A DNA stretch of 64,000 bases, from contig NZ_LT629762.1 in NCBI RefSeq assembly GCF_900105155.1, forward strand, positions 5,155,501-5,219,500, given 5' to 3'. The stretch comes from Pseudomonas prosekii (GTDB taxonomy: Bacteria; Pseudomonadota; Gammaproteobacteria; Pseudomonadales; Pseudomonadaceae). This document shows positions 1 through 64,000 of the stretch, in pieces. A program made the position numbers and the translations under genes. Positions within the stretch are counted from its first letter, which is position 1. Each line of letters begins with the position of its first letter. The notes below the pieces were generated by a model. The model worked only from the letters and a program-made list of their open reading frames with translations. It was not told the origin of the DNA and ran no database searches.

Positions 1-1
1 C

Positions 2-835
2 GGTTATTTGTATTGTTTTCGCGGCGGCTTGCGCTCGCAGACCGTCCAGCACTGGCTCAAGGACGAGGCGGGCATTGACTATCCGCGGATCGGCGGTGGT
101 TACAAAGCCATGCGCACGTTCTTGCTGGAGACGGTTGATCAGGCGATTGCGCAATGCGATTTTGTCCTGCTCGGCGGCATGACTGGCACCGGCAAGACCG
201 AAGTGCTGGTGCAACTGAACAACGGCCTCGATCTGGAGGGTTACGCCAATCATCGCGGCTCCAGTTTCGGCAAACGCGCCACCGGCCAACCCTCGAATAT
301 CGACTTTGAAAACCGCCTGGCGGTGGACGTGCTGAAGAAGCGCGCCCAAGGCATCGAGCAATTTGTGCTGGAAGACGAGAGCCGCGCGGTGGGCAGTTGC
401 GCGTTGCCGCTGCCGCTGTACCAAGGCATGCAGCAGTTCCCGATGGTCTGGCTCGAAGACAGCCTTGAAGGACGTGTCGAGCGGATCTTGCAAGATTACG
501 TGGTCGACCTGTGCGCCGAATTCATCGAGGTGCATGGCGAAGAAGGCTTCGCGCTGTTTTCCGAGCGCTTGCTGGAAAGTCTCAACAACGTGCAAAAACG
601 CCTCGGCGGCGAACGCCATCGGCGCATGTTGCTGCTGATGGAAGAGGCGTTGATCGAACAGGCGCGCAGCGGTGCAGTGGATCTGCATAGGGCGTGGATC
701 GAGGGTTTGCTCAGCGAATATTACGACCCGATGTATGCCTTTCAGCGTGAGAAAAAAGGCACGCGGATCGAGTTCGCCGGGGAGCGCGGGGCGGTGATTG
801 AGTACTTGCGCGAGCGGAATAGTCGGCGGGTTTGA
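2..835 (+). CDS. selU: tRNA 2-selenouridine synthase (5' end outside window)
   Basis: This is the C-terminal part of SelU/MnmH, which replaces sulfur with selenium (via a geranylated intermediate) at the wobble uridine of some tRNAs. The reading frame is open from base 2, and the first visible residues carry the rhodanese active-site loop YCFRGGLRS with its catalytic Cys. A P-loop (GMTGTGKTE) follows about 50 residues later, in the ATPase-like second domain. About 277 residues are visible, against a family length near 365, so roughly 90 N-terminal residues are missing. In many proteobacteria selD lies just upstream, which cannot be checked here. The call is secure from the rhodanese plus P-loop combination. 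Confidence 0.93.
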
Positions 836-850
836 TGTTGTCCGGGCTGA

Positions 851-926
851 CGCTTTCGCGGGCAAGCCTCGCTCCTACAGTGGTCGCATACAACCTGTAG
901 GAGCGAGGCTCGCCCGCGAAGAGGCC
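851..926. repeat. REP doublet (REPIN-like inverted pair)
   Basis: Two REP units in opposite orientation (CTTTCGCGGGCAAGCCTCGCTCCTA and its near complement) lie between the convergent ends of selU and the permease gene. They can fold into a long hairpin. Similar pairs recur across the first 35 kb, usually between convergent or tandem genes. Confidence 0.85.
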
Positions 927-945
927 CGATAAGCCGCTCAATCCC

Positions 946-2001
946 TTAAAGCAACGCCGCCCCAATCAGCCCGCACACCACACCAATCGCCATCGTCATC
1001 AGCGCCACGCTGACCAACACCCGCGTATCGAAATCCTTGCGCAGCATCAGCAGCGACGGCAGGCTGATGCTCGGCAGCGTCATCAGCAGCGCAACCGCCG
1101 GCGCAGTGCCCATGCCCAGGGTCATCATGGTTTGCACGATCGGGATTTCCGCAGCAGTCGGGATCACGAACAGCGTGCCGATGATCGCCAGCGGCACCAG
1201 CCACAACAGGCTGTCGGCCATCGCGCCGTCAATGTGCGGGAACACCCAGACGCGCACCGCGCCGAGCACCAGCACCGCCAGGATGTAGATCGGAATGGTG
1301 CTCCAGAACAGTTGCCAGATCGTCCGGCCCCAGCGCGTCAGGAAGGGTTGCGAATCGACTTCGCGAGCCTCGGCGACCGCTTCGACAGCGGCTTCAGGCA
1401 AGACTTCCGGGCCGGAAATCCGCTGCGCCACCCACGACACTCCGAACACCAGCACGATGCCCGCCACCAGGCGCAACGCGGTGAAACCCCAGCCGAGCAC
1501 GAAACCCATGAACACCAGCGTCGCCGGGTTGAGCACCGGGTTGCCGATCCAGAACGCCAGCGCGGCACCGACCGAGACATTCTGCCGGCGCATGCTGGCG
1601 GCCACCGGGGCGGCGCAGCACGAGCACATCATGCCGGGCAGGGCGAACAGGCCGCCGCGCAGGGTCGAGGCAAAACCGGCGCGGCCGAACAGGCGCAGCA
1701 GCCAGTCTCGTGGAATCAATACTTGCAACAGGGAACCGAGAATTACCGCGAGCACCGCGGCTTTCCAGATCGCGAGGAAATACACCTTGGCATACGCCAG
1801 CGCAGCGGCCAGTGGGTCGGCCAATTGATCGTTGATGATCGAGGCGCCGATGCTGTGACTGTCAGCGGCGACGAAGGCCTTGACGTAGTACGGCGACCAT
1901 TTGACGTAATACAGGCCGACGCAGGCGACCAGCAGGAACAGGGCGGGTTTCCACCAGAATGACCAGCCCCGGGCGGGGGTGGCGGCGGTTGAGAGCGACA
2001 T
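946..2001 (-). CDS. Permease of the DUF318/ArsP-like family
   Basis: This is a polytopic inner-membrane protein of 351 residues with about eight hydrophobic segments in two halves, separated by a cytoplasmic linker near residues 195-225. The signature CSCCAAP at residues 126-132, followed by GNPVLNPAT at 153-161, is typical of the YraQ/ArsP permease family; some members export organoarsenicals or other metal(loid) compounds. The ATG is preceded by GGAACC at suitable spacing. No ars regulator or reductase is adjacent, so the substrate is left open. Confidence 0.8.
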   Translation of the reverse strand: MSLSTAATPARGWSFWWKPALFLLVACVGLYYVKWSPYYVKAFVAADSHSIGASIINDQLADPLAAALAYAKVYFLAIWKAAVLAVILGSLLQVLIPRDWLLRLFGRAGFASTLRGGLFALPGMMCSCCAAPVAASMRRQNVSVGAALAFWIGNPVLNPATLVFMGFVLGWGFTALRLVAGIVLVFGVSWVAQRISGPEVLPEAAVEAVAEAREVDSQPFLTRWGRTIWQLFWSTIPIYILAVLVLGAVRVWVFPHIDGAMADSLLWLVPLAIIGTLFVIPTAAEIPIVQTMMTLGMGTAPAVALLMTLPSISLPSLLMLRKDFDTRVLVSVALMTMAIGVVCGLIGAALL

Positions 2002-2093
2002 GGTGAGGTTCCGGGCAAGAAGAAGTTGCGCTCATGATAGCCCAGCCTCTTCTCACACGGGGTCGCGGCAACGCGTGGGACGTCGCCGACCGG

Positions 2094-2768
2094 TTATGTA
2101 GGACAGGCCTGCGAACCGTTATCCAGCCCTTGTTTGTAAGTGTGGCTCTGCAGGCTGGCCTTGCCGTTGTGCCAGGTCAGGGTCAGCACGTACAGCGAAT
2201 CGAAGTCGCTCGATTCCCAGTCATCGGTGATGTTCTGCTTCTTGCCGACCGCGTCGCCAGCGACCTTGTTGATCAGCTCGGGCAGGTAGCCGTGGGACCA
2301 CGCGGTGTAGATGATCGAGTTGTGATACTTGTCTTCGAGCAATTCGTCGGCCAGATCACTGGTGTCATTGGCCGAGTATTCGATGTTCACCGGCAAACCG
2401 AGCTTGATCGCGCTGGGGCTGATGGTCATCAGGGGACGAATGTAGCTGTAGGAATTGTCCAACTCGCCTTCCTCGACATTGCGCGTCGGGTTGGCAGCAA
2501 ACACATAGTCAGCCTTGCCGAATTTCTCTGGCAGCAACGTCGACAGGTTGATCGCACGGTTCAGCCCCTGGCAATTGAGCTGACCGAGGCCGCCATCGGG
2601 TTTTTCGGCGTGGCGCAGGAACACCAGGGTCTGGGTGCCGTCGGCCGGTTGGGCGCGGCTCTCGCTCGACTCCAGTGACAGGAACAGCGCACTTGCCGCG
2701 AGCACGGTCGGCAGGACGACATAAGCGCGATGCTTGAAACGTTGGGCGAATTTCAGAAGATTGATCAT
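2094..2768 (-). CDS. Membrane-anchored or secreted histidine phosphatase-family protein
   Basis: This 224-residue protein has a hydrophobic N-terminal segment (about residues 16-32) acting as a signal or anchor. It is followed by the histidine phosphatase motif LRHAEKP, with catalytic His near residue 53 and the flanking Arg. A second conserved His appears in the WSHGYLPEL stretch, as expected for the phosphoglycerate-mutase-like fold. The substrate is unknown; extracytoplasmic members of this branch act on small phosphoesters. No strong Shine-Dalgarno precedes the ATG, so the start is less certain than the family assignment. Confidence 0.72.
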   Translation of the reverse strand: MINLLKFAQRFKHRAYVVLPTVLAASALFLSLESSESRAQPADGTQTLVFLRHAEKPDGGLGQLNCQGLNRAINLSTLLPEKFGKADYVFAANPTRNVEEGELDNSYSYIRPLMTISPSAIKLGLPVNIEYSANDTSDLADELLEDKYHNSIIYTAWSHGYLPELINKVAGDAVGKKQNITDDWESSDFDSLYVLTLTWHNGKASLQSHTYKQGLDNGSQACPT

Positions 2769-3083
2769 TGAATAAAGGGTTCTTCAGCGTATTCGATTAA
2801 GGCTGACAAACCTTTACACCGGGGGCGTCCAGCCTCGAGTGTTTTCCCTGTCGTGGTGCGGTCCGTTTCCATAATGGGCAGTGCTCAGAGTCTCTGATGC
2901 CAATTTGGTTCGATTGCCGCGAGTGCGCAGCACTTTAACGGCAACCTTTGATGCTGTGGGTGAAGGATATTGACAGGATGTTGCGGAATTATTTATGAAC
3001 AGATGGATGAGCTGAAAATGCTGCTGCCGAACCAGTCGATCGTCCCTTATGATCGGCGTTCCAATGTCTGTGTAGATGACCCC

Positions 3084-3782
3084 ATGACCGATCTCTCGGC
3101 GTTCCCAATCAGTGCAAAATGGCCGGCCCAGTACCCCGACTGGGTTCAACTCTATTCCTTGCCGACTCCTAACGGCGTCAAGGTCTCGATCATGCTCGAA
3201 GAAATCGGCCTGCCGTACGAGCCGCATCGGGTGAGTTTCGAGAGCAATGATCAGCTGTCGCCGGAGTTCATGTCGCTGAACCCGAACAACAAGATCCCGG
3301 CGATCATCGACCCCCACGGGCCCGGTGATCAGCCAATGCCGTTGTTTGAGTCCGGGGCGATTCTGATCTACCTCGCCGACAAAAGTGGCCAGTTACTCGC
3401 GCAGGAGTCGGCGGCGCGTTACGAGACTCTTCAGTGGTTGATGTTTCAGATGGGCGGTATCGGGCCGATGTTCGGCCAGGTGGGTTTCTTCAATAAATTC
3501 GGCGGCAAGGATTACGAGGACAAACGGCCGCGTGATCGTTACGTCGAGGAAAGCAAACGCCTGCTCAAGGTCCTCGATAAACACCTGGACGGGCGCGACT
3601 GGATCATGGGCGAGCGCTACACGATTGCCGACATCGCGACGTTTCCATGGATTCGTAACCTGATCGGCTTTTATGAGGCTGGCGATCTGGTCGGCATCAG
3701 CAACTTCCCGAATATCCTCCGCGTGCTGCAGCGCTTCCTCGCGCGGCCGGCGGTGATCCGGGGTCTGGAAATTCCCAAGTAA
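3084..3782 (+). CDS. Glutathione S-transferase (YfcG/Nu-like)
   Basis: This is a 232-residue cytoplasmic GST. It has an N-terminal thioredoxin-fold domain (LQLYSLPTPNGVKVSIMLEE, then NPNNKIPAI and the FESGAILIYLA glutathione-binding loop) and an all-alpha C-terminal domain with the IADIATFPWI motif. TPN at the position of the catalytic Ser/Thr resembles the E. coli YfcG/YghU disulfide-bond reductase group. The start at MTDLSAFP was chosen because upstream codons in frame do not resemble a GST and the family usually starts there; the ribosome site is weak. The PhzF-like gene follows after 18 bases, so the two may be co-transcribed. Confidence 0.85.
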   Translation: MTDLSAFPISAKWPAQYPDWVQLYSLPTPNGVKVSIMLEEIGLPYEPHRVSFESNDQLSPEFMSLNPNNKIPAIIDPHGPGDQPMPLFESGAILIYLADKSGQLLAQESAARYETLQWLMFQMGGIGPMFGQVGFFNKFGGKDYEDKRPRDRYVEESKRLLKVLDKHLDGRDWIMGERYTIADIATFPWIRNLIGFYEAGDLVGISNFPNILRVLQRFLARPAVIRGLEIPK

Positions 3783-3800
3783 CGTTGTTCAGGATCAAGG

Positions 3801-4649
3801 ATGGCCATGCGCTCTTATTCGTTCAAACAAGTCGATGTGTTCAGTCGCACGCCGCTCAAGGGCAATCCGTTAGCGGTGGTGTTCAACGCTGACGGGCTCA
3901 GTGATGAGCGCATGGCGGCGTTCGCGAGCTGGACCAATCTCAGCGAAACCACGTTTGTGCTGGAGCCCCGCGACCCGCGCGCCGATTACCGGGTGCGGAT
4001 TTTCACCACGCTGTCCGAGCTGCCGTTTGCCGGGCATCCGACGTTGGGCACTTGTCATGCGTGGCTGGAGGCGGGCGGCGTGCCGCAGGGTGACGAGGTC
4101 ATTCAGGAATGCGGCGTCGGGCTGGTACGGATTCGCCGACAGGGCGCGCAGTTGGCGTTTCTCGCGCCGCCGCTGTTGCGCACCGGGCCGGTCGAGGCTG
4201 ATGTGCTGGAGCGCGTTCGACGCGGGCTCGGGTTGCCGGCAGCGGCGATCGTTCGCGCGCAATGGGTGGATAACGGTGCGGGCTGGTTGGCGGTGATGGT
4301 CGAAGATCGCCAGCAGGTGCTGGATTTGCAACCGGATCATTCGCAGATGCTTGGCCTGGCGGTGGGGGTGATCGCGCCGTGGAACGCCGAGCGTGACGGC
4401 AATAACGCGCAGTTCGAAGTTCGCGCGTTTATCTCCGGCGACGGCATGCCCGAAGACCCGGCCACCGGCAGCCTCAACGCTGGCATCGCGCAATGGTTGC
4501 TGGGCGCAGGGCTGGCGCCTGAATCGTATGTGGTCAGCCAGGGCCTGAGCATGGGCCGCGCCGGGCGCATTCAAGTGGAACGGATCGGCGATGAAATCTG
4601 GATCGGCGGCGCGGCAGTGACCTGCATCGACGGCACATTGACGCTGTAA
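3801..4649 (+). CDS. PhzF-family isomerase/epimerase-like protein
   Basis: This 282-residue protein has the two-domain diaminopimelate-epimerase-like fold of PhzF. Visible family motifs are KGNPLAVV near the N-terminus, NLSETTFV with the likely catalytic Glu, FAGHPTLGTCHA, and DPATGSLNAG in the second half. True PhzF acts in phenazine synthesis, but this gene stands apart from any phz operon, and most single-copy PhzF paralogues have unknown substrates. An AGGA sits six bases before the first ATG; a second ATG two codons on is also possible. It lies directly downstream of the GST gene. Confidence 0.82.
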   Translation: MAMRSYSFKQVDVFSRTPLKGNPLAVVFNADGLSDERMAAFASWTNLSETTFVLEPRDPRADYRVRIFTTLSELPFAGHPTLGTCHAWLEAGGVPQGDEVIQECGVGLVRIRRQGAQLAFLAPPLLRTGPVEADVLERVRRGLGLPAAAIVRAQWVDNGAGWLAVMVEDRQQVLDLQPDHSQMLGLAVGVIAPWNAERDGNNAQFEVRAFISGDGMPEDPATGSLNAGIAQWLLGAGLAPESYVVSQGLSMGRAGRIQVERIGDEIWIGGAAVTCIDGTLTL

Positions 4650-4670
4650 CCGCCTACCGCCGCCAAACTT

Positions 4671-4895
4671 GTGGGAGTGAGCCTGCTCGCGATAGCGGTC
4701 GCTCAGTCACGATAAATGTCGCCTGACATGACCCCATCGCGAGCAAGCTCGCTCCCACATTTGAACTCGGGTGGCCGCAGATTTTATGGTTGCCATCACC
4801 CCCTGTAGGAGCGAGCCTGCTCGCGATAGCGGTCGCTCAGTCACTATTAATGTCGCCTGACACGGCGCCATCGCGAGCAGGCTCGCTCCTACAGG
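4671..4895. repeat. Two tandem REP doublets sharing one spacer
   Basis: Two REP pairs (4671-4758 and 4803-4895) lie in the phzF-hemB gap. Their internal spacers (GCGATAGCGGTCGCTCAGTC followed by TGTCGCCTGACA) are nearly the same, with a period of about 134 bp, which points to tandem duplication of a whole REPIN unit rather than two insertions. Confidence 0.8.
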
Positions 4896-4931
4896 GATTT
4901 ATGTTCCTTCATGGCAAATGGATGCGCCCGA

Positions 4932-4946
4932 CGGCAATTATTGCCG
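4932..4946. promoter_or_regulatory. Perfect 15-bp palindrome in the hemB leader
   Basis: CGGCAAT-T-ATTGCCG is a perfect palindrome about 100 bases before the hemB start, in a gap that otherwise holds only REPs. It could be a regulator operator or a small hairpin. The binding protein is unknown. Confidence 0.35.
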
Positions 4947-5048
4947 GAGCGGTAACGGTTTTTTTCCAGCCTGATGTTTGTGCCCGGCGCCTGACAGGGC
5001 ATAAGCTTCGCGCCCTGATACTTTTGTCTTATCGCCGTTTTCCCAGGA

Positions 5049-6029
5049 ATGCCCATGTCCAGCCAGTTCCCCGAAGCACGTCCACGCCGTCTGCGCCGCA
5101 ATGCGAGCCTGCGCAGCCTGTTCCAGGAAACCGAATTCAGCCTGAATGACCTGGTGCTGCCGATTTTCGTCGAGGAAGAAATCGACGACTTCGTACCGAT
5201 CAAAAGCATGCCCGGCGTAATGCGCATTCCCGAGTCGAAACTGGCGGGCGAGATCGAGCGTTACGCCAATGCCGGGATCAAATCGGTGATGACCTTCGGC
5301 GTCTCCCACCATCTGGACAGCACCGGCAGCGACACCTGGAACGGCAACGGTCTGGTGTCGCGCATGGCGCGGATCGCCAAGGATGCGGTGCCGGAAATGA
5401 TCGTCATGTCCGACACCTGCTTCTGCGAATACACCGATCACGGCCACTGCGGCGTGGTGCACAACCATGAAGTCGACAACGACCAGACGCTGGTCAATCT
5501 GGGCAAACAAGCGGTGGCGGCGGCACGTGCTGGCGCTGATGTGATCGCCCCGTCGGCAGCGATGGATGGCCAGGTTCTGGCGATTCGCCGCGCGCTGGAT
5601 GAAGCCGGTTTCACCCAAACGGCGATCATGGCGTATTCGACCAAATTCGCCTCGGCGCTGTATGGCCCGTTCCGCGAGGCCGGCGGCAGCGCGTTGAAAG
5701 GTGATCGCAAAAGCTACCAGATGAACCCGATGAACCGCCGCGAAGCGGTGCGCGAATCGCTGCTGGACGAACAGGAAGGCGCCGACGCGCTGATGGTCAA
5801 ACCGGCCGGCGCGTACCTGGACATCATCCGCGACATCCGCGAAGTGTCGCGTTTGCCACTGTCGGCGTACCAGGTCAGCGGCGAGTACGCGATGATCAAA
5901 TTCGCGGCCCAGGCCGGCGCAATTGACGAAGACCGCGTGGTCCGCGAAAGCCTCGGCGCCATCAAACGCGCCGGCGCCGACCTGATCTTCACCTACTTCG
6001 CCATGGACCTGGCCCTGGCCGGGATCTGA
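5049..6029 (+). CDS. hemB: Delta-aminolevulinic acid dehydratase, zinc-binding type
   Basis: This 326-residue porphobilinogen synthase condenses two 5-aminolevulinate molecules in heme synthesis. The Schiff-base lysines are at K199 (YSTKFAS) and K251 (MVKPAGAY). Three cysteines, C124, C126 and C134, in [14 protein letters not shown] form the catalytic zinc site seen in E. coli and animal enzymes. This is unusual for Pseudomonas, whose well-studied HemB is the magnesium type with Asp in place of these cysteines, so the gene is probably a second, zinc-dependent paralogue. The ATG at 5049 follows an AGGA-type ribosome site (CCAGGAATGCCC); a second ATG two codons later is possible. Confidence 0.93.
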
Positions 6030-6059
6030 CCAGCCCCACGCCCACAACGGTTTTGCGTT

Positions 6060-6605
6060 GGTCTGGGATTTTGTAGACACATCCAATCCCCCTGTAGGAG
6101 TGAGCCTGCTCGCGATGGCGGTAGTTCAGCCAACACAGATGCAAGCTGACCCACCGCATTCGCGAGCAAGCTCAGCTCCCACAGGGGATTTTGCGTTTGT
6201 CCGAGATTTTGTAGACACATCCAGTCCCCCTGTGGGAGCGAGCTTGCTCGCGATAGCGATGTGTCAGCCAACACAGATGCAAGCTGACCCACCGCATTCG
6301 CGAGCAAGCTCAGCTCGTACAGGGGATTTTTCGTTGGTCCGAGATTTTGTAGACACATCCAGTCCCCCTGTGGGAGCGAGCTTGCTCGCGATAGCGATGT
6401 GTCAGCCAACACAGATGCAAGCTGACCCACCGCATTCGCGAGCAAGCTCAGCTCCTACAGATTTTTGTGTTGGTCCGAGATTTTGTAGACACATCCAATC
6501 CCCTGTGGGAGCGAGCTTGCTCGCGATAGCGATGTGTCAGCCAAACCGATGCAAGCTGACCCACCGCATTCGCGAGCAAGCTCAGCTCCTACAGGGGATT
6601 TTTTG
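6060..6605. repeat. Four-unit tandem array of REP doublets (~137 bp period)
   Basis: The marker GTAGACACATCC recurs at 6073, 6211, 6349 and 6485. Each unit carries one REP pair with the same spacer (GATGTGTCAGCCAACACAGA) and ends in CTACAGGGGATTTT. The units differ by only a few bases, so the array arose by recent tandem duplication. It fills the gap between hemB and the receptor gene. Confidence 0.9.
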
Positions 6606-6626
6606 GGCCTTCGGCTTATTCGGTGG

Positions 6627-6662
6627 ATAAAAAAAGCCCCGCAGCCATTCAGCTGCTGTGCC
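6627..6662 (-). terminator. Rho-independent terminator of the TonB receptor gene
   Basis: On the minus strand GCAGC-TGAATG-GCTGC followed by GGGGC and a run of seven T lies about 20 bases past the receptor stop codon. Confidence 0.7.
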
Positions 6663-6681
6663 TTGTTTCAAGCGGCGCAAA

Positions 6682-8910
6682 TCAGAAGTCGATGGTGCCG
6701 GACAACTTCGCCACGCGCGGTTCGCCTTGGGTCAGGTAACCAGCCTGGGCCGATTCCCAGTATTTCTCATTGGCCAGGTTTTCGACGTTCAAGCGCAACG
6801 TCACGTCTTTCTGGTCAACCTTGAAGCCATAACGCGCGCCGGCGTCAAAGCGATTCCAGGTCGGCAGGCTGAGGTTGTTCGCCGCGTCGGCGTACTGGCC
6901 GCCGGTACGCAACATCCGCGCGTTCAGCGCTACGCCCTGCAGGCCCGGCACGTCCCAATCCACGCCCGCGTTGAACTGAAAGGTCGGCACGCCGATCGCG
7001 CGGTTGCCGTCGTTGGCGCCGTTCTGGGTGTTTTTCAGTTCAGTGTCCATCAGCGTCAAGCCGCTGATCAGGCGCAAGCCGTCAATCGGTTCGCCGAAGA
7101 CGTTGAGCTCGACGCCCTTGTTGACCTGCTCGCCTTCACGCACATATTCCGCCGTGGTCGCGCTGGTAGCGATCGAGTAACCGTCGCTCGGCTGCTCGAT
7201 ACGGTACACGCCGAGGCTGGCGCCGTAGGTGCCCATGTCAATTTTGACCCCGGCTTCAACCTGCTTCGAACGGGCCGGCGCATAGACTTCGTTGCCGTTG
7301 GTCACGATCAAGTTGCCGGAAGTGGTCGGCGAGGTCGGACCTTCTGCCAAACCTTCGATGCGGTTGGCGTAGAACGACACGTGGTCCCACGGCTTGAACA
7401 CGATGCCGTAGACCGGCGTGGTGATCGATTCGTCATAGGCCGAAGTGCGGCTGCCGGAGCCGTAAGGCGCATAACCGTAACCCTGGACCACCAACTGCTG
7501 GCGGCGCAGACCGACGGTCAGCAACAGGCGATCGTCGAAGAAACCGAGGGTGTCGGATACGGCGGCGCTGCGGTTGAACGACTTGCCGACGATGCCCGGA
7601 TCGTTGAGGTCGCCGCCCGAGAAATTGCCGACCGGCGCCGGTGTGTTCACCGGGTGATAGATGTTGTTGGAGTAGCGCGTCAGGTCGAAATCGTAAGCGC
7701 TGCGCTGTTCGGTCCAGATCCCGGCGAGGCCGAAATTCAGTTTGTGGGTGACCGGGCCGGTGGCGAATCGGCCATTGAGGCCGGCCATGACGCTGGTGTT
7801 GTCTTCGTCATGCGGGATGAACGAACCGGTGGTGGTCGAAGCGCCGCTGTTGCCGACCAGCGTGGTCGAATTGTAGAGCCCGGTTTCGCGAGTGTGCTTG
7901 GCGCCGCCAGCGGCGTAGGCGGTCCAGTTGTCGTTGAGATCGTACTCGGCGCGGAGCATGCCGAACGTGTCTTCGATCTCGGTGAAACCCCATTTCGGCG
8001 CGTAGTTGGTGTCCGCCGATGGCGCGTCCGGGATGTGCGTGGTGTTGCCGAGGTTGACCGTGTTGCGCCCGCCGTTGACGCGCTGTTTCTGGTAGGCGAA
8101 ATCGCCGGAAATGCGCAGCGCGTCGCCGCGATAATCGAGGCCGACCGAGAACAGTTTCGAGCGCTGATTCTCGTGGTCGATGCCGGTGTCGCCTTCACGC
8201 TGGGCGAGGTTGACCCGCGCGCCGAAACGGTTGTCTTCACCGAAACGCTGACTGAGGTCGAGGTGCTGGCCGCGGCGACCTTCGTCGTTGATGTCGGTGG
8301 TGAAGCGACGCAGCGGCACGTCACCGGCACGCTTGGGTTGCAAGTTGACGCCGCCGCCGATGCCGGAGCCGGTCGGGGTCACGCCGTTAATGAAGGCGTT
8401 CGGGCCTTTGAACACTTCCACGCGCTCCAGAGCGTCAGTGGAAATGATCTGGCGCGGCAGGACGCCGTACAGGCCGTTGTAGGAAATATCGTCGCCGGTC
8501 AACGGCAAGCCGCGGATCATGAAGATCTGTGCCTGGTTGGAGAAACCGGACGCCTGGCGCACCGAAGAATCGTTGAGCAGCACGTCGGCGACGTCTTCAG
8601 CCTGTTGGTCCTGGATCAACTGTTCGGTGTAGGAAGCCATGCTGAACGGCACGTCCATCATGTCCTGATTGCCCAACACGCCCAATTGGCCGCCGCGCGC
8701 GACCTGACCGCCGGCATACACCGGGGGCAGGGCGGCTGCGGCAGTCGGGGCCTGGGCGTTGACGTTTACGTCGTCCAGCACCAAGGCTTTGCTGTCATCT
8801 TCGGCGGTGGCGGCTTGCACGCAAACAGGCAGAGCGGAAACAGAGAGGGCGCAAAACAGGGCAAGCAACGTCGGGCGAAATGGAACGCCGGAGCGGGTTG
8901 GAGTGAGCAT
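6682..8910 (-). CDS. TonB-dependent siderophore receptor
   Basis: This 742-residue outer-membrane receptor takes up a ferric siderophore using energy from TonB-ExbBD. A signal peptide covers about residues 1-33. A TonB-box-like stretch (ALVLDDVNV) follows, then a plug domain (about 70-190) with FMIRGLPLTGDDISYNG, RVEVFKGPNAFI and GGGVNLQPKRAGD, and a 22-strand barrel ending in the C-terminal Phe needed for BamA recognition. The NEKYWES sequence near the end is typical of the siderophore receptor family. AGGATC precedes the ATG. No regulator or siderophore biosynthesis gene is adjacent, and I could not find a convincing Fur box upstream. The ligand is unknown. Confidence 0.9.
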   Translation of the reverse strand: MLTPTRSGVPFRPTLLALFCALSVSALPVCVQAATAEDDSKALVLDDVNVNAQAPTAAAALPPVYAGGQVARGGQLGVLGNQDMMDVPFSMASYTEQLIQDQQAEDVADVLLNDSSVRQASGFSNQAQIFMIRGLPLTGDDISYNGLYGVLPRQIISTDALERVEVFKGPNAFINGVTPTGSGIGGGVNLQPKRAGDVPLRRFTTDINDEGRRGQHLDLSQRFGEDNRFGARVNLAQREGDTGIDHENQRSKLFSVGLDYRGDALRISGDFAYQKQRVNGGRNTVNLGNTTHIPDAPSADTNYAPKWGFTEIEDTFGMLRAEYDLNDNWTAYAAGGAKHTRETGLYNSTTLVGNSGASTTTGSFIPHDEDNTSVMAGLNGRFATGPVTHKLNFGLAGIWTEQRSAYDFDLTRYSNNIYHPVNTPAPVGNFSGGDLNDPGIVGKSFNRSAAVSDTLGFFDDRLLLTVGLRRQQLVVQGYGYAPYGSGSRTSAYDESITTPVYGIVFKPWDHVSFYANRIEGLAEGPTSPTTSGNLIVTNGNEVYAPARSKQVEAGVKIDMGTYGASLGVYRIEQPSDGYSIATSATTAEYVREGEQVNKGVELNVFGEPIDGLRLISGLTLMDTELKNTQNGANDGNRAIGVPTFQFNAGVDWDVPGLQGVALNARMLRTGGQYADAANNLSLPTWNRFDAGARYGFKVDQKDVTLRLNVENLANEKYWESAQAGYLTQGEPRVAKLSGTIDF

Positions 8911-9221
8911 TGTGTCGATCCTGGCGGCGCGCCGCTGGTATGGAAATTGACGGCGCGGGGAACTCCTTGCGCAAATACGACTCCAGGCGCGAATGATAGG
9001 TTTTCTCAGTCACATCCTGCAATCAGTTTGTCATCACACCACTTGCAACCCAAATCCTGTAGCAGCTGCCGAGCCCCAGCGAGGCTGCGTCCGGCGGGGC
9101 TTGGCAGCTGCTACAAGGGGAATGAGGGAGCTCGGGAACAGTGGAAGATGCCCAGAGTCATAGCCTGCGCCACACGATTGATCGTATGGTTGACCTCGGC
9201 TGAACGGAATTCTGGAGCACC
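8911..9221. other. Intergenic region: divergent promoters plus an inverted repeat
   Basis: This 311-base gap separates the receptor and the DUF1615 gene, which diverge. It holds a long inverted repeat at 9057-9117 (GTAGCAGCTGCCGAGC and its complement), of the same family as the array at 12.4-13.4 kb. Nothing else was recognised. Confidence 0.7.
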
Positions 9222-10313
9222 ATGTACGCCCCCCGATTGATCATGAGCATCGCCGCACTGCTGGTTTTGGCCGGTTGCAGCACGCGGCAAACCGACGAAG
9301 CGCCGGCGCGCAAACCTGCTGAGGTGAAGGCGCAGATTGTGCGGCTATTGCCGGCGAAAACCGTCGACCGTGAAGGCTGGGCGACGGATATCTATGCCGC
9401 TTTCGCCGCGCAGGAGATTTCGCCGACCACGCAAAACCTCTGCTCGGTGCTGGCGGTGACCGAGCAGGAATCGACCTTTCAGGTTGATCCGAGCGTGCCG
9501 GGCCTGGGCAAAATCGCCCGTGACGAAATCAACCGGCGCGCGGCCAAAGTGCATATCCCCAACCTGCTGGTGAACGGCGCGCTGCAGGTCAGTTCGCCGA
9601 ACGGCAAGAGTTACAGCAGCCGTCTGAATGCGGCGCGCAGCGAAAAAGAACTCAGCGCGATCTTCGATGACTTCATCGGCATGGTGCCGATGGGCCGCAC
9701 TTTGTTTGGCGGCTTCAACCCGGTGCACACCGGTGGGCCGATGCAGGTCAGCATCGAATTCGCCGAGCAGCAGGCGCGCAATTATCCGTACCCGGTCGAG
9801 GGTTCGATCCGCCACGAAGTGTTCAGCCGTCGCGGCGGCATGTACTTCGGCATCGCCCATTTGCTCGGTTATCCGGTGAGCTATACCGAACCGCTGTACC
9901 GCTTTGCCGACTTCAACGCCGGGTGGTACGCCAGCCGTAACGCGGCGTTCCAAAATGCCTTGAGCCGTGCCTCGGGCATTCCGCTGGCGCTGGACGGCGA
10001 TCTGATCCGCTACGGCTCGATCATGCCTGGCACCACGGAACTGGCGGTGCGCGCCCTCGGCAAACAACTGGGCATGCGCAACCCGACAATTCGCGATCAG
10101 TTGGAGAAGGGCAACAGCCTCGAATTCGAGGAAACCAAGCTGTATCAGCGGGTTTTCGCCCTGGCCGAACAGGCTGAAGGCCGCGCGTTGCCGCGAGCGG
10201 TGTTGCCGGGGATCGTGCTGCAGAGCCCGAAAATCACCCGCAAACTGACCACGGCGTGGTTCGCCAAACGCGTCGATGAGCGTTACCGGCGCTGCATGGC
10301 CAAGGGCGGTTGA
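9222..10313 (+). CDS. DUF1615 lipoprotein
   Basis: This 363-residue protein has a lipoprotein signal (LLVLAGCS, lipidated Cys near residue 19) and the DUF1615 body found in gammaproteobacteria. The segment around TEQESTFQVDP and FGIAHLLGYPVSYTEPLYRFADFNAGWYASRNAAF resembles lysozyme-like or transglycosylase-like sequences, with a Glu in TEQES. A peptidoglycan role is therefore possible but not shown. It is monocistronic, followed by a REP doublet. The ATG was chosen because it gives a good lipoprotein signal; a second Met seven codons later would also keep the lipobox. Confidence 0.8.
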   Translation: MYAPRLIMSIAALLVLAGCSTRQTDEAPARKPAEVKAQIVRLLPAKTVDREGWATDIYAAFAAQEISPTTQNLCSVLAVTEQESTFQVDPSVPGLGKIARDEINRRAAKVHIPNLLVNGALQVSSPNGKSYSSRLNAARSEKELSAIFDDFIGMVPMGRTLFGGFNPVHTGGPMQVSIEFAEQQARNYPYPVEGSIRHEVFSRRGGMYFGIAHLLGYPVSYTEPLYRFADFNAGWYASRNAAFQNALSRASGIPLALDGDLIRYGSIMPGTTELAVRALGKQLGMRNPTIRDQLEKGNSLEFEETKLYQRVFALAEQAEGRALPRAVLPGIVLQSPKITRKLTTAWFAKRVDERYRRCMAKGG

Positions 10314-10347
10314 GCGTTTTATCTGAGGCTGATCCGCCGAGGATCGC

Positions 10348-10442
10348 TGTGGGAGCCGAGCTTGCTCGCGATGGGGCCATGTCAGTCAACACTGAGTTGA
10401 ACGACAGACCGCGATCGCGAGCAAGCTCGGCTCCCACAGGAG
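10348..10442. repeat. REP doublet
   Basis: GTGGGAGCCGAGCTTGCTCGCGAT and its complement flank a spacer with GTCAGTCAACACTGAGTT. The pair lies between the convergent ends of the DUF1615 and anti-sigma genes. Confidence 0.85.
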
Positions 10443-10506
10443 GCTTCCTCAGGAGGTTTCCATATAGAACGGTGTCAGCCACAACGCTGCTGAATCCCTG
10501 TTCGCT

Positions 10507-11214
10507 TCAGATCACTTTCACCGCGCGGCCGATGAACTGAATCGGCCCGGTCGGCTTGCCAATCGGCGAGCCATTGGCGCCCTCAAGCGTCAACTCGAAC
10601 AATTGGTTGGGTTGCAGCGGCGGCAGCTTGTCCAGCGGCACCGACAGCGTTTGCCCAGGTTTCACCAAGCCCAGCGATACTGGGCCCTGCCAGTCATCAC
10701 CTTTGGTCCAGAACTCCAGGGCCTTGTCGCTAGGAACTTCGAACACGCCCAACGGAATCAGCTGGATTTCTCGCGGATTGCTCGCCTGAATCACCCAGCC
10801 CGGCGCCTTGTCTTGCGGGCCGACCAGCACCACCAGATAGGTCGGTTTGACCGTCGCCTGAGTCAGCAATAACGCGCCGAGCAGCAGACTGGCGGCCAAC
10901 CCGGCACCGGCGAGGCCGCGCCACAGCGGCAATAAATTCCACCACGACGCTCCCCGAGGTGCAGAGCTCGGCGCTGGCCGGCGCAGTTCGTTGACGCTGC
11001 GCTCGATCCGTCGCCACAGGTGCGGCGAGGGTGTTTGTGGCTCGGCCAGATCAGTCAAACCGAGCAAACGCCGCTCCCACGCATCCACCGCAGTCTGCAA
11101 CGCCGGCTCATGGCGCAGGCGTTGTTGGACCTCGTGGCGCTGCTGCGCCGGCAGTGTGCCGAGCACATATTCGCTGGCCAGTTCGTCGAGTTCTTCCGGG
11201 GTTTCGTTCGTCAT
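10507..11214 (-). CDS. Anti-sigma factor, RskA-like
   Basis: This is a 235-residue inner-membrane anti-sigma factor. An N-terminal cytoplasmic helical domain (residues 1-80, ELASEYVLGTLPAQQRHEVQQRL) binds the sigma factor, a single membrane span covers about 101-119, and a periplasmic RskA-type domain carries the sensor part. There is no zinc-binding HxxxCxxC, so it belongs to the RskA rather than the ZAS class. The start was set at MTNETPEEL because this ATG overlaps the sigma gene stop as ATGA with GGAG upstream; an ATG three codons earlier is the alternative. It is translationally coupled to the sigma factor gene. Confidence 0.87.
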   Translation of the reverse strand: MTNETPEELDELASEYVLGTLPAQQRHEVQQRLRHEPALQTAVDAWERRLLGLTDLAEPQTPSPHLWRRIERSVNELRRPAPSSAPRGASWWNLLPLWRGLAGAGLAASLLLGALLLTQATVKPTYLVVLVGPQDKAPGWVIQASNPREIQLIPLGVFEVPSDKALEFWTKGDDWQGPVSLGLVKPGQTLSVPLDKLPPLQPNQLFELTLEGANGSPIGKPTGPIQFIGRAVKVI

Positions 11215-11807
11215 CCCATGCACTCCCGCAAGGCTGTGAGGCTGCGCTTGATCCAGGCTTTGACCGTGCCCAGCGGCGTGCCGAGTCTGGCCGAGATTTG
11301 CGCGTGGGAATAACCGTCGACGTAAGCGTGCAGGATGCAGCTGCGGCGTTCGGGGTCGAGTTGTTCCAGGCAGCGGTGGATGCGTCCGGCCGGGTCGAGC
11401 GATTCGGGCGATTCAGTTGAATCGTGGAACGGCGGTTCGAAGTCATCCATCAGCGGCGTTTCGCGGCGATGGTTGCGAATCACATTCAGCGCCAGATGCC
11501 GGGTCACGCTGAACATCCAGCCGCGCGCCGAACCACGAGCCGAGTCGAAACCGGCGGCACCGGACCAGATCTTGATAAACGCATCGTGGACGATGTCCTC
11601 GGCCAGCGCCGTGTCACCGACCAGCCGTTTGGCGACGCCGAGCAAGCGCGGGCTCTCCTGCAAATACAACGCGTGCAGGGCCTGACGCTCGCCACGCCCG
11701 CAAGCAGCCAAATGGGCTTCGTAATCAAAAGAAAGTTCAGGCAAGGACACTGTGCGCAACCGCTGAAGTCGGGATGGTCCATGCAATCTAGCAAACAATC
11801 CCGACAT
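11211..11807 (-). CDS. ECF RNA polymerase sigma factor (SigK-like)
   Basis: This is a 198-residue group 4 sigma factor. Region 2 is visible as RLVGDTALAEDIVHDAFIKIW and region 4 as GYSHAQISARLGTPLGTVKAW with its helix-turn-helix. The partner anti-sigma overlaps its stop, and a DUF3455 gene lies 53 bases upstream on the same strand, so the three form one operon. The start at 11807 is a choice: the ribosome site is poor, and a GTG at 11750 would give a shorter protein that still contains region 2. The target promoters are unknown; the DUF3455 gene is a likely member of the regulon. Confidence 0.88.
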   Translation of the reverse strand: MSGLFARLHGPSRLQRLRTVSLPELSFDYEAHLAACGRGERQALHALYLQESPRLLGVAKRLVGDTALAEDIVHDAFIKIWSGAAGFDSARGSARGWMFSVTRHLALNVIRNHRRETPLMDDFEPPFHDSTESPESLDPAGRIHRCLEQLDPERRSCILHAYVDGYSHAQISARLGTPLGTVKAWIKRSLTALRECMG

Positions 11808-11860
11808 GGGTAGGTGCGACGCCCGAACAAACGGTCGGGCGTGGCTGAGCTGTGCCCGGC

Positions 11861-12385
11861 TTAGCTGGCGGTCCAGAAGATGTAGTCCGCCTGATACTTC
11901 ACCACTTCCTGCTTGCCCTTGTTGGCCGCCGCGCATTCGCTGGTCGGCGCCACGCCACCCTTGAGGGCCACGCGCTGAATGTAGCTGACGCCAGTCATCG
12001 CGCCTTTGCCTTCGGCGGGATTGGCTTTGACCAGTTGATAGGGCAGGTTGCCCGGACTCGACGGCGCGACGGCCAATTGCGTGCCGGTGACTTTGGAACC
12101 GTCCTTGGCCTGCCAGGTGGCTGGCGGGCCGAAATAGGTGCCGACCTGTTTGCCGCTGCTGTCATTGAGCACGGCTTTGGGGCCGACGAAAAACCATTCG
12201 GTCTGGCCGGCCGCGTTGGCCTTGTCCCGGCATTCGTAAGTGATCTCGCCCACCCCGGTGGTTTGCATGGCGACCTTGTGCCCGGCGGGGACTTTGACAC
12301 TGTCCGGCAAGTCGCTTTGCGCATTGGCGAAAGGTACGGCGGCGAACAGACCGGCAAGGCACAGCAGCTGTTTGGCGTTCATCAT
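11861..12385 (-). CDS. DUF3455 secreted protein
   Basis: This 174-residue protein has a cleavable signal peptide (residues 1-21, ending FANA) and the DUF3455 body (KVAMQTTGVGEITYECR, FFVGPKAVL, GTYFGPPATWQAKDGS). Only a few cysteines are present. The ribosome site GGAGAG precedes ATGATG; the first ATG is used here. The gene leads an operon with the ECF sigma and anti-sigma genes, which suggests that its product is the envelope protein or output controlled by them. Its biochemical function is unknown. Confidence 0.82.
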   Translation of the reverse strand: MMNAKQLLCLAGLFAAVPFANAQSDLPDSVKVPAGHKVAMQTTGVGEITYECRDKANAAGQTEWFFVGPKAVLNDSSGKQVGTYFGPPATWQAKDGSKVTGTQLAVAPSSPGNLPYQLVKANPAEGKGAMTGVSYIQRVALKGGVAPTSECAAANKGKQEVVKYQADYIFWTAS

Positions 12386-12416
12386 TTTTCTCTCCGTAAG
12401 GGGTAACCCGCTCGGC

Positions 12417-13372
12417 AGCATCAGGTGCTGCTACAGGTACTACCCACGACGAAGCACTTTGGATGCAGCGCGCCAAAAATAAATTTTCAGGCCAGATTCC
12501 CGCTCCCCGGCATTCACGGTGTCCCTGATACACCGCGTGTTCACCCGGCGACGGCTGCGCCGCCGGACGCGGCCTCGCTGGGCTCGACCGCTGCTACAGG
12601 GGGATTGGGGTGTTGCGGGCTTGGGCGCGACGCCTTTCGGTGTAGCAGCTGCCGAGCTCCGCGAGGCTGCGTTCGGCGGCGCAGCCGTCGTAGACCCGGC
12701 ATTCACGATTGCCCTGAAACGCCGCGTGTTCACTTGGCGACGGCTACGCCGCCGAACGCGGCCTCGCGGGGCTCGACCGCTGCTACAGGGGATTGGGGTG
12801 TGGCGGGTTTGGGCGCGACGCCTTTCGATGTAGCAGCTGCCGAGCTCCGCGAGGCTGCGTTCGGCGGCGCAGCCGTCGTAGACCCGGCATTCGCGATTGC
12901 CCTGAAGCGCCGCGTGTTCACTTGGCGACGGCTGCGCCGCCGAACGCGGCCTCGCTGGGCTCGACCGCTGCTACAGGGGGATTGGGGTGTTGCGGGCTTG
13001 GGCGCGACGCCTTTCGGTGTAGCAGCTGCCGAGCTCCGCGAGGCTGCGTTCGGCGGCGCAGCCGTCGTAGACCCGGCATTCACGGTTTCCCTGATACACC
13101 GCGTGTTCACTTGGCGACGGCTGCGCCGCCGAACGCGGCCTCGCTGGGCTCGACCGCTGCTACAGGGGATTGGGGTGTGGCGGGTTTGGGCGCGACGCCT
13201 TTCGATGTAGCAGCTGCCGAGCTCCGCGAGGCTGCGTTCGGCGGCGCAGCCGTCGTAGACCCGGCATTCACGGTTTCCCTGATGCGCCGCGTGTTCACTT
13301 GGCGACGGCTGCGCCGCCGAACGCGGCCTCGCGGAGCTCGACCGCTGCTACAGGGGGATTGGGGGGTGGCGG
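12417..13372. repeat. Tandem array of a 188-189 bp palindromic repeat
   Basis: The marker GTGTTCAC recurs at 12537, 12726, 12914, 13103 and 13291. Each unit has a left arm (TAGCAGCTGCCGAGCTCCGC, then GAGGCTGCGTTCGGCGGCGC) and a right arm that is nearly its reverse complement, so each can fold into a long hairpin. Units alternate in two subtypes: the linker GTGTTGCGGGCTTGGG with TTTCGGTG, versus GTGTGGCGGGTTTGGG with TTTCGATG. This gives a 377-bp higher-order period. The array fills the gap between the DUF3455 and DUF4349 genes and reaches to within a few bases of the latter's stop codon. Long open frames across it, on both strands, are products of the repeat. Confidence 0.92.
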
Positions 13373-13374
13373 GC

Positions 13375-14169
13375 TCAGGTGCGGCGACGGACAAATTTGC
13401 GCCACAGCCAGACCCACAACATCAACAACGGGAACGCCAGAATCAAGAATGGCAGCACGTAACTGCCTTTCTCCAGCGCATCCACGGCGCCGTCGGCCAG
13501 GTTGTCGAGCAGATTGCTGAACGCCCGGCTCAGGTTCGACGCGCGATTGCTGGCCGCGGTTGGCTCGAATGACAGGGTGATGCGATTGGTGTCCAGGCGT
13601 CGCTGATGGCCGGCGGCGACTTGCGCCAAGGCTTGCAGATCGTTTTCGATGCTCGCCTGTTCCTTGCTCAGCACCACCAGGTCGCTGACGCTGATGTCGC
13701 GGCGGCTCGCCAGTTCATCAAGGCGCTGTTGTTGGGCCTTGAGCCGTTCCTGCTGGCGGCGGGTGTTGTCCACCGCGTCGGCGAGGTCTTCGGCGGTGGT
13801 GATGCGCTGGCCCAGTTCGCCACCCTCGGCAGCCATCGCGACCAACGGCTCGATGCCGGCAGGGACGATGCGCAAGGTGATCTCGGCGCGGCCGGCGCCT
13901 TGCTCGATGCGCAACACATTGCAGGCGCCGAACTTCGCGGTTTCACAGGCTGCGCGACTGGCCTGCAGGCGCGGGACGATTTGCGCTTCCGGCAGTTTCA
14001 ATTGCACATCGTGCTCATAAGCGAGCATTGCGCCGCCGCGTCCCTGTTCACCGGCTAGACTGGCCGATGACGAACGTTCGCTGGGCCCGCAGCCGCTCAG
14101 GGCCAGGCTGGCCAGCAGGAACCAATAGAGACGGGGCTTTGAGGCGAGTTTGCCGGCCGGGTGGCGCAT
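13375..14169 (-). CDS. DUF4349 lipoprotein
   Basis: This 264-residue envelope protein has a lipoprotein signal with lipobox LALSGC (Cys near residue 27), a DUF4349 domain, a long coiled-coil (about residues 135-195, rich in Q, R and L) and a C-terminal membrane span (YVLPFLILAFPLLMLWVWLW) ending in basic residues. The start was set at MRHPAGKL because AAGGAA lies just upstream. The lipid anchor plus the C-terminal span would tether it at both ends. Its function is unknown. The tandem repeat array abuts its 3' end. Confidence 0.82.
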   Translation of the reverse strand: MRHPAGKLASKPRLYWFLLASLALSGCGPSERSSSASLAGEQGRGGAMLAYEHDVQLKLPEAQIVPRLQASRAACETAKFGACNVLRIEQGAGRAEITLRIVPAGIEPLVAMAAEGGELGQRITTAEDLADAVDNTRRQQERLKAQQQRLDELASRRDISVSDLVVLSKEQASIENDLQALAQVAAGHQRRLDTNRITLSFEPTAASNRASNLSRAFSNLLDNLADGAVDALEKGSYVLPFLILAFPLLMLWVWLWRKFVRRRT

Positions 14170-14315
14170 GTTCTTTCCTTGAAATGTGCGGCGGGACGGC
14201 AACGGTGCGTCCCGGGTTGGCGCATCTTACCTGCATCATTCGGCTAAATGGCAGGGAACATGCTCGGCTGGCCAGCCGTCTACCGACTGACTGTTTGCTC
14301 GCGGGAGGGCGCGAA

Positions 14316-14939
14316 ATGTATCAGCTTTACGGACACCAGAATTCCGGCGCGGCGGCGATCGAAGCAGCCCTCGAACTCTGCGAGATTGCTTATCGTTTTA
14401 TCGACGTTGACGGGTCGGCGGAGTCGGCGCACGCGCTGGCGAAACTCAACCCGCTGAAACAGATCCCCACCCTGGAACTGCCCGACGGCAGCATCCTCAC
14501 CGAGAGCGCGGCGATCCTGATTCACCTCGGCCTGACGTTTCCGTCCTCGGGGCTGCTGCCGGATGACCCGGCGGAACGTGATCAGGCGATTCGCGGTTTG
14601 GTCTACATCGTCAGCAATTGCTACGCGGCGATTGGCATCATCGATTACCCGGAGCGCTGGCTGGTCGCGGCCGATGACGCCTCGCGCGAGAACCTGATTG
14701 CCGGCGCACGCCAGCGCCTGCACTGGAGTTGGGAGGTGTTTGCCGACCAGTTTTCCGCCGAGCTATACCTGGACGACGAAACGCCCGGCGCGCTGGATGT
14801 GCTGGCGGCCGTGGTGTCGCGCTGGGCCGGCAGCCGCGAGCACTTGCGCACTGCGCGGCCGGGGTTTTATGCCTGGCTGACCCGCATCGACAAACACCCG
14901 ACCCTGGCGCCGGTGTTTGAGCGGCATTGGCCGGCTTGA
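14316..14939 (+). CDS. Glutathione S-transferase family protein
   Basis: This 207-residue protein has a GST N-terminal domain (YQLYGHQNSGAAAIEAALEL, NPLKQIPTLELPDGSILTESAAILIHL) and a helical C-terminal domain ending in RIDKHPTLAPVFERHW. Ser in the NSGAA stretch is the likely catalytic residue, and TESAA is the glutathione gamma-glutamyl contact. A strong GGGAGGG ribosome site precedes the ATG at 14316. The substrate is unknown. It is followed by a REP doublet and stands alone. Confidence 0.85.
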   Translation: MYQLYGHQNSGAAAIEAALELCEIAYRFIDVDGSAESAHALAKLNPLKQIPTLELPDGSILTESAAILIHLGLTFPSSGLLPDDPAERDQAIRGLVYIVSNCYAAIGIIDYPERWLVAADDASRENLIAGARQRLHWSWEVFADQFSAELYLDDETPGALDVLAAVVSRWAGSREHLRTARPGFYAWLTRIDKHPTLAPVFERHWPA

Positions 14940-14970
14940 GCCAATGGCTTTCGACCCACACAGAAAACCC

Positions 14971-15064
14971 TTTAGGAGCGAGGCTTGCCCGCGAATAGGC
15001 CGTGTCAGTCGGAACAAATGTTTGCTGACACACCGCTTTCGCGGGCAAGCCTCGCTCCTACAGG
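14971..15064. repeat. REP doublet
   Basis: TAGGAGCGAGGCTTGCCCGCGAA and its complement lie between the convergent GST and CBS genes, with spacer GTGTCAGTCGGAACAAATG. Confidence 0.85.
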
Positions 15065-15095
15065 GGGGATGTATCAGGTCTGCGATCGAGTACGA

Positions 15096-15536
15096 TCACT
15101 CGCCGCGAATGTACTGTTCCAGTTGCTTGATCAATTCCGCCTGTTCGGCAATTGCCTCCTTCACCAGGTCGCCGATCGACAGCAGCCCGATCAGCTGGCC
15201 GTTCTCGACCACCGGCAAGTGCCGCAGGCGCTTCTCCGACATGATGCCCATGCAGGTTTCGACGGTTTGGTGAGTGTCCACGGTAATCACCGGCGAAACC
15301 ATGATTTCGCTGACCGGCGTACCGACCGAAGAACGCCCCTTGAGCACCAGTTTGCGCGCGTAGTCACGCTCGCTGATGATGCCTACGACCTCACCATTGG
15401 CGACTACCGGCAGCGCACCCACGTTCTTCGCGGCCATCACCATTAGCGCTTCCAGCACCATCTGATGTGGCGCGATGGTGTGCACTTGCTGATTTTGCTG
15501 GGCCTTTAACTTGAGCAGTTGGGCGACGGTTTTCAT
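15096..15536 (-). CDS. Tandem CBS-domain protein
   Basis: This 146-residue cytoplasmic protein consists almost entirely of two CBS domains (about 8-65 and 75-130), with the repeated patterns GALPVVANGEVVGIISERD and RHLPVVENGQLIGLLSIGD. Paired CBS domains bind adenine nucleotides such as AMP or NADH and often regulate other proteins. A short C-terminal helix (EQAELIKQLEQYI) may mediate contacts. The start at MKTVAQLL is the first Met that leaves only CBS sequence. Its partner is unknown. Confidence 0.87.
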   Translation of the reverse strand: MKTVAQLLKLKAQQNQQVHTIAPHQMVLEALMVMAAKNVGALPVVANGEVVGIISERDYARKLVLKGRSSVGTPVSEIMVSPVITVDTHQTVETCMGIMSEKRLRHLPVVENGQLIGLLSIGDLVKEAIAEQAELIKQLEQYIRGE

Positions 15537-15735
15537 GGTGGTTTCTCTAGGTGTTGTCGTTGTCCTTGAAGAATCGTAGACGCAAGCGCTGAGGGCAAGG
15601 CAGAAAACGGCAGATAACACGCAAAAAACGCCATTTGGCGTTTTTTCTTTGAGAATTCTGTCGCGGATGAAGCGGCGTCACCGTGGGCAATGACGGGTAG
15701 AATCCTCACTCGAATCAAACCTTGAGGTTACAGCG

Positions 15736-18096
15736 GTGGATTTACAGCAGGGCTTCGTCCTGACCCGGCATTGGCGCGACACCCCGGCCGGCACGGAAGT
15801 CGAGTTCTGGCTGGCGACCGATGCCGGGCCTCGGCGCATTCGTTTGCCACATCAACCGTCCGTAGCTTTTATCCCGGCCGTGCAGCGCGAGCAGGCTGAA
15901 ACCGTGCTGCACGGCGAAAAAAACGTCGAATTGCGGCCGCTGGCGCTGATCGATTTCGAACATCGGCCGGTGCTCGGGCTGTATTGCCAGCAGCACAATC
16001 AGTTGATGCGCCTCGAAACCACGCTGCGCAAGGCCGGCGTCGAGATGTTCGAAGGCGATGTGCGCCCGCCCGAGCGTTACATGATGGAGCGCTTCATCAC
16101 CGCGCCGGTGCTGTTCGGCGGCACGCCGGGTGACGACGGTCTGCTGCTCGACGCGCAAATGAAACCGGCGCCGGGTTATCGGCCGAACCTGCGACTGGTC
16201 TCGCTCGACATCGAAACCACCGCCCGTGGCGAGCTCTATTCGATTGGCCTCGAAGGCTGCGGCGAGCGTCAGGTGTACATGCTCGGCCCGCCGAATGGCG
16301 ATGCCAGCGCCGTGGATTTCCAGCTCGAATACTGCGACAGCCGCACCACGCTGCTGAAAAAACTCAACGAATGGTTTGCCCGCCACGACCCCGACGCGAT
16401 CATCGGCTGGAACGTCGTGCAGTTCGATTTGCGTGTCCTTCACGAACACGCCAGACGCCTCGGGGTGCCGCTGAAACTGGGGCGTGGCGGCGAAGAAATG
16501 CAGTGGCGCGAGCACGGCAGTCGCAATCATTTTTTCGCCTCGGCGGCCGGGCGGCTGATCATCGACGGCATCGAATCGCTGCGCTCGGCGACCTGGAGTT
16601 TTCCCTCGTTCAGCCTCGAAAACGTCGCGCAAACCCTGCTCGGCGAAGGCAAGGCAATCAGCACGCCGTACCAGCGCATGGACGAAATCAACCGCATGTT
16701 CGCCGAGGACAAACCGGCGCTCGCGACTTACAACCTCAAGGACTGCGAACTGGTCACGCGGATCTTCGCCAAGACCGAACTGCTGACGTTCCTCCTCGAA
16801 CGCGCCAGCGTCACCGGTTTGCCGGCCGATCGCAGCGGTGGCTCGGTGGCGGCGTTCACCCATTTGTACATGCCGCTGATGCACCGTCAGGGCTTTGTTG
16901 CGCCGAACCTTGGCGGCAAACCACCGGAGGCAAGCCCCGGCGGTTTTGTCATGGATTCGCAACCGGGTTTGTACGAGTCGGTGTTGGTGCTCGATTACAA
17001 AAGTCTTTATCCGTCGATCATTCGCACGTTCCTGATCGACCCGGTCGGGCTGATCGACGGCCTCAAACATCCAAAGGACAGCGAGTCGGTGCCGGGCTTT
17101 CGTGGCGCGCGTTTTTCCCGCACCCGGCATTGCCTGCCGGCGATCGTCGCGCGAGTGGCCGAGGGCCGCGAAACCGCCAAGCGCGAGCACAATGCGCCGC
17201 TGTCCCAAGCGCTGAAAATCATCATGAACGCGTTCTACGGCGTGCTCGGTTCCAGCGGTTGCCGGTTTTTCGATACGCGATTGGCGTCGTCGATCACCTT
17301 GCGCGGCCACGAAATCATGCTGCGCACCCGGCAGTTGATCGAAGCCCAGGGCCACGCGGTGATCTACGGCGACACCGACTCAACTTTCGTCTGGCTGCGC
17401 CGCGCGCACGGTCAGGAAGAAGCGGCGCAGATCGGCCGCGCGCTGGTCGACCACGTCAACCAGTGGTGGCGCGAGCATGTGCAAGAGGAATATGGGCTCG
17501 AAAGCGCCTTGGAATTGCAGTTCGAAACGCACTACAAACGCTTTTTGATGCCGACCATTCGCGGTGCCGAGGAGGGCAGCAAAAAACGCTACGCCGGGCT
17601 GGTCACTCGCGCCGACGGCACTGATGAAATGATCTACAAGGGCCTGGAAACCGTGCGCACCGATTGGTCGCTGCTGGCCCGGCAGTTTCAGCAGGAGCTG
17701 TATTCGCTGATTTTTTATCGCAAGCCTTATCAGGATTACGTGCGCGACTACGTGCGCAAAACCCTGGCGGGTGAATTCGATGATCGGCTGATATATCGCA
17801 AGCGCCTGCGCCGGACCCTCGACGACTACGAACGCAACGTCCCGCCACACGTGCGCGCCGCGCGCATGGCTGATGCCTACAACGAGCAGCAGGGCCGGCC
17901 GCTGCAATATCAGAATGGCGGCTGGATCAGCTACGTGATCACGGTTGCCGGGCCGGAACCGCTGGAAATCCGCAGCGCGCCGATTGATTACGACCACTAC
18001 GTAACCCGCCAACTGCAACCGGTCGCCGACGCGATTTTGCCCTTTGTCGATGACGACTTTTCAACCCTGATTGGTGGGCAACTGGGCCTGTTTTAG
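15736..18096 (+). CDS. polB: DNA polymerase II (family B)
   Basis: This 786-residue family B polymerase acts in replication restart and bypass of damaged DNA. The 3'-5' exonuclease motif SLDIETT (D158, E160) lies in the N-terminal half. The polymerase motifs are [11 protein letters not shown] (motif A), [13 protein letters not shown] (motif B) and YGDTDS (544-549, motif C, catalytic Asp pair). It begins with GTG preceded by GAGG. E. coli polB is SOS-induced, but I see no LexA box in the 200 bases upstream. Its 3' end overlaps the convergent DUF1810 gene by 36 bases. Confidence 0.95.
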
Positions 18097-18531
18097 GTCC
18101 AGCAGCGACAGCGTCCAGTCGTCCTGAATGCCGTGAAAATAACGCTCCAGCGCCTGATGAAATACGCTGCCCTCGGGCGCGACCTGCGCGAACAGGGTCA
18201 TGCACGAATGAAATTTCAAGTCGTCGGGATGGCCGAAAATATCGGCCACCGAGCGTTGTTTGACGTTGAGCACTAATTGCGTGCAGGCGCGCAAACGTGG
18301 ACCCAGCAGCGGGTGATTGAGGTAGGCAGTCGCCTCTTCGGCGCCGCTGATGGCGAAGTGGCGCGACATCTCGCTGCCGCCCAGGCCGGCGATCTGCGGG
18401 AAGATGAACCACATCCAGTGGCTACGTTTTTTGCCGTTGCGCAATTCTTCCTCGACCCGCACGAACACCGGGTCCTGCGCGTGGACGAAGCGCGGCAAAT
18501 TGAACGAGTCGAGCTGATCAGTGCTTCTCAT
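18061..18531 (-). CDS. DUF1810 family protein
   Basis: This 156-residue cytoplasmic protein has the DUF1810 pattern: FVHAQDPVF near the N-terminus, [13 protein letters not shown], an [11 protein letters not shown] stretch, and [11 protein letters not shown]. The family has no firm function. The start codon directly follows a set of 17-bp direct repeats, with GAGG providing a ribosome site. Its 3' end overlaps polB on the opposite strand by 36 bases. Confidence 0.85.
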
Positions 18532-18540
18532 ATGGAAGCC

Positions 18541-18597
18541 CTCTTCATGTGGAAACGCTCTTCATGTGGAAACGCTCTTCATGTGGAAACGCTCTGC
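18541..18597. repeat. 17-bp tandem direct repeats
   Basis: The unit CTCTTCATGTGGAAACG occurs three times exactly in tandem (18541, 18558, 18575), with a partial or degenerate copy on either side. It lies between the start of the DUF1810 gene and the end of the aldo/keto reductase gene, in the DUF1810 leader. Confidence 0.9.
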
Positions 18598-18607
18598 ACG
18601 CGATGGC

Positions 18608-19441
18608 TCAGACCATGGCCAGCCGCTGCTTTCGTTGTGGCGCACGAAATGCTTGGTCCAGCGCCGTCAGGTCCGCAGCGTCCAGCTTCAGTTGTGCCGC
18701 TTGCGCGTTGAGCGTCACGTGCTCGGGGCGGACCGCTTTGGGGATGGCGATAACGTTGTCCTGGCGCAGTAACCATGCCAGCGCAACCTGTGCCGGCGAC
18801 GCTGCGTGACGGGCGGCGACTTGTGCCAGCGCTGGGTTCCCGAGCATATGCCCGCCCTGGCCGATCGGACAGTAGGCCATGACCGGCAAGCGCTGTTGCT
18901 GGCTCCACGGCAGCAGGTCGAATTCGATGCCGCGTTCTTCGAGGTTGTACAGCACTTGATTAGTTGCGCAGGCGTTGGCCGGGGAGACTGAGGCCAGTTC
19001 GTGCATATCGTCGAGGTCGAAATTGGATACGCCCCAGCGGCCGATCTTGCCTTCTTCGCGCAGGCGTTCGAAGGCCTCGACGGTTTCTTCCAGAGGGTAT
19101 TGGCCGCGCCAGTGCAGCAGGTACAGGTCGATGTAGTCGGTGTTCATCCGCCGCAGACTGCGCTCGATTGCTTGAGGAATGCCCTTGCGACTGGCGTTGT
19201 GCGGGTAGACCTTGCTCACCAGAAACACCTGATCACGGCGGCCGGCGATGGCTTCGCCGACCACTTCCTCGGCGCCGCCCTCGGCGTACATTTCGGCGGT
19301 GTCGATCAGCGTCATGCCAAGGTCGATGCCTTGGCGCAGGGCCGCGACTTCGAATTTGTGCGCCGAGCGATCCTCACCCATCCGCCAAGTGCCCTGGCCG
19401 ATCACAGGAACCGCAACGCCGGCCAGTTCGAGAGTACGCAT
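18608..19441 (-). CDS. Aldo/keto reductase
   Basis: This 277-residue NADPH-dependent oxidoreductase has the full AKR catalytic tetrad: D48, Y52 (DTAEMYAEGG), K77 (LVSKVYP) and H110 (LLHWRG). Family motifs RRMNTDYIDLYLLHW and WGVSNFDLDDM are present, and IPKAVRPEHV marks the cofactor site. It most resembles the small AKRs that reduce methylglyoxal or sugar aldehydes. The substrate is not identifiable from sequence. AAGGAGG lies before the ATG. Confidence 0.9.
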   Translation of the reverse strand: MRTLELAGVAVPVIGQGTWRMGEDRSAHKFEVAALRQGIDLGMTLIDTAEMYAEGGAEEVVGEAIAGRRDQVFLVSKVYPHNASRKGIPQAIERSLRRMNTDYIDLYLLHWRGQYPLEETVEAFERLREEGKIGRWGVSNFDLDDMHELASVSPANACATNQVLYNLEERGIEFDLLPWSQQQRLPVMAYCPIGQGGHMLGNPALAQVAARHAASPAQVALAWLLRQDNVIAIPKAVRPEHVTLNAQAAQLKLDAADLTALDQAFRAPQRKQRLAMV

Positions 19442-19544
19442 GCAAAACCTCCTTCGCTAAACACAATCGATACAACAATGGGCAGCAGAAAGACGCATGG
19501 GTTCCCGTGGGATGGTGGGGATGCCTGGATTTCGGATTCACCCC

Positions 19545-20050
19545 GGACCCTGTAGGAGCTGAGCTTGCTCGCGAAAGCGGTGGGTCAGGTGATTACATGT
19601 GGGCTGATCCACCGCCATCGCGAGCAAGCTCGCTCCCACAGGGGGATTTGTGGGGTTGTTTGGATTCCGGGTTCACCCCCGGAACCTGTAGGAGCTGAGC
19701 TTGCTCGCGAAAGCGGTGGGTCAGGTAATCGAGTGTTGCCTGGTAGATCGCTATCGCGAGCAGGCTCACTCCTACAGGGGATTTGTGGGGTTGTTTGGAT
19801 TATGGGTTCACCCCCGGACCCTGTAGGAGCTGAGCTTGCTCGCGAAGGCGGTGGGTCAGGTGATTACATGTTGGCTGATCCACCGCTATCGCGAGCAGGC
19901 TCACTCCTACAGGGGATTTGTGGGGTTGGTTGGATTATGGAGTCACCCCCGGAACCTGTAGGAGCTGAGCTTGCTCGCGAAGGCGGTGGGTCAGGTAATC
20001 GAGTGTTACCTGGTAGACCGCCATCGCGAGCAAGCTCGGCTCCTACAGGG
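19545..20050. repeat. Four-unit tandem REP array with alternating spacers
   Basis: CTGTAGGAGCTGAG begins at 19550, 19686, 19821 and 19956 (period 135-136 bp). Spacers alternate: units 1 and 3 carry GTGATTACATGT, and units 2 and 4 carry GTAATCGAGTGTT. The array is therefore a duplicated dimer. It fills the whole gap between the aldo/keto reductase and mutarotase genes. Confidence 0.9.
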
Positions 20051-20079
20051 TTTTGTGGCGTGGTTGGGTTTCGGGCGGC

Positions 20080-21228
20080 TTACTCGGTGGTGAATTTGAA
20101 CACGGTGTTTTGGCTGTAGGTTTTGCCTGGGTCGAGGCGGGTGCTTGGGAAGTTTGGCTGGTTGGGCGAGTCCGGGTAGTGCTGGGTTTCGAGGGTGAAC
20201 GCGCCCCAATGCGAATAAACCTTGCCGCCCTTGCCCTTGACGGTGCCGTCGAGGAAGTTGCTGGTGTAGAACTGCACGCCGGGTTCGCTGGTGTAGAGCT
20301 GCAGGCGCCGGCCGGATTGCGGATCGCTGACGTCGGCGGCCAGTTTGCTCACGTCGCCCTTGGCGTCCAGCGCCCAGTTGAAATCGAAGCCGCCCTGTTT
20401 CGGTTCGGCGAATTTCAGTTGTGGGTGATCAGCCTTGATGTTCTGCCCGATGGCCGTCGGTTTGCTGAAATCCATCGGCGTGCCGGCCACTGGCGCCAGT
20501 TCGCCGGTCGGGATCAGCGTGCCATTGATCGGCGTGTAATGGCTCGCGTGCAAGGTCGCCAGTTGCTGCAATACATCGCCATTACCCGCGCCAGCGAGGT
20601 TGAAATAGCTGTGATTGGTCAGGTTCAGCACCGTCGGTTTGTCGGTGCTGGCCTTGTACTCGATGCGCAGCTCATTGTTCTCGGTGAGGCTGTAAGTGAC
20701 CTCGGTTTTCAGGTTGCCGGGAAAACCCATCTCACCGTCTTTCGACAGGTACGTCAGAGTCACGCTCGCCGCATCCTTGCCTTTGCCTGGCTCGGCTTTC
20801 CACACGTGTTTGTCGAAACCCTGACTGCCGCCGTGCAGCGAGTTGGGGCCGTCGTTTTTCGGCACCTGATAACGTTTGCCGTCCAGCTCGAACGCACCGC
20901 CGGCCAGGCGATTGCCGAAGCGGCCGATGGTCGCGCCGAAGTACGCGGTGCCCGCCTGGTAACCCTGAACATCATCAAAACCGAGGACGATGTCATCGAC
21001 CTTGCCATTCTTGTCCGGCACTTGCAGCGACTGCAACGTCGCGCCGTAAGTGATCACCGTGGCTTGCATGCCGTGGCTGTTGCGCAGGATGTATTGCTCG
21101 ACGGGCGTGCCGTCTTTGGTTTTGCCGAAAGCCTTATGCTCGCTGGACAGGCCGGCGGCGTGGGCGGGGAGGGTAGCGATCATCAGGGACAGTCCGAGGG
21201 CGGAGAGCAGGTAGCGGGATTGAAGCAT
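20080..21228 (-). CDS. galM: Secreted aldose 1-epimerase (mutarotase)
   Basis: This 382-residue mutarotase interconverts alpha and beta anomers of aldoses. A clear signal peptide (residues 1-24, ending AHA) places it in the periplasm. Family motifs are ATIGRFGNRLAGG, NDGPNSLHGG (catalytic His), NHSYFNLAGAG (second His) and the late Glu in FTLETQHYPDSPN. The start at MLQSRYLL follows GGAAGG. Upstream lie two copies of a TAGTCATACTA-like palindrome, which suggests control by a GntR-family regulator. No sugar operon genes are adjacent. Confidence 0.9.
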   Translation of the reverse strand: MLQSRYLLSALGLSLMIATLPAHAAGLSSEHKAFGKTKDGTPVEQYILRNSHGMQATVITYGATLQSLQVPDKNGKVDDIVLGFDDVQGYQAGTAYFGATIGRFGNRLAGGAFELDGKRYQVPKNDGPNSLHGGSQGFDKHVWKAEPGKGKDAASVTLTYLSKDGEMGFPGNLKTEVTYSLTENNELRIEYKASTDKPTVLNLTNHSYFNLAGAGNGDVLQQLATLHASHYTPINGTLIPTGELAPVAGTPMDFSKPTAIGQNIKADHPQLKFAEPKQGGFDFNWALDAKGDVSKLAADVSDPQSGRRLQLYTSEPGVQFYTSNFLDGTVKGKGGKVYSHWGAFTLETQHYPDSPNQPNFPSTRLDPGKTYSQNTVFKFTTE

Positions 21229-21260
21229 GGTTGACCTTCCATTTTTTGTTGTTGTGATAG

Positions 21261-21333
21261 TAGTCATACTAAATAACGCTGGAAGGACAATTTATAGCTG
21301 ATAAACCGCGTTATTCAATAAAAAGTCATACTA
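21261..21333. promoter_or_regulatory. Pair of palindromic operator-like sites upstream of galM
   Basis: TAGTCATACTA at 21261-21271 and AAGTCATACTAA at about 21323-21334 share the AGT-CAT-ACT palindrome and are about 63 bases apart. The GT-NNN-AC core is that of FadR-type GntR regulators. Its assignment to such a regulator is inference. Confidence 0.4.
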
Positions 21334-21464
21334 AATGAGTGAAGCAAAACTGCCGGTGATCGGTAGACCCGCGCCAGCACTGCACTTTTTGCCAATGCGC
21401 GGCTCTATGCATGGCCAGGCTGCGGCGACCCCCGCCGCGCAAAGACGTGTCAGCCCAACATCCC

Positions 21465-22202
21465 ATGGTTCGAGTTTTATCCCTCATGACTAGCCCAATG
21501 CGCGTTTTGGCCTGCCTGGCGTTGCTGTTCGCCAGTGGTTGCAGCCAGCAGCAGGGCAGCGACATCGTCAGCCAGTTTCGCCAGGGCAAACCTCAGGAAT
21601 TCCTCCAGACCAGCGTCGATCGCATGGCCACGCTGGCGATGCACGACAACCTCGAAAGCCTCTATTTGCTGATGAGCAAGCTGTACCTGCGCAACCCGCA
21701 AGAACTGAAAAAATCCGGTTTCCTCGACGCGCAATCCGCTGAAAAACAAGTGCGCGAAGCCATCGAAATGCAGCAGCCATTACCGACCTTGGGCGGCAAG
21801 AAAGACCTGGCGGCATTGAGTTTCGCGATGAGCCCGGAGTTTCTCGGCGATCGAGTCGGCGCGTTCATTTATGCGATCGGCAGCATGCTGGTGACCGCGC
21901 ACGGCAATCGGCTGGAGTTTTACATGACCGATGCGATCAACCCGGTGTTCGTCAGCAACGCCGCGCGCAACATCGAGAAAGCCACGTGGATTCTCAGCCA
22001 GCGGCAAAACAAGAATGGCGAACCGTTGCTGTTTTCCAACGAGATTTCGGAGGAGGGCAGCAACCTCAGTTTTGCCGTGGAATTCGGCAAGATCGTCGCG
22101 CGCCTGGATTTGCTGACGCAGATGCTCGATGAGCGCTATCGGCGCATTGGCCTGAATTACGCGCAGAGCCTGTTGTTCCTCAACTTCCTGCCCGTCCAAT
22201 AA
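21465..22202 (+). CDS. Uncharacterised lipoprotein
   Basis: This protein of about 245 residues has a lipoprotein signal (CLALLFASGCS) and a mostly helical body with no motif I recognise. Later segments such as FYMTDAINPVFVSNAARNIEKATWIL and LDERYRRIGLNYAQSLLFLNFLP look like a conserved Pseudomonas family. The start is uncertain: Met codons at 21465, 21486 and 21498 all leave an intact signal, and none has a clear ribosome site. It is divergent from galM and followed by a REP doublet. Confidence 0.65.
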   Translation: MVRVLSLMTSPMRVLACLALLFASGCSQQQGSDIVSQFRQGKPQEFLQTSVDRMATLAMHDNLESLYLLMSKLYLRNPQELKKSGFLDAQSAEKQVREAIEMQQPLPTLGGKKDLAALSFAMSPEFLGDRVGAFIYAIGSMLVTAHGNRLEFYMTDAINPVFVSNAARNIEKATWILSQRQNKNGEPLLFSNEISEEGSNLSFAVEFGKIVARLDLLTQMLDERYRRIGLNYAQSLLFLNFLPVQ

Positions 22203-22216
22203 CCCGCTGACCGGCC

Positions 22217-22313
22217 CTGTAGGAGCAAAGCTTGCTCGCGAAGAGGTCATCATCGTCGCCATTGATGATGAAGGTTAGTCCGCCTTCGCGAGCAAGCTCT
22301 GCTCCTACAGAGT
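22217..22313. repeat. REP doublet
   Basis: TAGGAGCAAAGCTTGCTCGCGAA and its complement flank a spacer containing GTCGCCATTGATGATGAAGG. It lies between the lipoprotein gene and the TauE-like gene. Confidence 0.85.
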
Positions 22314-22419
22314 GATGCGAGCTTGCGGCATAACGATAGACCGTATCGATATAAGTGGTTATAAGAAAAATCGCTATGCTGCGGGCCAGTTTTTTCATGC
22401 GATTGCTGCGGGCGTGTTA

Positions 22420-23205
22420 ATGGATTTCGGGAATTTCGGTTTAGTCGTCGCAGGACTGGTGGTGGGTTTTATCGTCGGCATGACCGGCGTCGGCGGTGGC
22501 TCGCTGATGACGCCGATCCTGTTGTGGTTTGGCGTCAACCCGGCCACCGCAGTCGGCACCGACCTGTTGTACGCGGCCATTACCAAATCCAGCGGCGTGC
22601 TGGTGCACCGCAAAAACAAGAACATCGATTGGGCGATCACCGGTTGGCTGACCCTCGGCAGCGTGCCGGCGGTGGCGATGACGTTGTGGTTTCTCAGCAG
22701 CCTGCACACCGCGCCCGACGCGATGAACGCGATCATCAAGCAAGCCCTGGGTTTCGTGCTGTTTGCCACGGCGATGGCGATTTTCTTCAAGAAACGCCTG
22801 CTCGCTTTCGCCCATCGACGCGCCGGCGGCAACTACAACCCCAGCGGCACCCGCCTGAATGTGATGACGGTGATCACCGGGCTGATCCTCGGCACCATGG
22901 TCGCGCTGACGTCGATTGGTGCCGGCGCCCTCGGCACTGTTGCGCTGTTTATCCTCTATCCGCTGCTGCCCACGCGGCGCCTGGTCGGCACCGAAATCGC
23001 CCACGCCGTGCCGCTGACCCTGGTCGCCGGACTCGGCCACGCGAGCATGGGCAACATGGATTGGCAGGTGCTGGGTTTCCTCTTGATCGGCTCGTTGCCC
23101 GGCATCTGGCTCGGCAGCCACCTCACCGGGCGAATCTCCGACGAAGTGCTGCGCCCGTGCCTGGCGACGATGCTGCTGCTGATCGGCTACAAACTGGCGT
23201 TCTGA
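22420..23205 (+). CDS. TauE/SafE-family sulfite exporter-like permease
   Basis: This 261-residue inner-membrane protein has about eight hydrophobic segments. The TauE/SafE signatures are visible as two similar halves: VGFIVGMTGVGGGSLMTPILL near the N-terminus and a GALGTVALFILYPLLPTRRLVGTEIAHA stretch in the second half. Members export sulfite, sulfoacetate or related anions, and the exact substrate here is unknown. The ATG at 22420 starts the first span; upstream in-frame codons do not look like protein. No sulfonate genes are adjacent. Confidence 0.85.
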   Translation: MDFGNFGLVVAGLVVGFIVGMTGVGGGSLMTPILLWFGVNPATAVGTDLLYAAITKSSGVLVHRKNKNIDWAITGWLTLGSVPAVAMTLWFLSSLHTAPDAMNAIIKQALGFVLFATAMAIFFKKRLLAFAHRRAGGNYNPSGTRLNVMTVITGLILGTMVALTSIGAGALGTVALFILYPLLPTRRLVGTEIAHAVPLTLVAGLGHASMGNMDWQVLGFLLIGSLPGIWLGSHLTGRISDEVLRPCLATMLLLIGYKLAF

Positions 23206-23232
23206 TCCCGCCGCTATCGAACAGACCCCGCA

Positions 23233-23325
23233 CCTGTAGGAGTGAGCCTGCTCGCGATAGCGCACTAGCCTTCAATCACCGGTTTGACCGATACACCCTC
23301 ATCGCCAGCAAGCTCATTCCCACAG
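23233..23325. repeat. Diverged REP doublet
   Basis: CTGTAGGAGTGAGCCTGCTCGCGAT pairs with a diverged complement (ATCGCCAGCAAGCTCATTCC). It is older or more mutated than the other copies. Confidence 0.7.
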
Positions 23326-23453
23326 CAATTTGCGCCACGCACAAACAAACCACTGCTCCCGCCCCATTAGGTGCTACGGTGCCAAGCCACCCTTCATCCA
23401 TTCGCGGATGACCTGTCGGCATTCCCCCGTGATCCACAAGGATGAGGTGACAC

Positions 23454-23525
23454 GTGCACGCTTTAATCGACGTCATTGAACGTCTCCGTTCCCCAGCCGG
23501 ACACTGCCACGACGCCCTGTCGTGA
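23454..23525 (+). CDS. Candidate 23-residue leader ORF coupled to heme oxygenase
   Basis: A GTG-started frame encodes a 23-residue peptide beginning MHALIDVIERLRS and containing His and Cys (GHCHD). A good ribosome site (AAGGATGAGG) sits six bases upstream, while the heme oxygenase gene has none of its own. The stop overlaps the heme oxygenase start as GTGA, the classic arrangement for translational coupling. The peptide may serve only to bring ribosomes to the next start, or its GHCH motif may matter for heme. No homologue is known to me. Confidence 0.45.
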   Translation: MHALIDVIERLRSPAGHCHDALS

Positions 23526-24121
23526 ACGTCCCGCCGAAGAGTTTGCCGCTGATTCTCAATGAGCTGCGCATCGCTACCACCCAGCAGCATCAGTTGCTGG
23601 AGAAACGCATCCCTTTTTTCACCGCCGACCAAGCGCTTTACACCCGATTGATCAAAGCCTATTACGGTTTTTATCGGCCGCTGGAGCATTTGCTGGCCCG
23701 GCAGGCAATGAACATTTCCGGCCTGGACTGGCTGATCCGCAGCAAAACCCCATCCCTTGAAGCAGACCTGTTTGCCCTCGGCCTCGGCACAGACGCCGTC
23801 GAGGCGATTGCCCCGTGCCGGTTTGCCTTCCAGATCTGCAGCGCCGCCGACGTGCTCGGCGTGTTATACGTGCTCGAAGGCGCGACACTCGGCAGCCAGT
23901 CGATGCGCAACGGTCTGTACTCGCGCCTGGGCATCGACGAACACAGCGGCGGGCGGTTTTTCGGGGTATACGGCACCTCGACGCTGGTGATGTGGCGCGG
24001 ATTTCTCGCGTGCTTGTACGAAGTGCGCGACCCCGCCGAGCGAGCGCGAACGGTGGTCGCGGCCGAGGCGACCTTCAAGGCGTTCGAGCAGTGGCTGGAG
24101 CAGTGCGGGGTATTGCAATGA
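23522..24121 (+). CDS. Biliverdin-producing heme oxygenase
   Basis: This 199-residue cytoplasmic heme oxygenase opens heme to biliverdin, iron and CO. The proximal heme His lies in TTQQHQLLEKRIPF, and the distal helix is seen as VLYVLEGATLGSQSM with the conserved glycine. It resembles the BphO type that supplies the bacteriophytochrome chromophore, but no phytochrome gene is next to it. The frame is closed by a stop 42 bases upstream, and GTG at 23522 is the only fitting start, coupled to the mini-ORF. Confidence 0.85.
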   Translation: MNVPPKSLPLILNELRIATTQQHQLLEKRIPFFTADQALYTRLIKAYYGFYRPLEHLLARQAMNISGLDWLIRSKTPSLEADLFALGLGTDAVEAIAPCRFAFQICSAADVLGVLYVLEGATLGSQSMRNGLYSRLGIDEHSGGRFFGVYGTSTLVMWRGFLACLYEVRDPAERARTVVAAEATFKAFEQWLEQCGVLQ

Positions 24122-24165
24122 TCCGCCGGACGCAGCCTCGCGGTGCTCGGCAGCTGCTGCAGGGG
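24122..24165. repeat. Half unit of the GTAGCAGCTGCC-type repeat
   Basis: CCGGACGCAGCCTCGCGGTGCTCGGCAGCTGC matches one arm of the repeat family that forms the array at 12.4-13.4 kb. It directly follows the heme oxygenase stop codon. Confidence 0.65.
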
Positions 24166-24324
24166 GGCGGTTGGGGGCGCTGGTGAATGTGCGGCGTCGT
24201 GCGGTTGCGCAATGTCGGCCCTGACCTAAGCTTTGGCCTAGGCGAAACATTTTTGCGGGCCGTCACCCGGAACGATCGCCGCGATGCGCAATCAGTAGAG
24301 CGTGGATATCAAAAGGAGACGCGC

Positions 24325-24897
24325 ATGCTCATCAGGTCATTGACCCTGACAACCTTGCTGGCGCTTGCTGGCCCCTTGCTCGCCGCCGATGGCGATTCCC
24401 CGTTGGACATCGATAAGGGCAGGGCCCGGCCGCTGATCGTGATCACGTCCAGCACCATCGACCCGGTCTGGCTCGGTTTGAAAAAATCGCTGGACGATCC
24501 GGCCAACAAAGAAGCCCTGGCCCAGCGCAACATCCGGGTCTACAGCGTGCTGAACATGTCCGGCCAACTCGACGGCAAGGACATGGGCCAGCAGGACACC
24601 ATGGCGCTGATTCGTTCGCTGAAACTGGGTGCCGGCGCGTTGCCGAAAGTCATTCTGGTGGGCAAGGATGGCGAGAAGAAACTCGAAAGCTCGGGGGATG
24701 AATCGAAAACCGTCGACCTGAAGAAAATCTTCGAAACCATCGACGCGATGCCGATGGCTGAAAAAGAAGCGGCCGCCGCTGCCGCCGCCACGCCACCAGC
24801 AGCAGCAGCCGAACCGGCAGCGGCAAAAGGCACCAAGGGTACCAAACCGACAAAACCGGCCAAGCCTACCAAGCCACCAGAAATGCCGGATGACTGA
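24325..24897 (+). CDS. DUF4174 protein with Ala/Pro/Lys-rich tail
   Basis: This 190-residue protein has a signal peptide (residues 1-20, ending LLAADG) and a thioredoxin-like DUF4174 domain (RPLIVITSSTIDPVW, ALPKVILVGKDGEKKL). Residues after about 145 are low complexity: an alanine-rich run, then GTKGTKPTKPAKPTKPPEM. The ribosome site AAGGAGA precedes the ATG at 24325. The tail resembles cell-wall or periplasm-spanning linkers. Its function is unknown. Confidence 0.75.
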   Translation: MLIRSLTLTTLLALAGPLLAADGDSPLDIDKGRARPLIVITSSTIDPVWLGLKKSLDDPANKEALAQRNIRVYSVLNMSGQLDGKDMGQQDTMALIRSLKLGAGALPKVILVGKDGEKKLESSGDESKTVDLKKIFETIDAMPMAEKEAAAAAAATPPAAAAEPAAAKGTKGTKPTKPAKPTKPPEMPDD

Positions 24898-24916
24898 TTA
24901 ACATCCTCTGCCCCCC

Positions 24917-25410
24917 CCTGTAGGAGCGAGGCTTGCCCGCGAAAGCGCTGGACCCGCCAGAAAAGATACTGGCTGATCGAACGCTTTCGCGGGCAAGCCT
25001 TGCTCCTACAGGGTTTGTGTTGGGCACATCACCCCAGACAACCGCGCAGTTGTGGGAGCAGAGCTTGCTCGCGATGGCGGTCGGTCAGGCGATTTTTGAT
25101 TACCTGATACACCGCTTTCGCGGGCAAGCCTCGCTCCTACAGGGTTTGGGCTGGGCATATAACCGCAGACAACCGCGCAGTTGTGGGAGCAGAGCTTGCT
25201 CGCGATGGCGGTCGGTCAGGCGATTTTTGATGACCTGATACACCGCTTTCGCGGGCAAGCCTTGCTCCTACGGGTTTGGGCTGGGCATATAACCGCAGAC
25301 AACCGCGCAGTTGTGGGAGCCGAGCTTGCTCGCGATGGCGGTCGGTCAGGCGATTTTTGATTACCTGATACACCGCTTTCGCGGGCAAGCCTCGCTCCTA
25401 CAGGGTTTGG
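24917..25410. repeat. Tandem REP array (period 130 bp)
   Basis: One REP doublet (24917-25013) is followed by three tandem units marked by CAGACAACCGCGCAGTTGTG at 25035, 25165 and 25295. The two arms of each unit belong to different REP subtypes (GAGCTTGCTCGCGA and CGCGGGCAAGCCTCGC). It fills the gap between the DUF4174 and SDR genes. Confidence 0.9.
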
Positions 25411-25419
25411 GTTGGTCGG

Positions 25420-26214
25420 TCAGGCGAGGCTGTCGACGACGCCGCCGTCTACGCGCAATGCCGCGCCGGTGGTGGCGGAGGCTTGTGGCGAGGCCACGTA
25501 GACCACCATGTTCGCCACTTCTTCCATTTCGGCCGCGCGCTGGATGATCGAGGTCGGACGGTTGGCCATGACAAAATCGGCTGCAACTTTTTCCATCGAT
25601 TCGCCGGACTTCTGCTGTTCATCCTTGAGCATCTCCTGCAGCCCTTCGGACAATGTTGGCCCTGGCAGTACGGCGTTGACGGTCACGCCAGTGCCCGCCA
25701 TGCGCTTGGCCAGACCCCGTGAAATCGACAGGTTTGAAGTCTTGGTGAAACCGTAATGGATCATGTCCGCCGGGATGTTCAGCGCCGACTCGGACGAGAT
25801 GAACACCACCCGGCCCCAGGCGTTTTTCGCCATGCCTTCGAGATAGGCGCGCGACAGGCGCACACCGGACATCACGTTGACCTCGAAGAATTTTTCCCAG
25901 ACCTCATCCTCGGTTTCGAAAAAATCTTGCGGGCCATAAATCCCGACGTTGTTCACCAGAATATCCACGTGCGGCAGGGCGGCGACCATGCTCTTGCAGC
26001 CTTCGGCGGTGCCGGCGTCGGCGGCGATCCCGCGCACCTTGGCGTTGGGCAGCAGCTTTTTGAGCTGGCTGACAGCGGCGTCGACAGCGTCCTGCTTGCG
26101 CCCATTGATCACCACCTCGGCACCGGATTGCGCCAGGCCTTTGGCAATCGCAAAACCGATGCCTTGGGTTGAGCCGGTGACCAGCGCGGTTTTGCTGGAT
26201 AGATCGATGTTCAT
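25420..26214 (-). CDS. Short-chain dehydrogenase/reductase
   Basis: This 264-residue classical SDR has the cofactor motif TGSTQGIG (13-20), the NNVG motif (88-91) and the catalytic residues S141, Y154 and K158 (YGFTK). NGR after the second beta strand suggests NADP preference. The C-terminus ends in the typical GAALRVDGGVVDS. The start at MNIDLSSK follows a weak GAGTGA site. The substrate is unknown. Its stop lies immediately beyond the REP array. Confidence 0.9.
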   Translation of the reverse strand: MNIDLSSKTALVTGSTQGIGFAIAKGLAQSGAEVVINGRKQDAVDAAVSQLKKLLPNAKVRGIAADAGTAEGCKSMVAALPHVDILVNNVGIYGPQDFFETEDEVWEKFFEVNVMSGVRLSRAYLEGMAKNAWGRVVFISSESALNIPADMIHYGFTKTSNLSISRGLAKRMAGTGVTVNAVLPGPTLSEGLQEMLKDEQQKSGESMEKVAADFVMANRPTSIIQRAAEMEEVANMVVYVASPQASATTGAALRVDGGVVDSLA

Positions 26215-26367
26215 GGCTATCACTCGCTTGAAGGGGAGGTAAGAGGGATGACTGCGCGGGGCTTTGTGGAGTTCAAGGCATTCCGATGATTTGTAAAAAA
26301 GTTTGTCAGCGGCGTTGCTTCACGCCAGTCTGGACGTTGAAGATTTTTGCCAAGGCCTGTCGCTCTC

Positions 26368-27480
26368 ATGTCAGAAAAAACCGCCGACCAACACTCGTTC
26401 CGGGCCGCTTCGGTATTGGCCCTGTGTTTACCTGGCGATGTCTTGTTGTACCTGCTGTTGCCGATGCAGTCGCAGGCATTCGGCATCACGCTGGCCGAGG
26501 CGGGAATTTTGCTGGCGGCGAATCGGCTGGTGCGGATTTTCGGTTATCGCTACGTCATGCAGTTTTACACCCGCCAGGGTGATCGCCCGGCGTTGCTGCT
26601 GGCCACGGGCACGGCGGCGTTGTGCGCGTTGGGTTACGCGACGCTGTCGGGTTTTTGGTGGTTGCTGCTGTTGCGCCTCGGTTGGGGGTTGTCGTACGCG
26701 GCGCTGAATTTGTCCACGCAAGTGATGGCTACCGCCGAGCCGTTGGGTGCGGCGCGGCGTACCGGGCGTTCGCGCGCGGTGATCGCGGCGGGGCCGATGC
26801 TGGCGCTGCCGCTGGGTGCGTTGCTCAGTGTCGAGTACGGCCCGCGAGTGATTTTCTACCTGATGTGCGTGACCTCGCTGCTCGGAATGTGGCTGGCGCT
26901 CGGGCTGCCGTCGGCGGCGCATCCGATGGCGGCCTCGACGCGGCGTTTCCAGTGGCCGGACAGTGTCGCGATGTGGTCGTTTATCGAAGGCCTGACGCTC
27001 GACGGCTTGTTCATCATCGGCCTGTCGTTATTGGCTGATCACTTGCTGGAAGGCAACGCCGTGGTGGTCGCCGGCACGCTGCTGGCGCTGCGTTATGTCT
27101 CGGAATTGTTGCTCAGCCCGTTGGGCGGCGTGGCGGCGCAGCGCTGGGGCGCGACGCGAATGTTGATTGTGTTCTCGCTGATGACCTCGATAGCGCTGAT
27201 CGGCTTCGGGTTTCACTGGTTGATCGTCGGCGGCGCGCTGGTGCTGATATTGCGCGCGCTGCAATTGCCGTTGGTGGTGACGGTGATCGCCCAGCGTCAT
27301 CCGGACAGCGGCCGGGTGCGCGCGCTGGCGGGGAACGCGGTGTGGCGCGACATCGGCGCCGGGATCGGGCCGTTGCTGGCGGGTTTTCTGCTGCCGGTGG
27401 CGCCGTCGGAATGGGTGTATGGCGGGGCGGCGCTGTGTCTGGCGGTGAGTGCGCTGGCGTGTGTGGAACGGAAAAAATAG
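26368..27480 (+). CDS. Major facilitator superfamily transporter
   Basis: This 370-residue inner-membrane protein has about 11-12 hydrophobic segments. The first helix (SVLALCLPGDVLLYLLLP) and the region LAANRLVRIFGYRYVMQFYTRQGDRP match the MFS loop 2-3 pattern. The family is clear, but the substrate is not. The start at 26368 (MSEKTADQ) is the first ATG in frame; an upstream TTG is less likely. Confidence 0.78.
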   Translation: MSEKTADQHSFRAASVLALCLPGDVLLYLLLPMQSQAFGITLAEAGILLAANRLVRIFGYRYVMQFYTRQGDRPALLLATGTAALCALGYATLSGFWWLLLLRLGWGLSYAALNLSTQVMATAEPLGAARRTGRSRAVIAAGPMLALPLGALLSVEYGPRVIFYLMCVTSLLGMWLALGLPSAAHPMAASTRRFQWPDSVAMWSFIEGLTLDGLFIIGLSLLADHLLEGNAVVVAGTLLALRYVSELLLSPLGGVAAQRWGATRMLIVFSLMTSIALIGFGFHWLIVGGALVLILRALQLPLVVTVIAQRHPDSGRVRALAGNAVWRDIGAGIGPLLAGFLLPVAPSEWVYGGAALCLAVSALACVERKK

Positions 27481-27495
27481 TCAGTTTCACAGACC

Positions 27496-27592
27496 CCTGT
27501 GGGAGCGAGCTTGCTCGCGATTACGTCAGCCCGGTCGACATTGATGTCGCCAGATATACCGCAATCGCGAGCAAGCTCGCTCCCACAGGGGA
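27496..27592. repeat. REP doublet
   Basis: CTGTGGGAGCGAGCTTGCTCGCGAT and its complement lie between the convergent MFS and beta-lactamase genes. Confidence 0.85.
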
Positions 27593-27607
27593 ATAGGCGT
27601 GGCCGAC

Positions 27608-28759
27608 TTACTCGGTCAATGCTTGCAATATCTGATGCGCCGCTTTGACCCGCTCCGGGATCGGGTAGTTTTTGTTGGCCATGATCACCACGCCAATCTC
27701 CCGCGACGGCACATACGCCGCGTAAGCGCCGAAACCACCGGTCGAACCGGTTTTGTTCAACAGCACATCCTTCGGCTCAGCCTGCGGCGGGTTCAACCAC
27801 TGGACTTTATGCGCCTCCATGGCCATCGGCGTCGAATTGCCCGCGAGCAATTTATCCAAGGTGATCGGGTAGGCATAACGCTCCCAACCCAGGCCCTGAG
27901 TCATGTCGCCCACCGTGTAATAACCGGCATGCGTCGCGGCAATCGCGTGCTGCACCGGCGCGTCCAGCGCGGCCGGCTGCATGTTTGCCTGGACAAAAGT
28001 CAGCAGGTCCGCCGCGCTGGTTTTCACCCCGTAGGCTTCTGCGTCCAGCGCTCCGGGGCTGACACGCACAGGCTTGTCGGCCTTGTCGTAACCCTGAGCG
28101 TAAAGCTCCATCTGATCCTGCGGTACCTGGATAAACGTGTGCTTCAACCCGAGTTTTGGCAGCAGGGTTTTTTCCATTGCCTGCTCAAACGGCACGCCGA
28201 GGCTCTGTGCGGCCAGATACCCGGACAAGCCGATGCTCGGGTTGGAATATTGCCGATGAGTGCCGGGCGCATAAAGCGGTTTCCATTGCTGGAAATAGCC
28301 GAGCATCTTGTCTGCGCTGTCTGCCGCTTGAGGGAACTGCAACGGCAAACCGCCCGCCGTGTAAGTGGCAAATTGCACGACGCTGATGTTATCCAGCGCG
28401 CTGCCCTTTAATGCCGGGAGAACCTGGCTGGCCGTGTCGTTCAGGGACAATTTGCCGGTCGCCTGCGCGTAGGCGAGCAGGGTGGCGGTGAAGGTTTTGC
28501 TCAGCGAACCGATTTCGAACAAGGTGTTTTTAGTGACTTTCTCCCCACTTTCTTTCGAGGCGACGCCGTAGTTGAAGTAATGCGCTTTGCCGTCAACCGT
28601 CACCGCTACCGCGATCCCCGGCACGCCTTGGCTTTGCATGATCGGGCGGATCGCCGCATCGACCGAGGCTTCGATCTGCTGGTCGGTGCGAGCCTGCGCC
28701 AGGCACACGCCTGTGCTGCCCAGTGCTACGCAAGCGGCGAGAATAGTCAGTCTGCTCAT
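27608..28759 (-). CDS. ampC: Class C beta-lactamase (AmpC)
   Basis: This 383-residue periplasmic serine beta-lactamase has all three catalytic motifs: SLSK (85-88, nucleophile S85), YSN (171-173) and KTG (336-338, in NKTGSTGGFGAY). A signal peptide covers about residues 1-21 (ending CLAQA). The length and motif spacing fit chromosomal AmpC. In some Pseudomonas the divergent regulator ampR is adjacent, but here the upstream gap holds a REP doublet and then gudD, so no ampR is linked. Whether it is inducible cannot be read from the window. Confidence 0.92.
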   Translation of the reverse strand: MSRLTILAACVALGSTGVCLAQARTDQQIEASVDAAIRPIMQSQGVPGIAVAVTVDGKAHYFNYGVASKESGEKVTKNTLFEIGSLSKTFTATLLAYAQATGKLSLNDTASQVLPALKGSALDNISVVQFATYTAGGLPLQFPQAADSADKMLGYFQQWKPLYAPGTHRQYSNPSIGLSGYLAAQSLGVPFEQAMEKTLLPKLGLKHTFIQVPQDQMELYAQGYDKADKPVRVSPGALDAEAYGVKTSAADLLTFVQANMQPAALDAPVQHAIAATHAGYYTVGDMTQGLGWERYAYPITLDKLLAGNSTPMAMEAHKVQWLNPPQAEPKDVLLNKTGSTGGFGAYAAYVPSREIGVVIMANKNYPIPERVKAAHQILQALTE

Positions 28760-28859
28760 CGTGTTTCATCCATGTCGTGTCTGCTGATGGGCACGATTGT
28801 AATCGCGCGCCGAGGCTGCGGCGATGGTGGCGTTCAAACGAGGATTGATGCACACACGA

Positions 28860-28957
28860 TCCTGTAGGAGCAGAGCTTGCTCGCGAAAGCTCCGGTTCAG
28901 TCGAAATGGTCTTCGACTGACACGACGCCTTCGCGAGCAAGCTTTGCTCCTACAGGG
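28860..28957. repeat. REP doublet
   Basis: CTGTAGGAGCAGAGCTTGCTCGCGAA and its complement lie between ampC and gudD. Confidence 0.85.
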
Positions 28958-28967
28958 GGGGAGTGGT

Positions 28968-30335
28968 TCAGCGCACCAGGCACGGTCGCTTGTTATCGAA
29001 TTTCCAGCCCGGAATCAGAAATTGCATCGCCACGCTGTCGTCGCGCGCGCCGAGGCCCATGCCTTTATACAACTCGTGCGCCTTGACCAGCTGGTCCATG
29101 TCCAGCTCGACGCCGAGCCCGGGTTTCTTCGGCACTTGCACGCAGCCGCCGACAATCTGCAGCGGCGCTTTGGTCAAGCGCTGGCCGTCCTGCCAGATCC
29201 AGTGCGTGTCGATCGCGGTGATTTCCCCCGGCGCGGCGGCCGCGACATGGGTGAACATCGCCAGCGAAATATCGAAATGATTGTTGGAATGCGAACCCCA
29301 GGTCAGGCCCCATTCGTGGCACATCTGCGCGACGCGAACCGAGCCTTGCATGGTCCAGAAATGCGGATCGGCGAGCGGAATATCCACCGATTGCAACTGG
29401 ATCGCGTGGCCCATTTCCCGCCAGTCGGTGGCGATCATATTGGTCGCGGTTTTCAGCCCTGTGGCGCGGCGAAACTCGGCCATGACTTCACGCCCGGAAT
29501 AACCGTTTTCCGCGCCGCACGGGTCTTCGGCGTACGCCAGCACGCGGTGCTGATCGCGGCACAAACGGATCGCTTCTTTCAATGACCACGCGCCGTTCGG
29601 ATCGAGGGTAATTCGCGCATCGGGAAAGCGTTCGGCCAGCGCGGTGACCGCTTCGATTTCCTCGTCGCCGCTGAGCACGCCGCCCTTGAGTTTGAAGTCC
29701 TTGAAGCCATAATGCGCGTGCGCGGCTTCGGCCAGGCGCACCACGGCATCGGCGGTCATGGCTTGCTCATGACGGACGCGGAACCAGTCGTTATCGGCCT
29801 GCGGCTCACTGCGATAAGCAAGGTCGGTGGCGTGCCGATCACCGACGTAAAACAGGTAACCGAGCATCTTCACTTCATCGCGCTGCTGCCCTTCGCCAAG
29901 CAGCGCTGCGACCGGCACGTCGAGGTGCTGGCCGAGCAAGTCGAGCAGGGCGGCTTCGAGGCCGGTGACCGCGTGAATGGTGATGCGCAGGTCGAAGGTC
30001 TGCAAACCACGGCCGCCGGCGTCGCGGTCGGCGAAGGTCTGGCGCACTTGATTGAGGATCTTCTGATAAGTGCCGATCGGGCTGCCGACCACCAGCGCAC
30101 GCGCGTCTTCCAGTGTTTGCCGAATGCGCTCGCCACCCGGCACTTCGCCGACCCCGGTATGCCCGGCGTTGTCGGTGAGAATCACGATGTTGCGGGTGAA
30201 AAACGGCCCGTGGGCGCCGCTGAGGTTGAGCAGCATGCCGTCGTGACCGGCCACCGGAACCACTTGCATGCTGGTAATGATCGGCGCTTTTTCGGTGTTT
30301 TTTGTGCGGTCTTGGGCGTGATCTTGTGTGTGCAT
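28968..30335 (-). CDS. gudD: Glucarate dehydratase
   Basis: This 455-residue enolase-superfamily enzyme converts D-glucarate (and L-idarate) to 5-keto-4-deoxyglucarate. The catalytic Lys lies in [10 protein letters not shown], the metal ligands in TLDPNGAW and [11 protein letters not shown], and the catalytic His in [11 protein letters not shown]. Length and motifs fit E. coli GudD. It is 24 bases downstream of the glucarate transporter gene on the same strand, so the two form an operon, opposed by a GntR regulator. Confidence 0.95.
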
Positions 30336-30359
30336 TTTTATTGTCCTTGGATCAGAAAT

Positions 30360-31703
30360 TCAGGCGTGGCTGGACGCGGTTTGGCCGACGGCGACCGAGG
30401 CTTTTTTCGGCGTATTGCGGGCGGCAAAAACGATGATCGCGGCGATGATCGAGGTCGCGGCCAAACCGTAGAGGCCGCCCTGGATCGAGCCGGTGTGTTC
30501 CTCCAGCAGGCCAAACGTGGTTGGCGCGACGAAGCCGCCGAGGTTGCCCACCGAGTTGATCAGCGCGATCACTCCGGCAGCGATTCGCGCGTCCAGATAC
30601 GCCTGGGGAATCGGCCAGAACAACGACGACGCCGATTTGAAACCGAGTGCTGCGAAGCAGATCGCAACGAAGGCAAAGATCGGCCCGCCGGTGGTCGACA
30701 TGAACATCCCGGCAGCCGCGATCAACAGCGCTGCGGCAACCCACGCTTGCTGGTTTTTCCATTTGGCCGACAGGGCGGCGAAGGCGTACATGCCGACAAT
30801 CGACAGCAACCACGGGATCGAATTGAACAGCCCGACTTGGATGTCGCTGAGGTCGCCCATCTTCTTGATGATGCTCGGCAGCCAGAACGTCGCGGCATAG
30901 ATAGTCAGTTGAATGAAAAAGTAGATCAGGCAAAACAGAATGATCTGGCGATCCTTGAGCAGTTTGCCCACCGACGGTTTGATCGGCGTCGCGGCTTCGC
31001 GGGCCAGTTGTTCGTCGTCGATGGCTTTGACCAGCGCGTCCTGTTCTGCGCGGGTCAGCCATTTGGCGTCGTGGGGTTTGGAGTCGAGCCAGAACCAGAC
31101 GAACACGCACAAGCCAACCGAGAACATGCCTTCAATGAAGTACATCCACTGCCAGCCGTGCAGGCCCAGACCGTTGATTTGCAGGAGCAGGCCGGACAGC
31201 GGGCCGGAGATCAGCGAGGCAATCGCCGAGCCGCTGAGGAAGATCGCAATCGCCTTGCCGCGCTCGACGCCCGGCAGCCAGCGAGTGAAGTAATAGATCA
31301 CCCCGGGAAAGAATCCGGCTTCGGCGACACCGAGCAGAAAACGCAGAATATAGAAATGGGTTTCGTTCTGGATGAACGCCATGCCGGCGGCGACCAGGCC
31401 CCAGGTCAGCATGATGCGGGTCAGCCAGATGCGCGCGCCGACTTTTTGCAGAAGCATGTTGGAGGGGACTTCGAACAGCGCGTAACCGATGAAGAACAGG
31501 CCGGCACCCAGGCCGTAGGCGGCAGCGCCGATGCCCAGATCCTGCTCCATGTGGGCGCGGACGAAACCGATGTTCACGCGGTCAATGTAATTGACGATGA
31601 ACATGATCACGAACAGCGGCAGGACGTGGCGTTTGACTTTCGAGATGGCGGATTCGAGCACCGAATCGGTGCCGTCATGCATCCCGGACAGGGCTGTATT
31701 CAC
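30360..31703 (-). CDS. gudP: Glucarate/galactarate MFS transporter
   Basis: This 447-residue member of the anion:cation symporter MFS family has 12 predicted spans. It carries NYIDRVNIGFVRAHM in helix 1 and ALFEVPSNMLLQKVGAR in the loop 2-3 region, both typical of hexuronate and glucarate carriers. The start was set at GTG 31703 (MNTALSG) because GGAGA lies seven bases upstream; a GTG five codons earlier overlaps that site and is less likely. It is co-transcribed with gudD. Confidence 0.88.
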   Translation of the reverse strand: MNTALSGMHDGTDSVLESAISKVKRHVLPLFVIMFIVNYIDRVNIGFVRAHMEQDLGIGAAAYGLGAGLFFIGYALFEVPSNMLLQKVGARIWLTRIMLTWGLVAAGMAFIQNETHFYILRFLLGVAEAGFFPGVIYYFTRWLPGVERGKAIAIFLSGSAIASLISGPLSGLLLQINGLGLHGWQWMYFIEGMFSVGLCVFVWFWLDSKPHDAKWLTRAEQDALVKAIDDEQLAREAATPIKPSVGKLLKDRQIILFCLIYFFIQLTIYAATFWLPSIIKKMGDLSDIQVGLFNSIPWLLSIVGMYAFAALSAKWKNQQAWVAAALLIAAAGMFMSTTGGPIFAFVAICFAALGFKSASSLFWPIPQAYLDARIAAGVIALINSVGNLGGFVAPTTFGLLEEHTGSIQGGLYGLAATSIIAAIIVFAARNTPKKASVAVGQTASSHA

Positions 31704-31766
31704 TTGCGTTTCTCCCACTGATTATTTTTATGCGGGGTGTAACTGTGTGTTACGTGTTGATAGACA

Positions 31767-31908
31767 TCATACAACTAGGTTTTTTTGGTGCGCAAGGCTG
31801 TTGTCCAATGAAATAGCGCTGTTCCGGTAGATTCTTATTCTTGAAGCTGACTTTGGTGGTGGTTGTTTGAGCGGGTTTTGGCGTTTTGTGGAGTGTTGTC
31901 ATACAAGT
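31767..31908. promoter_or_regulatory. Operator-like sites in the gudP/GntR divergent region
   Basis: TTGTCATACAA at about 31897-31907 is a perfect TTGT-NNN-ACAA palindrome, and ATCATACAA at 31767-31775 is a related half site. The GT-NNN-AC core is the binding pattern of FadR-type GntR proteins, and such a regulator is encoded next to them. The sites flank the two divergent starts. Confidence 0.5.
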
Positions 31909-31982
31909 TGGCCGTCATTTTGGAAGGTCTCCCGACAATGCCAGTGCTACGATCCCGATTGCCCTGCCTCCGGAAGATCGCC

Positions 31983-32696
31983 ATGCAAGAAGACTTCGAC
32001 GTTCCCGCCCGCAAACGCAGCCATAACCTGGCGCATGATTTGGTCGCGAAGCTGACCCAGAGCATCCTGCTCGGGCAGATGTTGCCCGGCGACAAGCTGC
32101 CGTCGGAGAACTCGATCGTTCAGGAACACGGGGTCAGCCGCACCGTGGTGCGCGAAGCGATCTCGAAATTGCAGGCGTCGGGGTTAGTGGAAACCCGGCA
32201 TGGCATCGGCACCTTTGTGATTGAGCGCGCAGCGGAGCAGGGCTTGCGGCTGAACGTCGACACGGCGCTGGGTGTGCGCAGCATTCTGGAACTGCGCATG
32301 GGCCTGGAAACCCAGGCCGCCGCGCTCGCCGCCAGTCGTCGTACGGACGCGCAATTGCAGCAGATGCGCGAGGCGCTGGATGACTATCAAAACCTGCTGG
32401 CGAATAACGACAGTTGCGTGGAGGCCGACAGGCGCTTCCATTTGCTGATCGCCGAAGCCACCGGCAACGTGTGTTTCAGCGAAATCATCCAGCATTTGGG
32501 CAGTGCGATGATTCCGCGAACCCGGGTCAATGCCGCCGAGCGTGGCGCGGCGGATTTGAGCAAGCTCGGGCAATTGGCCAATCAGGAGCACGAGGCGATT
32601 CTGAACGCGATCAAACGCCAGGACCCGGACGCGGCTCGCGCGGCCATGTGGCTGCATCTGACCAACAGCCGCGACCGCTTTCTGGCGCGGTCCTGA
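31983..32696 (+). CDS. GntR-family (FadR-type) regulator, likely of glucarate genes
   Basis: This 237-residue protein has a GntR winged helix (residues 10-78: ILLGQMLPGDKLPSENSIVQE, then VSRTVVREAISKLQASGLVETRHGIGTFV) and an FCD ligand domain (about 90-225, with RRFHLLIAEATGN and NQEHEAILNAIKRQDPDAA). FCD regulators respond to sugar acids or other organic acids. Divergence from gudP-gudD points to glucarate-linked control. The start follows GGAAGATCGCC; an earlier ATG at 31938 is possible. Confidence 0.87.
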   Translation: MQEDFDVPARKRSHNLAHDLVAKLTQSILLGQMLPGDKLPSENSIVQEHGVSRTVVREAISKLQASGLVETRHGIGTFVIERAAEQGLRLNVDTALGVRSILELRMGLETQAAALAASRRTDAQLQQMREALDDYQNLLANNDSCVEADRRFHLLIAEATGNVCFSEIIQHLGSAMIPRTRVNAAERGAADLSKLGQLANQEHEAILNAIKRQDPDAARAAMWLHLTNSRDRFLARS

Positions 32697-32788
32697 TAAC
32701 CGTTGGTCTAGTCGATAGCACGCCGGTGATGCGCCCGTTTCCAACAGATATGGCCCGGACTGACCGGCCTACATCAGTGAGGTGCATC

Positions 32789-33019
32789 ATGGCTAACGAT
32801 TCGATGTTCCAGGGTGGAACGCCCAATACCGATCCCACCAGACCCATGCCCGGCACGGACGAGCCGTCGCTGGACCATGATGCTCCGCCCGGCATGGACC
32901 CCGCCCGGGACCCGGCGCAATCGGATGCGGATCGCCCCGATGACTGGAAAGACCCGAGCGCCGACGAAGACATGCCGGCGGCAGATGAGCAAACGCCACT
33001 GTCCGATGATCGGCGCTAA
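32789..33019 (+). CDS. Small acidic Asp/Pro-rich protein
   Basis: This 76-residue, very acidic, probably disordered protein has repeated Asp, Pro and Met. GAGG precedes the ATG, and a strong terminator follows the stop codon, which supports it as a real gene. No domain is recognised. It may be a stress-related Pseudomonas protein, but nothing in the sequence shows a role. Confidence 0.6.
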   Translation: MANDSMFQGGTPNTDPTRPMPGTDEPSLDHDAPPGMDPARDPAQSDADRPDDWKDPSADEDMPAADEQTPLSDDRR

Positions 33020-33022
33020 ACA

Positions 33023-33050
33023 AAACCCGGCCAGAGTGCCGGGTTTTTTG
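33023..33050 (+). terminator. Rho-independent terminator
   Basis: CCCGGC-CAGAGT-GCCGGG followed by a T run lies directly after the small acidic protein gene. Confidence 0.85.
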
Positions 33051-33076
33051 TGGGCCGCAGGTTGACCGCGTCATCG

Positions 33077-33440
33077 TTCATCGCGAGCAGGCTCACTCCC
33101 ACAGGGGGTCTCCAGCACGCCGCGAACCCTGTGGGATACAACCCCTTCATTGCCTGAACGACCGCTTTCGCGGGCAAGCCTCGCTCCTACAGGGGATTTT
33201 CAGCACGCCGCGAACCCTGTGGGACACAACATCTTCATTACCTGAACGACCGCTTTCGCGGGCAAGCCTCGCTCCTACAGGGGATTTTCAGCGCGCCGCG
33301 AACCCTGTAGGAGCTGAGCTTGCTCGCGAAGAGGCCGGCAGCCACGACATCTTCATCACCAGAGCGACCGCCTTCGCGGGCAAGCCTCGCTCCTACAGGT
33401 TTGTGGGGTCAATGTGGGAGTGAGCCTGCTCGCGATGGCG
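33077..33440. repeat. REP array with 88-bp single-REP units
   Basis: CGCCGCGAACCCTG begins at 33118, 33206 and 33294, an exact 88-bp period. Each of the first two units holds one REP (TTTCGCGGGCAAGCCTCGCTCC). The last unit has gained an opposite REP at 33306, and a further REP at 33414 lies inside the 3' end of the transporter gene. Confidence 0.85.
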
Positions 33441-34326
33441 TCAGCAGCGCCAGCAGTTTTCTTTCCAGATTCAATGCCAGCACGCTGCTCAACACCACCA
33501 CTGCGCCGACTATCACCAGCATCGTCGGCCGCTCGCCCAGTGCGAAACTGGCAATCAGCATCGCCGTCGGCGGCACCAGATACAGGGTCATCGCTGCGCG
33601 GCTCAAGTCCACATGTGCCAACACAAATGCCCACGCCAGATACGCGAGCGCGCTCGGAAATACGCCCAGGCCAATCACCGCTATTTGCACGTCAACCGGC
33701 GCGCGCAACACCTGATCCGCCAGCCCCGGCAGATACACCAGCAACAACAGCGTCCCCGCCCAAACCGTGTAACAGGTCAGGGTCAACCCGTCATACCGCC
33801 CGGTGTGATGCTTCTGCAATGCGAAATAAACACTCCACGACAGCGCCGCCAGCAAAATCAGCAAACCCTGCGCATCAATGCTGGCCAGGCCTTTGTCCCC
33901 GGCGACGACGATGACCACGCCGATCAGCCCCAGCAGCACGCAACCCCAACGCCAGGCACTGACCCGATCCTTGAACACAAACCGCGCCAACAACGTGCTG
34001 AACAACGGCGTCGATTGCGCCAGCACACTCGATGCCCCGGCGCTGACACTCTGCTGCCCGATGTTCAGCAGCACGTGATGCAGACTCACGGCAAACAAAC
34101 CAAGCGCGATCAGAAACGGCAAGTCACGTATTTTCGGCAGGCTGATGCCGCGCCAAACCGCGACCGCCGCCATCAACACCGACGCCAGCAGAAACCGCAG
34201 CAACGCCAGATGCCCGGGCTCGTAGGCCTGCAAGCCAAGGTGAATGCCGGTCGGTGAATAACCCCAGCACACCACGACAAATGCCATGGCAAAAATGATT
34301 TTCAGAGCGGGAGAAAGTTGCGGCAT
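33409..34326 (-). CDS. EamA-family (DMT) transporter
   Basis: This 305-residue inner-membrane protein has ten spans in two EamA repeats (CWGYSPTGIHLGL with HLALLRFLLASVLM, and WSVYFALQKH with the second-half LALGERPTMLVIVGAVVVL-type end). The last residues (TPSRAGSLPH) are encoded by a REP element that runs into the gene, so the native C-terminus has probably been altered. It is divergent from a frameshifted LysR gene, a common pairing in which the regulator controls the exporter. The substrate is unknown. Confidence 0.85.
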   Translation of the reverse strand: MPQLSPALKIIFAMAFVVVCWGYSPTGIHLGLQAYEPGHLALLRFLLASVLMAAVAVWRGISLPKIRDLPFLIALGLFAVSLHHVLLNIGQQSVSAGASSVLAQSTPLFSTLLARFVFKDRVSAWRWGCVLLGLIGVVIVVAGDKGLASIDAQGLLILLAALSWSVYFALQKHHTGRYDGLTLTCYTVWAGTLLLLVYLPGLADQVLRAPVDVQIAVIGLGVFPSALAYLAWAFVLAHVDLSRAAMTLYLVPPTAMLIASFALGERPTMLVIVGAVVVLSSVLALNLERKLLALLTPSRAGSLPH

Positions 34327-34423
34327 GGTCGTGCACCTGTGGTGGATGCACTGAGTATCAGAAGCCTGGTCGTTCGCTACAACTGACTTATACTGCGCCG
34401 ATACATCACTTTGGGTGAGCATT

Positions 34424-35288
34424 ATGGAATTGGCGCAGATTCGCATGTTCAAGACTGTGGCCGACGTCGGCAGCATTGCTCGCGCGGCAGAATTGCTGCA
34501 TTGCGTGCCGTCGAATATCACTGCGCGGATCAAGGCGTTGGAAGCGGAGCTCGGGGTGGCACTGTTTCTGCGCGAGGGGGCGCGGGCTGCGGATCAGTCC
34601 TTCAGGGCAGACCTTCCTGACCTACGCCTCGAAGATTCTGGCGCTGACGGTTGAGGCCAAACGCGCTCTCGACCCATCCACCGAGCCTTCCGGGCCGCTG
34701 CGCATCGGCGCCATCGAGTCCTCGGCGACCGGGCGCTTGCCGCGCTTGCTGGCGAAATTCCACAAACGTTATCCCGGTGTTGCGCTGGAATTGGCCACCG
34801 GCACCTGGAGCCAACTGCTCGACGACACTGCCAACCATCGCCTCGACGGTGCCATCGTTGCGGTGGATGTCGAGCGCTCGCACCTGATGCGTACGCCGAT
34901 GTACCGCGAAGAGCTGCTGCTGATCGCCTCGACGTCGCTGGGACCGGTGCGCGATGTTGCCGATTTGCAGGATAAAACCGTGTTCATGTGGCCGCCCGGT
35001 TGCCCGTATCGGGCGGCACTGGAGCATTGGTTGCTGCGTCAGGGGCAGGCGCTGCCGATTGTCAGCCTGGCTAGTTACGGCGCAATTGTCGGTTGCGTCA
35101 GCGCCGGGGCCGGCGTGGCATTGGTGCCCAAAGGCGTGTTCGATCAATACGCGAAAGGCGCCGGGTGCGCCGGATATGAGTTCGCGGAACTGACGGCGGT
35201 GGAGAATTTATTTTATTGGCACGAGAACGCCGGTGTACACCCGGCACGCGAGGCGTTTGTCGGAATGCTCCGCGAAGAATTTGCCTGA
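34424..35288 (+). pseudogene. LysR-family regulator with a +1 frameshift
   Basis: The first frame encodes a normal LysR helix-turn-helix (MELAQIRMFKTVADVGSIAR, ITARIKALEAELGVALFLREG) and then runs out of family sequence, stopping at 34654. The matching continuation (RGLRISPSGQTFLTYASKIL) and the complete effector domain are in the +1-shifted frame to 35288. The break sits at a run of five G at 34576-34580; four G would restore one open frame of about 287 residues. This is either a true inactivating mutation or a read error in a homopolymer. It diverges from the EamA transporter gene. Confidence 0.85.
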
Positions 35289-35314
35289 ACCCGACCCCGG
35301 GCGCCCTGGCTTTC

Positions 35315-35409
35315 TGTAGGAGCAGAGCTTGCTCGCGAAGAGGCCGGCAGCCGCAACATCTACGCTGCCTGAAAGACCGCTTTCGCGAGCAAGCTCTGCT
35401 CCTACAGGG
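35315..35409. repeat. REP doublet
   Basis: CTGTAGGAGCAGAGCTTGCTCGCGAA and its complement. It is the last REP element recognised in the window. Confidence 0.85.
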
Positions 35410-35444
35410 GGTTTGCGTTGTCTGCGCAATTGCGTGTTGGTCGG

Positions 35445-36224
35445 TCAGTTGCCGCTGACATCGCGCATCAGCAGGGCGAAGCGCAGATCCACTGCATCCG
35501 GGATCGGCACGTACACGGTGTGGCCATCGCCCGGCGCGACGTCGATCGGTTCGCCGCGCAGGTTTTGCAACTCATGCAGGTCAAAGTGAAAGTTGCCCTT
35601 GGGCGTCATCAGTTCCATGTGATCGCCCAAACCAAAGCGGTTCTTCACTTGCACTTCTGCCAGGCGATCGCGGCGTACACCGGTCAACTCGCCGACAAAC
35701 TGCTGACGCTCCGACACCGAGCTGCCGTTTTGGTAGTTCTGGTATTCGTCGTGCACATGCCGGCGCAGGAAACCCTCGGTGTAACCGCGCTGGGCCAGCG
35801 ATTCGAGATCGGTCATCAGGTTGCGATCAAACGCGCGGCCCGCCACGGCATCGTCGATGGCCTGGCGATACACCTGAGTGGTGCGTGCGCAATAGAAATG
35901 CGATTTGGTCCGGCCCTCGATCTTCAGTGAATGCACGCCCATCTGCGTCAAACGCTCGACATGCTGCACCGCGCGCAGGTCCTTGGCGTTCATGATGTAA
36001 GTGCCGTGCTCGTCCTCGAATGCCGGCATCAACTCGTCCGGCCGATTGGCTTCCTGCAACAAAAACACCTGATCGGTCGGCGCGCCAATGCCCAACGTCG
36101 GTTGCGGCGCGAATTGCTGCACGATCTCGCCGAGCTGGTTTTCCGTGGCCGCTTGCGCCGAGTACTTCCAGCGACAGGCATTGGTGCAACTGCCCTGATT
36201 GGCGTCGCGCTTGTTCATGTAACC
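35445..36224 (-). pseudogene. trhP: trhP (yegQ) 3' fragment, cut by an IS element
   Basis: This fragment holds the last 259 residues of the peptidase U32-family protein TrhP, which makes 5-hydroxyuridine at tRNA position 34. Recognisable segments are YMNKRDANQGSCTNACRW with two conserved Cys, HGTYIMNAKDLRAVQHV, HSLKIEGRTKSHFYCA and a C-terminal beta domain ending DVSGN. The intact protein is about 450 residues, so the first 40 percent, including the other Cys ligands, is missing. The reading frame runs straight into the terminal repeat of the IS3 element at 36225, and the missing part is not found on its far side. The fragment cannot be functional. Confidence 0.9.
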
Positions 36225-36242
36225 TGAATCGCCCCGGGTTTT

Positions 36243-37124
36243 CTAGACACTCTCCAGGCTCGCTGCGTAACGCTTTTCAAACTCTACCGGTGACAGCTGA
36301 TTGTTGAAACTGTGGCGTCGTTTTGGGTTGTAAAACATCTCGATGTAATCGAACACATCATCCCGAGCATCCTGGCGTGTAGTGTAGATTTTACGCTTGA
36401 TCCGTTCCCGCTTTAGCAGCTGGAAAAAGCTCTCCGCCACAGCGTTGTCGTGGCAGTTACCTCGACGACTCATGCTGGCCACCAGGTTGTTAGCTTTCAA
36501 GAAGCTTCGCCAGTCTGAGCTGCTGTACTGACTGCCTTGATCTGAGTGGATCATCACCTCTTGCTTCGGCTTACGTCTCCAAACCGCCATCAGCAGTGCA
36601 TCAATGGCTACGTCGCTGGTCATCTGCGACTTCATTGACCAACCAATGATCTGGCGTGAAAACAGATCGAGCACCACGGCCAAATACAGCCAGCCTTCAT
36701 ATGTTCGGATGTAGGTAATGTCTGTGACCCAGACTTTGTTGGGTTCTCTGACATCGAATTGGCGCTTCAGTAAGTTCGGTGAGGCAACGGCTGGTTTACC
36801 GCCATATTTTCCCGGCCTCCGTCGATACCCAGTCTGAGAACGTAAACCCTCAAGGCGCATCAACCTAGCCACCCGGTGACGGCCACAGCTCTCACCAACC
36901 TCTCGCAGGTCATCATGGATCTTGCGATAGCCATAAACGCCACCGCTTTCCAGCCAGGAGTGTTTGATCAATCCAAGCAGTCGCTGATCGTCCTTGGCTC
37001 GCGCAGATTTTGGTTCTGATAGCCACGCGTAGTAGCCGCTGGGATGAACCTTGAGCGTCAGGCAAAGCCGTCGAATCGCGTAATGACCCGATTGCTGCTT
37101 AATAAAGGCGTACTTCAGCCGCAC
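36243..37124 (-). CDS. IS3-family transposase OrfB
   Basis: This 293-residue catalytic part has an HTH_21 region and an rve integrase core with the DDE triad: D in WVTDITYIRTYEGW, D in IHSDQGSQYSS, and E in NAVAESFFQLLKRE. It overlaps orfA by 10 bases in the -1 frame and is normally made as an OrfAB fusion by ribosomal frameshifting. The frame is intact, so the element may still be active. Confidence 0.93.
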   Translation of the reverse strand: MRLKYAFIKQQSGHYAIRRLCLTLKVHPSGYYAWLSEPKSARAKDDQRLLGLIKHSWLESGGVYGYRKIHDDLREVGESCGRHRVARLMRLEGLRSQTGYRRRPGKYGGKPAVASPNLLKRQFDVREPNKVWVTDITYIRTYEGWLYLAVVLDLFSRQIIGWSMKSQMTSDVAIDALLMAVWRRKPKQEVMIHSDQGSQYSSSDWRSFLKANNLVASMSRRGNCHDNAVAESFFQLLKRERIKRKIYTTRQDARDDVFDYIEMFYNPKRRHSFNNQLSPVEFEKRYAASLESV

Positions 37125-37393
37125 TCCTTGGCAAAGTACGCGGCGGCCTTTTTTAAGATGTCTCGCTCCTCCGTCACCCGTTTCAGCTCGGCACGTAGAC
37201 GACGAACCTCAGCGCTTTGATCATCCTCCTCAACGCGCTGTTCTTGGGGCTTGGTGTAGCGCTTAACCCAGGCATAGAGGCTGTGCACGGACACACCCAA
37301 TCGTGCAGCCACCTCCGAGACAGGAAGCTGCTTTTCGGTCACTTGCTTGACCGCCTGGATTTTGAATTCTTCGGGATATCGCTGGTTGCTCAT
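37115..37393 (-). CDS. IS3-family transposase OrfA
   Basis: This 92-residue DNA-binding part has an HTH_8-type helix-turn-helix (VSEVAARLGVSVHSLYAWVKR) and a leucine-zipper-like C-terminus (RRLRAELKRVTEERDILKKA). A slippery AAAAAAG on the minus strand at 37148-37154, just before the overlap with orfB, is the expected -1 frameshift site. Confidence 0.92.
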   Translation of the reverse strand: MSNQRYPEEFKIQAVKQVTEKQLPVSEVAARLGVSVHSLYAWVKRYTKPQEQRVEEDDQSAEVRRLRAELKRVTEERDILKKAAAYFAKECG

Positions 37394-37499
37394 GGCACCT
37401 CCTAATGGGCCTCATTTTAAGGCTTGGAGGTGTCTACGAAACTAGGGGCGATTCAGTCTTTCGATCTGGGCTTTATGCGTTTTTATCATGCGGTTTTCA

Positions 37500-38264
37500 T
37501 TACGGCATCTGATGCACGGAGGCGGTTGCGTGGCCATCCAGGTAGTGGCCGCCGTCATCGACAAGCGTGTAGCTGACGGGTACGCGGGCATCTGCGCCGT
37601 GGGAGAAGTTGGCCAGCGGGTACGCTTTTTCGCTGAGGGGCGGGGCCATCATGTCGAGGGACTTTGCCACGGGCTGTTCACTCCCTTGAACGCCAACGCG
37701 TAAAGAAGAAAACGAGGCGTGATAGGGGCTGGGGTTGTGGCACACCAGCACCCAGGTACCTGCCTGCTGTTCGATGCGAAAGGTCAGGGCGCCAGCCATT
37801 TTTTCGGGAGCGCTGGGCAGGTTGGCGGGTCGGTAGAAGATTTTCATCTGGGTGTTCATGGCCACGGCGACGCGCGTAGAAAGCGCGGGCGCGTCTACTT
37901 TGGCAGGAGGGATTTCGTAGAGATTCAACCAGCTCACGGACTCACGGTCTTTCGGCAGCGCGCTACCGTCGTAAACGATGCGCAGGCCCTGCAACGCTTG
38001 GGGTTGCAGACGAAATACCGAAGGTAGGGCGATCATCGCCGAGACTGAGTCTTCCGGCGCGCGGTTGCCTTCACCGTTGTCGACCCAGGTTTGCACCACC
38101 ACGGGATAGGCATTGGTGTTGGCCAGCATCAGCGAGCGTTGGGTCTGGCCCTCGTGGAAGATCAACCGGGTCTGTTCGGGCATTAGCCCGGCACGCGCAA
38201 TTGAGGACGCACTCATTGCCACGCATATCCATACCAGCGCCGAGTAGAACGCGAGCCTGATCAT
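37500..38264 (-). CDS. Fimbrial periplasmic chaperone (second, CupD5-like)
   Basis: This 254-residue PapD-type chaperone has a signal peptide (1-25, ending ARA) and two Ig-like domains. Features include RLIFHEGQTQRSLMLANTN (first strands with the Arg that anchors subunits), FRLQPQALQGLRIVYDGSALPKDRESVSWLNLYEIPP (the G1 strand region and the DRES signature) and MKIFYRP before the second domain. Its ATG overlaps the adhesin stop as ATGA, so the two are coupled. Two chaperones flanking the usher and adhesin genes is the CupB/CupD pattern. Confidence 0.9.
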   Translation of the reverse strand: MIRLAFYSALVWICVAMSASSIARAGLMPEQTRLIFHEGQTQRSLMLANTNAYPVVVQTWVDNGEGNRAPEDSVSAMIALPSVFRLQPQALQGLRIVYDGSALPKDRESVSWLNLYEIPPAKVDAPALSTRVAVAMNTQMKIFYRPANLPSAPEKMAGALTFRIEQQAGTWVLVCHNPSPYHASFSSLRVGVQGSEQPVAKSLDMMAPPLSEKAYPLANFSHGADARVPVSYTLVDDGGHYLDGHATASVHQMP

Positions 38265-39574
38265 TGGACCTTTACCAGTACGTAAGCGGTGGCGTTGACC
38301 CTGCCCGGCTTGGCTGTTTCGCCAGGCAGGATGCTGAGGGTGGCGGTGATCGTCTGCAGGTAGCTGGTGTAGCCGGACGCGTTGCTGCCGGCGCTGCTGG
38401 CGCCCGCTAATACCGGGTACCAGCCGCCGGTGGCGCCCGTGCCGGTGCCCGACCATCCCAGAAAATTCATGGCACTGCCGTTGCTAGTGTTACGCAGGCT
38501 GATACCCACCCCGGTGGCTACCGAAGGGTCGGTGCCATAGCCGTTGGACACCAGATAGGTCACCCCGCCGCCACTGCTCAACAGCCCCAGGGACTGGGCT
38601 TGGGTATACGCGCTGTAGGCCACTTGGATGCCCAGTGCGGTCTGGTTGCTGGCGGTACCGGAACTGGCGGTGTTGCTGCATTCCAGGCCGATGGTGAAGT
38701 CACTGCTGCGAGTCATGCCCTGGTTCAACTCAGTGGCGGTGATCGGCAGGAAACTCACCACGGGCGTGACGTTGCGGGCCACGCAGGTGGCGGTGTAACT
38801 GATAGAAGCCGCGGCGCGCATGCCAAACGCAATACCGTTGCGTGCGCCCCAGAAGTTGTAGTTGTTGTTGGAGTCCGACCCCACCGGATCCGAGGCGATG
38901 CCACCCCCTCGAAACTGGACGTAGCCATTGGGCTGGGTGCATGTATAGCTGTAGGTCCCGCTGCCACTGGAGGCTGCTTGGCCCCCGCACCAGTTACTTC
39001 CCGAGCCTGACGTTGGCGGGAGGCTGGATACGCGAGCAAGTTCGCCCTGGATCATGCTCAAGTGTTTGGCTTTGATCTGGATCTTGTTGCCGACCGTGTC
39101 GTACTGGGTGATTTTGGCGTCCTGCCAATAGCGTGTGAACACTTTGCCAGAGTTCAGGTGCGTCAATTTGATCCCGACATAGGGGAACCACGTGGCGTAG
39201 TAACCGGGCAGCCCATCGTTGACCGAGGCCCCTGATCCATTGCCGATTTCCCAGTAACCGCCGACACGGTCGTCACCGTTGGTGGCGAACACCTCGTAAA
39301 TGCTATCGGCGTCGCTCAGGTCGCATTGCCACAGTACGGTCTCGCTGGTGAGTCCGGGCGCCGTCGCGGCGGAAACTACAATGGAGCCCAAATGCGTGCC
39401 GACCGGTTGCAGGTAGCTGGAGGTCAGGTTAACCCGGCCAAACGTCAGTTGTGCCGAGTTGCCGTCCAGCACTTGATTACCGTTGAAGACCCGCGTGCAG
39501 GTTGCCTGGGCATCCGCACCGACGGTGGCGCCGAGGGTCAGGAGCAGTGTGAACAGTGGACGAAAAAGAGTCAT
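38261..39574 (-). CDS. Fimbrial tip adhesin (CupD4-like)
   Basis: This 437-residue protein has a signal peptide (1-22, ending ADA) and a long N-terminal receptor-binding part rich in Gly, Ser, Asn and aromatic residues with paired cysteines (ATCTRVF, WQCDL, NWCGG, YTCTQ). A C-terminal pilin-like domain (CVARNVTPVVSF to the end) lacks a self-completing strand and ends in NATAYVLVKVQ, suited to donor-strand exchange. This two-domain layout is that of chaperone-usher tip adhesins. The ligand is unknown. It sits between the usher and second chaperone genes. Confidence 0.87.
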   Translation of the reverse strand: MTLFRPLFTLLLTLGATVGADAQATCTRVFNGNQVLDGNSAQLTFGRVNLTSSYLQPVGTHLGSIVVSAATAPGLTSETVLWQCDLSDADSIYEVFATNGDDRVGGYWEIGNGSGASVNDGLPGYYATWFPYVGIKLTHLNSGKVFTRYWQDAKITQYDTVGNKIQIKAKHLSMIQGELARVSSLPPTSGSGSNWCGGQAASSGSGTYSYTCTQPNGYVQFRGGGIASDPVGSDSNNNYNFWGARNGIAFGMRAAASISYTATCVARNVTPVVSFLPITATELNQGMTRSSDFTIGLECSNTASSGTASNQTALGIQVAYSAYTQAQSLGLLSSGGGVTYLVSNGYGTDPSVATGVGISLRNTSNGSAMNFLGWSGTGTGATGGWYPVLAGASSAGSNASGYTSYLQTITATLSILPGETAKPGRVNATAYVLVKVQ

Positions 39575-39598
39575 GGTGAGCTCCGGTATAAAAGAGTT

Positions 39599-42238
39599 TC
39601 AGGGGCGGCGGCAATCGCTGTTGAGTTTTATCAGGGCTTGGCTGACGTCCTGTCGCGTCAGGTCGAACTGCATACGGCACTGCTCGTTTGCGCCTTCGCC
39701 CCAACGGACGGTCAGGCGGCCCTTGAGTTTTTCGGTGCGCAGGTAAGCCTGGCTGCCTTGGCCGACCATCCCGATGAGGCTGCCGTTTTGGTCCAATACA
39801 TCGGCGCCCATGGGCACGGCCTCACCGCCGGGGCGTAAGGCTTTGACCAGGATTGCGTTACCGACGCGGGTCTTGAATTCAACCTTCACGGCTGCTCCTG
39901 CGTAGGGCGCGACGCGGCGCTGGCCGTCATCGAGTTCGGCTTTTTCACTCATACCCTCAGGGTTGATGGCTACCGTGTTGTAGCGATAAGGGGTCAGCGA
40001 AGGCACCAGCGCGTAGCCGTCGCTGTCGATGGTTGCGCCCATGCCATTCATGACCTTCGCACCGCTGGCGCCCTTGGCTTCGATCAGGGCGAAGGTGTCG
40101 CCCAAGTAAGGTCCGAACGTCACACCGCCGCCGTGCACGGCCAAGGCACCACGAGCGCTGCCGGACGCTTGCCAGTAATCCTGCCCTTTGGACGCGCTGG
40201 CGCTGACCGAGGCGTTGGGCAGATGTTTCTGGACGTTGGCGCTCCACACGTTCTGTTTCTGATCGGCGTCGCGGGACACGTCCATGCTGTAGCTCAAGCT
40301 CTGATCGACCCCCTGGGTGCCCGACAACGAGGTTTGATACAGGTCGCCAGAGGTAGAGCTGTGCGTCACTGAGCTGCTCAGCGACGGCACATTCGAGCGG
40401 GCCGGGCTGCCAAGAGGGAAGGACACCGAGAGCAGCGTGACGGTCTCTTGGGTGCCGGCACTGCGCGTGGTGCCTACCCCGTTGTCCGAGACCGTGTTGC
40501 CCAGTTGGTCGTTGTAGTTGCCGCTTCGCCGGTTCAGGTAACTGCCGGTGCTCTGTCGCGACACGGACAGGTTGACGCTGACGTTGTTGCGCAAGGTGTT
40601 GGCCCAGCCAAATTGCAGCTGCGTGTCGCGTTCTCGGCCGCTGCGGTAGTCCTGGGTCGAACCGGATAAAAACACGCTGCCGTAGTCATTGAGGTTTTGA
40701 TTGATCGACACCTCGAAGCGTGAGCGTTGCATATAGCTCGTCGACTCCCAGGTTTGTTGGTTGCGGATCGACTCGCGCACGCCGAGCACGTCGCCGAGGT
40801 CTCGATAGCCTTCGGTTGAATAGCGGTAGCCGGCAATCGACAAGGTGGTCTTGGTCGGCTGAAAGGTGCGGCTGTACGACAGGCGTGCCATCCAGCCATC
40901 GAGCAGGCCTTCGTTCGGCAGATTGGCGCGCGAGTAGGTGGTGTCCAACCCGAATGCACCCAGGGTGTTGGCGTAGACGCCGCCGAGCACCAGCGCCTGG
41001 TAGCCCTCGGCTACCCGAAAGCCGCTATTGGCGGTCACGCTGTTGGTCAGGCCGCGCTGGTAGGTCATTTCGCTGAAGGGATCTTGGTCGCCAAGATCGC
41101 GGCTTCGGCCAATTGCCATGCTGTAGCGTGACAGGCCAGGCCGCAACGACTCGGGAACCGCTGAAAACGGTACCGTGAAACGGCTGACGCTGCCGTCGGC
41201 CTCGACCACCGAGACTTCAAGGTCGCCGTTGTAGCTGGTGGAATAGAGGTCGTTGATTTCAAAAGGACCAGGCGCTACGGTGGTCTGATAGATGTCATTG
41301 CCGTTCTGGCGCACGATCACCTGCGCGTTGGTTTTGGCAATCCCACGTACCGTAGGTGCATAGCCGCGCACTGACTCCGGCAGCATGCGGTCGTCGGAAG
41401 CAATCTCCAGCCCGGTGTAGCTCATGCCGGAAAAAAACCGACCTGAAGTAAAACCCTGGCCCACGGTCATTTCGCCTTGTAATCCAGGCAGGGCGCGTTG
41501 GGCGTAAGTGCGGGTGGTGTTCCAGTGGCTGCCGTTGTCGTTGTCGTAACGCAAATTGCCTTGTTGGCGCAGACGCCACAGACCCATGTTCAACCCGCTG
41601 TTGAGGGCCAGGTAGCTTGAGTCGGAACTGCCGCTGTAGTTGCCTGTGCGTGTGACGTGGTACTGGCTGGCGCTGTAGTTCACGAAACCGATGGTGTTGC
41701 CGCCGTCCAGGTTTTGCGGCGCGACGTAGCCGCGCGGGGTGTTCAGCATCAGGCTCTGTGGCACGTTCAGGTCCAGGCGCATCTGCCCGAAATCGAATGC
41801 TGTCGACGCGCCCTGAACGGCTTTGCCGAGAACCAGGCACTGGGCCGTGCTGGGTGACTGGATAGCGCTTTTGAGGACTCCGCCGCTTTCCAGCAACGCT
41901 ACGGGCAGGCAGGGCTGCACATCGCCTTCACCCTGGTCAGCGAAGCGCAGGTCAACGCGGTCGACAAAACGACCGTTGATAAACAAATCCACCCGGTATT
42001 GCCCGGGTTCAATGGCGTTGACCCTATTGAAGCGCGCCAGTGAACCGCTGCCAAACAGCATGTTGTCGTCGAACACATAAGCGTCGGTGGACGCTGCGAC
42101 GGTGCTTTGCGCCATGGCAATGCCTGGACTCATCAGGCTGACCGTGCTGAACAGGGTTGACTGAACGAAACCGCGTAACCAGCAGTGACGTGCAAATACA
42201 AGCCCCATCTTGAATGCTGATACACGATAGGTAGGCAT
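39599..42238 (-). CDS. Fimbrial outer-membrane usher (CupD3-like)
   Basis: This 879-residue usher secretes and assembles fimbrial subunits. A signal peptide (ending AMAQS) is followed by an N-terminal chaperone-binding domain (FDDNMLFGSGSLARFNRVNAI, GQYRVDLFINGRFV), the 24-strand pore with plug (PTVRGIAKTNAQVIVRQNG, PGPFEINDLYSTSYNGDLEV), and two C-terminal domains (PYAGAAVKVEFKTRVGNAILV). The start at 42238 has GAGG eight bases upstream; a GTG three codons earlier is less likely. It is the central gene of the fimbrial operon. Confidence 0.95.
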   Translation of the reverse strand: MPTYRVSAFKMGLVFARHCWLRGFVQSTLFSTVSLMSPGIAMAQSTVAASTDAYVFDDNMLFGSGSLARFNRVNAIEPGQYRVDLFINGRFVDRVDLRFADQGEGDVQPCLPVALLESGGVLKSAIQSPSTAQCLVLGKAVQGASTAFDFGQMRLDLNVPQSLMLNTPRGYVAPQNLDGGNTIGFVNYSASQYHVTRTGNYSGSSDSSYLALNSGLNMGLWRLRQQGNLRYDNDNGSHWNTTRTYAQRALPGLQGEMTVGQGFTSGRFFSGMSYTGLEIASDDRMLPESVRGYAPTVRGIAKTNAQVIVRQNGNDIYQTTVAPGPFEINDLYSTSYNGDLEVSVVEADGSVSRFTVPFSAVPESLRPGLSRYSMAIGRSRDLGDQDPFSEMTYQRGLTNSVTANSGFRVAEGYQALVLGGVYANTLGAFGLDTTYSRANLPNEGLLDGWMARLSYSRTFQPTKTTLSIAGYRYSTEGYRDLGDVLGVRESIRNQQTWESTSYMQRSRFEVSINQNLNDYGSVFLSGSTQDYRSGRERDTQLQFGWANTLRNNVSVNLSVSRQSTGSYLNRRSGNYNDQLGNTVSDNGVGTTRSAGTQETVTLLSVSFPLGSPARSNVPSLSSSVTHSSTSGDLYQTSLSGTQGVDQSLSYSMDVSRDADQKQNVWSANVQKHLPNASVSASASKGQDYWQASGSARGALAVHGGGVTFGPYLGDTFALIEAKGASGAKVMNGMGATIDSDGYALVPSLTPYRYNTVAINPEGMSEKAELDDGQRRVAPYAGAAVKVEFKTRVGNAILVKALRPGGEAVPMGADVLDQNGSLIGMVGQGSQAYLRTEKLKGRLTVRWGEGANEQCRMQFDLTRQDVSQALIKLNSDCRRP

Positions 42239-42257
42239 GACGATCACCTCGTGCTAA

Positions 42258-42983
42258 TCAAAGAAGGGGCAGATCAGTGATGACATCAGCACCGAAATCG
42301 TTGACCAATGTCAGGCGCACGGTGTCTCCCGCAGCGGCGGAGGCGCCGGCGGGCAGCGCCCAGTTGGCCTGGCTTAACGGCGCGACCATCGACGCCTGTG
42401 AAAGCGCGTAGGACTTGCCCCGGCTGACCACGTCGGCACGGCGCACGGTGGCGAAATACCCGCTGTCATTGCTAGCGATCACCGTCTTGCCCTGAAGCTT
42501 GAAATGCAGGGATTGGTTCAGCGCGTCGGGGTTTCCGGCCAGCCCTTGCGGGCGGTAAAACACCTTCATGCGGCTACTGACGCTGAGCAGCAACTTGTTG
42601 GCTTGCCGCTCGCTGGTCTTCATGGCCGGCATCTGCACGAAATTGAGGTAGAACAGCGATTCGCGGTCCTTCGCCAGGTCGTTGCCGGTGAAGACCAGGC
42701 GCACGACCTGGCCAGCATTGGGATTCATGCGAAACACTTGCGGACTGGCGATAAACGGCGCATCAGCGGTCTGTGCCGTGAGGTTCGGGTTGCCCGTGTC
42801 GAGCCACATTTGGACCAGGTAGGGATGGGTGTCCTGATTGGTCAGTTGCACCACCTTTTCCTGGACTTGGGCCGGGTAGATGACGCGGGTGCCCGTCATT
42901 ACGACGCTGGCATGTGCGTAGGAGGTCATGGCCGTGCCGAGTGTCAGCGCCAATGCCAGTGTGGTTTTCTTCAGGCGAGTCAT
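42258..42983 (-). CDS. Fimbrial periplasmic chaperone (first, CupD2-like)
   Basis: This 241-residue PapD-type chaperone has a signal peptide (1-25, ending AHA) and two Ig domains: GTRVIYPAQVQEKVVQLTNQ, FRMNPNAGQVVRLVFTGNDLAKDRESLFYLNFVQMP and MKVFYRP. GGAGAACACC precedes the ATG. It lies between the pilin and usher genes and is expected to escort the major pilin. Confidence 0.93.
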   Translation of the reverse strand: MTRLKKTTLALALTLGTAMTSYAHASVVMTGTRVIYPAQVQEKVVQLTNQDTHPYLVQMWLDTGNPNLTAQTADAPFIASPQVFRMNPNAGQVVRLVFTGNDLAKDRESLFYLNFVQMPAMKTSERQANKLLLSVSSRMKVFYRPQGLAGNPDALNQSLHFKLQGKTVIASNDSGYFATVRRADVVSRGKSYALSQASMVAPLSQANWALPAGASAAAGDTVRLTLVNDFGADVITDLPLL

Positions 42984-43071
42984 GGTGTTCTCCGTCCAAC
43001 AGGCGCAGAGCGGGTGAAGAATGCGGGCGTGGGTAAAAGTGCCGGGCACAGGGCCCGGCAGGTACCTGGGA

Positions 43072-43599
43072 TTACAGGTAATCCAGGGCGTATTGCGCGG
43101 TGGCCGAAACAGTACCGGCCGTGGCGGCACCGGCTTCGCTGATGTAGCGAACAGCGAAATCGTGGCTGGCGCTGGTGGCGCCAGAGCTCAAGGTCAAGCC
43201 TGGAACTGAGGTGATCCCGTTGAGTACAACGGCAGAACCGCCAGTTTCGCTGAGCAGTTGCACTTGTACGTTGGTGGCCGTACCGGCGTTGGCAAGGTTG
43301 CCTGCGCTGGTCACGTTGTTACCCAGGAAAGCCGTCTTGATGGCGAGGCTCGAAGAGGGTGCGGTGCAGCCGCTCACGCTGACGGTGAAGGGTGTTTCGC
43401 CTGCCGTGCTACCCACTGCATTCAGGGCGGCAGCGCTGACGGTAGGCATTAGGATGACCGGGTTCGCGGCGTTGCCATTGACCGTGACAGCGCAGGTCTG
43501 AGCCGATACCTGGCCGGTGAACGTGATGGTGTTCTGGGCGGCTGCGAAGGTCAGCGCTGGAGCGGCGGTCATGGCCAGGATCAAGGCAATACGCTTCAT
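43072..43599 (-). CDS. Major fimbrial subunit (CupD1-like pilin)
   Basis: This 175-residue type 1-like pilin has a signal peptide (1-20, ending FAAA), a donor strand ITFTGQVSAQTCAVTVNG, a conserved Cys pair (TCAVT and SGCTAPSS) and a C-terminal pattern with the penultimate aromatic (AQYALDYL). GAGGAG precedes the ATG. It is the promoter-proximal gene of the five-gene fimbrial operon, as expected for the most abundant subunit. Confidence 0.93.
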   Translation of the reverse strand: MKRIALILAMTAAPALTFAAAQNTITFTGQVSAQTCAVTVNGNAANPVILMPTVSAAALNAVGSTAGETPFTVSVSGCTAPSSSLAIKTAFLGNNVTSAGNLANAGTATNVQVQLLSETGGSAVVLNGITSVPGLTLSSGATSASHDFAVRYISEAGAATAGTVSATAQYALDYL

Positions 43600-43845
43600 G
43601 GTGGAACTCCTCATTAAAGTTGATTGGGCTGCGCGTGGAGGCTGTCCGGTGTTCGCCAACCGGCGTAACGGGGCTTGTCCAGGCGCCGCAATCTTAAGGA
43701 GAGGAGGCGTTAGGTTTAATCAGGCGATTCTTAAAAGCTGCGTAATGGCCATGCGTGGCGACCGCTCACAGAACCGTGCCGAAAGCGCGGGTACTTTGAG
43801 GATCGTCTTATTCCGGCTCAATGGCCGTTGGATTAACGTTCGCTG
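43600..43845. promoter_or_regulatory. Divergent control region of the fimbrial operon and sensor kinase genes
   Basis: This 246-base gap separates the pilin gene (minus) and the first kinase gene (plus). It contains TTAAAAGCTGCGTAATGGCC at 43731-43750, which matches 16 of 20 bases of a sequence upstream of the small receiver-like gene at 51919. It is the natural place for the RcsB-like and other regulators to act. No clear sigma-70 promoter was identified. Confidence 0.5.
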
Positions 43846-46653
43846 ATGAAACTACGCCAATCCCTACCTCCGTTCGACACGTCGTTCTCAACTCCCACTG
43901 CGGCGAGGAAGTTGCTGCGCCTGTTGGTGAGCGCTCTGGTGTTGGGGTTTTACGCGGGCGTCTACAGCTATGTGAACGCCACCTTGAGCCAGGAGATATC
44001 CCAGCGCCGCAGTTACATGAACGCGGCGATATCCGATGCGCAGAGTTTTTTCGTCAGTCGCCAGACACTGCTCAAGACGCTGCGGCTGGCGGCGGTGCGC
44101 AGCATCACTGCGCCGGTAGCCAGTGCGAATGCGGTGGAGGGGGAAGAGGTGCACGTCGGCCTTGGGACGGACAAACAAGCCTGGAGCCTGTGGCTGACCC
44201 ACCGCATGATCGACTACCTGCGGCTCAACAACGTGAACCTGTTGTACGCCGCGAGCGGCACCCGAGCCGAGGTGATGCGCCTGATCCCCGCCCGCGAACC
44301 AGTCCAGCTGATTGCCCCGCATTTGCTGGCGCGGCTCAACGCTGAATATGACAGCGCCGCCGACGAGCTTTGGCTCACGGATCCCGAGCGCGATGATTCC
44401 CCCCTGTATATATTTACCTGTCTTGATGACCGTAGCCCTCATTCAGGTTGGATGGGGTTGGAAGTCGAGTCGCCAGACCTGCTGAACGCCCTGGGAAACG
44501 AAAACGCCGGCCAGTTCATCTTGCTCGACGCCAGCGGCCAACTGATTTTTGATAGCGCGCAAGGGCAGTCGTTACGCCTGGAACTAGCTCAAATGCTGGC
44601 GCCTCAGTCGTTCGGCTTTGTCGGCGGCACTTGGCTGCCGGATCATCTGGCGATTCGTAAACAACTGGGGTTTTCGAACTGGCAGATCGTCTACGCCCTC
44701 GACATGCACTCACTACTGCCTGCGTTGATAAGCCCCGTGCTGATCAGCGTATTGCTGTGCGTACTCACCACCTGGCTGATGATCTGGCTGATGCGGCGCA
44801 TCGACCAGCGCCTGATCGTACCCGCCGGCAATCGCATTGAGGCGCTGGTGGAAAGCGAGGCGTTCAGCCGGGCGGTGATCCGCATTGCGCCGGTGGCGCT
44901 GTGTGTGCTGCGCCGCCAGGACGGCGAGGTGGTACTTGATAACCCGCTGTATACGCAGTGGATCGGCGACAGTCAGGAGCGCCAGCAACGCAGTGCTGAC
45001 TGGATCCGTCGCGGCTTTGATGATGCCGAACACAACACTGTCGATGAGTTGCAACTGGCGGATGGTCGTCACCTTTATCTGAGCTTCGCGCGTACTCGAT
45101 ACAAGCGCGAAGATGTATTGATCTGCGCATTCAGCGACATCAGCGCGCGGATGCAGGTGGAAGTGGCCCTGGATCGCGCGCGGCGTATGGCCGACGCCGC
45201 CAACGAAGCCAAGACCTTGTTCCTGGCAACCATGAGCCATGAAATTCGCACGCCGCTGTACGGCGTCCTGGGCACCCTGGAGTTGTTGGCACGCACTGAG
45301 TTGAGTGATCAGCAAAAAGGCTATCTGCAGGCCATCGAAGGGTCTTCTGCCAATCTGCTGCAACTGATCAGCGATGTGCTGGATGTGTCGCGTATCGAGG
45401 CGGGGCAGTTGCAACTGGAGTGCAACCGGTTCTCACCGTTGGAATTGATCGAGGAAGTGATTCACGGCTATGCCGCCGCGGCTCACCGCAAAGGCCTGCA
45501 ATTGTTTGCCTGCGTCGATCCGCAGTTGCCGGACTGGTTGAGCGGTGACGTCAGCCGCATTCGGCAGATCCTCAGTAACTTGCTCAACAATGCGCTGAAA
45601 TTTACCGACAGCGGCCGGATCATCCTGCGCGTCCGGCTGGACAGCCGCGACGGTGAGCGTGTGATGTTGCACTGGCAGGTGTCCGATACCGGCAAAGGTA
45701 TCTCCCACGAAGACCAGCAACACCTCTTCGAACCGTTCTACCAGGCTGACGGGAACACCCACGTAATAGCGGGAACCGGCCTGGGCCTGTCGATCTGCAA
45801 GCGCTTGATGCACCTGATGAACGGCAGTATGCGTGTGGTGAGTGAACCGGGCCTGGGCAGCAGCTTTACCCTGCACCTGCCCCTTGAGCAGCTATCGGCG
45901 TTGGAGCCATCACTGGGCGCTGATGAACTGTTGCCGGAAATGGTCTGCGTGGTCTCGCCGGTACGCGAGTTGGCCGTCAGCATCTGTGGCTGGTTGTGCC
46001 GATGGGGCGCGCGCGCCCAAGTCGGTTTGCCCAAGGCCTATGACAATACGCAGGGTGCGGTGATCCTTGAGTTGCACCCTGGCCGACTTGGCGAAACGTT
46101 GGCCGCGCACTGGGAAGGCCCGCGCGTACTGGCGGCCAGTGATCTGCATGATGAGGCCCTCAACAACCCGACAGGCATAGTGAGCTTCAACAACTTGAAG
46201 GCCCTGCGCATGGCGGTTGGGGCCGCTCAAGGCCAACTCATGCGCGGCGCGACGGCATCAGCGCAAAGCTACCCGGTATTCAACCTGGGTATCCACGTGC
46301 TGGTGGCCGAAGATAACGTCATCAATCAGTTGATTCTGCGCGATCAGCTCGAAGAACTCGGCTGCACGGTCGAATTGGCCGGCGATGGGCTCACGGCCCT
46401 GGAGATGTGGCGCCATTCGACGTTCGACCTGATCCTCACCGACATCAATATGCCGCGCATGAACGGCTACGAACTGACCGCCAAATTGCGCAGCCTCGAC
46501 TGCCACTTGCCTATCATCGGCGCTACCGCAAACGCCATGAGCGAGGAGGGTGAGCGTTGCCTGGAAGCGGGTATGAACCGCTGCCTGGTAAAACCGTTTG
46601 CCTTACGCACGCTTTACACCTGCCTGGAACCTTACCAAAGGAGTGGCAATTGA
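43846..46653 (+). CDS. Hybrid sensor histidine kinase (PvrS-like)
   Basis: This 935-residue inner-membrane kinase has a first span near residues 24-44, a periplasmic sensor of about 240 residues, and a second span (ALISPVLISVLLCVLTTWLMIW). A PAS-like segment (APVALCVLRRQDGEVVL), a HisKA domain with H465 (TMSHEIRTPLYG), an HATPase (NLLNNALKFTDSG, SDTGKGIS, GTGLGLSIC) and a C-terminal receiver with D866 (LTDINMPRMNG) and K in LVKPF follow. No HPt is attached, so phosphate must pass to another protein. The next gene overlaps its stop. It faces the fimbrial operon, as pvrS does beside cupD. Confidence 0.9.
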   Translation: MKLRQSLPPFDTSFSTPTAARKLLRLLVSALVLGFYAGVYSYVNATLSQEISQRRSYMNAAISDAQSFFVSRQTLLKTLRLAAVRSITAPVASANAVEGEEVHVGLGTDKQAWSLWLTHRMIDYLRLNNVNLLYAASGTRAEVMRLIPAREPVQLIAPHLLARLNAEYDSAADELWLTDPERDDSPLYIFTCLDDRSPHSGWMGLEVESPDLLNALGNENAGQFILLDASGQLIFDSAQGQSLRLELAQMLAPQSFGFVGGTWLPDHLAIRKQLGFSNWQIVYALDMHSLLPALISPVLISVLLCVLTTWLMIWLMRRIDQRLIVPAGNRIEALVESEAFSRAVIRIAPVALCVLRRQDGEVVLDNPLYTQWIGDSQERQQRSADWIRRGFDDAEHNTVDELQLADGRHLYLSFARTRYKREDVLICAFSDISARMQVEVALDRARRMADAANEAKTLFLATMSHEIRTPLYGVLGTLELLARTELSDQQKGYLQAIEGSSANLLQLISDVLDVSRIEAGQLQLECNRFSPLELIEEVIHGYAAAAHRKGLQLFACVDPQLPDWLSGDVSRIRQILSNLLNNALKFTDSGRIILRVRLDSRDGERVMLHWQVSDTGKGISHEDQQHLFEPFYQADGNTHVIAGTGLGLSICKRLMHLMNGSMRVVSEPGLGSSFTLHLPLEQLSALEPSLGADELLPEMVCVVSPVRELAVSICGWLCRWGARAQVGLPKAYDNTQGAVILELHPGRLGETLAAHWEGPRVLAASDLHDEALNNPTGIVSFNNLKALRMAVGAAQGQLMRGATASAQSYPVFNLGIHVLVAEDNVINQLILRDQLEELGCTVELAGDGLTALEMWRHSTFDLILTDINMPRMNGYELTAKLRSLDCHLPIIGATANAMSEEGERCLEAGMNRCLVKPFALRTLYTCLEPYQRSGN

Positions 46654-47846
46654 AACCCTATCGGGTGCTGATTGTTGAAGATCACCCCTTTCAGCATGAA
46701 TTTTTGCGCAACCTGTTCAGTACCCTGGGTGGGTTCAACGTCGAGGCCGTATGGGATGGCGCCACGGCGCTGCAACGCCTGAACACTCACACTTACGATC
46801 TGGTCGTGACTGACTTATTCATGCCCGTGATGGACGGCGTGCAACTGATCCAAAGCATTGCCAGGCTCGGCAACGCACCTGCGCTGGCGCTGATGAGTGT
46901 GGCCTCGCGACGCATGTTGGTCAGTGCCGGGCTTGTGGCAAAAAATCTGGGGCTGGAAGTGCTGGGGCTTATTTCAAAGCCGGTGGCTGCGTGCGACATC
47001 ATGCGCTTGCGCGATTGTCTCGATAAGCGCCGCAGTGACTTGGATGCCTCCCGTCGCCATCCTGTGCAGCCCGCTCGCCAATGCCTGCTGGAAGCCATGG
47101 AAAGCGGTGAAATACAGGCCTGGTTTCAACCGAAAAAATCGTTGCGTGACGGCCGAGTGTGCAGCGCCGAGGCGTTGGTGCGTTGGCGACACCCGCAGCA
47201 GGGAACGTTGCTGCCCAGGGATTTTCTGCCAGCGCTTCAACGTTTCGGACTCGAAGATAAATTATTGTGGCTGATGCTGGAGCAGACGATCGAGGCGCAG
47301 TCGTTCTGGCGTCGTCGTGGCTGTGAAGTGCCCGTTTCGATCAACTTGCCGACCCACTTGCTCGACAGCCACGACCTCGCCGATCGTTTGCACGATCGTG
47401 TTTTGGCCCTGGGCGCCGAACCCGCCTCGATCGGTTTCGAGCTGATGGAGACGTCCACCACCGAGTCGGCCAGCGATTACTACGCAGGCGCCTGCCGCTT
47501 GCGCATGAAAGGCTTCGGACTGGCGCAGGACGACTTCGGCAAAGGTTTCAGTTCCTATTTCAACCTGGTTTCTACGCCCTTCAGCGAACTGAAAATTGAC
47601 CGCTCACTGGTCCACGGTTGCGTCGACAACGAAGGCCTCGCCACCGCGTTACAGAGCATTGTCGAACTGAGCCGCAAGTTGGGCCTGACGGTGACGGCCG
47701 AAGGCGTGGAAACCCAGGACGAGCTAGAGTTCTTGCGCAAGATCCACTGTGATCAGGCGCAGGGTTTCCTAATTTGCGCCGCCGTACCGCCTGAACGGTT
47801 TTATGAGTTGTTGCGCGAAGATGGCCTGAAGCCAGCACTAAATTGA
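46650..47846 (+). CDS. EAL-domain response regulator, c-di-GMP phosphodiesterase (PvrR-like)
   Basis: This 398-residue protein has a receiver (residues 1-120, phosphorylation site D55 in VVTDLFMPVMDG, K110) and an EAL domain (140-390). The catalytic set looks complete: E174-A-L, N232, E264, D294-D295 (DDFGKG), K315, E351 (EGVE) and Q371. It should therefore hydrolyse cyclic di-GMP and oppose fimbriation or biofilm. The start is a TTG overlapping the kinase stop as TTGA, with a near-perfect AAAGGAG ribosome site inside the kinase gene; no ATG fits. Confidence 0.92.
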   Translation: MKPYRVLIVEDHPFQHEFLRNLFSTLGGFNVEAVWDGATALQRLNTHTYDLVVTDLFMPVMDGVQLIQSIARLGNAPALALMSVASRRMLVSAGLVAKNLGLEVLGLISKPVAACDIMRLRDCLDKRRSDLDASRRHPVQPARQCLLEAMESGEIQAWFQPKKSLRDGRVCSAEALVRWRHPQQGTLLPRDFLPALQRFGLEDKLLWLMLEQTIEAQSFWRRRGCEVPVSINLPTHLLDSHDLADRLHDRVLALGAEPASIGFELMETSTTESASDYYAGACRLRMKGFGLAQDDFGKGFSSYFNLVSTPFSELKIDRSLVHGCVDNEGLATALQSIVELSRKLGLTVTAEGVETQDELEFLRKIHCDQAQGFLICAAVPPERFYELLREDGLKPALN

Positions 47847-47937
47847 AGTCAAGTTGTCTACCTGTAACGCGCCATGGAATGGCAACAGTGGCGGAGAAGC
47901 TCCTCGCCGTTTCATTCCAAGATCCGGGGCGTCGGCG

Positions 47938-50900
47938 ATGAAAAATGCAAGCCTGAAGTTCGGCGTCTTCGCTTTGAGCTCTCAACGAATCAACAAGCTG
48001 TTGCTGGTGCTCGCCGGCCTGACGGTGCTGCTGGTCAGCATGTGTTACTGGGCGGTTGAAAGGGTATTGGACGAAGAGCGGATCAAGGTCGACTTCCATT
48101 TTTCGGGCTTGATCGAAAGCATTCATGAGTACGACACGTTTTTGCGCAGTGTCGCCAGTGCGTATGACCGCAGCAACCAGAACACCCTGACCGACATTCG
48201 CCCCGTGTCCCGCGTCGAGATTTTGCAGAAAGGCCAGGAGCGGGTATTCCAGAATCACGGGCTTTTCCTTTCCCAGCCTTTCACCCTGAGCGAGCGCAAG
48301 CGCTATGACCCGGAGCAGTTGCAGGGCGGCTATTCGCTGGGCGTGCAACTGACCGATTACTACAGCGCATTTTGGGCCAGCTCGTTCTATTCGGCGCCAC
48401 AGATATTCCTGTTTTCGCCGACCGACCAATTCAACATCGCGATTCCCGGCGTCGATGGCACGCGCAGGCAATCGTTATTGCTCAAGAGCAACTTCTTTGA
48501 AGTGACGGGGTACTTGTACCAAGGGCTGCTCGCCCAGCACGAGCAACTCAATAACCGGCGCGTGAGCTGGATGCGCGCCCCCAAGGGGCTGTTGCAGGGT
48601 ACCGAAACGATTGTGGCGTTTATCGGTTTGGACATAAACCCATCGGTCATGCCTGAGCGTCGGGATGATGGTTTGCTGACGGTTGCAGCGTTGCTGGACG
48701 CTGGGCAAATCGACGACCTGGACCGCTTGCTGACACGCCCGATTGACCATCGCGTCACGTTGATCTCTCCGGCAGGCGATGTGTTGCTCGGCGATGCCAA
48801 GGGTTCAGCGTCATTGCCGGTTGGCATGAGCCTGGGCGCCGAGGGCCTGCGCTTCAAGGTGGTTTCGACCGGCAAAGATAAATGGGTTGGCTTGTACACC
48901 ATCAGCTATGAAAACTTCTTTCGCTTCGCCAAATGGTCATTGCTGGGCACGGGCGCAGTGTTTCTGCTCGCGGTGTTTTTAGGCTGGCGGGTCAACCGCT
49001 GGTACCGCGCCGGCATCGTCGAGCCGGCGTTGCGAGCGACACGATTACTGACCGAAAGTGAAGAGTTCAACCGCGCCATACTGCAAAGCGCCCCGGTGGG
49101 CCTTTGCGTGGTGCAACGTAACAACAGCAAGGTGCTGCTGGAAAACCAGCGCGCCCAGGAGTGGCAGGGCACCGCTGAGCTGATCGGTTTTCTCAACCGC
49201 GACTATCGAGAGGAAGACCCGCGCGAGATGCAGATCGAGGTGGCCGGGCGGCATTTGCTGGTCTCGTTCAGGTTCAGTCGCTATCAGGGTGAGGATGTGG
49301 TGCTCTGCGGGTTCAATGACATCACCCGCCATGTTGATGATGCCCTGCTGATGGAGCAGGCCAAACGTTCCGCCGACGAGGCTAGCGCCGCCAAGACGCT
49401 GTTCCTGGCGACCATGAGCCATGAAATCCGCACGCCCCTTTACGGCGTATTGGGCAACCTCGAGCTGCTGGGATTGACCCATCTTGACGCCCGCCAACAG
49501 GACTATCTGCAGACCATCGAGCGCTCGTCGGCAGTGTTGTTTCAGTTGATCAGCGATGTGCTGGACGTGTCGAAAATCGAATCCGGGCAGATGGCGCTCG
49601 AGACCGTGACTTTCAGCCCTCTGGATGTCTTCGAAGATGCGGTAAACAGCTATGCTGCCGCAGCCCTCAACAAAGGGTTGCAGGTGTTCGCCTGTGTGGA
49701 TGCGAACTTGCCTGCCCTTATGAGCGGTGACCCTGGCCGCATTCGGCAAATCCTGAATAACTTGCTCAGTAATGCGATCAAATTCACTGATTCTGGCAGG
49801 GTCATCGTGCGCCTCAAGGTGACGGACCTGGCACTGAACCACGCAACGTTGCAATGGCAGGTTTCCGACACGGGCGCCGGCATCAGTGAAAAGCAACTGG
49901 GGCAGTTGTTCAAACCTTTCTCGCAGTTGGGCGGCAGCCAGCAGGCCGGCGGTGCTGGGCTTGGCTTGTCGATCTGCTCCCGCTTGAGCGAACTGATGGA
50001 CGCACAATTGCGGGTGGTCAGCGAGCCGGGGCTTGGCAGCAGTTTCTCCCTTCACCAACGCCTGCCTATCGTCCCAGGCCCATTACCTGACTGTTCGGCC
50101 ATTGAACTCCAAGGGTTGGCGGTATACGTGCGGGCACCGTTCAAGGAGCTTGAGCAATCGCTGACTGACTGGCTCAACCGCTGGGGCGCACGTGCGGTAG
50201 CGCTGCCGTCGGGCTACCAGGGTGATCAACATGAGTTGCTGCTGGATATGGGGAATGGGCCTGGCCAGCAGAGCGTTTGGAATGGCCGGCACATCACGGC
50301 GACCGAACTCGGAGCATCTCAGGGCGAAGCGTTTAAGCAAGCCTGGACGGTCAACGCCTACGACATTCGCGGCATTGCCCGAACTCTTTCGCAGGCGCGC
50401 CCAGGCGGCGTTAAACCGCTCGGGTCATCCGAGCGCGTCGGTGACCAGCGCCTGGTGTTGAGGGTGCTGGTGGCAGAAGACAACCCGATCAATCGCGCCA
50501 TTTTGCAGGAGCAACTCGAGGCGCTGGGCGCGTGGGTCGTCGCCGCTGGAGATGGTGAGGAAGCGCTGCAACGGTGGTCGCCTGGTGCCTTTGATTTGGT
50601 TATCACCGACATCAATATGCCCCGGCTAGACGGTTATGGCCTGGCCCGCGCCTTACGCGAGCGTGACAGGCAAACGCCGATCATTGGCGTCACTGCAAAC
50701 GCTCTGCGAGAGGAGGGGGAGCAGTGCCTGGCAGCGGGAATGGACACCTGGGTGGTTAAACCCTTGAGCATGGACGCGTTGCGCAAAACCCTGCTGCGCT
50801 ATTGCGGCGAGCGCGTGGATGAACAGCAGGAGGCGTCCACCCTGCAGCAAGGCGACCTGGACGGGTGGATCACGTTGTCCGCGACTATGCACCGGCTGTT

Positions 50901-51183
50901 CATCACCACCATGCAGGACGACGTCCGCTTGACAAGACAAGGTCTCGACGCAGGCGACAAGGAACACGTGGTGCGGCATTTGCACCGCATGAATGGCTCC
51001 CTTGCATCGATTCGTGCCTCGCGCTTGAGCGCTGCATGCAACGCGCTGGAAGAGGCGCTGTACAAGGGGGCACTGGACCCGAGCCTGGTGGCTCAGGTGC
51101 GCAATCTGCTACAGCGCCTGGAGGCGGTAATGGACGCCATGGCGCTCAATCCAAGCTCTCAAGGCCAACCATCGGACAGGTAG
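47938..51183 (+). CDS. Hybrid sensor histidine kinase with HPt domain (RcsC-like)
   Basis: This 1081-residue kinase has two membrane spans (about 20-42 and 328-350) around a periplasmic sensor, then a PAS-like region and HisKA with H495 (TMSHEIRTPLYG). HATPase motifs (NLLSNAIKFTDSG, SDTGAGIS, GAGLGLSIC), a receiver with D891 (ITDINMPRLDG) and a C-terminal HPt domain with H1016 (LHRMNGSLAS) follow. With its own HPt it can complete a phosphorelay to the RcsB-like regulator encoded three bases downstream, and perhaps also to the EAL regulator. Its kinase core closely resembles that of the first kinase, so the two arose by duplication. Confidence 0.92.
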   Translation: MKNASLKFGVFALSSQRINKLLLVLAGLTVLLVSMCYWAVERVLDEERIKVDFHFSGLIESIHEYDTFLRSVASAYDRSNQNTLTDIRPVSRVEILQKGQERVFQNHGLFLSQPFTLSERKRYDPEQLQGGYSLGVQLTDYYSAFWASSFYSAPQIFLFSPTDQFNIAIPGVDGTRRQSLLLKSNFFEVTGYLYQGLLAQHEQLNNRRVSWMRAPKGLLQGTETIVAFIGLDINPSVMPERRDDGLLTVAALLDAGQIDDLDRLLTRPIDHRVTLISPAGDVLLGDAKGSASLPVGMSLGAEGLRFKVVSTGKDKWVGLYTISYENFFRFAKWSLLGTGAVFLLAVFLGWRVNRWYRAGIVEPALRATRLLTESEEFNRAILQSAPVGLCVVQRNNSKVLLENQRAQEWQGTAELIGFLNRDYREEDPREMQIEVAGRHLLVSFRFSRYQGEDVVLCGFNDITRHVDDALLMEQAKRSADEASAAKTLFLATMSHEIRTPLYGVLGNLELLGLTHLDARQQDYLQTIERSSAVLFQLISDVLDVSKIESGQMALETVTFSPLDVFEDAVNSYAAAALNKGLQVFACVDANLPALMSGDPGRIRQILNNLLSNAIKFTDSGRVIVRLKVTDLALNHATLQWQVSDTGAGISEKQLGQLFKPFSQLGGSQQAGGAGLGLSICSRLSELMDAQLRVVSEPGLGSSFSLHQRLPIVPGPLPDCSAIELQGLAVYVRAPFKELEQSLTDWLNRWGARAVALPSGYQGDQHELLLDMGNGPGQQSVWNGRHITATELGASQGEAFKQAWTVNAYDIRGIARTLSQARPGGVKPLGSSERVGDQRLVLRVLVAEDNPINRAILQEQLEALGAWVVAAGDGEEALQRWSPGAFDLVITDINMPRLDGYGLARALRERDRQTPIIGVTANALREEGEQCLAAGMDTWVVKPLSMDALRKTLLRYCGERVDEQQEASTLQQGDLDGWITLSATMHRLFITTMQDDVRLTRQGLDAGDKEHVVRHLHRMNGSLASIRASRLSAACNALEEALYKGALDPSLVAQVRNLLQRLEAVMDAMALNPSSQGQPSDR

Positions 51184-51185
51184 AT

Positions 51186-51833
51186 ATGAAAAAAATCAAG
51201 GTAGTGATTGCGGACGATCATCCCATCGTGCTGCTCGGTGTGCGTGAAGTTATCCAGCGCGACGGACGTTTTATAGTGGTTGGCGAAGCGACCAGTTCCA
51301 GCCAATTGATCGACAGGCTTCAGAGCGAAAAACCGGACGTGGTCATTACCGACTTTCACATGCCCGGTGACTCGACGTTTGGTGACGGCCTCAAACTGAT
51401 TGAGTACCTCACGCGAAGGTTTGTCGACACGCAGATCCTGGTGCTGACCATGATGTCCAACAACTTGATCGTGTCACGCCTGCATGAATTGGGGGTGATG
51501 GGGGTTATTCAAAAAAACCACTTGCACGAAGAAATTGAAAACGCCCTGAACGCACTCGCCTCGCGGCGTAACTACCAGAGCCCCGTGCAGGAAGCCATCT
51601 CGGTTATCCACAATCAACAACAGGTCGACGAACGCTTTGCCAGCTTATCCCTGCGTGAAATGGAAATATTGCGCCTCTTCGTGGCCGGCCACAGCGTGAC
51701 GGACATTGCAAGCATGGTTAATCGCAGCAGCAAGACAGTGAGTGCGCAAAAGGTCTCAGCGATGCGCAAGCTGGCGGTCACAACCGATCAGGCGCTGGTG
51801 ACTTACTGCGTGAGCGCCGGGAAGTTTCAATAA
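51186..51833 (+). CDS. NarL/RcsB-like response regulator
   Basis: This 215-residue regulator has a receiver domain (phospho-acceptor D56 in VITDFHMPG, acidic pair D10-D11, and K in the QKNHL stretch) and a LuxR-type helix-turn-helix (ASLSLREMEILRLFVAGHSV, then TDIASMVNRSSKTVSAQKVSAM). It starts three bases after the HPt-kinase stop codon and is its likely partner. In the P. aeruginosa CupD locus, RcsB activates the fimbrial operon, and the same role is inferred here. Confidence 0.92.
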   Translation: MKKIKVVIADDHPIVLLGVREVIQRDGRFIVVGEATSSSQLIDRLQSEKPDVVITDFHMPGDSTFGDGLKLIEYLTRRFVDTQILVLTMMSNNLIVSRLHELGVMGVIQKNHLHEEIENALNALASRRNYQSPVQEAISVIHNQQQVDERFASLSLREMEILRLFVAGHSVTDIASMVNRSSKTVSAQKVSAMRKLAVTTDQALVTYCVSAGKFQ

Positions 51834-51845
51834 CGCTCGGCAACT

Positions 51846-51865
51846 TTAAGAACTGCCTGATGGCC
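51846..51865 (+). promoter_or_regulatory. Candidate regulator box upstream of the small receiver-like gene
   Basis: TTAAGAACTGCCTGATGGCC matches 43731-43750 at 16 of 20 positions. Its left half resembles the enterobacterial RcsAB box (TAAGAA). It starts 73 bases before the gene at 51919. It is a candidate target of the RcsB-like regulator. Confidence 0.4.
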
Positions 51866-51918
51866 CGCGGTAAGCGCCACGTTGATCATGCCCTCATTTA
51901 TCCACAGGGATCGTCTAA

Positions 51919-52311
51919 ATGAGCGGCAAGTGCGTGAAGCAGAAAAACATCATGGTGCTGTGCCGCCATGTCGGTGTTCTGCTTAATTACAGTGGGTTGT
52001 TAAATGAAGTAGGGTATTTCCACGTGATCCTCTGTTCTAATATGAAAGAGGTTTTGAGTACCGTTGATAAAACCAAAAAAATCGATTGTTTCATTGTAGA
52101 TGGCTTTCGGATAGACAGTACCGATAAGCAATATATCCGACGTTTGAATCGCCGTTGCCTGATAAAGAACTTTATGCTAATTGGTGATTTGGCTTTTGGT
52201 GACCAGCCACGTTTATTTACTTGGGCCAAAACACATTGCATTCCGTTATTAGGGATTTCCAAGCAACCTGTGAGCGCATCAGATTTGAAACGGTATCTAG
52301 AAATACTATAG
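51919..52311 (+). CDS. Small degenerate receiver-like protein
   Basis: This 130-residue protein has the order of segments expected of a CheY-like receiver. IMVLCRHVGVLL fits strand 1, HVILCSNMKEVL fits strand 2 and its helix, and KKIDCFIVDGFRID has an Asp where the phospho-acceptor lies. NFMLIGDLAF fits strand 4, and PLLGISKQPVSASDLKRYLEIL resembles strand 5 with the K-P motif altered to KQP. The usual acidic pair after strand 1 is missing (CRHV), so normal phosphorylation is doubtful. The gene is more AT-rich than its neighbours and has a weak ribosome site. I know of no named homologue in the Pvr/Rcs system. Confidence 0.55.
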   Translation: MSGKCVKQKNIMVLCRHVGVLLNYSGLLNEVGYFHVILCSNMKEVLSTVDKTKKIDCFIVDGFRIDSTDKQYIRRLNRRCLIKNFMLIGDLAFGDQPRLFTWAKTHCIPLLGISKQPVSASDLKRYLEIL

Positions 52312-53218
52312 AGAGTATGCGCGGGTTGATATCGTAGCGTGGACTATTCTCCGATTTGAAAGAGCCGCACGCATGACATCAAGGCCCACTACCGCCTTCA
52401 AAAAGATGAGTGGTGACCGTATTTGCGAGGCACAAGCTTGCAGCGCTGGTCCAGCGCCGAGGAATACATGGCGACGTAACTCTGCCTCGGCACTGACCTC
52501 AATACAGAGTCCGCCGTTGCTATGCGACGGCAGCGGGAGGCTCCTAGCCAAGTTCGGCAGGTAAGCCACTTTTCGATGAGAACCAATCCAATTTCATCGT
52601 TACGCCAGATGTGAATGTTGCCAAGTACTGTACACGTTGTACGTGTATGCCCTCATCGATTCAATGTCTGCTCTTGGCCGATGACTGCGTGTCGCCAGCG
52701 GCAGCAATGGGCAGCTCTCTACCGATCATGTTCTAAGCGTGCTGGTCAAATCCGATGCAATCGGTGGTCTGATCGAATGCAAGCGCCTGATCAAGTGCAA
52801 TGCAAACGGGTGGTCAGTACCGATGCAATCAGGTGGTCAAGTGGAGTGCAATTTCGCAACTCAACGTACCATCCCGTTGACCCCGACTCATTCGGTGCGT
52901 GCAAAAGGGCTAAATGAGTGGATCGGATGACGCGAGATCAACGCCACGTTTGCCGCGATCAGCTAGCAAAACCGAAAGAAGCTTTTCTGTGCGTTTAACC
53001 ATTGCCAGCGTAATGTTTAACGACACCATCTGTTACGTCCCAATGCCTACAAAACCTTGTGCCTTTGCCTACGGGTAAGACAGAATCCGCCGGCTTGTTC
53101 GCTGAAGGCCCCGCCGGTAACTTTGTCCCATCACTGCACATCAGTGATCGGGTTTAGTAGCTCGGCAGTCATCTTCGGTTGTACAAGTCTCCTTCGGTCA
53201 GGTTTGCCAGTGCTTGAT
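52312..53218. other. Gene-poor region with mobile-element footprints
   Basis: No convincing gene is seen. At about 52738-52870 a set of short repeats (CCGATGCAATCGGTGGTC at 52751, CCGATGCAATCAGGTGGTC near 52821, and related GATCAAGTGCAATGCAAACG) looks like the multiple terminal repeats of IS21-family ends, with no transposase genes next to them. The 52630-52740 stretch (CGTGTCGCCAGCGGCAGCAA) also looks like a dispersed Pseudomonas repeat. Open frames at 52306-52586 on both strands are short and unlike known proteins. This marks the right edge of the fimbrial region. Confidence 0.5.
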
Positions 53219-53340
53219 GGTGGTTGTGTACAGGGCGCCCTCGGGCGCGCCGGGGTTTTAGGTGACTTTGCCGGTCTACTAACCTGTGCACAGCCGCCAC
53301 CCTCTCGTTTAGTAGCGAGTCGGTTGCAGCTCAACCGGAG
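53219..53340 (+). promoter_or_regulatory. Structured 5' leader of the DUF6124 gene
   Basis: A 16-bp stem pairs 53219-53234 (GGTGGTTGTGTACAGG) with 53283-53298 (CCTGTGCACAGCCGCC), with three G-U pairs. It encloses two hairpins (GCGCC/GGCGC at 53235-53248 and CCGG/CCGG at 53250-53274), giving a three-way-junction shape. Two more hairpins follow: CTCG/CGAG at 53304-53319, and CGGTTG/CAACCG at 53321-53337, which ends at the GGAG ribosome site. The leader could control translation; its ligand or partner is unknown. Confidence 0.55.
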
Positions 53341-53349
53341 AAAGTCCCT

Positions 53350-53718
53350 ATGTTCAAAGTAACCCCGAATCCGCCGCACACCGATCCAGTACCCTACGAC
53401 GCCTCTTTCGATCTCGACCCCGAAAAGATCAAAGCAGCCGCCGACCGCGCGCTCAAAATCTACCTGAACCCCGGGGCGACGAAAGCGCAGATAGCGCCCC
53501 GCAAACCCAGCAGCATCTTCGCCATCGACCCGTCGGCAGATGACGAGACCTTACTCGTCGATGCGTGCGATGCATTTGCGTCCGCGAGCATCATCGTCAA
53601 CGACCTTGTCGGCCTGACGGAGAATCCACGACGCCAAACGCTGCTGGTGCTGCAACGGGTGATCACGATGGGCGAGTTAGCGGTCAATCGCGTACTGGAT
53701 AACCACAAGCCCGGCTAG
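53350..53718 (+). CDS. DUF6124 (formerly DUF3077) family protein
   Basis: This 122-residue cytoplasmic protein belongs to a Pseudomonas-restricted family typically starting MFKVTPNPP. The body is alpha-helical (DETLLVDACDAFASASIIVN, VGLTENPRRQTLLVLQRVI). GGAGAAAG precedes the ATG, and a strong terminator follows. Its function is unknown. It is notable for the long structured leader before it. Confidence 0.85.
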   Translation: MFKVTPNPPHTDPVPYDASFDLDPEKIKAAADRALKIYLNPGATKAQIAPRKPSSIFAIDPSADDETLLVDACDAFASASIIVNDLVGLTENPRRQTLLVLQRVITMGELAVNRVLDNHKPG

Positions 53719-53731
53719 TCGCCAGGCGATT

Positions 53732-53757
53732 AACGAGGGGATTGCCCCCTCGTTATT
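53732..53757. terminator. Rho-independent terminator after the DUF6124 gene
   Basis: AACGAGGGG-ATTG-CCCCCTCGTT followed by ATTT; it lies between convergent genes and could serve both. Confidence 0.8.
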
Positions 53758-53769
53758 TCGATCAATCAA

Positions 53770-55173
53770 CTATCCCTCCAACACCCGCGCCGGAAAAAAC
53801 AACTCAAAACACGTCAATCCGTCCGCGCTGGTCACGCCATACCTTCCGCTGTGCAACTGCATGATCGTCGCCACAATCGACAAGCCCAATCCGTTCGCTT
53901 GCGCCGATCGCTCCCGCGACTCATCGACGCGATAAAACCGGTCAAACAATTTCGGCAGATGCTCCGGCGCAATGGTCGCGCCTCGGTTGCTCACGCGCAG
54001 AAAGATGCCGTCGGAGGAGGGCGTCGCGCTGACGACCAATTCCGAATCTGGCGCGCCGTACTTGATGGCGTTCGAACACAGGTTGGCCAATGCCCGGCGC
54101 AGCAACATCGGCTCGGCGCAGATCACGCCGCTGCCATGCGCGTTGATGCTGATGCCGACGTCCGCCGCCAAGCCTTCAAAATAATCCGCCATGCGTTCCA
54201 TTTCGTCGGCCGCGTCCAGTTCCTGGCGTTGGCGCAAGGCGCTGGCGGGGTCGGTGCGGGCGAGGAACAGCATGTTGTCGAGCATGCGCGCCAGGCGTTC
54301 GAGTTCTTCGACGTTGGAGGCGAGCAGTTGTTGGTAGGCTTCGACGCTGCGGTTTTGCTGGAGGGCGACTTGGGTTTCGCCGAGCAAATTGTTGATCGGC
54401 GTGCGCAGTTCGTGGGCCATGTCGGTGGAGACTTGGCCGAGTTGCACGAAGCCGGTGGCGAGGCGGTCGAGCACGCCGTTAAACGCGTCGATCATCGGCA
54501 CGATTTCCAGCGGCGCGCCTTCGCTGCCAAGGCGTTCGCCGAGGTTGCCGACGCCGATGCCTTGCGCGTGCACCGCGAGCCGTCGCAGCGGGCGCAGTCC
54601 GTGATAAAGCAGCCAGTAACCGCAGAGCGCGAGCAGCAACGCGGCGATGCTGGCCAGGATGTACACGCGCAACCGGTAGTTGGCGAGCACGCTGGTGCGC
54701 TCGGTCATCAGCCGCCCGGTCAGTACTTGCAGGCTGCCGACGTCGCCGGAATCGATGATCGCCGACGCTGCCGCAAACGGCACGCCATCGACGCTGGGGA
54801 AATGCTGCACATCGCTCAGTGCCAGCGGACGGTCCATCGCCACCGGCGACAACGTCGGTATCAGCAGGTTGCCGGGGTTGACCACCAGCAGCGGCTTTTG
54901 CCCCGGCTCGCCAATGGTCAGCACCGACTCGCGGTTGCCGAGCATGTTCTGGAACAGCGCCGGTTTGGTCTTGATCAGGTCCAGCGTATTGCTGTCATTG
55001 AGCAGCGTGCGCATCTGATCGACGCGAGTGATCAGCGCCGCATCATCGCGGCGCACCAGCTCACGCTCGAGTTCGCGGTACAACGCCACGCCCAATGTCG
55101 CCAACGAGGCGAAGGCGAGCAGGGCAAACAACAGCGCCAGGCGCAGCGTCAGGGAATGCGCTCTGCGGGTCAT
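53770..55173 (-). CDS. Heavy-metal-type sensor histidine kinase
   Basis: This 467-residue membrane kinase of the CusS/CopS/IrlS family has two spans (about 10-32 and 167-188), a periplasmic sensor of about 130 residues, a HAMP linker, HisKA with His in [14 protein letters not shown], and HATPase motifs ([30 protein letters not shown]). The family responds to copper, zinc, cadmium or silver; the metal cannot be told from sequence. Its ATG overlaps the response regulator stop by four bases. Confidence 0.9.
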
Positions 55174-55841
55174 GGCTGCGTATCAAAGCGGTAGCCGATA
55201 CCGCGCACGCTGTGGATCAGTTTCAGTTGAAACGGGTCATCGACTTTCATGCGCAAACGCCGCACCGCGACATCGACGACATTAGTGTCGCTGTCGAAAT
55301 TCATGTCCCACACCCGCGAGGCAATCAGAGAGCGCGACAGCACTTGGCCCTGATGCGTGGCAAACAAATGCAGCAAGGCGAATTCTTTATTGGTCAGGGT
55401 GATGCGCGCACCGGCACGGGTGATGCGGCGCTTGAGCACGTCAATCTGCAGGTCAGCGACTTGCAGTTGTTCCTCTTCGCGGGACGGGCCGCGACGGGTC
55501 AACGTGCGCAGGCGCGCCACCAGTTCGGCGAAGGAAAACGGTTTGATCAGGTAGTCGTCGGCGCCCAGTTCGAGGCCTTTGATGCGGTCGGCAATGTCAT
55601 CGCGAGCGCTGAGAAACAACACTGGCGTGTCGGCCTCTTTGCGCAAGCGCCGCAACACTTCCCAGCCGTCCATTTTCGGCATCATCACGTCGAGCACGAT
55701 GACGTCGAACGAGGTTTCCAGTGCCAGGTGCAGGCCGTCGACGCCATTACGCGCCAGGCTCACCGAGTAACCGAGTTCCTGCAGGCCGTTGAGCAGGTAA
55801 TTGCCTGCCTTCGGCTCGTCTTCAACGACAAGGATGTTCAT
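55170..55841 (-). CDS. Heavy-metal-type response regulator (OmpR family)
   Basis: This 223-residue regulator of the CopR/CzcR/IrlR group has a receiver (acidic pair in VVEDEPKAG, acceptor D51 in [14 protein letters not shown] in LIKPFSF) and an OmpR-type winged helix ([23 protein letters not shown] to SVRGIGYRF). It forms an operon with the sensor gene. Two TGACAAAG-TGTAAT sequences near the DUF2790 and hydrolase genes upstream are candidate binding sites. Confidence 0.93.
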
Positions 55842-55940
55842 GATCTATTTCCGTAAAAAGTCATTGCGCCGTGGCGCGCGTGAGCCAGTGTAGCCCGATC
55901 ATCTGCGCGTGACGCGGGCCGCACATCGTTGGCCGCCCAC

Positions 55941-56198
55941 TCAATTGTCATTGATGCAACCGGTGCCTTCGACTTGGTAATCGAGCACGTGCTCCAGGCC
56001 TTTGTGGTCCAGGTAGTCGAGCCGCGCAGGAATAATCCCGCACGCTTGTGAGATATCGGTGCTGGACAGCACTTTGTCGACATCCAGGTGAACGAAGAAA
56101 CCGGGTTTGTCATGAATCACCGAGCGCTGTGGTTGGGTGTCGGCAAACGCCGAACCGGTGGCGAGGAGGGCGGCGAAACCGAGAATTAACATTTTCAT
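55941..56198 (-). CDS. DUF2790 periplasmic protein
   Basis: This 85-residue secreted protein has a signal peptide (1-19, ending SAFA) and the DUF2790 pattern HLDVDKVLSSTDIS, CGIIPARLDYLDHKG and VLDYQVEGTGC, with two cysteines that can pair. In Pseudomonas such proteins are often found beside copper-responsive two-component systems, as here. GAGAGAC precedes the ATG. It may be induced by the neighbouring regulator; its biochemical role is unknown. Confidence 0.82.
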   Translation of the reverse strand: MKMLILGFAALLATGSAFADTQPQRSVIHDKPGFFVHLDVDKVLSSTDISQACGIIPARLDYLDHKGLEHVLDYQVEGTGCINDN

Positions 56199-56288
56199 GA
56201 TGTGTCTCTCTTTAAGATTTCTGCGGGCAACTGCGCGACACTGAACTCAGGTTACCGAGGCGATGCGGACAACCGACCAACAGTTGAA

Positions 56289-56303
56289 TGACAAAGTTGT
56301 AAT
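56289..56303 (+). promoter_or_regulatory. Candidate metal-regulator box 1
   Basis: TGACAAAGTTGTAAT lies 91 bases upstream of the DUF2790 start. A near-identical copy is at 56943-56957. The pattern resembles the binding sites of CopR/CzcR-type regulators. Confidence 0.4.
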
Positions 56304-56319
56304 GCAATCGAGCCCGGCA

Positions 56320-56904
56320 TTACGGCTGGCGCCCGGAGGCTTCGAGGATCAGGTCGGCGATTTCCTTCGAATGGGAAACCAGTGACAAATGACTCGACGG
56401 CAACTCGATAGTGGTTGCGCCCATGCGTTTGGCGATGAAGCGCTCTAGGTCCGGATTGATCGTCTGGTCGAGGCTCGACACTGCGTACCACGACGGTTTG
56501 CTGTGCCAGGCTGCGGCAGTGGTGCGTTCGCCGAACAGGGTTTTGGCAATCGGTTGCTGCACGGCGAACAGCGCCATGGCTTTGTCGCGCGGCACGTCAC
56601 CGGCGAAATATTTGAGGAACGCGTCCTGCTTCAGCGTGACGTAACCGTCGTGCTCTTCCGTGCCGGCGCGCACCGGCATGGTTGGATACGTGGCGGACAG
56701 TGCGACGAAATCTTCGCCGGCATCCGGTGCGCGCGCTGCGACGTAGACCAACGAGCTGACCTTCGGATCGACCCCGGCTTCGCTGACCACGGTGCCAGCG
56801 TAGGAATGACCGACCAGCACCGTCGGGCCGTCCTGTTGATTGAGTAGGCGTTGGGTGGCGGCGACGAGGCGAGTTGCCCAGGCTTGGGTAACTGACGATT
56901 CCAC
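56320..56904 (-). pseudogene. Alpha/beta hydrolase, N-terminally truncated
   Basis: This 194-residue remnant keeps the nucleophile elbow GHSYAG and the C-terminal half with the catalytic His (SSHLSLVSHSKEIADLIL). Family members are about 280 residues and start with a signal peptide and a VLVHGAFADGSGW-type oxyanion motif, both absent here. The sequence before the first Met does not continue the family, so the 5' third was lost by deletion or replacement. It may be a pseudogene or a minimal protein with no activity. Confidence 0.65.
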
Positions 56905-56942
56905 TCTATGAATCGAGGGCGCGAACTACGCTGACATCTCCA

Positions 56943-56957
56943 TGACAAAGCTGTAAT
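56943..56957 (+). promoter_or_regulatory. Candidate metal-regulator box 2
   Basis: TGACAAAGCTGTAAT, matching box 1 in 14 of 15 bases and in the same orientation, lies 39 bases before the truncated hydrolase. It fits a promoter that once served the full hydrolase gene. Confidence 0.4.
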
Positions 56958-56960
56958 CCG

Positions 56961-57671
56961 TTACGGCGGGGCGATGGCCCGTAAAAATTTGATGACTTGG
57001 CTTGCCGCCTCTTCCGGGGCTGCTTGAAGCAGGCAGTGCGGGGCTTTGATGTCGATGATTTGCGTTTTTGGGTTCAGCTGGGAGATTCGCTCGGAGGCTG
57101 CCTCCGGTACCACATGGTCGTCGGTGGCACGCAGGTAGATGCTTGGGATCTCGATTTGGCCAAGCTGCGCAGACGTGTCGACATCGAGCACCGAGCGCAA
57201 TCTTGAGCGCATCACCTCAGGTCTGACCTGATTGATGGCTTGGCGCAGAGTGGCACGCAAATGGGCTGTAGAAAATCGACCGAGCAGCACGGGTAATAGC
57301 CATCCGGTGGGCAAGGCGTTCATCGGCAGGAATTTAAGTAAAAAACCGAAATGTTTGAACAGCGGTCGCGGGTTGCTGGCGAAGGTGCAGCACAGCACCA
57401 TTCCAACCTGCTGCGGCAAACATAACGCCGTCAGCGCGATTGCAATCGGTCCAGAAAACGATTCACCCAGTAAAACGAACGGGCGGTCCGTGGGCAGCGA
57501 CTGCTTGGCAATTGCTTGCAGTTCGATGTAGCTCAGCGGGATATCGCACGGGTAAGAAACGACAACAATGTCGCAAACGTCCTTGAGGGTAGAAATGAAA
57601 GGTTCGAACAACGCACCCGTTCCATCCATTCCCGGTAGCAGTACAAGCGTTGGCAGGTTTGATCGGTCCAT
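56961..57671 (-). CDS. Alpha/beta hydrolase
   Basis: This 236-residue cytoplasmic hydrolase has the oxyanion motif LLPGMDGTGALF, nucleophile Ser in LGESFSGPIA, an acid residue in RATDDHVVP and the catalytic His in APHCLLQAAPEE. The substrate is unknown; it could be an esterase or thioesterase. The start at 57671 has AAGGA eight bases upstream; another Met three codons earlier is possible. Confidence 0.82.
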   Translation of the reverse strand: MDRSNLPTLVLLPGMDGTGALFEPFISTLKDVCDIVVVSYPCDIPLSYIELQAIAKQSLPTDRPFVLLGESFSGPIAIALTALCLPQQVGMVLCCTFASNPRPLFKHFGFLLKFLPMNALPTGWLLPVLLGRFSTAHLRATLRQAINQVRPEVMRSRLRSVLDVDTSAQLGQIEIPSIYLRATDDHVVPEAASERISQLNPKTQIIDIKAPHCLLQAAPEEAASQVIKFLRAIAPP

Positions 57672-57826
57672 GTCTTCCATCCTTGGCGAGTCCCCATTCT
57701 GGCCTATTTGGGCCGCATCATGCTCCGTGGATTTGGCCTCTTTTTCTGTAGGACGCAGGCAGCAAGTCGTCGAATTTTGAACTACTACTGACAGGCCATT
57801 TCCCATTTTCCTGTCAGGAGATCCCT

Positions 57827-58285
57827 ATGTTGTCTCACTGGTTTCTTGCGGCGATCCATTTGCTGGCGTTTGCCCTGGGGCTGTGGGGCGTCCTCGTGCG
57901 GGGCTCCGCGTTCAGCCGTTTGGCCGCAGGTACGGCGCAGGTGCGCAATGTGCTGGTGGCGGATAACGTCTGGGGGATTTCGGCGATTGTTCTGCTGATC
58001 ACGGGGCTGATGCGCGCTTTTGGCGGGTTCGAGAAGGGCACCGACTATTATCTGCAGCAGCCGCTGTTCCATCTGAAAATGACCCTGTTCGTGATTATTC
58101 TGCTGCTGGAGCTGATGCCGATGATCACGTTGATCAAGTGGCGGATCGCATTGGGGCGGGGCGCTTCGATTGATCTGGGGCGGGCAAAGCTGTTCGCGCG
58201 GATCAGTCATATGGAAGCGTTGCTGATGATGCTGATGGTGATTGCGGCCACCGGCATGGCGCGCGGCTTGACCTTCGGGTCGTGA
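57827..58285 (+). CDS. DUF2214 membrane protein
   Basis: This 152-residue inner-membrane protein has four predicted spans (LAAIHLLAFALGLWGVLV, VWGISAIVLLITGLMRAF, LKMTLFVIILLLELMPMI and LLMMLMVIAATGMARG) and His residues in the first span and in FHLKM, as in DUF2214. AGGAGATCC precedes the ATG. Its function is unknown; histidines in the membrane hint at a heme- or metal-binding family. Confidence 0.85.
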   Translation: MLSHWFLAAIHLLAFALGLWGVLVRGSAFSRLAAGTAQVRNVLVADNVWGISAIVLLITGLMRAFGGFEKGTDYYLQQPLFHLKMTLFVIILLLELMPMITLIKWRIALGRGASIDLGRAKLFARISHMEALLMMLMVIAATGMARGLTFGS

Positions 58286-58378
58286 CGGACGATTCCTCGG
58301 GATTAAAGCGAATGGTCTGACAGCCAAGACGTCGCCGAAGCCGTTAGTATCGGCTCCAGGTCACGAGGGGGATAAGCC

Positions 58379-58510
58379 ATGAAGCAGGAAGAGCGAAGCG
58401 GGGTATTTGAATCTTTAGCCAGCCATTGCGCTGAGGCGAACGGGCTGGCTACTGACTGCAGCAGGATTCAGGGGGTTTGTGGCTTGTCTGGAGCGGTCAG
58501 GCCAGCCTGA
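58379..58510 (+). CDS. Possible 43-residue small ORF
   Basis: An ATG with a good GAGGGGG ribosome site opens a 43-residue frame starting [17 protein letters not shown] and rich in Gly, Ala and Cys. It runs into the 3' end of rsmE on the other strand. No homologue is recognised; it may be chance. Confidence 0.3.
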
Positions 58511-58662
58511 ATGCGCTGATAGATTTCTTCGCGGTGTACGGCAACGTCTTTCGGAGCATTAATGCCGATGCGCACTTGTTGGCCGCTAACGCCCAGGATG
58601 GTGATAGTGATGTCATCACCGATGTTTATGCTTTCACCGACTTTGCGGGTGAGTATCAGCAT
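58468..58662 (-). CDS. rsmE: CsrA-family translational regulator RsmE
   Basis: This 64-residue mRNA-binding protein represses translation by binding GGA motifs and is titrated by the Rsm small RNAs of the Gac system. The sequence ([37 protein letters not shown], then [12 protein letters not shown]) matches RsmE of P. fluorescens/protegens rather than RsmA. AAGGAGA precedes the ATG and itself contains a GGA, compatible with the autoregulation known for rsmE. It is a strong species-group marker. Confidence 0.96.
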
Positions 58663-58910
58663 GGTCTTCTCCTTGATTGCTTGTAGGGCACCTGATTCAG
58701 ACAGTGCAGAGGTCGGTGTAGTTATAGATTAGTGCGAAGTCTCACGGTTTGGGTGCCTCTTTCTGACGCGCAGATGCTGCATTAATTCCCAAGGCGTAAC
58801 TATACAGAGGCGGCAACCATGATTCTCGTTGTTTTAAGCCCATTTTGCGGCACTCGGGAAGTATTCATGAATGTTAAAATCCGCGCTTTCAGCCTTCAGA
58901 GGGAAACGTT

Positions 58911-59276
58911 GTGCGCAAAATGGCCTTGGTAATCGCAGTATTGGCGTTGGCGGGATGTGGCGAGGGCAGGGATGCAGGTGCTCAAAAGTCGTCGTCCGCG
59001 AACGTTTCCGCCCCTGCCGTTGCAGCGGGTCCGCAATGGGAAATTGAAGTCCGCGGTGAAACGACCCAGGCAGTCAGCGACTTGAGCGGCTGGTTGATCG
59101 AGCACAGTTTTGTTTCCAATGTCGTCCGGGAAAACGGCAAGGACCGGATCCTGCTTGGGCCATTCAGCTCCAAGGCAGAGGCCGAGGCGCGGCAGGCGCA
59201 AGTGAGCGCGGCGCTGGTCAAAGCGAAAAAGCAGAACATTGAAACGCTGATCATCGAGCGTCCGGCCGCTCAGTAA
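58911..59276 (+). CDS. Lipoprotein with SPOR-like domain
   Basis: This 121-residue lipoprotein has lipobox LALAGC (Cys near residue 16), a short Ser/Ala linker and a C-terminal SPOR-like fold (WEIEVRGETTQAVSDLSGWL, RILLGPFSSKAEAEARQAQV). SPOR domains bind denuded peptidoglycan at division sites. The start is GTG with AGAGGGAAA upstream. The next gene is 103 bases away and unrelated. Confidence 0.78.
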   Translation: MRKMALVIAVLALAGCGEGRDAGAQKSSSANVSAPAVAAGPQWEIEVRGETTQAVSDLSGWLIEHSFVSNVVRENGKDRILLGPFSSKAEAEARQAQVSAALVKAKKQNIETLIIERPAAQ

Positions 59277-59379
59277 TCGCGTAATGGTTCAGGCACCGTT
59301 CAGCAGGGAAGCTTAAAGGGCGTCCACGGCGGCTCGTATTCATACGTAGTCACTGTCGATTCCCGCAAGGAGCCCCCCG

Positions 59380-60282
59380 ATGGCCAACGCCAATCCTTAC
59401 AAAATGTTCGACGCCGTGTTGCAGCGTAAACAAACCCTGAGCCCGCACATGATGCGGGTCACTCTGGCCGGGCCGATGGTCAGCGAAATGGCCACATGGG
59501 CGCCAGATCAGCGGGTGAAACTGTTTTTCCCGGCGGCGGACGGCTCGCCTGCCAGGCTAGCCCACAGTGACGATTGGCTCGCGCGATATCGCTCAATGCC
59601 AGTCGCCGAACGTCCGGCAATGCGCACTTACACAATTCGGCATCTGCGCGCCGAGCAGGGCGAAGTGGATATCGACTTTGTGTTGCACGGCGAAACCGGT
59701 CCAGCCTCTCGATGGGCTATTAATGCGATGCCGGGCGAATCAATCCAGATTCGCGCGCCGGATCGACGCTTCTCGGCGCAGGATGCTGGCGGTTTCGAAT
59801 GGAAGCCGCCACAGGCGCTCAAGCAATTGCTACTGGTTGCTGATGGCACGGCGTTACCCGCCGCACTGGGGATTCTCGATGAACTGGCGACCATGGCCCA
59901 GCCACCGGTCACCCAGGCATTTTTTGAAATCGACAGTTGCGAAGACGCATTGCCAGTGCCTGAATGGCCCGGGCTTTCGGTTGAATGGTTGATTCGCGAT
60001 CACGCTGATGCAGGATTATTGATGGTCGAAGCCATCCAGCGGGCCGACCTGCCGACGTCGGCGTCAAAATCTTGCGAAGTGCTGGAGCTGGAGGAGGTCA
60101 ATGTTGATGAGGAGATCCTCTGGGAAACCTCCGAATCGGCCAATGACGGCTTCTACGGCTGGATCGCCGGCGAGACAGTGGCCGTCATGAGCTTGCGCAA
60201 ATACCTGATCCAGGAGCGCGGCATTCCCCGCGAGTCGCTGAACCTGATGGGTTATTGGCGCTACAACAAGGTCGGCAGCTGA
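59380..60282 (+). CDS. Siderophore-interacting flavoprotein (ViuB-like)
   Basis: This 300-residue cytoplasmic SIP-family protein reduces iron from ferric siderophores using FAD and NADPH. The FAD motif MRTYTIRHL, the SIP-type APDRRF stretch, and the C-terminal FYGWIAGETVAVMSLRKYL (nucleotide-binding Gly and Glu) are present. AAGGAG precedes the ATG. It is not linked to the TonB receptor gene at 6.7-8.9 kb, although both serve iron uptake. Confidence 0.9.
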   Translation: MANANPYKMFDAVLQRKQTLSPHMMRVTLAGPMVSEMATWAPDQRVKLFFPAADGSPARLAHSDDWLARYRSMPVAERPAMRTYTIRHLRAEQGEVDIDFVLHGETGPASRWAINAMPGESIQIRAPDRRFSAQDAGGFEWKPPQALKQLLLVADGTALPAALGILDELATMAQPPVTQAFFEIDSCEDALPVPEWPGLSVEWLIRDHADAGLLMVEAIQRADLPTSASKSCEVLELEEVNVDEEILWETSESANDGFYGWIAGETVAVMSLRKYLIQERGIPRESLNLMGYWRYNKVGS

Positions 60283-60290
60283 TACAAAAA

Positions 60291-60322
60291 AAGGCCTCGG
60301 GTTTTAAACGCCCGAGGCCTTT
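60291..60322. terminator. Bidirectional rho-independent terminator
   Basis: AAGGCCTCGGG-TTTTAAACG-CCCGAGGCCTT lies between the convergent SIP and endA genes, with A and T runs on both sides. Confidence 0.9.
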
Positions 60323-60339
60323 CTGCGTTTAGCATTCGC

Positions 60340-61029
60340 TCAGCCGCAGGCTTTCATGTCCACTGGGCCGACAAACTCGTTGCCGCGCCCCATCACACAC
60401 GCCACGCTCTGATTGCGCTGGCGTTCCCAGGTTTGCACTGGATAGGTCTTGTTCCAGGCCTCATACAATTGGCGATCCTGTTTCGACAGGCGCAAACCGT
60501 ACTGCTTGCTCATGTAGAAATAAGTCCGGGCGATCATCCCGCGAATCGAAGGGCGGGGCATGACCTTCTTCGCTTTGAAGTCGACTTGGGTCAGGCACGA
60601 ACCGTATTGCCCTGTTTGCACCGGCAGCCAGCCAAAACTGAAATTGCTCCGATCACCATTTACCTCGCCAATGCTCGGCACCAGGTTGTGCAAGTCAGCC
60701 TCGGCTTTCTTGTAAACCGGATCGTAGCGCGTGCAGTTCTTGCGCCCGCCCGACTGCCAGCATTGGCGCTGATGGCCGATCTGCCACGCCGGAACAATGT
60801 GTTCCCACTCGATACGCGCGGCACGCTTGGCGCTTTTGCGCGGCACGTAGCCACATGCCGCCAGGTCGACCTTGTTGCCGGTGTATTTGCAGCCGCAATA
60901 AAACTCGGTGGACTGTGGGGCGTAGAGCTTCCAGGCGACTTTCTTCGCTTCGCTGAAAGTACGTGGCGCAGCCGCCTGGGCGCCCAGGGCGATGAACATA
61001 AACAAAAACGCAAAACAACGGACACTCAT
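60340..61029 (-). CDS. endA: Endonuclease I family nuclease (secreted or periplasmic)
   Basis: This 229-residue nuclease has a signal peptide (1-19, ending AQAAA) and the endonuclease I fold: [11 protein letters not shown] with the catalytic His, [20 protein letters not shown] with the metal-binding Asn, and several cysteines for disulfides. The start lies four bases after the stop of the DUF1654 gene, whose 3' end supplies the AAGGAAG ribosome site. Both genes share a promoter covered by a LexA box, so the nuclease is probably induced by DNA damage. Confidence 0.88.
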
Positions 61030-61033
61030 TGAC

Positions 61034-61273
61034 TCAATCTTCCTTCGGCACAACCCAGAAAATCTGCACGCCGCCATCGTCGCGGTAAGCGAGGGTGACG
61101 TTATCGTTCTCGTCGATTTCTTCGAGCAGGCGTTCCCATTCGTCCACCGGTTCGTCCGGCAAACGGAAGATCAGCGCGGCTTTGGATTTTTGCGCGGTGG
61201 GGGAATTGATGATTTTCTGAACGCGCAAACCCATGCGTTCAAAGGAGTCAGGAGAGGCAGAAGGGGTGGCCAC
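61034..61273 (-). CDS. DUF1654 family protein
   Basis: This 79-residue protein carries the DUF1654 core [36 protein letters not shown] and [13 protein letters not shown]. The family is found in Pseudomonas and their phages. The start was set at GTG 61273, which has AAGGA seven bases upstream; the ATG at 61303 lies inside the LexA box and the promoter, so it is unlikely. It leads an operon with endA. Confidence 0.82.
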
Positions 61274-61291
61274 GGAATTATCCTTATTAAG

Positions 61292-61307
61292 CTGTACGTG
61301 CATACAG
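61292..61307 (-). promoter_or_regulatory. LexA (SOS) box
   Basis: CTGTATGCACGTACAG (minus strand) fits CTGT-N8-ACAG exactly. It overlaps the -10 (TACTGT) of a promoter whose -35 is TTGCGA with 17-bp spacing, and sits 19 bases before the chosen DUF1654 start. Confidence 0.85.
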
Positions 61308-61478
61308 TATTTAACTGTAAGCATTTTCGCAACTGCTTAAAATTCAAGAAAATCCTCTGACAGCCGTTTTACCCGTTTGGTGTAGGACGGTTCGAATTTA
61401 TTTGTAGGGGGCGCCGCTTGCCAGAGTAGGCAAACGGCGTAAGCAGTGCCCGACCGGAATCGGTCGGGCGAGGGTCGA

Positions 61479-62909
<1,431 letters not shown>

Positions 62910-63371
62910 ATGTCGTTATCAGTAGGTTTTCCCAACGCCGCAGGCGTCACCATTGGTGGCAAATCAGCCGCGACGATCCGCGCGTTGAATGACGCCACGA
63001 CCGAAGCCGCGGCCGCTGCGCTGGGCACCAAGGAAGACGATGGCAAACAGGTCAAGACCGGCGCTTTGGGCCTGGATAAAAGTGCCGGCGCCGAAGCTGC
63101 GACCGAGGCCAAAAGCAATCAAAGCGCGGCGGTGAAGATTCTGCTCAAGCGTCTGCAAGAGTTGCAGCAGCAGTTGCGCGAACAGCAGCAACAATTGGCT
63201 GCCGCCCAGGCAGCGCCGTCTACGACACCGGAAGCCAAAGCTACGGCGGTCATGGCGATTCAAGGTCAGATTGCCGAAACCAACAGCGCGATGCTCGAAG
63301 TGTGGGGCGCGCTGGTCAAGGAAATGGCCAAGGGCGCGAGCACCGGTTCAGTGGTCGACACCACGGCGTAA
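62910..63371 (+). CDS. Coiled-coil hypothetical protein
   Basis: This 153-residue, Ala/Gln-rich, probably cytoplasmic protein has no signal peptide. A strong heptad region spans about residues 70-105 (ILLKRLQELQQQLREQQQQL). No known domain is recognised. GGAG five bases before the ATG and a hairpin after the stop support it as a real gene. It resembles small hypothetical proteins seen in pseudomonads. Its role is unknown. Confidence 0.7.
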   Translation: MSLSVGFPNAAGVTIGGKSAATIRALNDATTEAAAAALGTKEDDGKQVKTGALGLDKSAGAEAATEAKSNQSAAVKILLKRLQELQQQLREQQQQLAAAQAAPSTTPEAKATAVMAIQGQIAETNSAMLEVWGALVKEMAKGASTGSVVDTTA

Positions 63372-63377
63372 GTGACA

Positions 63378-63399
63378 AACCCGGTTTTGCTACCGGGTT
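63378..63399 (+). terminator. Hairpin after the coiled-coil protein gene
   Basis: AACCCGGT-TTTGCT-ACCGGGTT lies just after the stop codon; the T run is weak, so termination may be partial. Confidence 0.5.
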
Positions 63400-63421
63400 A
63401 CATAATGGCCGTTTCTGGCCG

Positions 63422-63450
63422 TTGACAAATCTCTGCAGGGTTCGCATAGT
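63422..63450 (+). promoter_or_regulatory. Sigma-70 promoter of the sugar transporter operon
   Basis: TTGACA at 63422-63427, 17-bp spacer, CATAGT at 63445-63450. It lies just upstream of the RbsR-like operator. Confidence 0.6.
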
Positions 63451-63458
63451 TCGATCTA

Positions 63459-63472
63459 CGCAAACGTTTGCG
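63459..63472. promoter_or_regulatory. LacI-family (RbsR-like) operator
   Basis: CGCAAACGTTTGCG is a perfect 14-bp palindrome with the central CG of LacI-family operators, placed just after the promoter where a bound repressor would block transcription. A weaker copy (GCAA-GCG-TTGC) lies at 63526-63536. Confidence 0.7.
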
Positions 63473-63567
63473 CGGCGCCTGCAGTGGATCGATCCATTGC
63501 CGCACGTGAAGTAGCCTACGCTAGCGCAAGCGTTGCTCACAAATAATCATAAGATCGGAGTGAACCC

Positions 63568-64000
63568 ATGAAGCTGCCATTCGCTGGACGTCTTCTCGCT
63601 GTCGCTATGCTGGCTGCCGCCTCTGCCGCTTTACCCCTCTCTTCGGCGTTCGCCGACACTGAAAAACCTAAAGTCGCGCTGGTCATGAAATCCCTGGCCA
63701 ACGAATTCTTCCTGACCATGGAAGACGGCGCCAAGGCTTATCAGAAAGACCATTCCGCCGATTTCGACCTGATCTCCAACGGCATCAAGGACGAAACCGA
63801 CACCGCGGGCCAAACGCGCATCGTCGAGCAAATGATTCTGGCCAAGGTCAACGCGCTGGTGATTGCACCGGCCGATTCCAAAGCCATGGTCCCGGTGATC
63901 AAGAAAGCGGTCGATGCCGGCATTACCGTGATCAACATCGACAACCAACTCGACCCGACTGTCGTCAAAAGCAAGAACATCACCGTACCGTTTGTTGGCC
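63568..64000 (+). CDS. rbsB: Sugar ABC transporter substrate-binding protein, ribose type (3' end outside window)
   Basis: About 144 residues of a periplasmic binding protein are visible: a signal peptide (1-29, ending AFA), then KPKVALVMKSLANEFFLTMEDGA, AGQTRIVEQMILAKVNALVIAPADS and AGITVINIDNQLD. These are the N-domain patterns of the RbsB/LacI-type periplasmic proteins that bind ribose or related sugars. CGGAG precedes the ATG. An RbsR-like operator in front supports ribose; the ATPase and permease genes are expected beyond the window. Confidence 0.88.
   Translation, partial: MKLPFAGRLLAVAMLAAASAALPLSSAFADTEKPKVALVMKSLANEFFLTMEDGAKAYQKDHSADFDLISNGIKDETDTAGQTRIVEQMILAKVNALVIAPADSKAMVPVIKKAVDAGITVINIDNQLDPTVVKSKNITVPFVG

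Follow-up and report, generated by a model that had tools for sequence, protein, structure and literature searches.

The window analyzed here, a 64-kb stretch of Pseudomonas prosekii DNA (GCF_900105155.1, NZ_LT629762.1, positions 5,155,501 to 5,219,500 of the forward strand; coordinates below are window positions), likely carries a mobile cassette of 14.8 kb whose Pvr/Rcs control module governs a chaperone-usher fimbria that does not descend from CupD. The best reading is that the usher is not that of CupD and that the control genes form a portable cassette of the RcsB/c-di-GMP type, apparently re-paired with a non-CupD fimbria. The evidence comprises the set of genes and their intact catalytic motifs, promoter sites that are conserved, usher and regulator histories that conflict, and neighbors that differ between sister species.

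An earlier note on this DNA had described fimbrial genes on the minus strand diverging from genes for a hybrid kinase, an EAL protein, an HPt kinase, and a NarL-type regulator at 37500 to 52311, and Pfam and NCBIfam searches found all of them. Pfam identified two PapD chaperones, an usher (PapC_N/Usher/PapC_C), and two Fimbrial-domain proteins and, among the regulators, a HisKA-HATPase-Rec kinase, a Rec-EAL protein, a HisKA-HATPase-Rec-Hpt kinase, and a Rec-GerE protein; the operon order pilin-chaperone-usher-adhesin-chaperone was confirmed at 37500 to 43599. The genes are as follows.

37500..38264, minus strand: chaperone 2 (PapD_N/PapD_C by Pfam; ATG at 38264 overlaps the adhesin stop; longest open reading frame to 38456)
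38261..39574, minus strand: two-domain tip adhesin with a C-terminal Fimbrial domain (Pfam, NCBIfam)
39599..42247, minus strand: outer-membrane usher, outside the CupA/CupD clade (Pfam, usher trees, AU tests)
42258..42983, minus strand: periplasmic chaperone 1 (Pfam; longest open reading frame to 43130)
43072..43599, minus strand: major pilin, Fimbrial domain (Pfam; longest open reading frame to 43659)
43846..46653, plus strand: PvrS hybrid sensor kinase (Pfam; His and receiver Asp present in the alignment)
46650..47846, plus strand: PvrR, predicted receiver-EAL c-di-GMP phosphodiesterase (NCBIfam; EAL catalytic motifs intact; reading frame open from 46557)
47938..51183, plus strand: RcsC hybrid kinase with Hpt (Pfam; HEIRT motif, with Asp in the receiver and His in the Hpt domain; reading frame open from 47854)
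51186..51833, plus strand: RcsB receiver-HTH regulator, LuxR/NarL type (Pfam, NCBIfam, alignment)
51919..52311, plus strand: orfX, putative degenerate stand-alone receiver, PA1468 type (homology, predicted fold)

PvrS, PvrR, RcsC, and RcsB have the domain sets and active-site residues expected for a CupD/PvrSR-RcsCB locus, and PvrR scores 650.7 bits against the NCBIfam PvrR equivalog model (cut-off, 580); domains, this cut-off, and the combined tree described below agree that the regulators are of the Pvr/Rcs type, as the note had held. The starts at 38264 (chaperone 2), 42983 (chaperone 1), and 43599 (pilin) were preferred over the bare open reading frames, and alignments indicate that pvrR probably starts at TTG 46650, overlapping the pvrS stop, and rcsC probably at 47938. 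The proposed match of gene content and order to CupD plus Pvr/Rcs of PAPI-1 held for the order inside each operon but not for their mutual orientation: the two operons are divergent here, whereas the cupD layout is convergent, with cupD5 next to rcsB, both in PA7 by locus comparison and in PA14 as read from the locus numbers and the portions of text used from PMC2696094. The fimbrial and regulator genes have a GC content of 57.5 to 61%, ordinary for the window; a GC anomaly was considered and rejected, GC being low only at 51 to 54 kb (51.5% at the orfX end).

Copies of the cassette are present in P. fildesensis (96% DNA identity) and P. viridiflava p4.D11 (89%), and the three holders share no neighbors in the 8 to 12 kb compared per side. 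Near-identical copies with different neighbors indicate that the 14.8-kb block has moved, which bears out the proposal that it was acquired as a complete unit with its own EAL phosphodiesterase gene; the fixed syntenic position that the note had named as the sign of an ancestral locus was not found. It is unlikely that the locus instead belongs to the species group by vertical descent and was lost from most relatives. Three genomes with 89 to 96% DNA identity would suit such descent, as would the related fimbrial operon kept in P. helleri, P. endophytica, and P. sp. 7P, but the holders have no common left neighbors in about 7.8 kb, right-side identity ends at 52329 in P. fildesensis, in neither of the other two holders is the kinase-pair marker of the right flank on the contig of the cassette, and in two genomes (G017 and G031) the marker genes of the inferred left and right flanks occur with no cassette between them. 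The flanking genes looked at are chromosomal and not PAPI-1-like, and the features beside the cassette are these.

35445..36218, minus strand: C-terminal fragment of a U32 peptidase gene (N-terminal part near 602 kb; relatives have intact copies)
36225..37455, minus strand: IS3-family element, orfA/orfB (transposase domains; exact 11-base inverted ends)
52876..53900, no strand assigned: DUF6124 gene and the 3' end of the adjoining kinase gene (a repeat of this segment adjoins the other IS copy near 604 kb)
53770..55841, minus strand: chromosomal sensor kinase/response regulator pair, the right-flank marker

The IS3 element, whose place beside the locus had been taken as an oddity, marks the breakpoint of a later inversion and lies outside the cassette; it is 99.8% like a second copy at about 602.2 to 603.4 kb of the genome. 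As a vehicle it was rejected, since the P. fildesensis copy has no IS match and the two IS copies explain the inversion. Before the inversion, the cassette was apparently bracketed by the 52876..53900 segment and its repeat in direct orientation. At what was probably the left flank originally, there is a tRNA-Val(gac) gene; one is in the same place in two relatives (L153 and L155), and none was found in the kinase-pair stretches of the other four (L150, L151, L152, and L154). Site-specific integration at this tRNA gained no support, as no such gene was found in those four stretches, and a search for words of at least 11 bases shared with the cassette ends found none and no attachment repeat. 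No integrase was found among the open reading frames scanned, and a tblastn search of PLSDB with PvrR (E 1e-60) returned no plasmid-borne relatives.

A motif resembling the RcsB box, first spotted by eye in the window and in one other locus (L059), has only two matches at up to 3 mismatches in the 64-kb window (expected, 0.00), and both are inside the 246-bp gap between the pilin gene and pvrS.

43717..43733, minus strand: RcsB-box-like site facing the pilin gene, TAAGAATCGCCTGATTA (motif search; GAA kept)
43797..43813, plus strand: RcsB-box-like site, TGAGGATCGTCTTATTC (motif search; 32 bp upstream of pvrS)

Both sites are also present in the P. fildesensis and P. viridiflava copies, and the PA7 cupD1 promoter has the same site core. 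In the portions of PMC3842833 used here, GAA is described as essential in the RcsB site of the PA14 cupD1 promoter; a GAA-containing putative RcsB site, one of the marks of a CupD locus, is thus found upstream of the pilin gene, and the pvrS-side site has GGA at that place. Among the stretches tabulated for this count, with 64 complete pvrS starts, some of them near-copies or one genome from two collections, a same-strand site lies upstream at 44, with a spacing of exactly 32 bp in 27, and no such site was found at 3 mismatches at the remaining 20; shuffled motifs (n = 200) gave a mean of 0.02 and a maximum of 1. These sites bear on whether the regulators adjoin the fimbrial genes by hitch-hiking and serve other targets. 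PA14 RcsB does have core-genome targets as well (PMC3842833, in part), and no usher was found in 13 of the 90 PvrR stretches (about 20 kb taken, some ending at contig ends), but an usher, whole or in pieces, is present in the other 77, and the sites in the shared pilin-pvrS gap are conserved in both sister copies, so that hitch-hiking is quite improbable. The stretches comprised 79 of the 99 other matches over the PvrR cut-off and 11 below it.

In quick trees, the window usher groups with those of P. helleri/P. endophytica, Dyella, Yersinia, and Serratia; it is 48% identical to the CupD3 candidate and 58, 52 to 54, and 50% identical to ushers of Dyella, Yersinia, and Klebsiella, respectively. 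The trees had 72, 45, and 50 rows, hand-chosen from a pool of 138 (the last with five named proteins added), and CupD was represented by PA7 and, in place of PA14 records, two P. aeruginosa ushers recognized from their length. AU tests, for which groups were picked after the trees had been seen, rejected a grouping of the window usher with the CupD clade (p-AU, 8e-71 and 3e-61). In a combined tree of 58 rows, the window regulators are inside a starred 29-row Pvr/Rcs clade, on a branch with L070/L071 that has a support of 91 and is not starred. The AU test also rejected their grouping with PA7 (p-AU, 2.6e-4), which stands for CupD and is a long branch; for this test, L072 and L076 were dropped as long branches and L039 and L163 were left out for want of an usher. 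Long rows were flagged in both usher and regulator trees, the PA7 regulators among them. The usher and regulator trees conflict and the AU tests reject each other's groupings, which suggests that fimbria and control genes have been re-paired. The note had read the fimbria as CupD-like and had named usher and kinase phylogenies away from CupB/CupC/CupD as what would speak against this; for the usher, the placement obtained is away from CupD. A CupD orthologue spread from a PAPI-1-like P. aeruginosa island, with fimbria and regulators traveling together from one CupD ancestor, would account for the shared gene content and internal order, the PvrR score above the curated cut-off, and the orfX relative directly upstream of PA7 cupD1, but it is highly improbable in view of the usher identities, the AU rejections of both usher and regulators, and the divergent layout.

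orfX had no Pfam or NCBIfam match at E 0.001. Its predicted structure has a receiver fold, and the best PDB match of the model is RocR, across the RocR receiver. It resembles the gene just upstream of cupD1 in PA7 and is 31% identical to another PA7 gene that, lying directly upstream of a Cu-oxidase_4 gene, appears to be the counterpart of PA1468, a core-genome gene with a Cu-oxidase_4 operon partner reported as RcsB-induced and receiver-like (PMC3842833, in part). With this PA7 homologue standing for PA1468, homology and the modeled fold point to orfX as a PA1468-type receiver. Phosphate-accepting receivers have an acidic pair, an acceptor Asp, and a conserved Lys. Asp61 of orfX is invariant in 10/10 aligned sequences, but the alignment shows neither an acidic pair following strand 1 nor a conserved Lys, and by these residues orfX would not be expected to accept phosphate. 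The gene is not the peculiarity it had seemed, as it is found in all three cassette copies and has kin at PA7 cupD. It is rare, exceeding 70 bits in 5 of 398 genomes (12 more at 37 to 41 bits); within the stretch examined, kin of usher, RcsB, RcsC, or PvrR, partly weak, lie near it in four of these five, and none were found in the fifth (G225). P. helleri and P. endophytica gave no orfX match. Strict linkage of orfX to PvrR was not supported, given its rarity and the G225 gene.

The function of the regulators and fimbria can be proposed from PA14, where genetics assigns the kinase role to PvrS and the roles of both relay and phosphatase to RcsC, with RcsB activating cupD as well as its own gene cluster and PvrR opposing it (PMC3842833 and PMC2696094, in part). 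By analogy, PvrS would be the kinase of the relay, phosphate would pass from PvrS via the Hpt of RcsC to RcsB, and RcsC could also dephosphorylate. Phosphorylated RcsB would bind both candidate sites between pilin gene and pvrS, turning on the fimbrial operon to the left and its own operon to the right, and co-induced PvrR would lower c-di-GMP and limit or reverse attachment. One guess is that orfX is an accessory receiver tuning the relay, perhaps by competition.

What is known so far of RcsB/PvrR control of CupD comes from one pathogenicity island of one species. Of 398 sampled Pseudomonas genomes, 96, the source genome included, encode a PvrR above the curated cut-off, suggesting that the module is common across the genus rather than exceptional outside P. 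aeruginosa, as the note had supposed; a separate genome scan may omit the genomes closest to that of the window. Pvr/Rcs modules occur in at least five layouts and with distant usher lineages; trees and AU tests suggest that the module can part from the fimbria under its control and may have been paired with different fiber systems over evolution. We lean toward a broader view in which Pvr/Rcs is a plug-in Pseudomonas control cassette that has repeatedly captured distantly related chaperone-usher operons, which a conserved RcsB box brings under its control, and that is placed upstream of, downstream of, divergent from, convergent with, or wrapped around the fimbrial genes, with orfX/PA1468 as an optional circuit part. 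This makes the circuit accessible in species beyond P. aeruginosa, ties PA1468, an orphan gene of the RcsB regulon, to fimbrial loci, and poses a testable question: how does a phosphorelay with c-di-GMP output take over new surface organelles, and is a small operator enough?

Compared with cupD-rcsBC-pvrRS on PAPI-1 of PA14, as described in the portions of PMC2696094 and PMC3842833 used, the window has the same order within the five-gene operon, four regulators that match in domains and catalytic residues, and an RcsB-box-like site before the pilin gene, and it shares an orfX-like neighbor with the PA7 version. It differs in that its usher is outside the CupA/CupD clade, its regulators are outside the PA7 CupD branch, its operons diverge, and the flanking genes examined are not those of PAPI-1. 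PA1468 of P. aeruginosa is receiver-like, as is orfX, but has a core-genome location (PMC3842833, in part). The same five fimbrial genes are present in P. helleri (L191), P. endophytica (L179), and P. sp. 7P_10.2 (L178), whose ushers are the closest outside the cassette holders (74 to 75% identical); no Pvr/Rcs genes were found within about 8 kb of these operons, the sole exception being a weak receiver match of 39 bits in L178. Yersinia and Serratia fimbriae belong to the same usher clade as the window (ushers 50 to 54% identical), and 11 of the 12 Yersinia loci have, ahead of the operon and on its strand, genes for a hybrid kinase and LuxR-type regulator of more distant kinship. RocS1-RocA1-RocR, which controls cupB/cupC through a sensor, an HTH activator, and an EAL antagonist (PMC2696094, in part), follows the same logic as the window regulators, a likeness drawn from its description together with the fold match of orfX to RocR.

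The window corresponds to positions 5155501-5219500 of a Pseudomonas genome of 6.09 Mb in a single contig, and Pfam and NCBIfam scans bore out every gene named in the earlier note. The minus-strand order is pilin, chaperone, usher, adhesin, and chaperone; the plus strand carries a hybrid kinase (PvrS), a receiver-EAL protein (PvrR), an Hpt-bearing hybrid kinase (RcsC), and a receiver-HTH regulator (RcsB). The EAL protein scored 650.7 bits against the curated NCBIfam PvrR cut-off of 580, and orfX had no Pfam or NCBIfam family match at E 0.001.

36225-37455, minus strand: IS3 element
37500-52311, both strands: fimbrial operon (minus) and pvrS, pvrR, rcsC, rcsB, and orfX (plus)
51919-52311, plus strand: orfX, receiver-like gene
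53350-53718: DUF6124 gene
53770-55841, minus strand: chromosomal sensor kinase and response regulator (kinase pair)

In alignments of catalytic residues, PvrS retains the HisKA histidine and receiver aspartate, RcsB its aspartate and HTH, and PvrR its EAL, N, E, DDFG, K..D, and EGVE motifs. RcsC keeps its HEIRT motif, receiver Asp, and Hpt His; the HEIRT threonine is T506 in PA14 RcsC, linked to phosphatase action in the available passages of PMC3842833. RcsC of four loci (L054, L059, L074, and L209) lacks a segment of ~110 residues that the window, PA7, and others have between the ATPase domain and the receiver. The same genome has a second, distant usher gene at genome positions 478765-480153 (fetched stretches L003 and L176).

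The fimbria had been called CupD-like, with a gene order matching CupD of PAPI-1; the order within each operon does match, but the mutual orientation of the operons does not, and CupD-like descent was not supported. PA7 CupD is convergent, whereas the window is divergent, and the PA7 usher is 48% identical to the window's. A species-genome collection, from which very near genomes were perhaps omitted, yielded 475 relatives when scanned with an usher alignment, and 79 loci were kept. The divergent block, orfX included, also occurs in P. fildesensis KG01 (usher 97%) and P. viridiflava p4.D11 (92%). The same fimbrial operon, with ushers 74-75% identical, is found in P. sp. 7P_10.2, P. endophytica, and P. 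helleri, in which no Pvr/Rcs genes were found within about 8 kb of it; the next-closest ushers are from Dyella (58%) and then Yersinia, Serratia, Klebsiella, and Acinetobacter (48-54%). Two named P. aeruginosa ushers group with PA7: one of 872 aa (1868 members), probably CupA3 by its size, and one of 870 aa, 86% identical to that of PA7. The latter length is that of CupD3, and the PA7 adhesin (448 aa) and RcsC (1083 aa) are near in size to those of PA14 (448 and 1084 aa), as given in the parts of PMC2696094 available. In two usher trees, both quick trees with long rows flagged, the window falls in a clade separate from PA7/CupD (support 95 and 99, starred), and AU tests on groups picked after seeing the tree reject a clade made of it and CupD, whether the P. 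helleri group is included or not (p-AU 8e-71 and 3e-61). Judged by its usher, the window's fimbria is not CupD by descent. Eleven of 12 Yersinia loci (L182, L185-L188, L190, L192, L194, L196, L201, and L231) have a more distant hybrid kinase plus a LuxR-type regulator ahead of a fimbria that belongs to this usher clade, possibly a parallel circuit.

Of 398 Pseudomonas genomes sampled, 96, this one among them, had PvrR above the cut-off; a hand count of the listing gives 100 such matches, the window's included. We fetched 90 stretches (79 of the other 99 matches plus 11 below the cut-off) and assigned layouts from 68 tabulated stretches and 22 classed by hand. Regulators were collinear with the fimbria downstream in 45 and upstream in 6 (two, L068 and L084, atypical); 16 were convergent, 8 convergent with RcsB and RcsC on either side of the fimbrial genes, and 2 divergent, both in genome G310 and one with fimbrial operons on both flanks; 13 had no usher within the stretch. 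In eight loci (L086, L088, L090-L093, L316, and L317) the control cassette wraps around the fimbrial operon, with rcsB (usually doubled) on one side and rcsC on the other. At L059 (G310:C1:3289400-3309300) a Pvr/Rcs cassette has fimbrial operons on both sides, and a second cassette lies ~150 kb away (L274/L275); in another genome, G244, three PvrR matches pass the cut-off.

The regulators, as Pvr/Rcs proteins, fared differently from the fimbria: PvrR passes its cut-off, but joining the window's trio to that of PA7 is rejected by the regulator data (p-AU 2.6e-4; this and the following tests used 54 shared loci, L072 and L076 omitted). In a tree of PvrS, PvrR, and RcsB from 58 loci, the window trio adjoins L070/L071 with a support of 91 that is not starred, although the ushers of those two loci are only 29% identical to the window's; L059 combines an usher of the CupD clade with regulators that belong to the L054-L067 group. 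The groupings of the regulator tree are rejected on usher data (p-AU 1.3e-5 and 8e-51), and those of the usher tree on regulator data (p-AU 2e-6 and 3e-68). On this sequence evidence, together with the mismatched loci, regulators and fimbriae have been re-paired more than once.

Acquisition as a module, as the earlier note proposed, is supported by block copies without common neighbours among holders in the 8-12 kb compared. DNA identity with P. fildesensis spans 37456-52246 (96%; the fetched stretch ends there), extended to 52329, and with P. viridiflava 37499-52229 (89%), extended to 52277; between these two, the match ends one base beyond the stop codon of orfX. The kinase pair, which flanks the block in the window, lies on another contig in both. 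The IS3 element is an inversion breakpoint. A U32 gene, whole in at least 5 of 6 relatives' stretches, is split here. Its C-terminal part is at the window IS; the N-terminal part is found near 602 kb, with a second IS copy (99.8% identity, opposite orientation) ~200 bases away, which is consistent with one inversion. A large chromosomal inversion would have run between the IS3 copies within 35445-37455 and within genome 598-605 kb (L172). Once undone, it would place the cassette between tRNA-Val(gac) with its adjacent oxidoreductase gene and the kinase pair, flanked as direct repeats by a segment holding the kinase 3' end and the DUF6124 gene (copies 97% over 551 bp; 85% over 1052). PA14 cupD is also described between two direct repeats in the text available of PMC2696094. 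The DUF6124 gene has four more similar copies in the genome (84-97%). Of six relatives examined, two (G017 and G031) lack the cassette but have the tRNA/oxidoreductase and kinase-pair markers close together; in the other four (G002, G016, G019, and G029) the tRNA and oxidoreductase are not adjacent to the kinase pair.

A 17-base motif, first noticed by eye in the window and L059, was counted at ≤3 mismatches. It has two matches in 64 kb (expected 0.00 from shuffles), both inside the 246-bp pilin-pvrS gap and pointing opposite ways; the site towards the pilin has GAA and that towards pvrS has GGA. A same-strand motif lies within -150 to +130 at 44 of 64 complete pvrS starts, a part-way set of the tabulated stretches that includes near-copies or one genome from two collections, and exactly 32 bp upstream in 27; 200 letter-shuffled motifs averaged 0.02 and reached 1 at most. 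Counted over their full length, these stretches held 69 matches (30 shuffled motifs: mean 1.0, maximum 5). Across 93 stretches, 74 matches comprised 47 by pvrS, 7 by a pilin gene, 1 before orfX, 14 elsewhere, and, with ORFs taken at their longest extent, 4 inside pvrS and 1 inside a pilin ORF; several of the 14 sit between rcsB and fimbrial genes, where no pilin was recognised. PA7 has the core TAAGAATCGTCTTA ~75 bases before the likely cupD1 start (a deduced position), and GAA at the corresponding place is essential in PA14, according to the passages available of PMC3842833.

orfX is 85% identical in P. fildesensis, and its relatives have fimbrial or Rcs-type genes close by in L059 and G171 and, as a weaker case, in G203; that of G225 has none nearby. 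Its structure prediction is a five-strand receiver fold (pLDDT 86) with RocR as best PDB match; the alignment conserves one aspartate and neither the acidic pair nor the lysine. One of two PA7 relatives is just upstream of cupD1; the other, directly upstream of a Cu-oxidase_4 gene, shares the position of PA1468, an RcsB-induced receiver-like gene in the accessible text of PMC3842833. Our guess is that orfX may be an accessory partner of the relay.

In PA14, as far as the available text of PMC3842833 and PMC2696094 describes it, PvrS is a kinase acting with an RcsC relay and RcsB, RcsC is a phosphatase, and PvrR is an antagonist. By analogy, this circuit would carry over to the window: PvrS would act as kinase through the RcsC relay on RcsB, RcsC may also be a phosphatase, and PvrR would antagonise by lowering c-di-GMP. 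Within the literature searched, chiefly abstract openings and passages with subscription papers mostly outside it, we found Pvr/Rcs described in no species other than P. aeruginosa. Systems of this kind are already known; new, as far as we have seen, are how widely Pvr/Rcs is spread, its re-pairing with fimbriae, a partner that is not CupD, and the connection to orfX.
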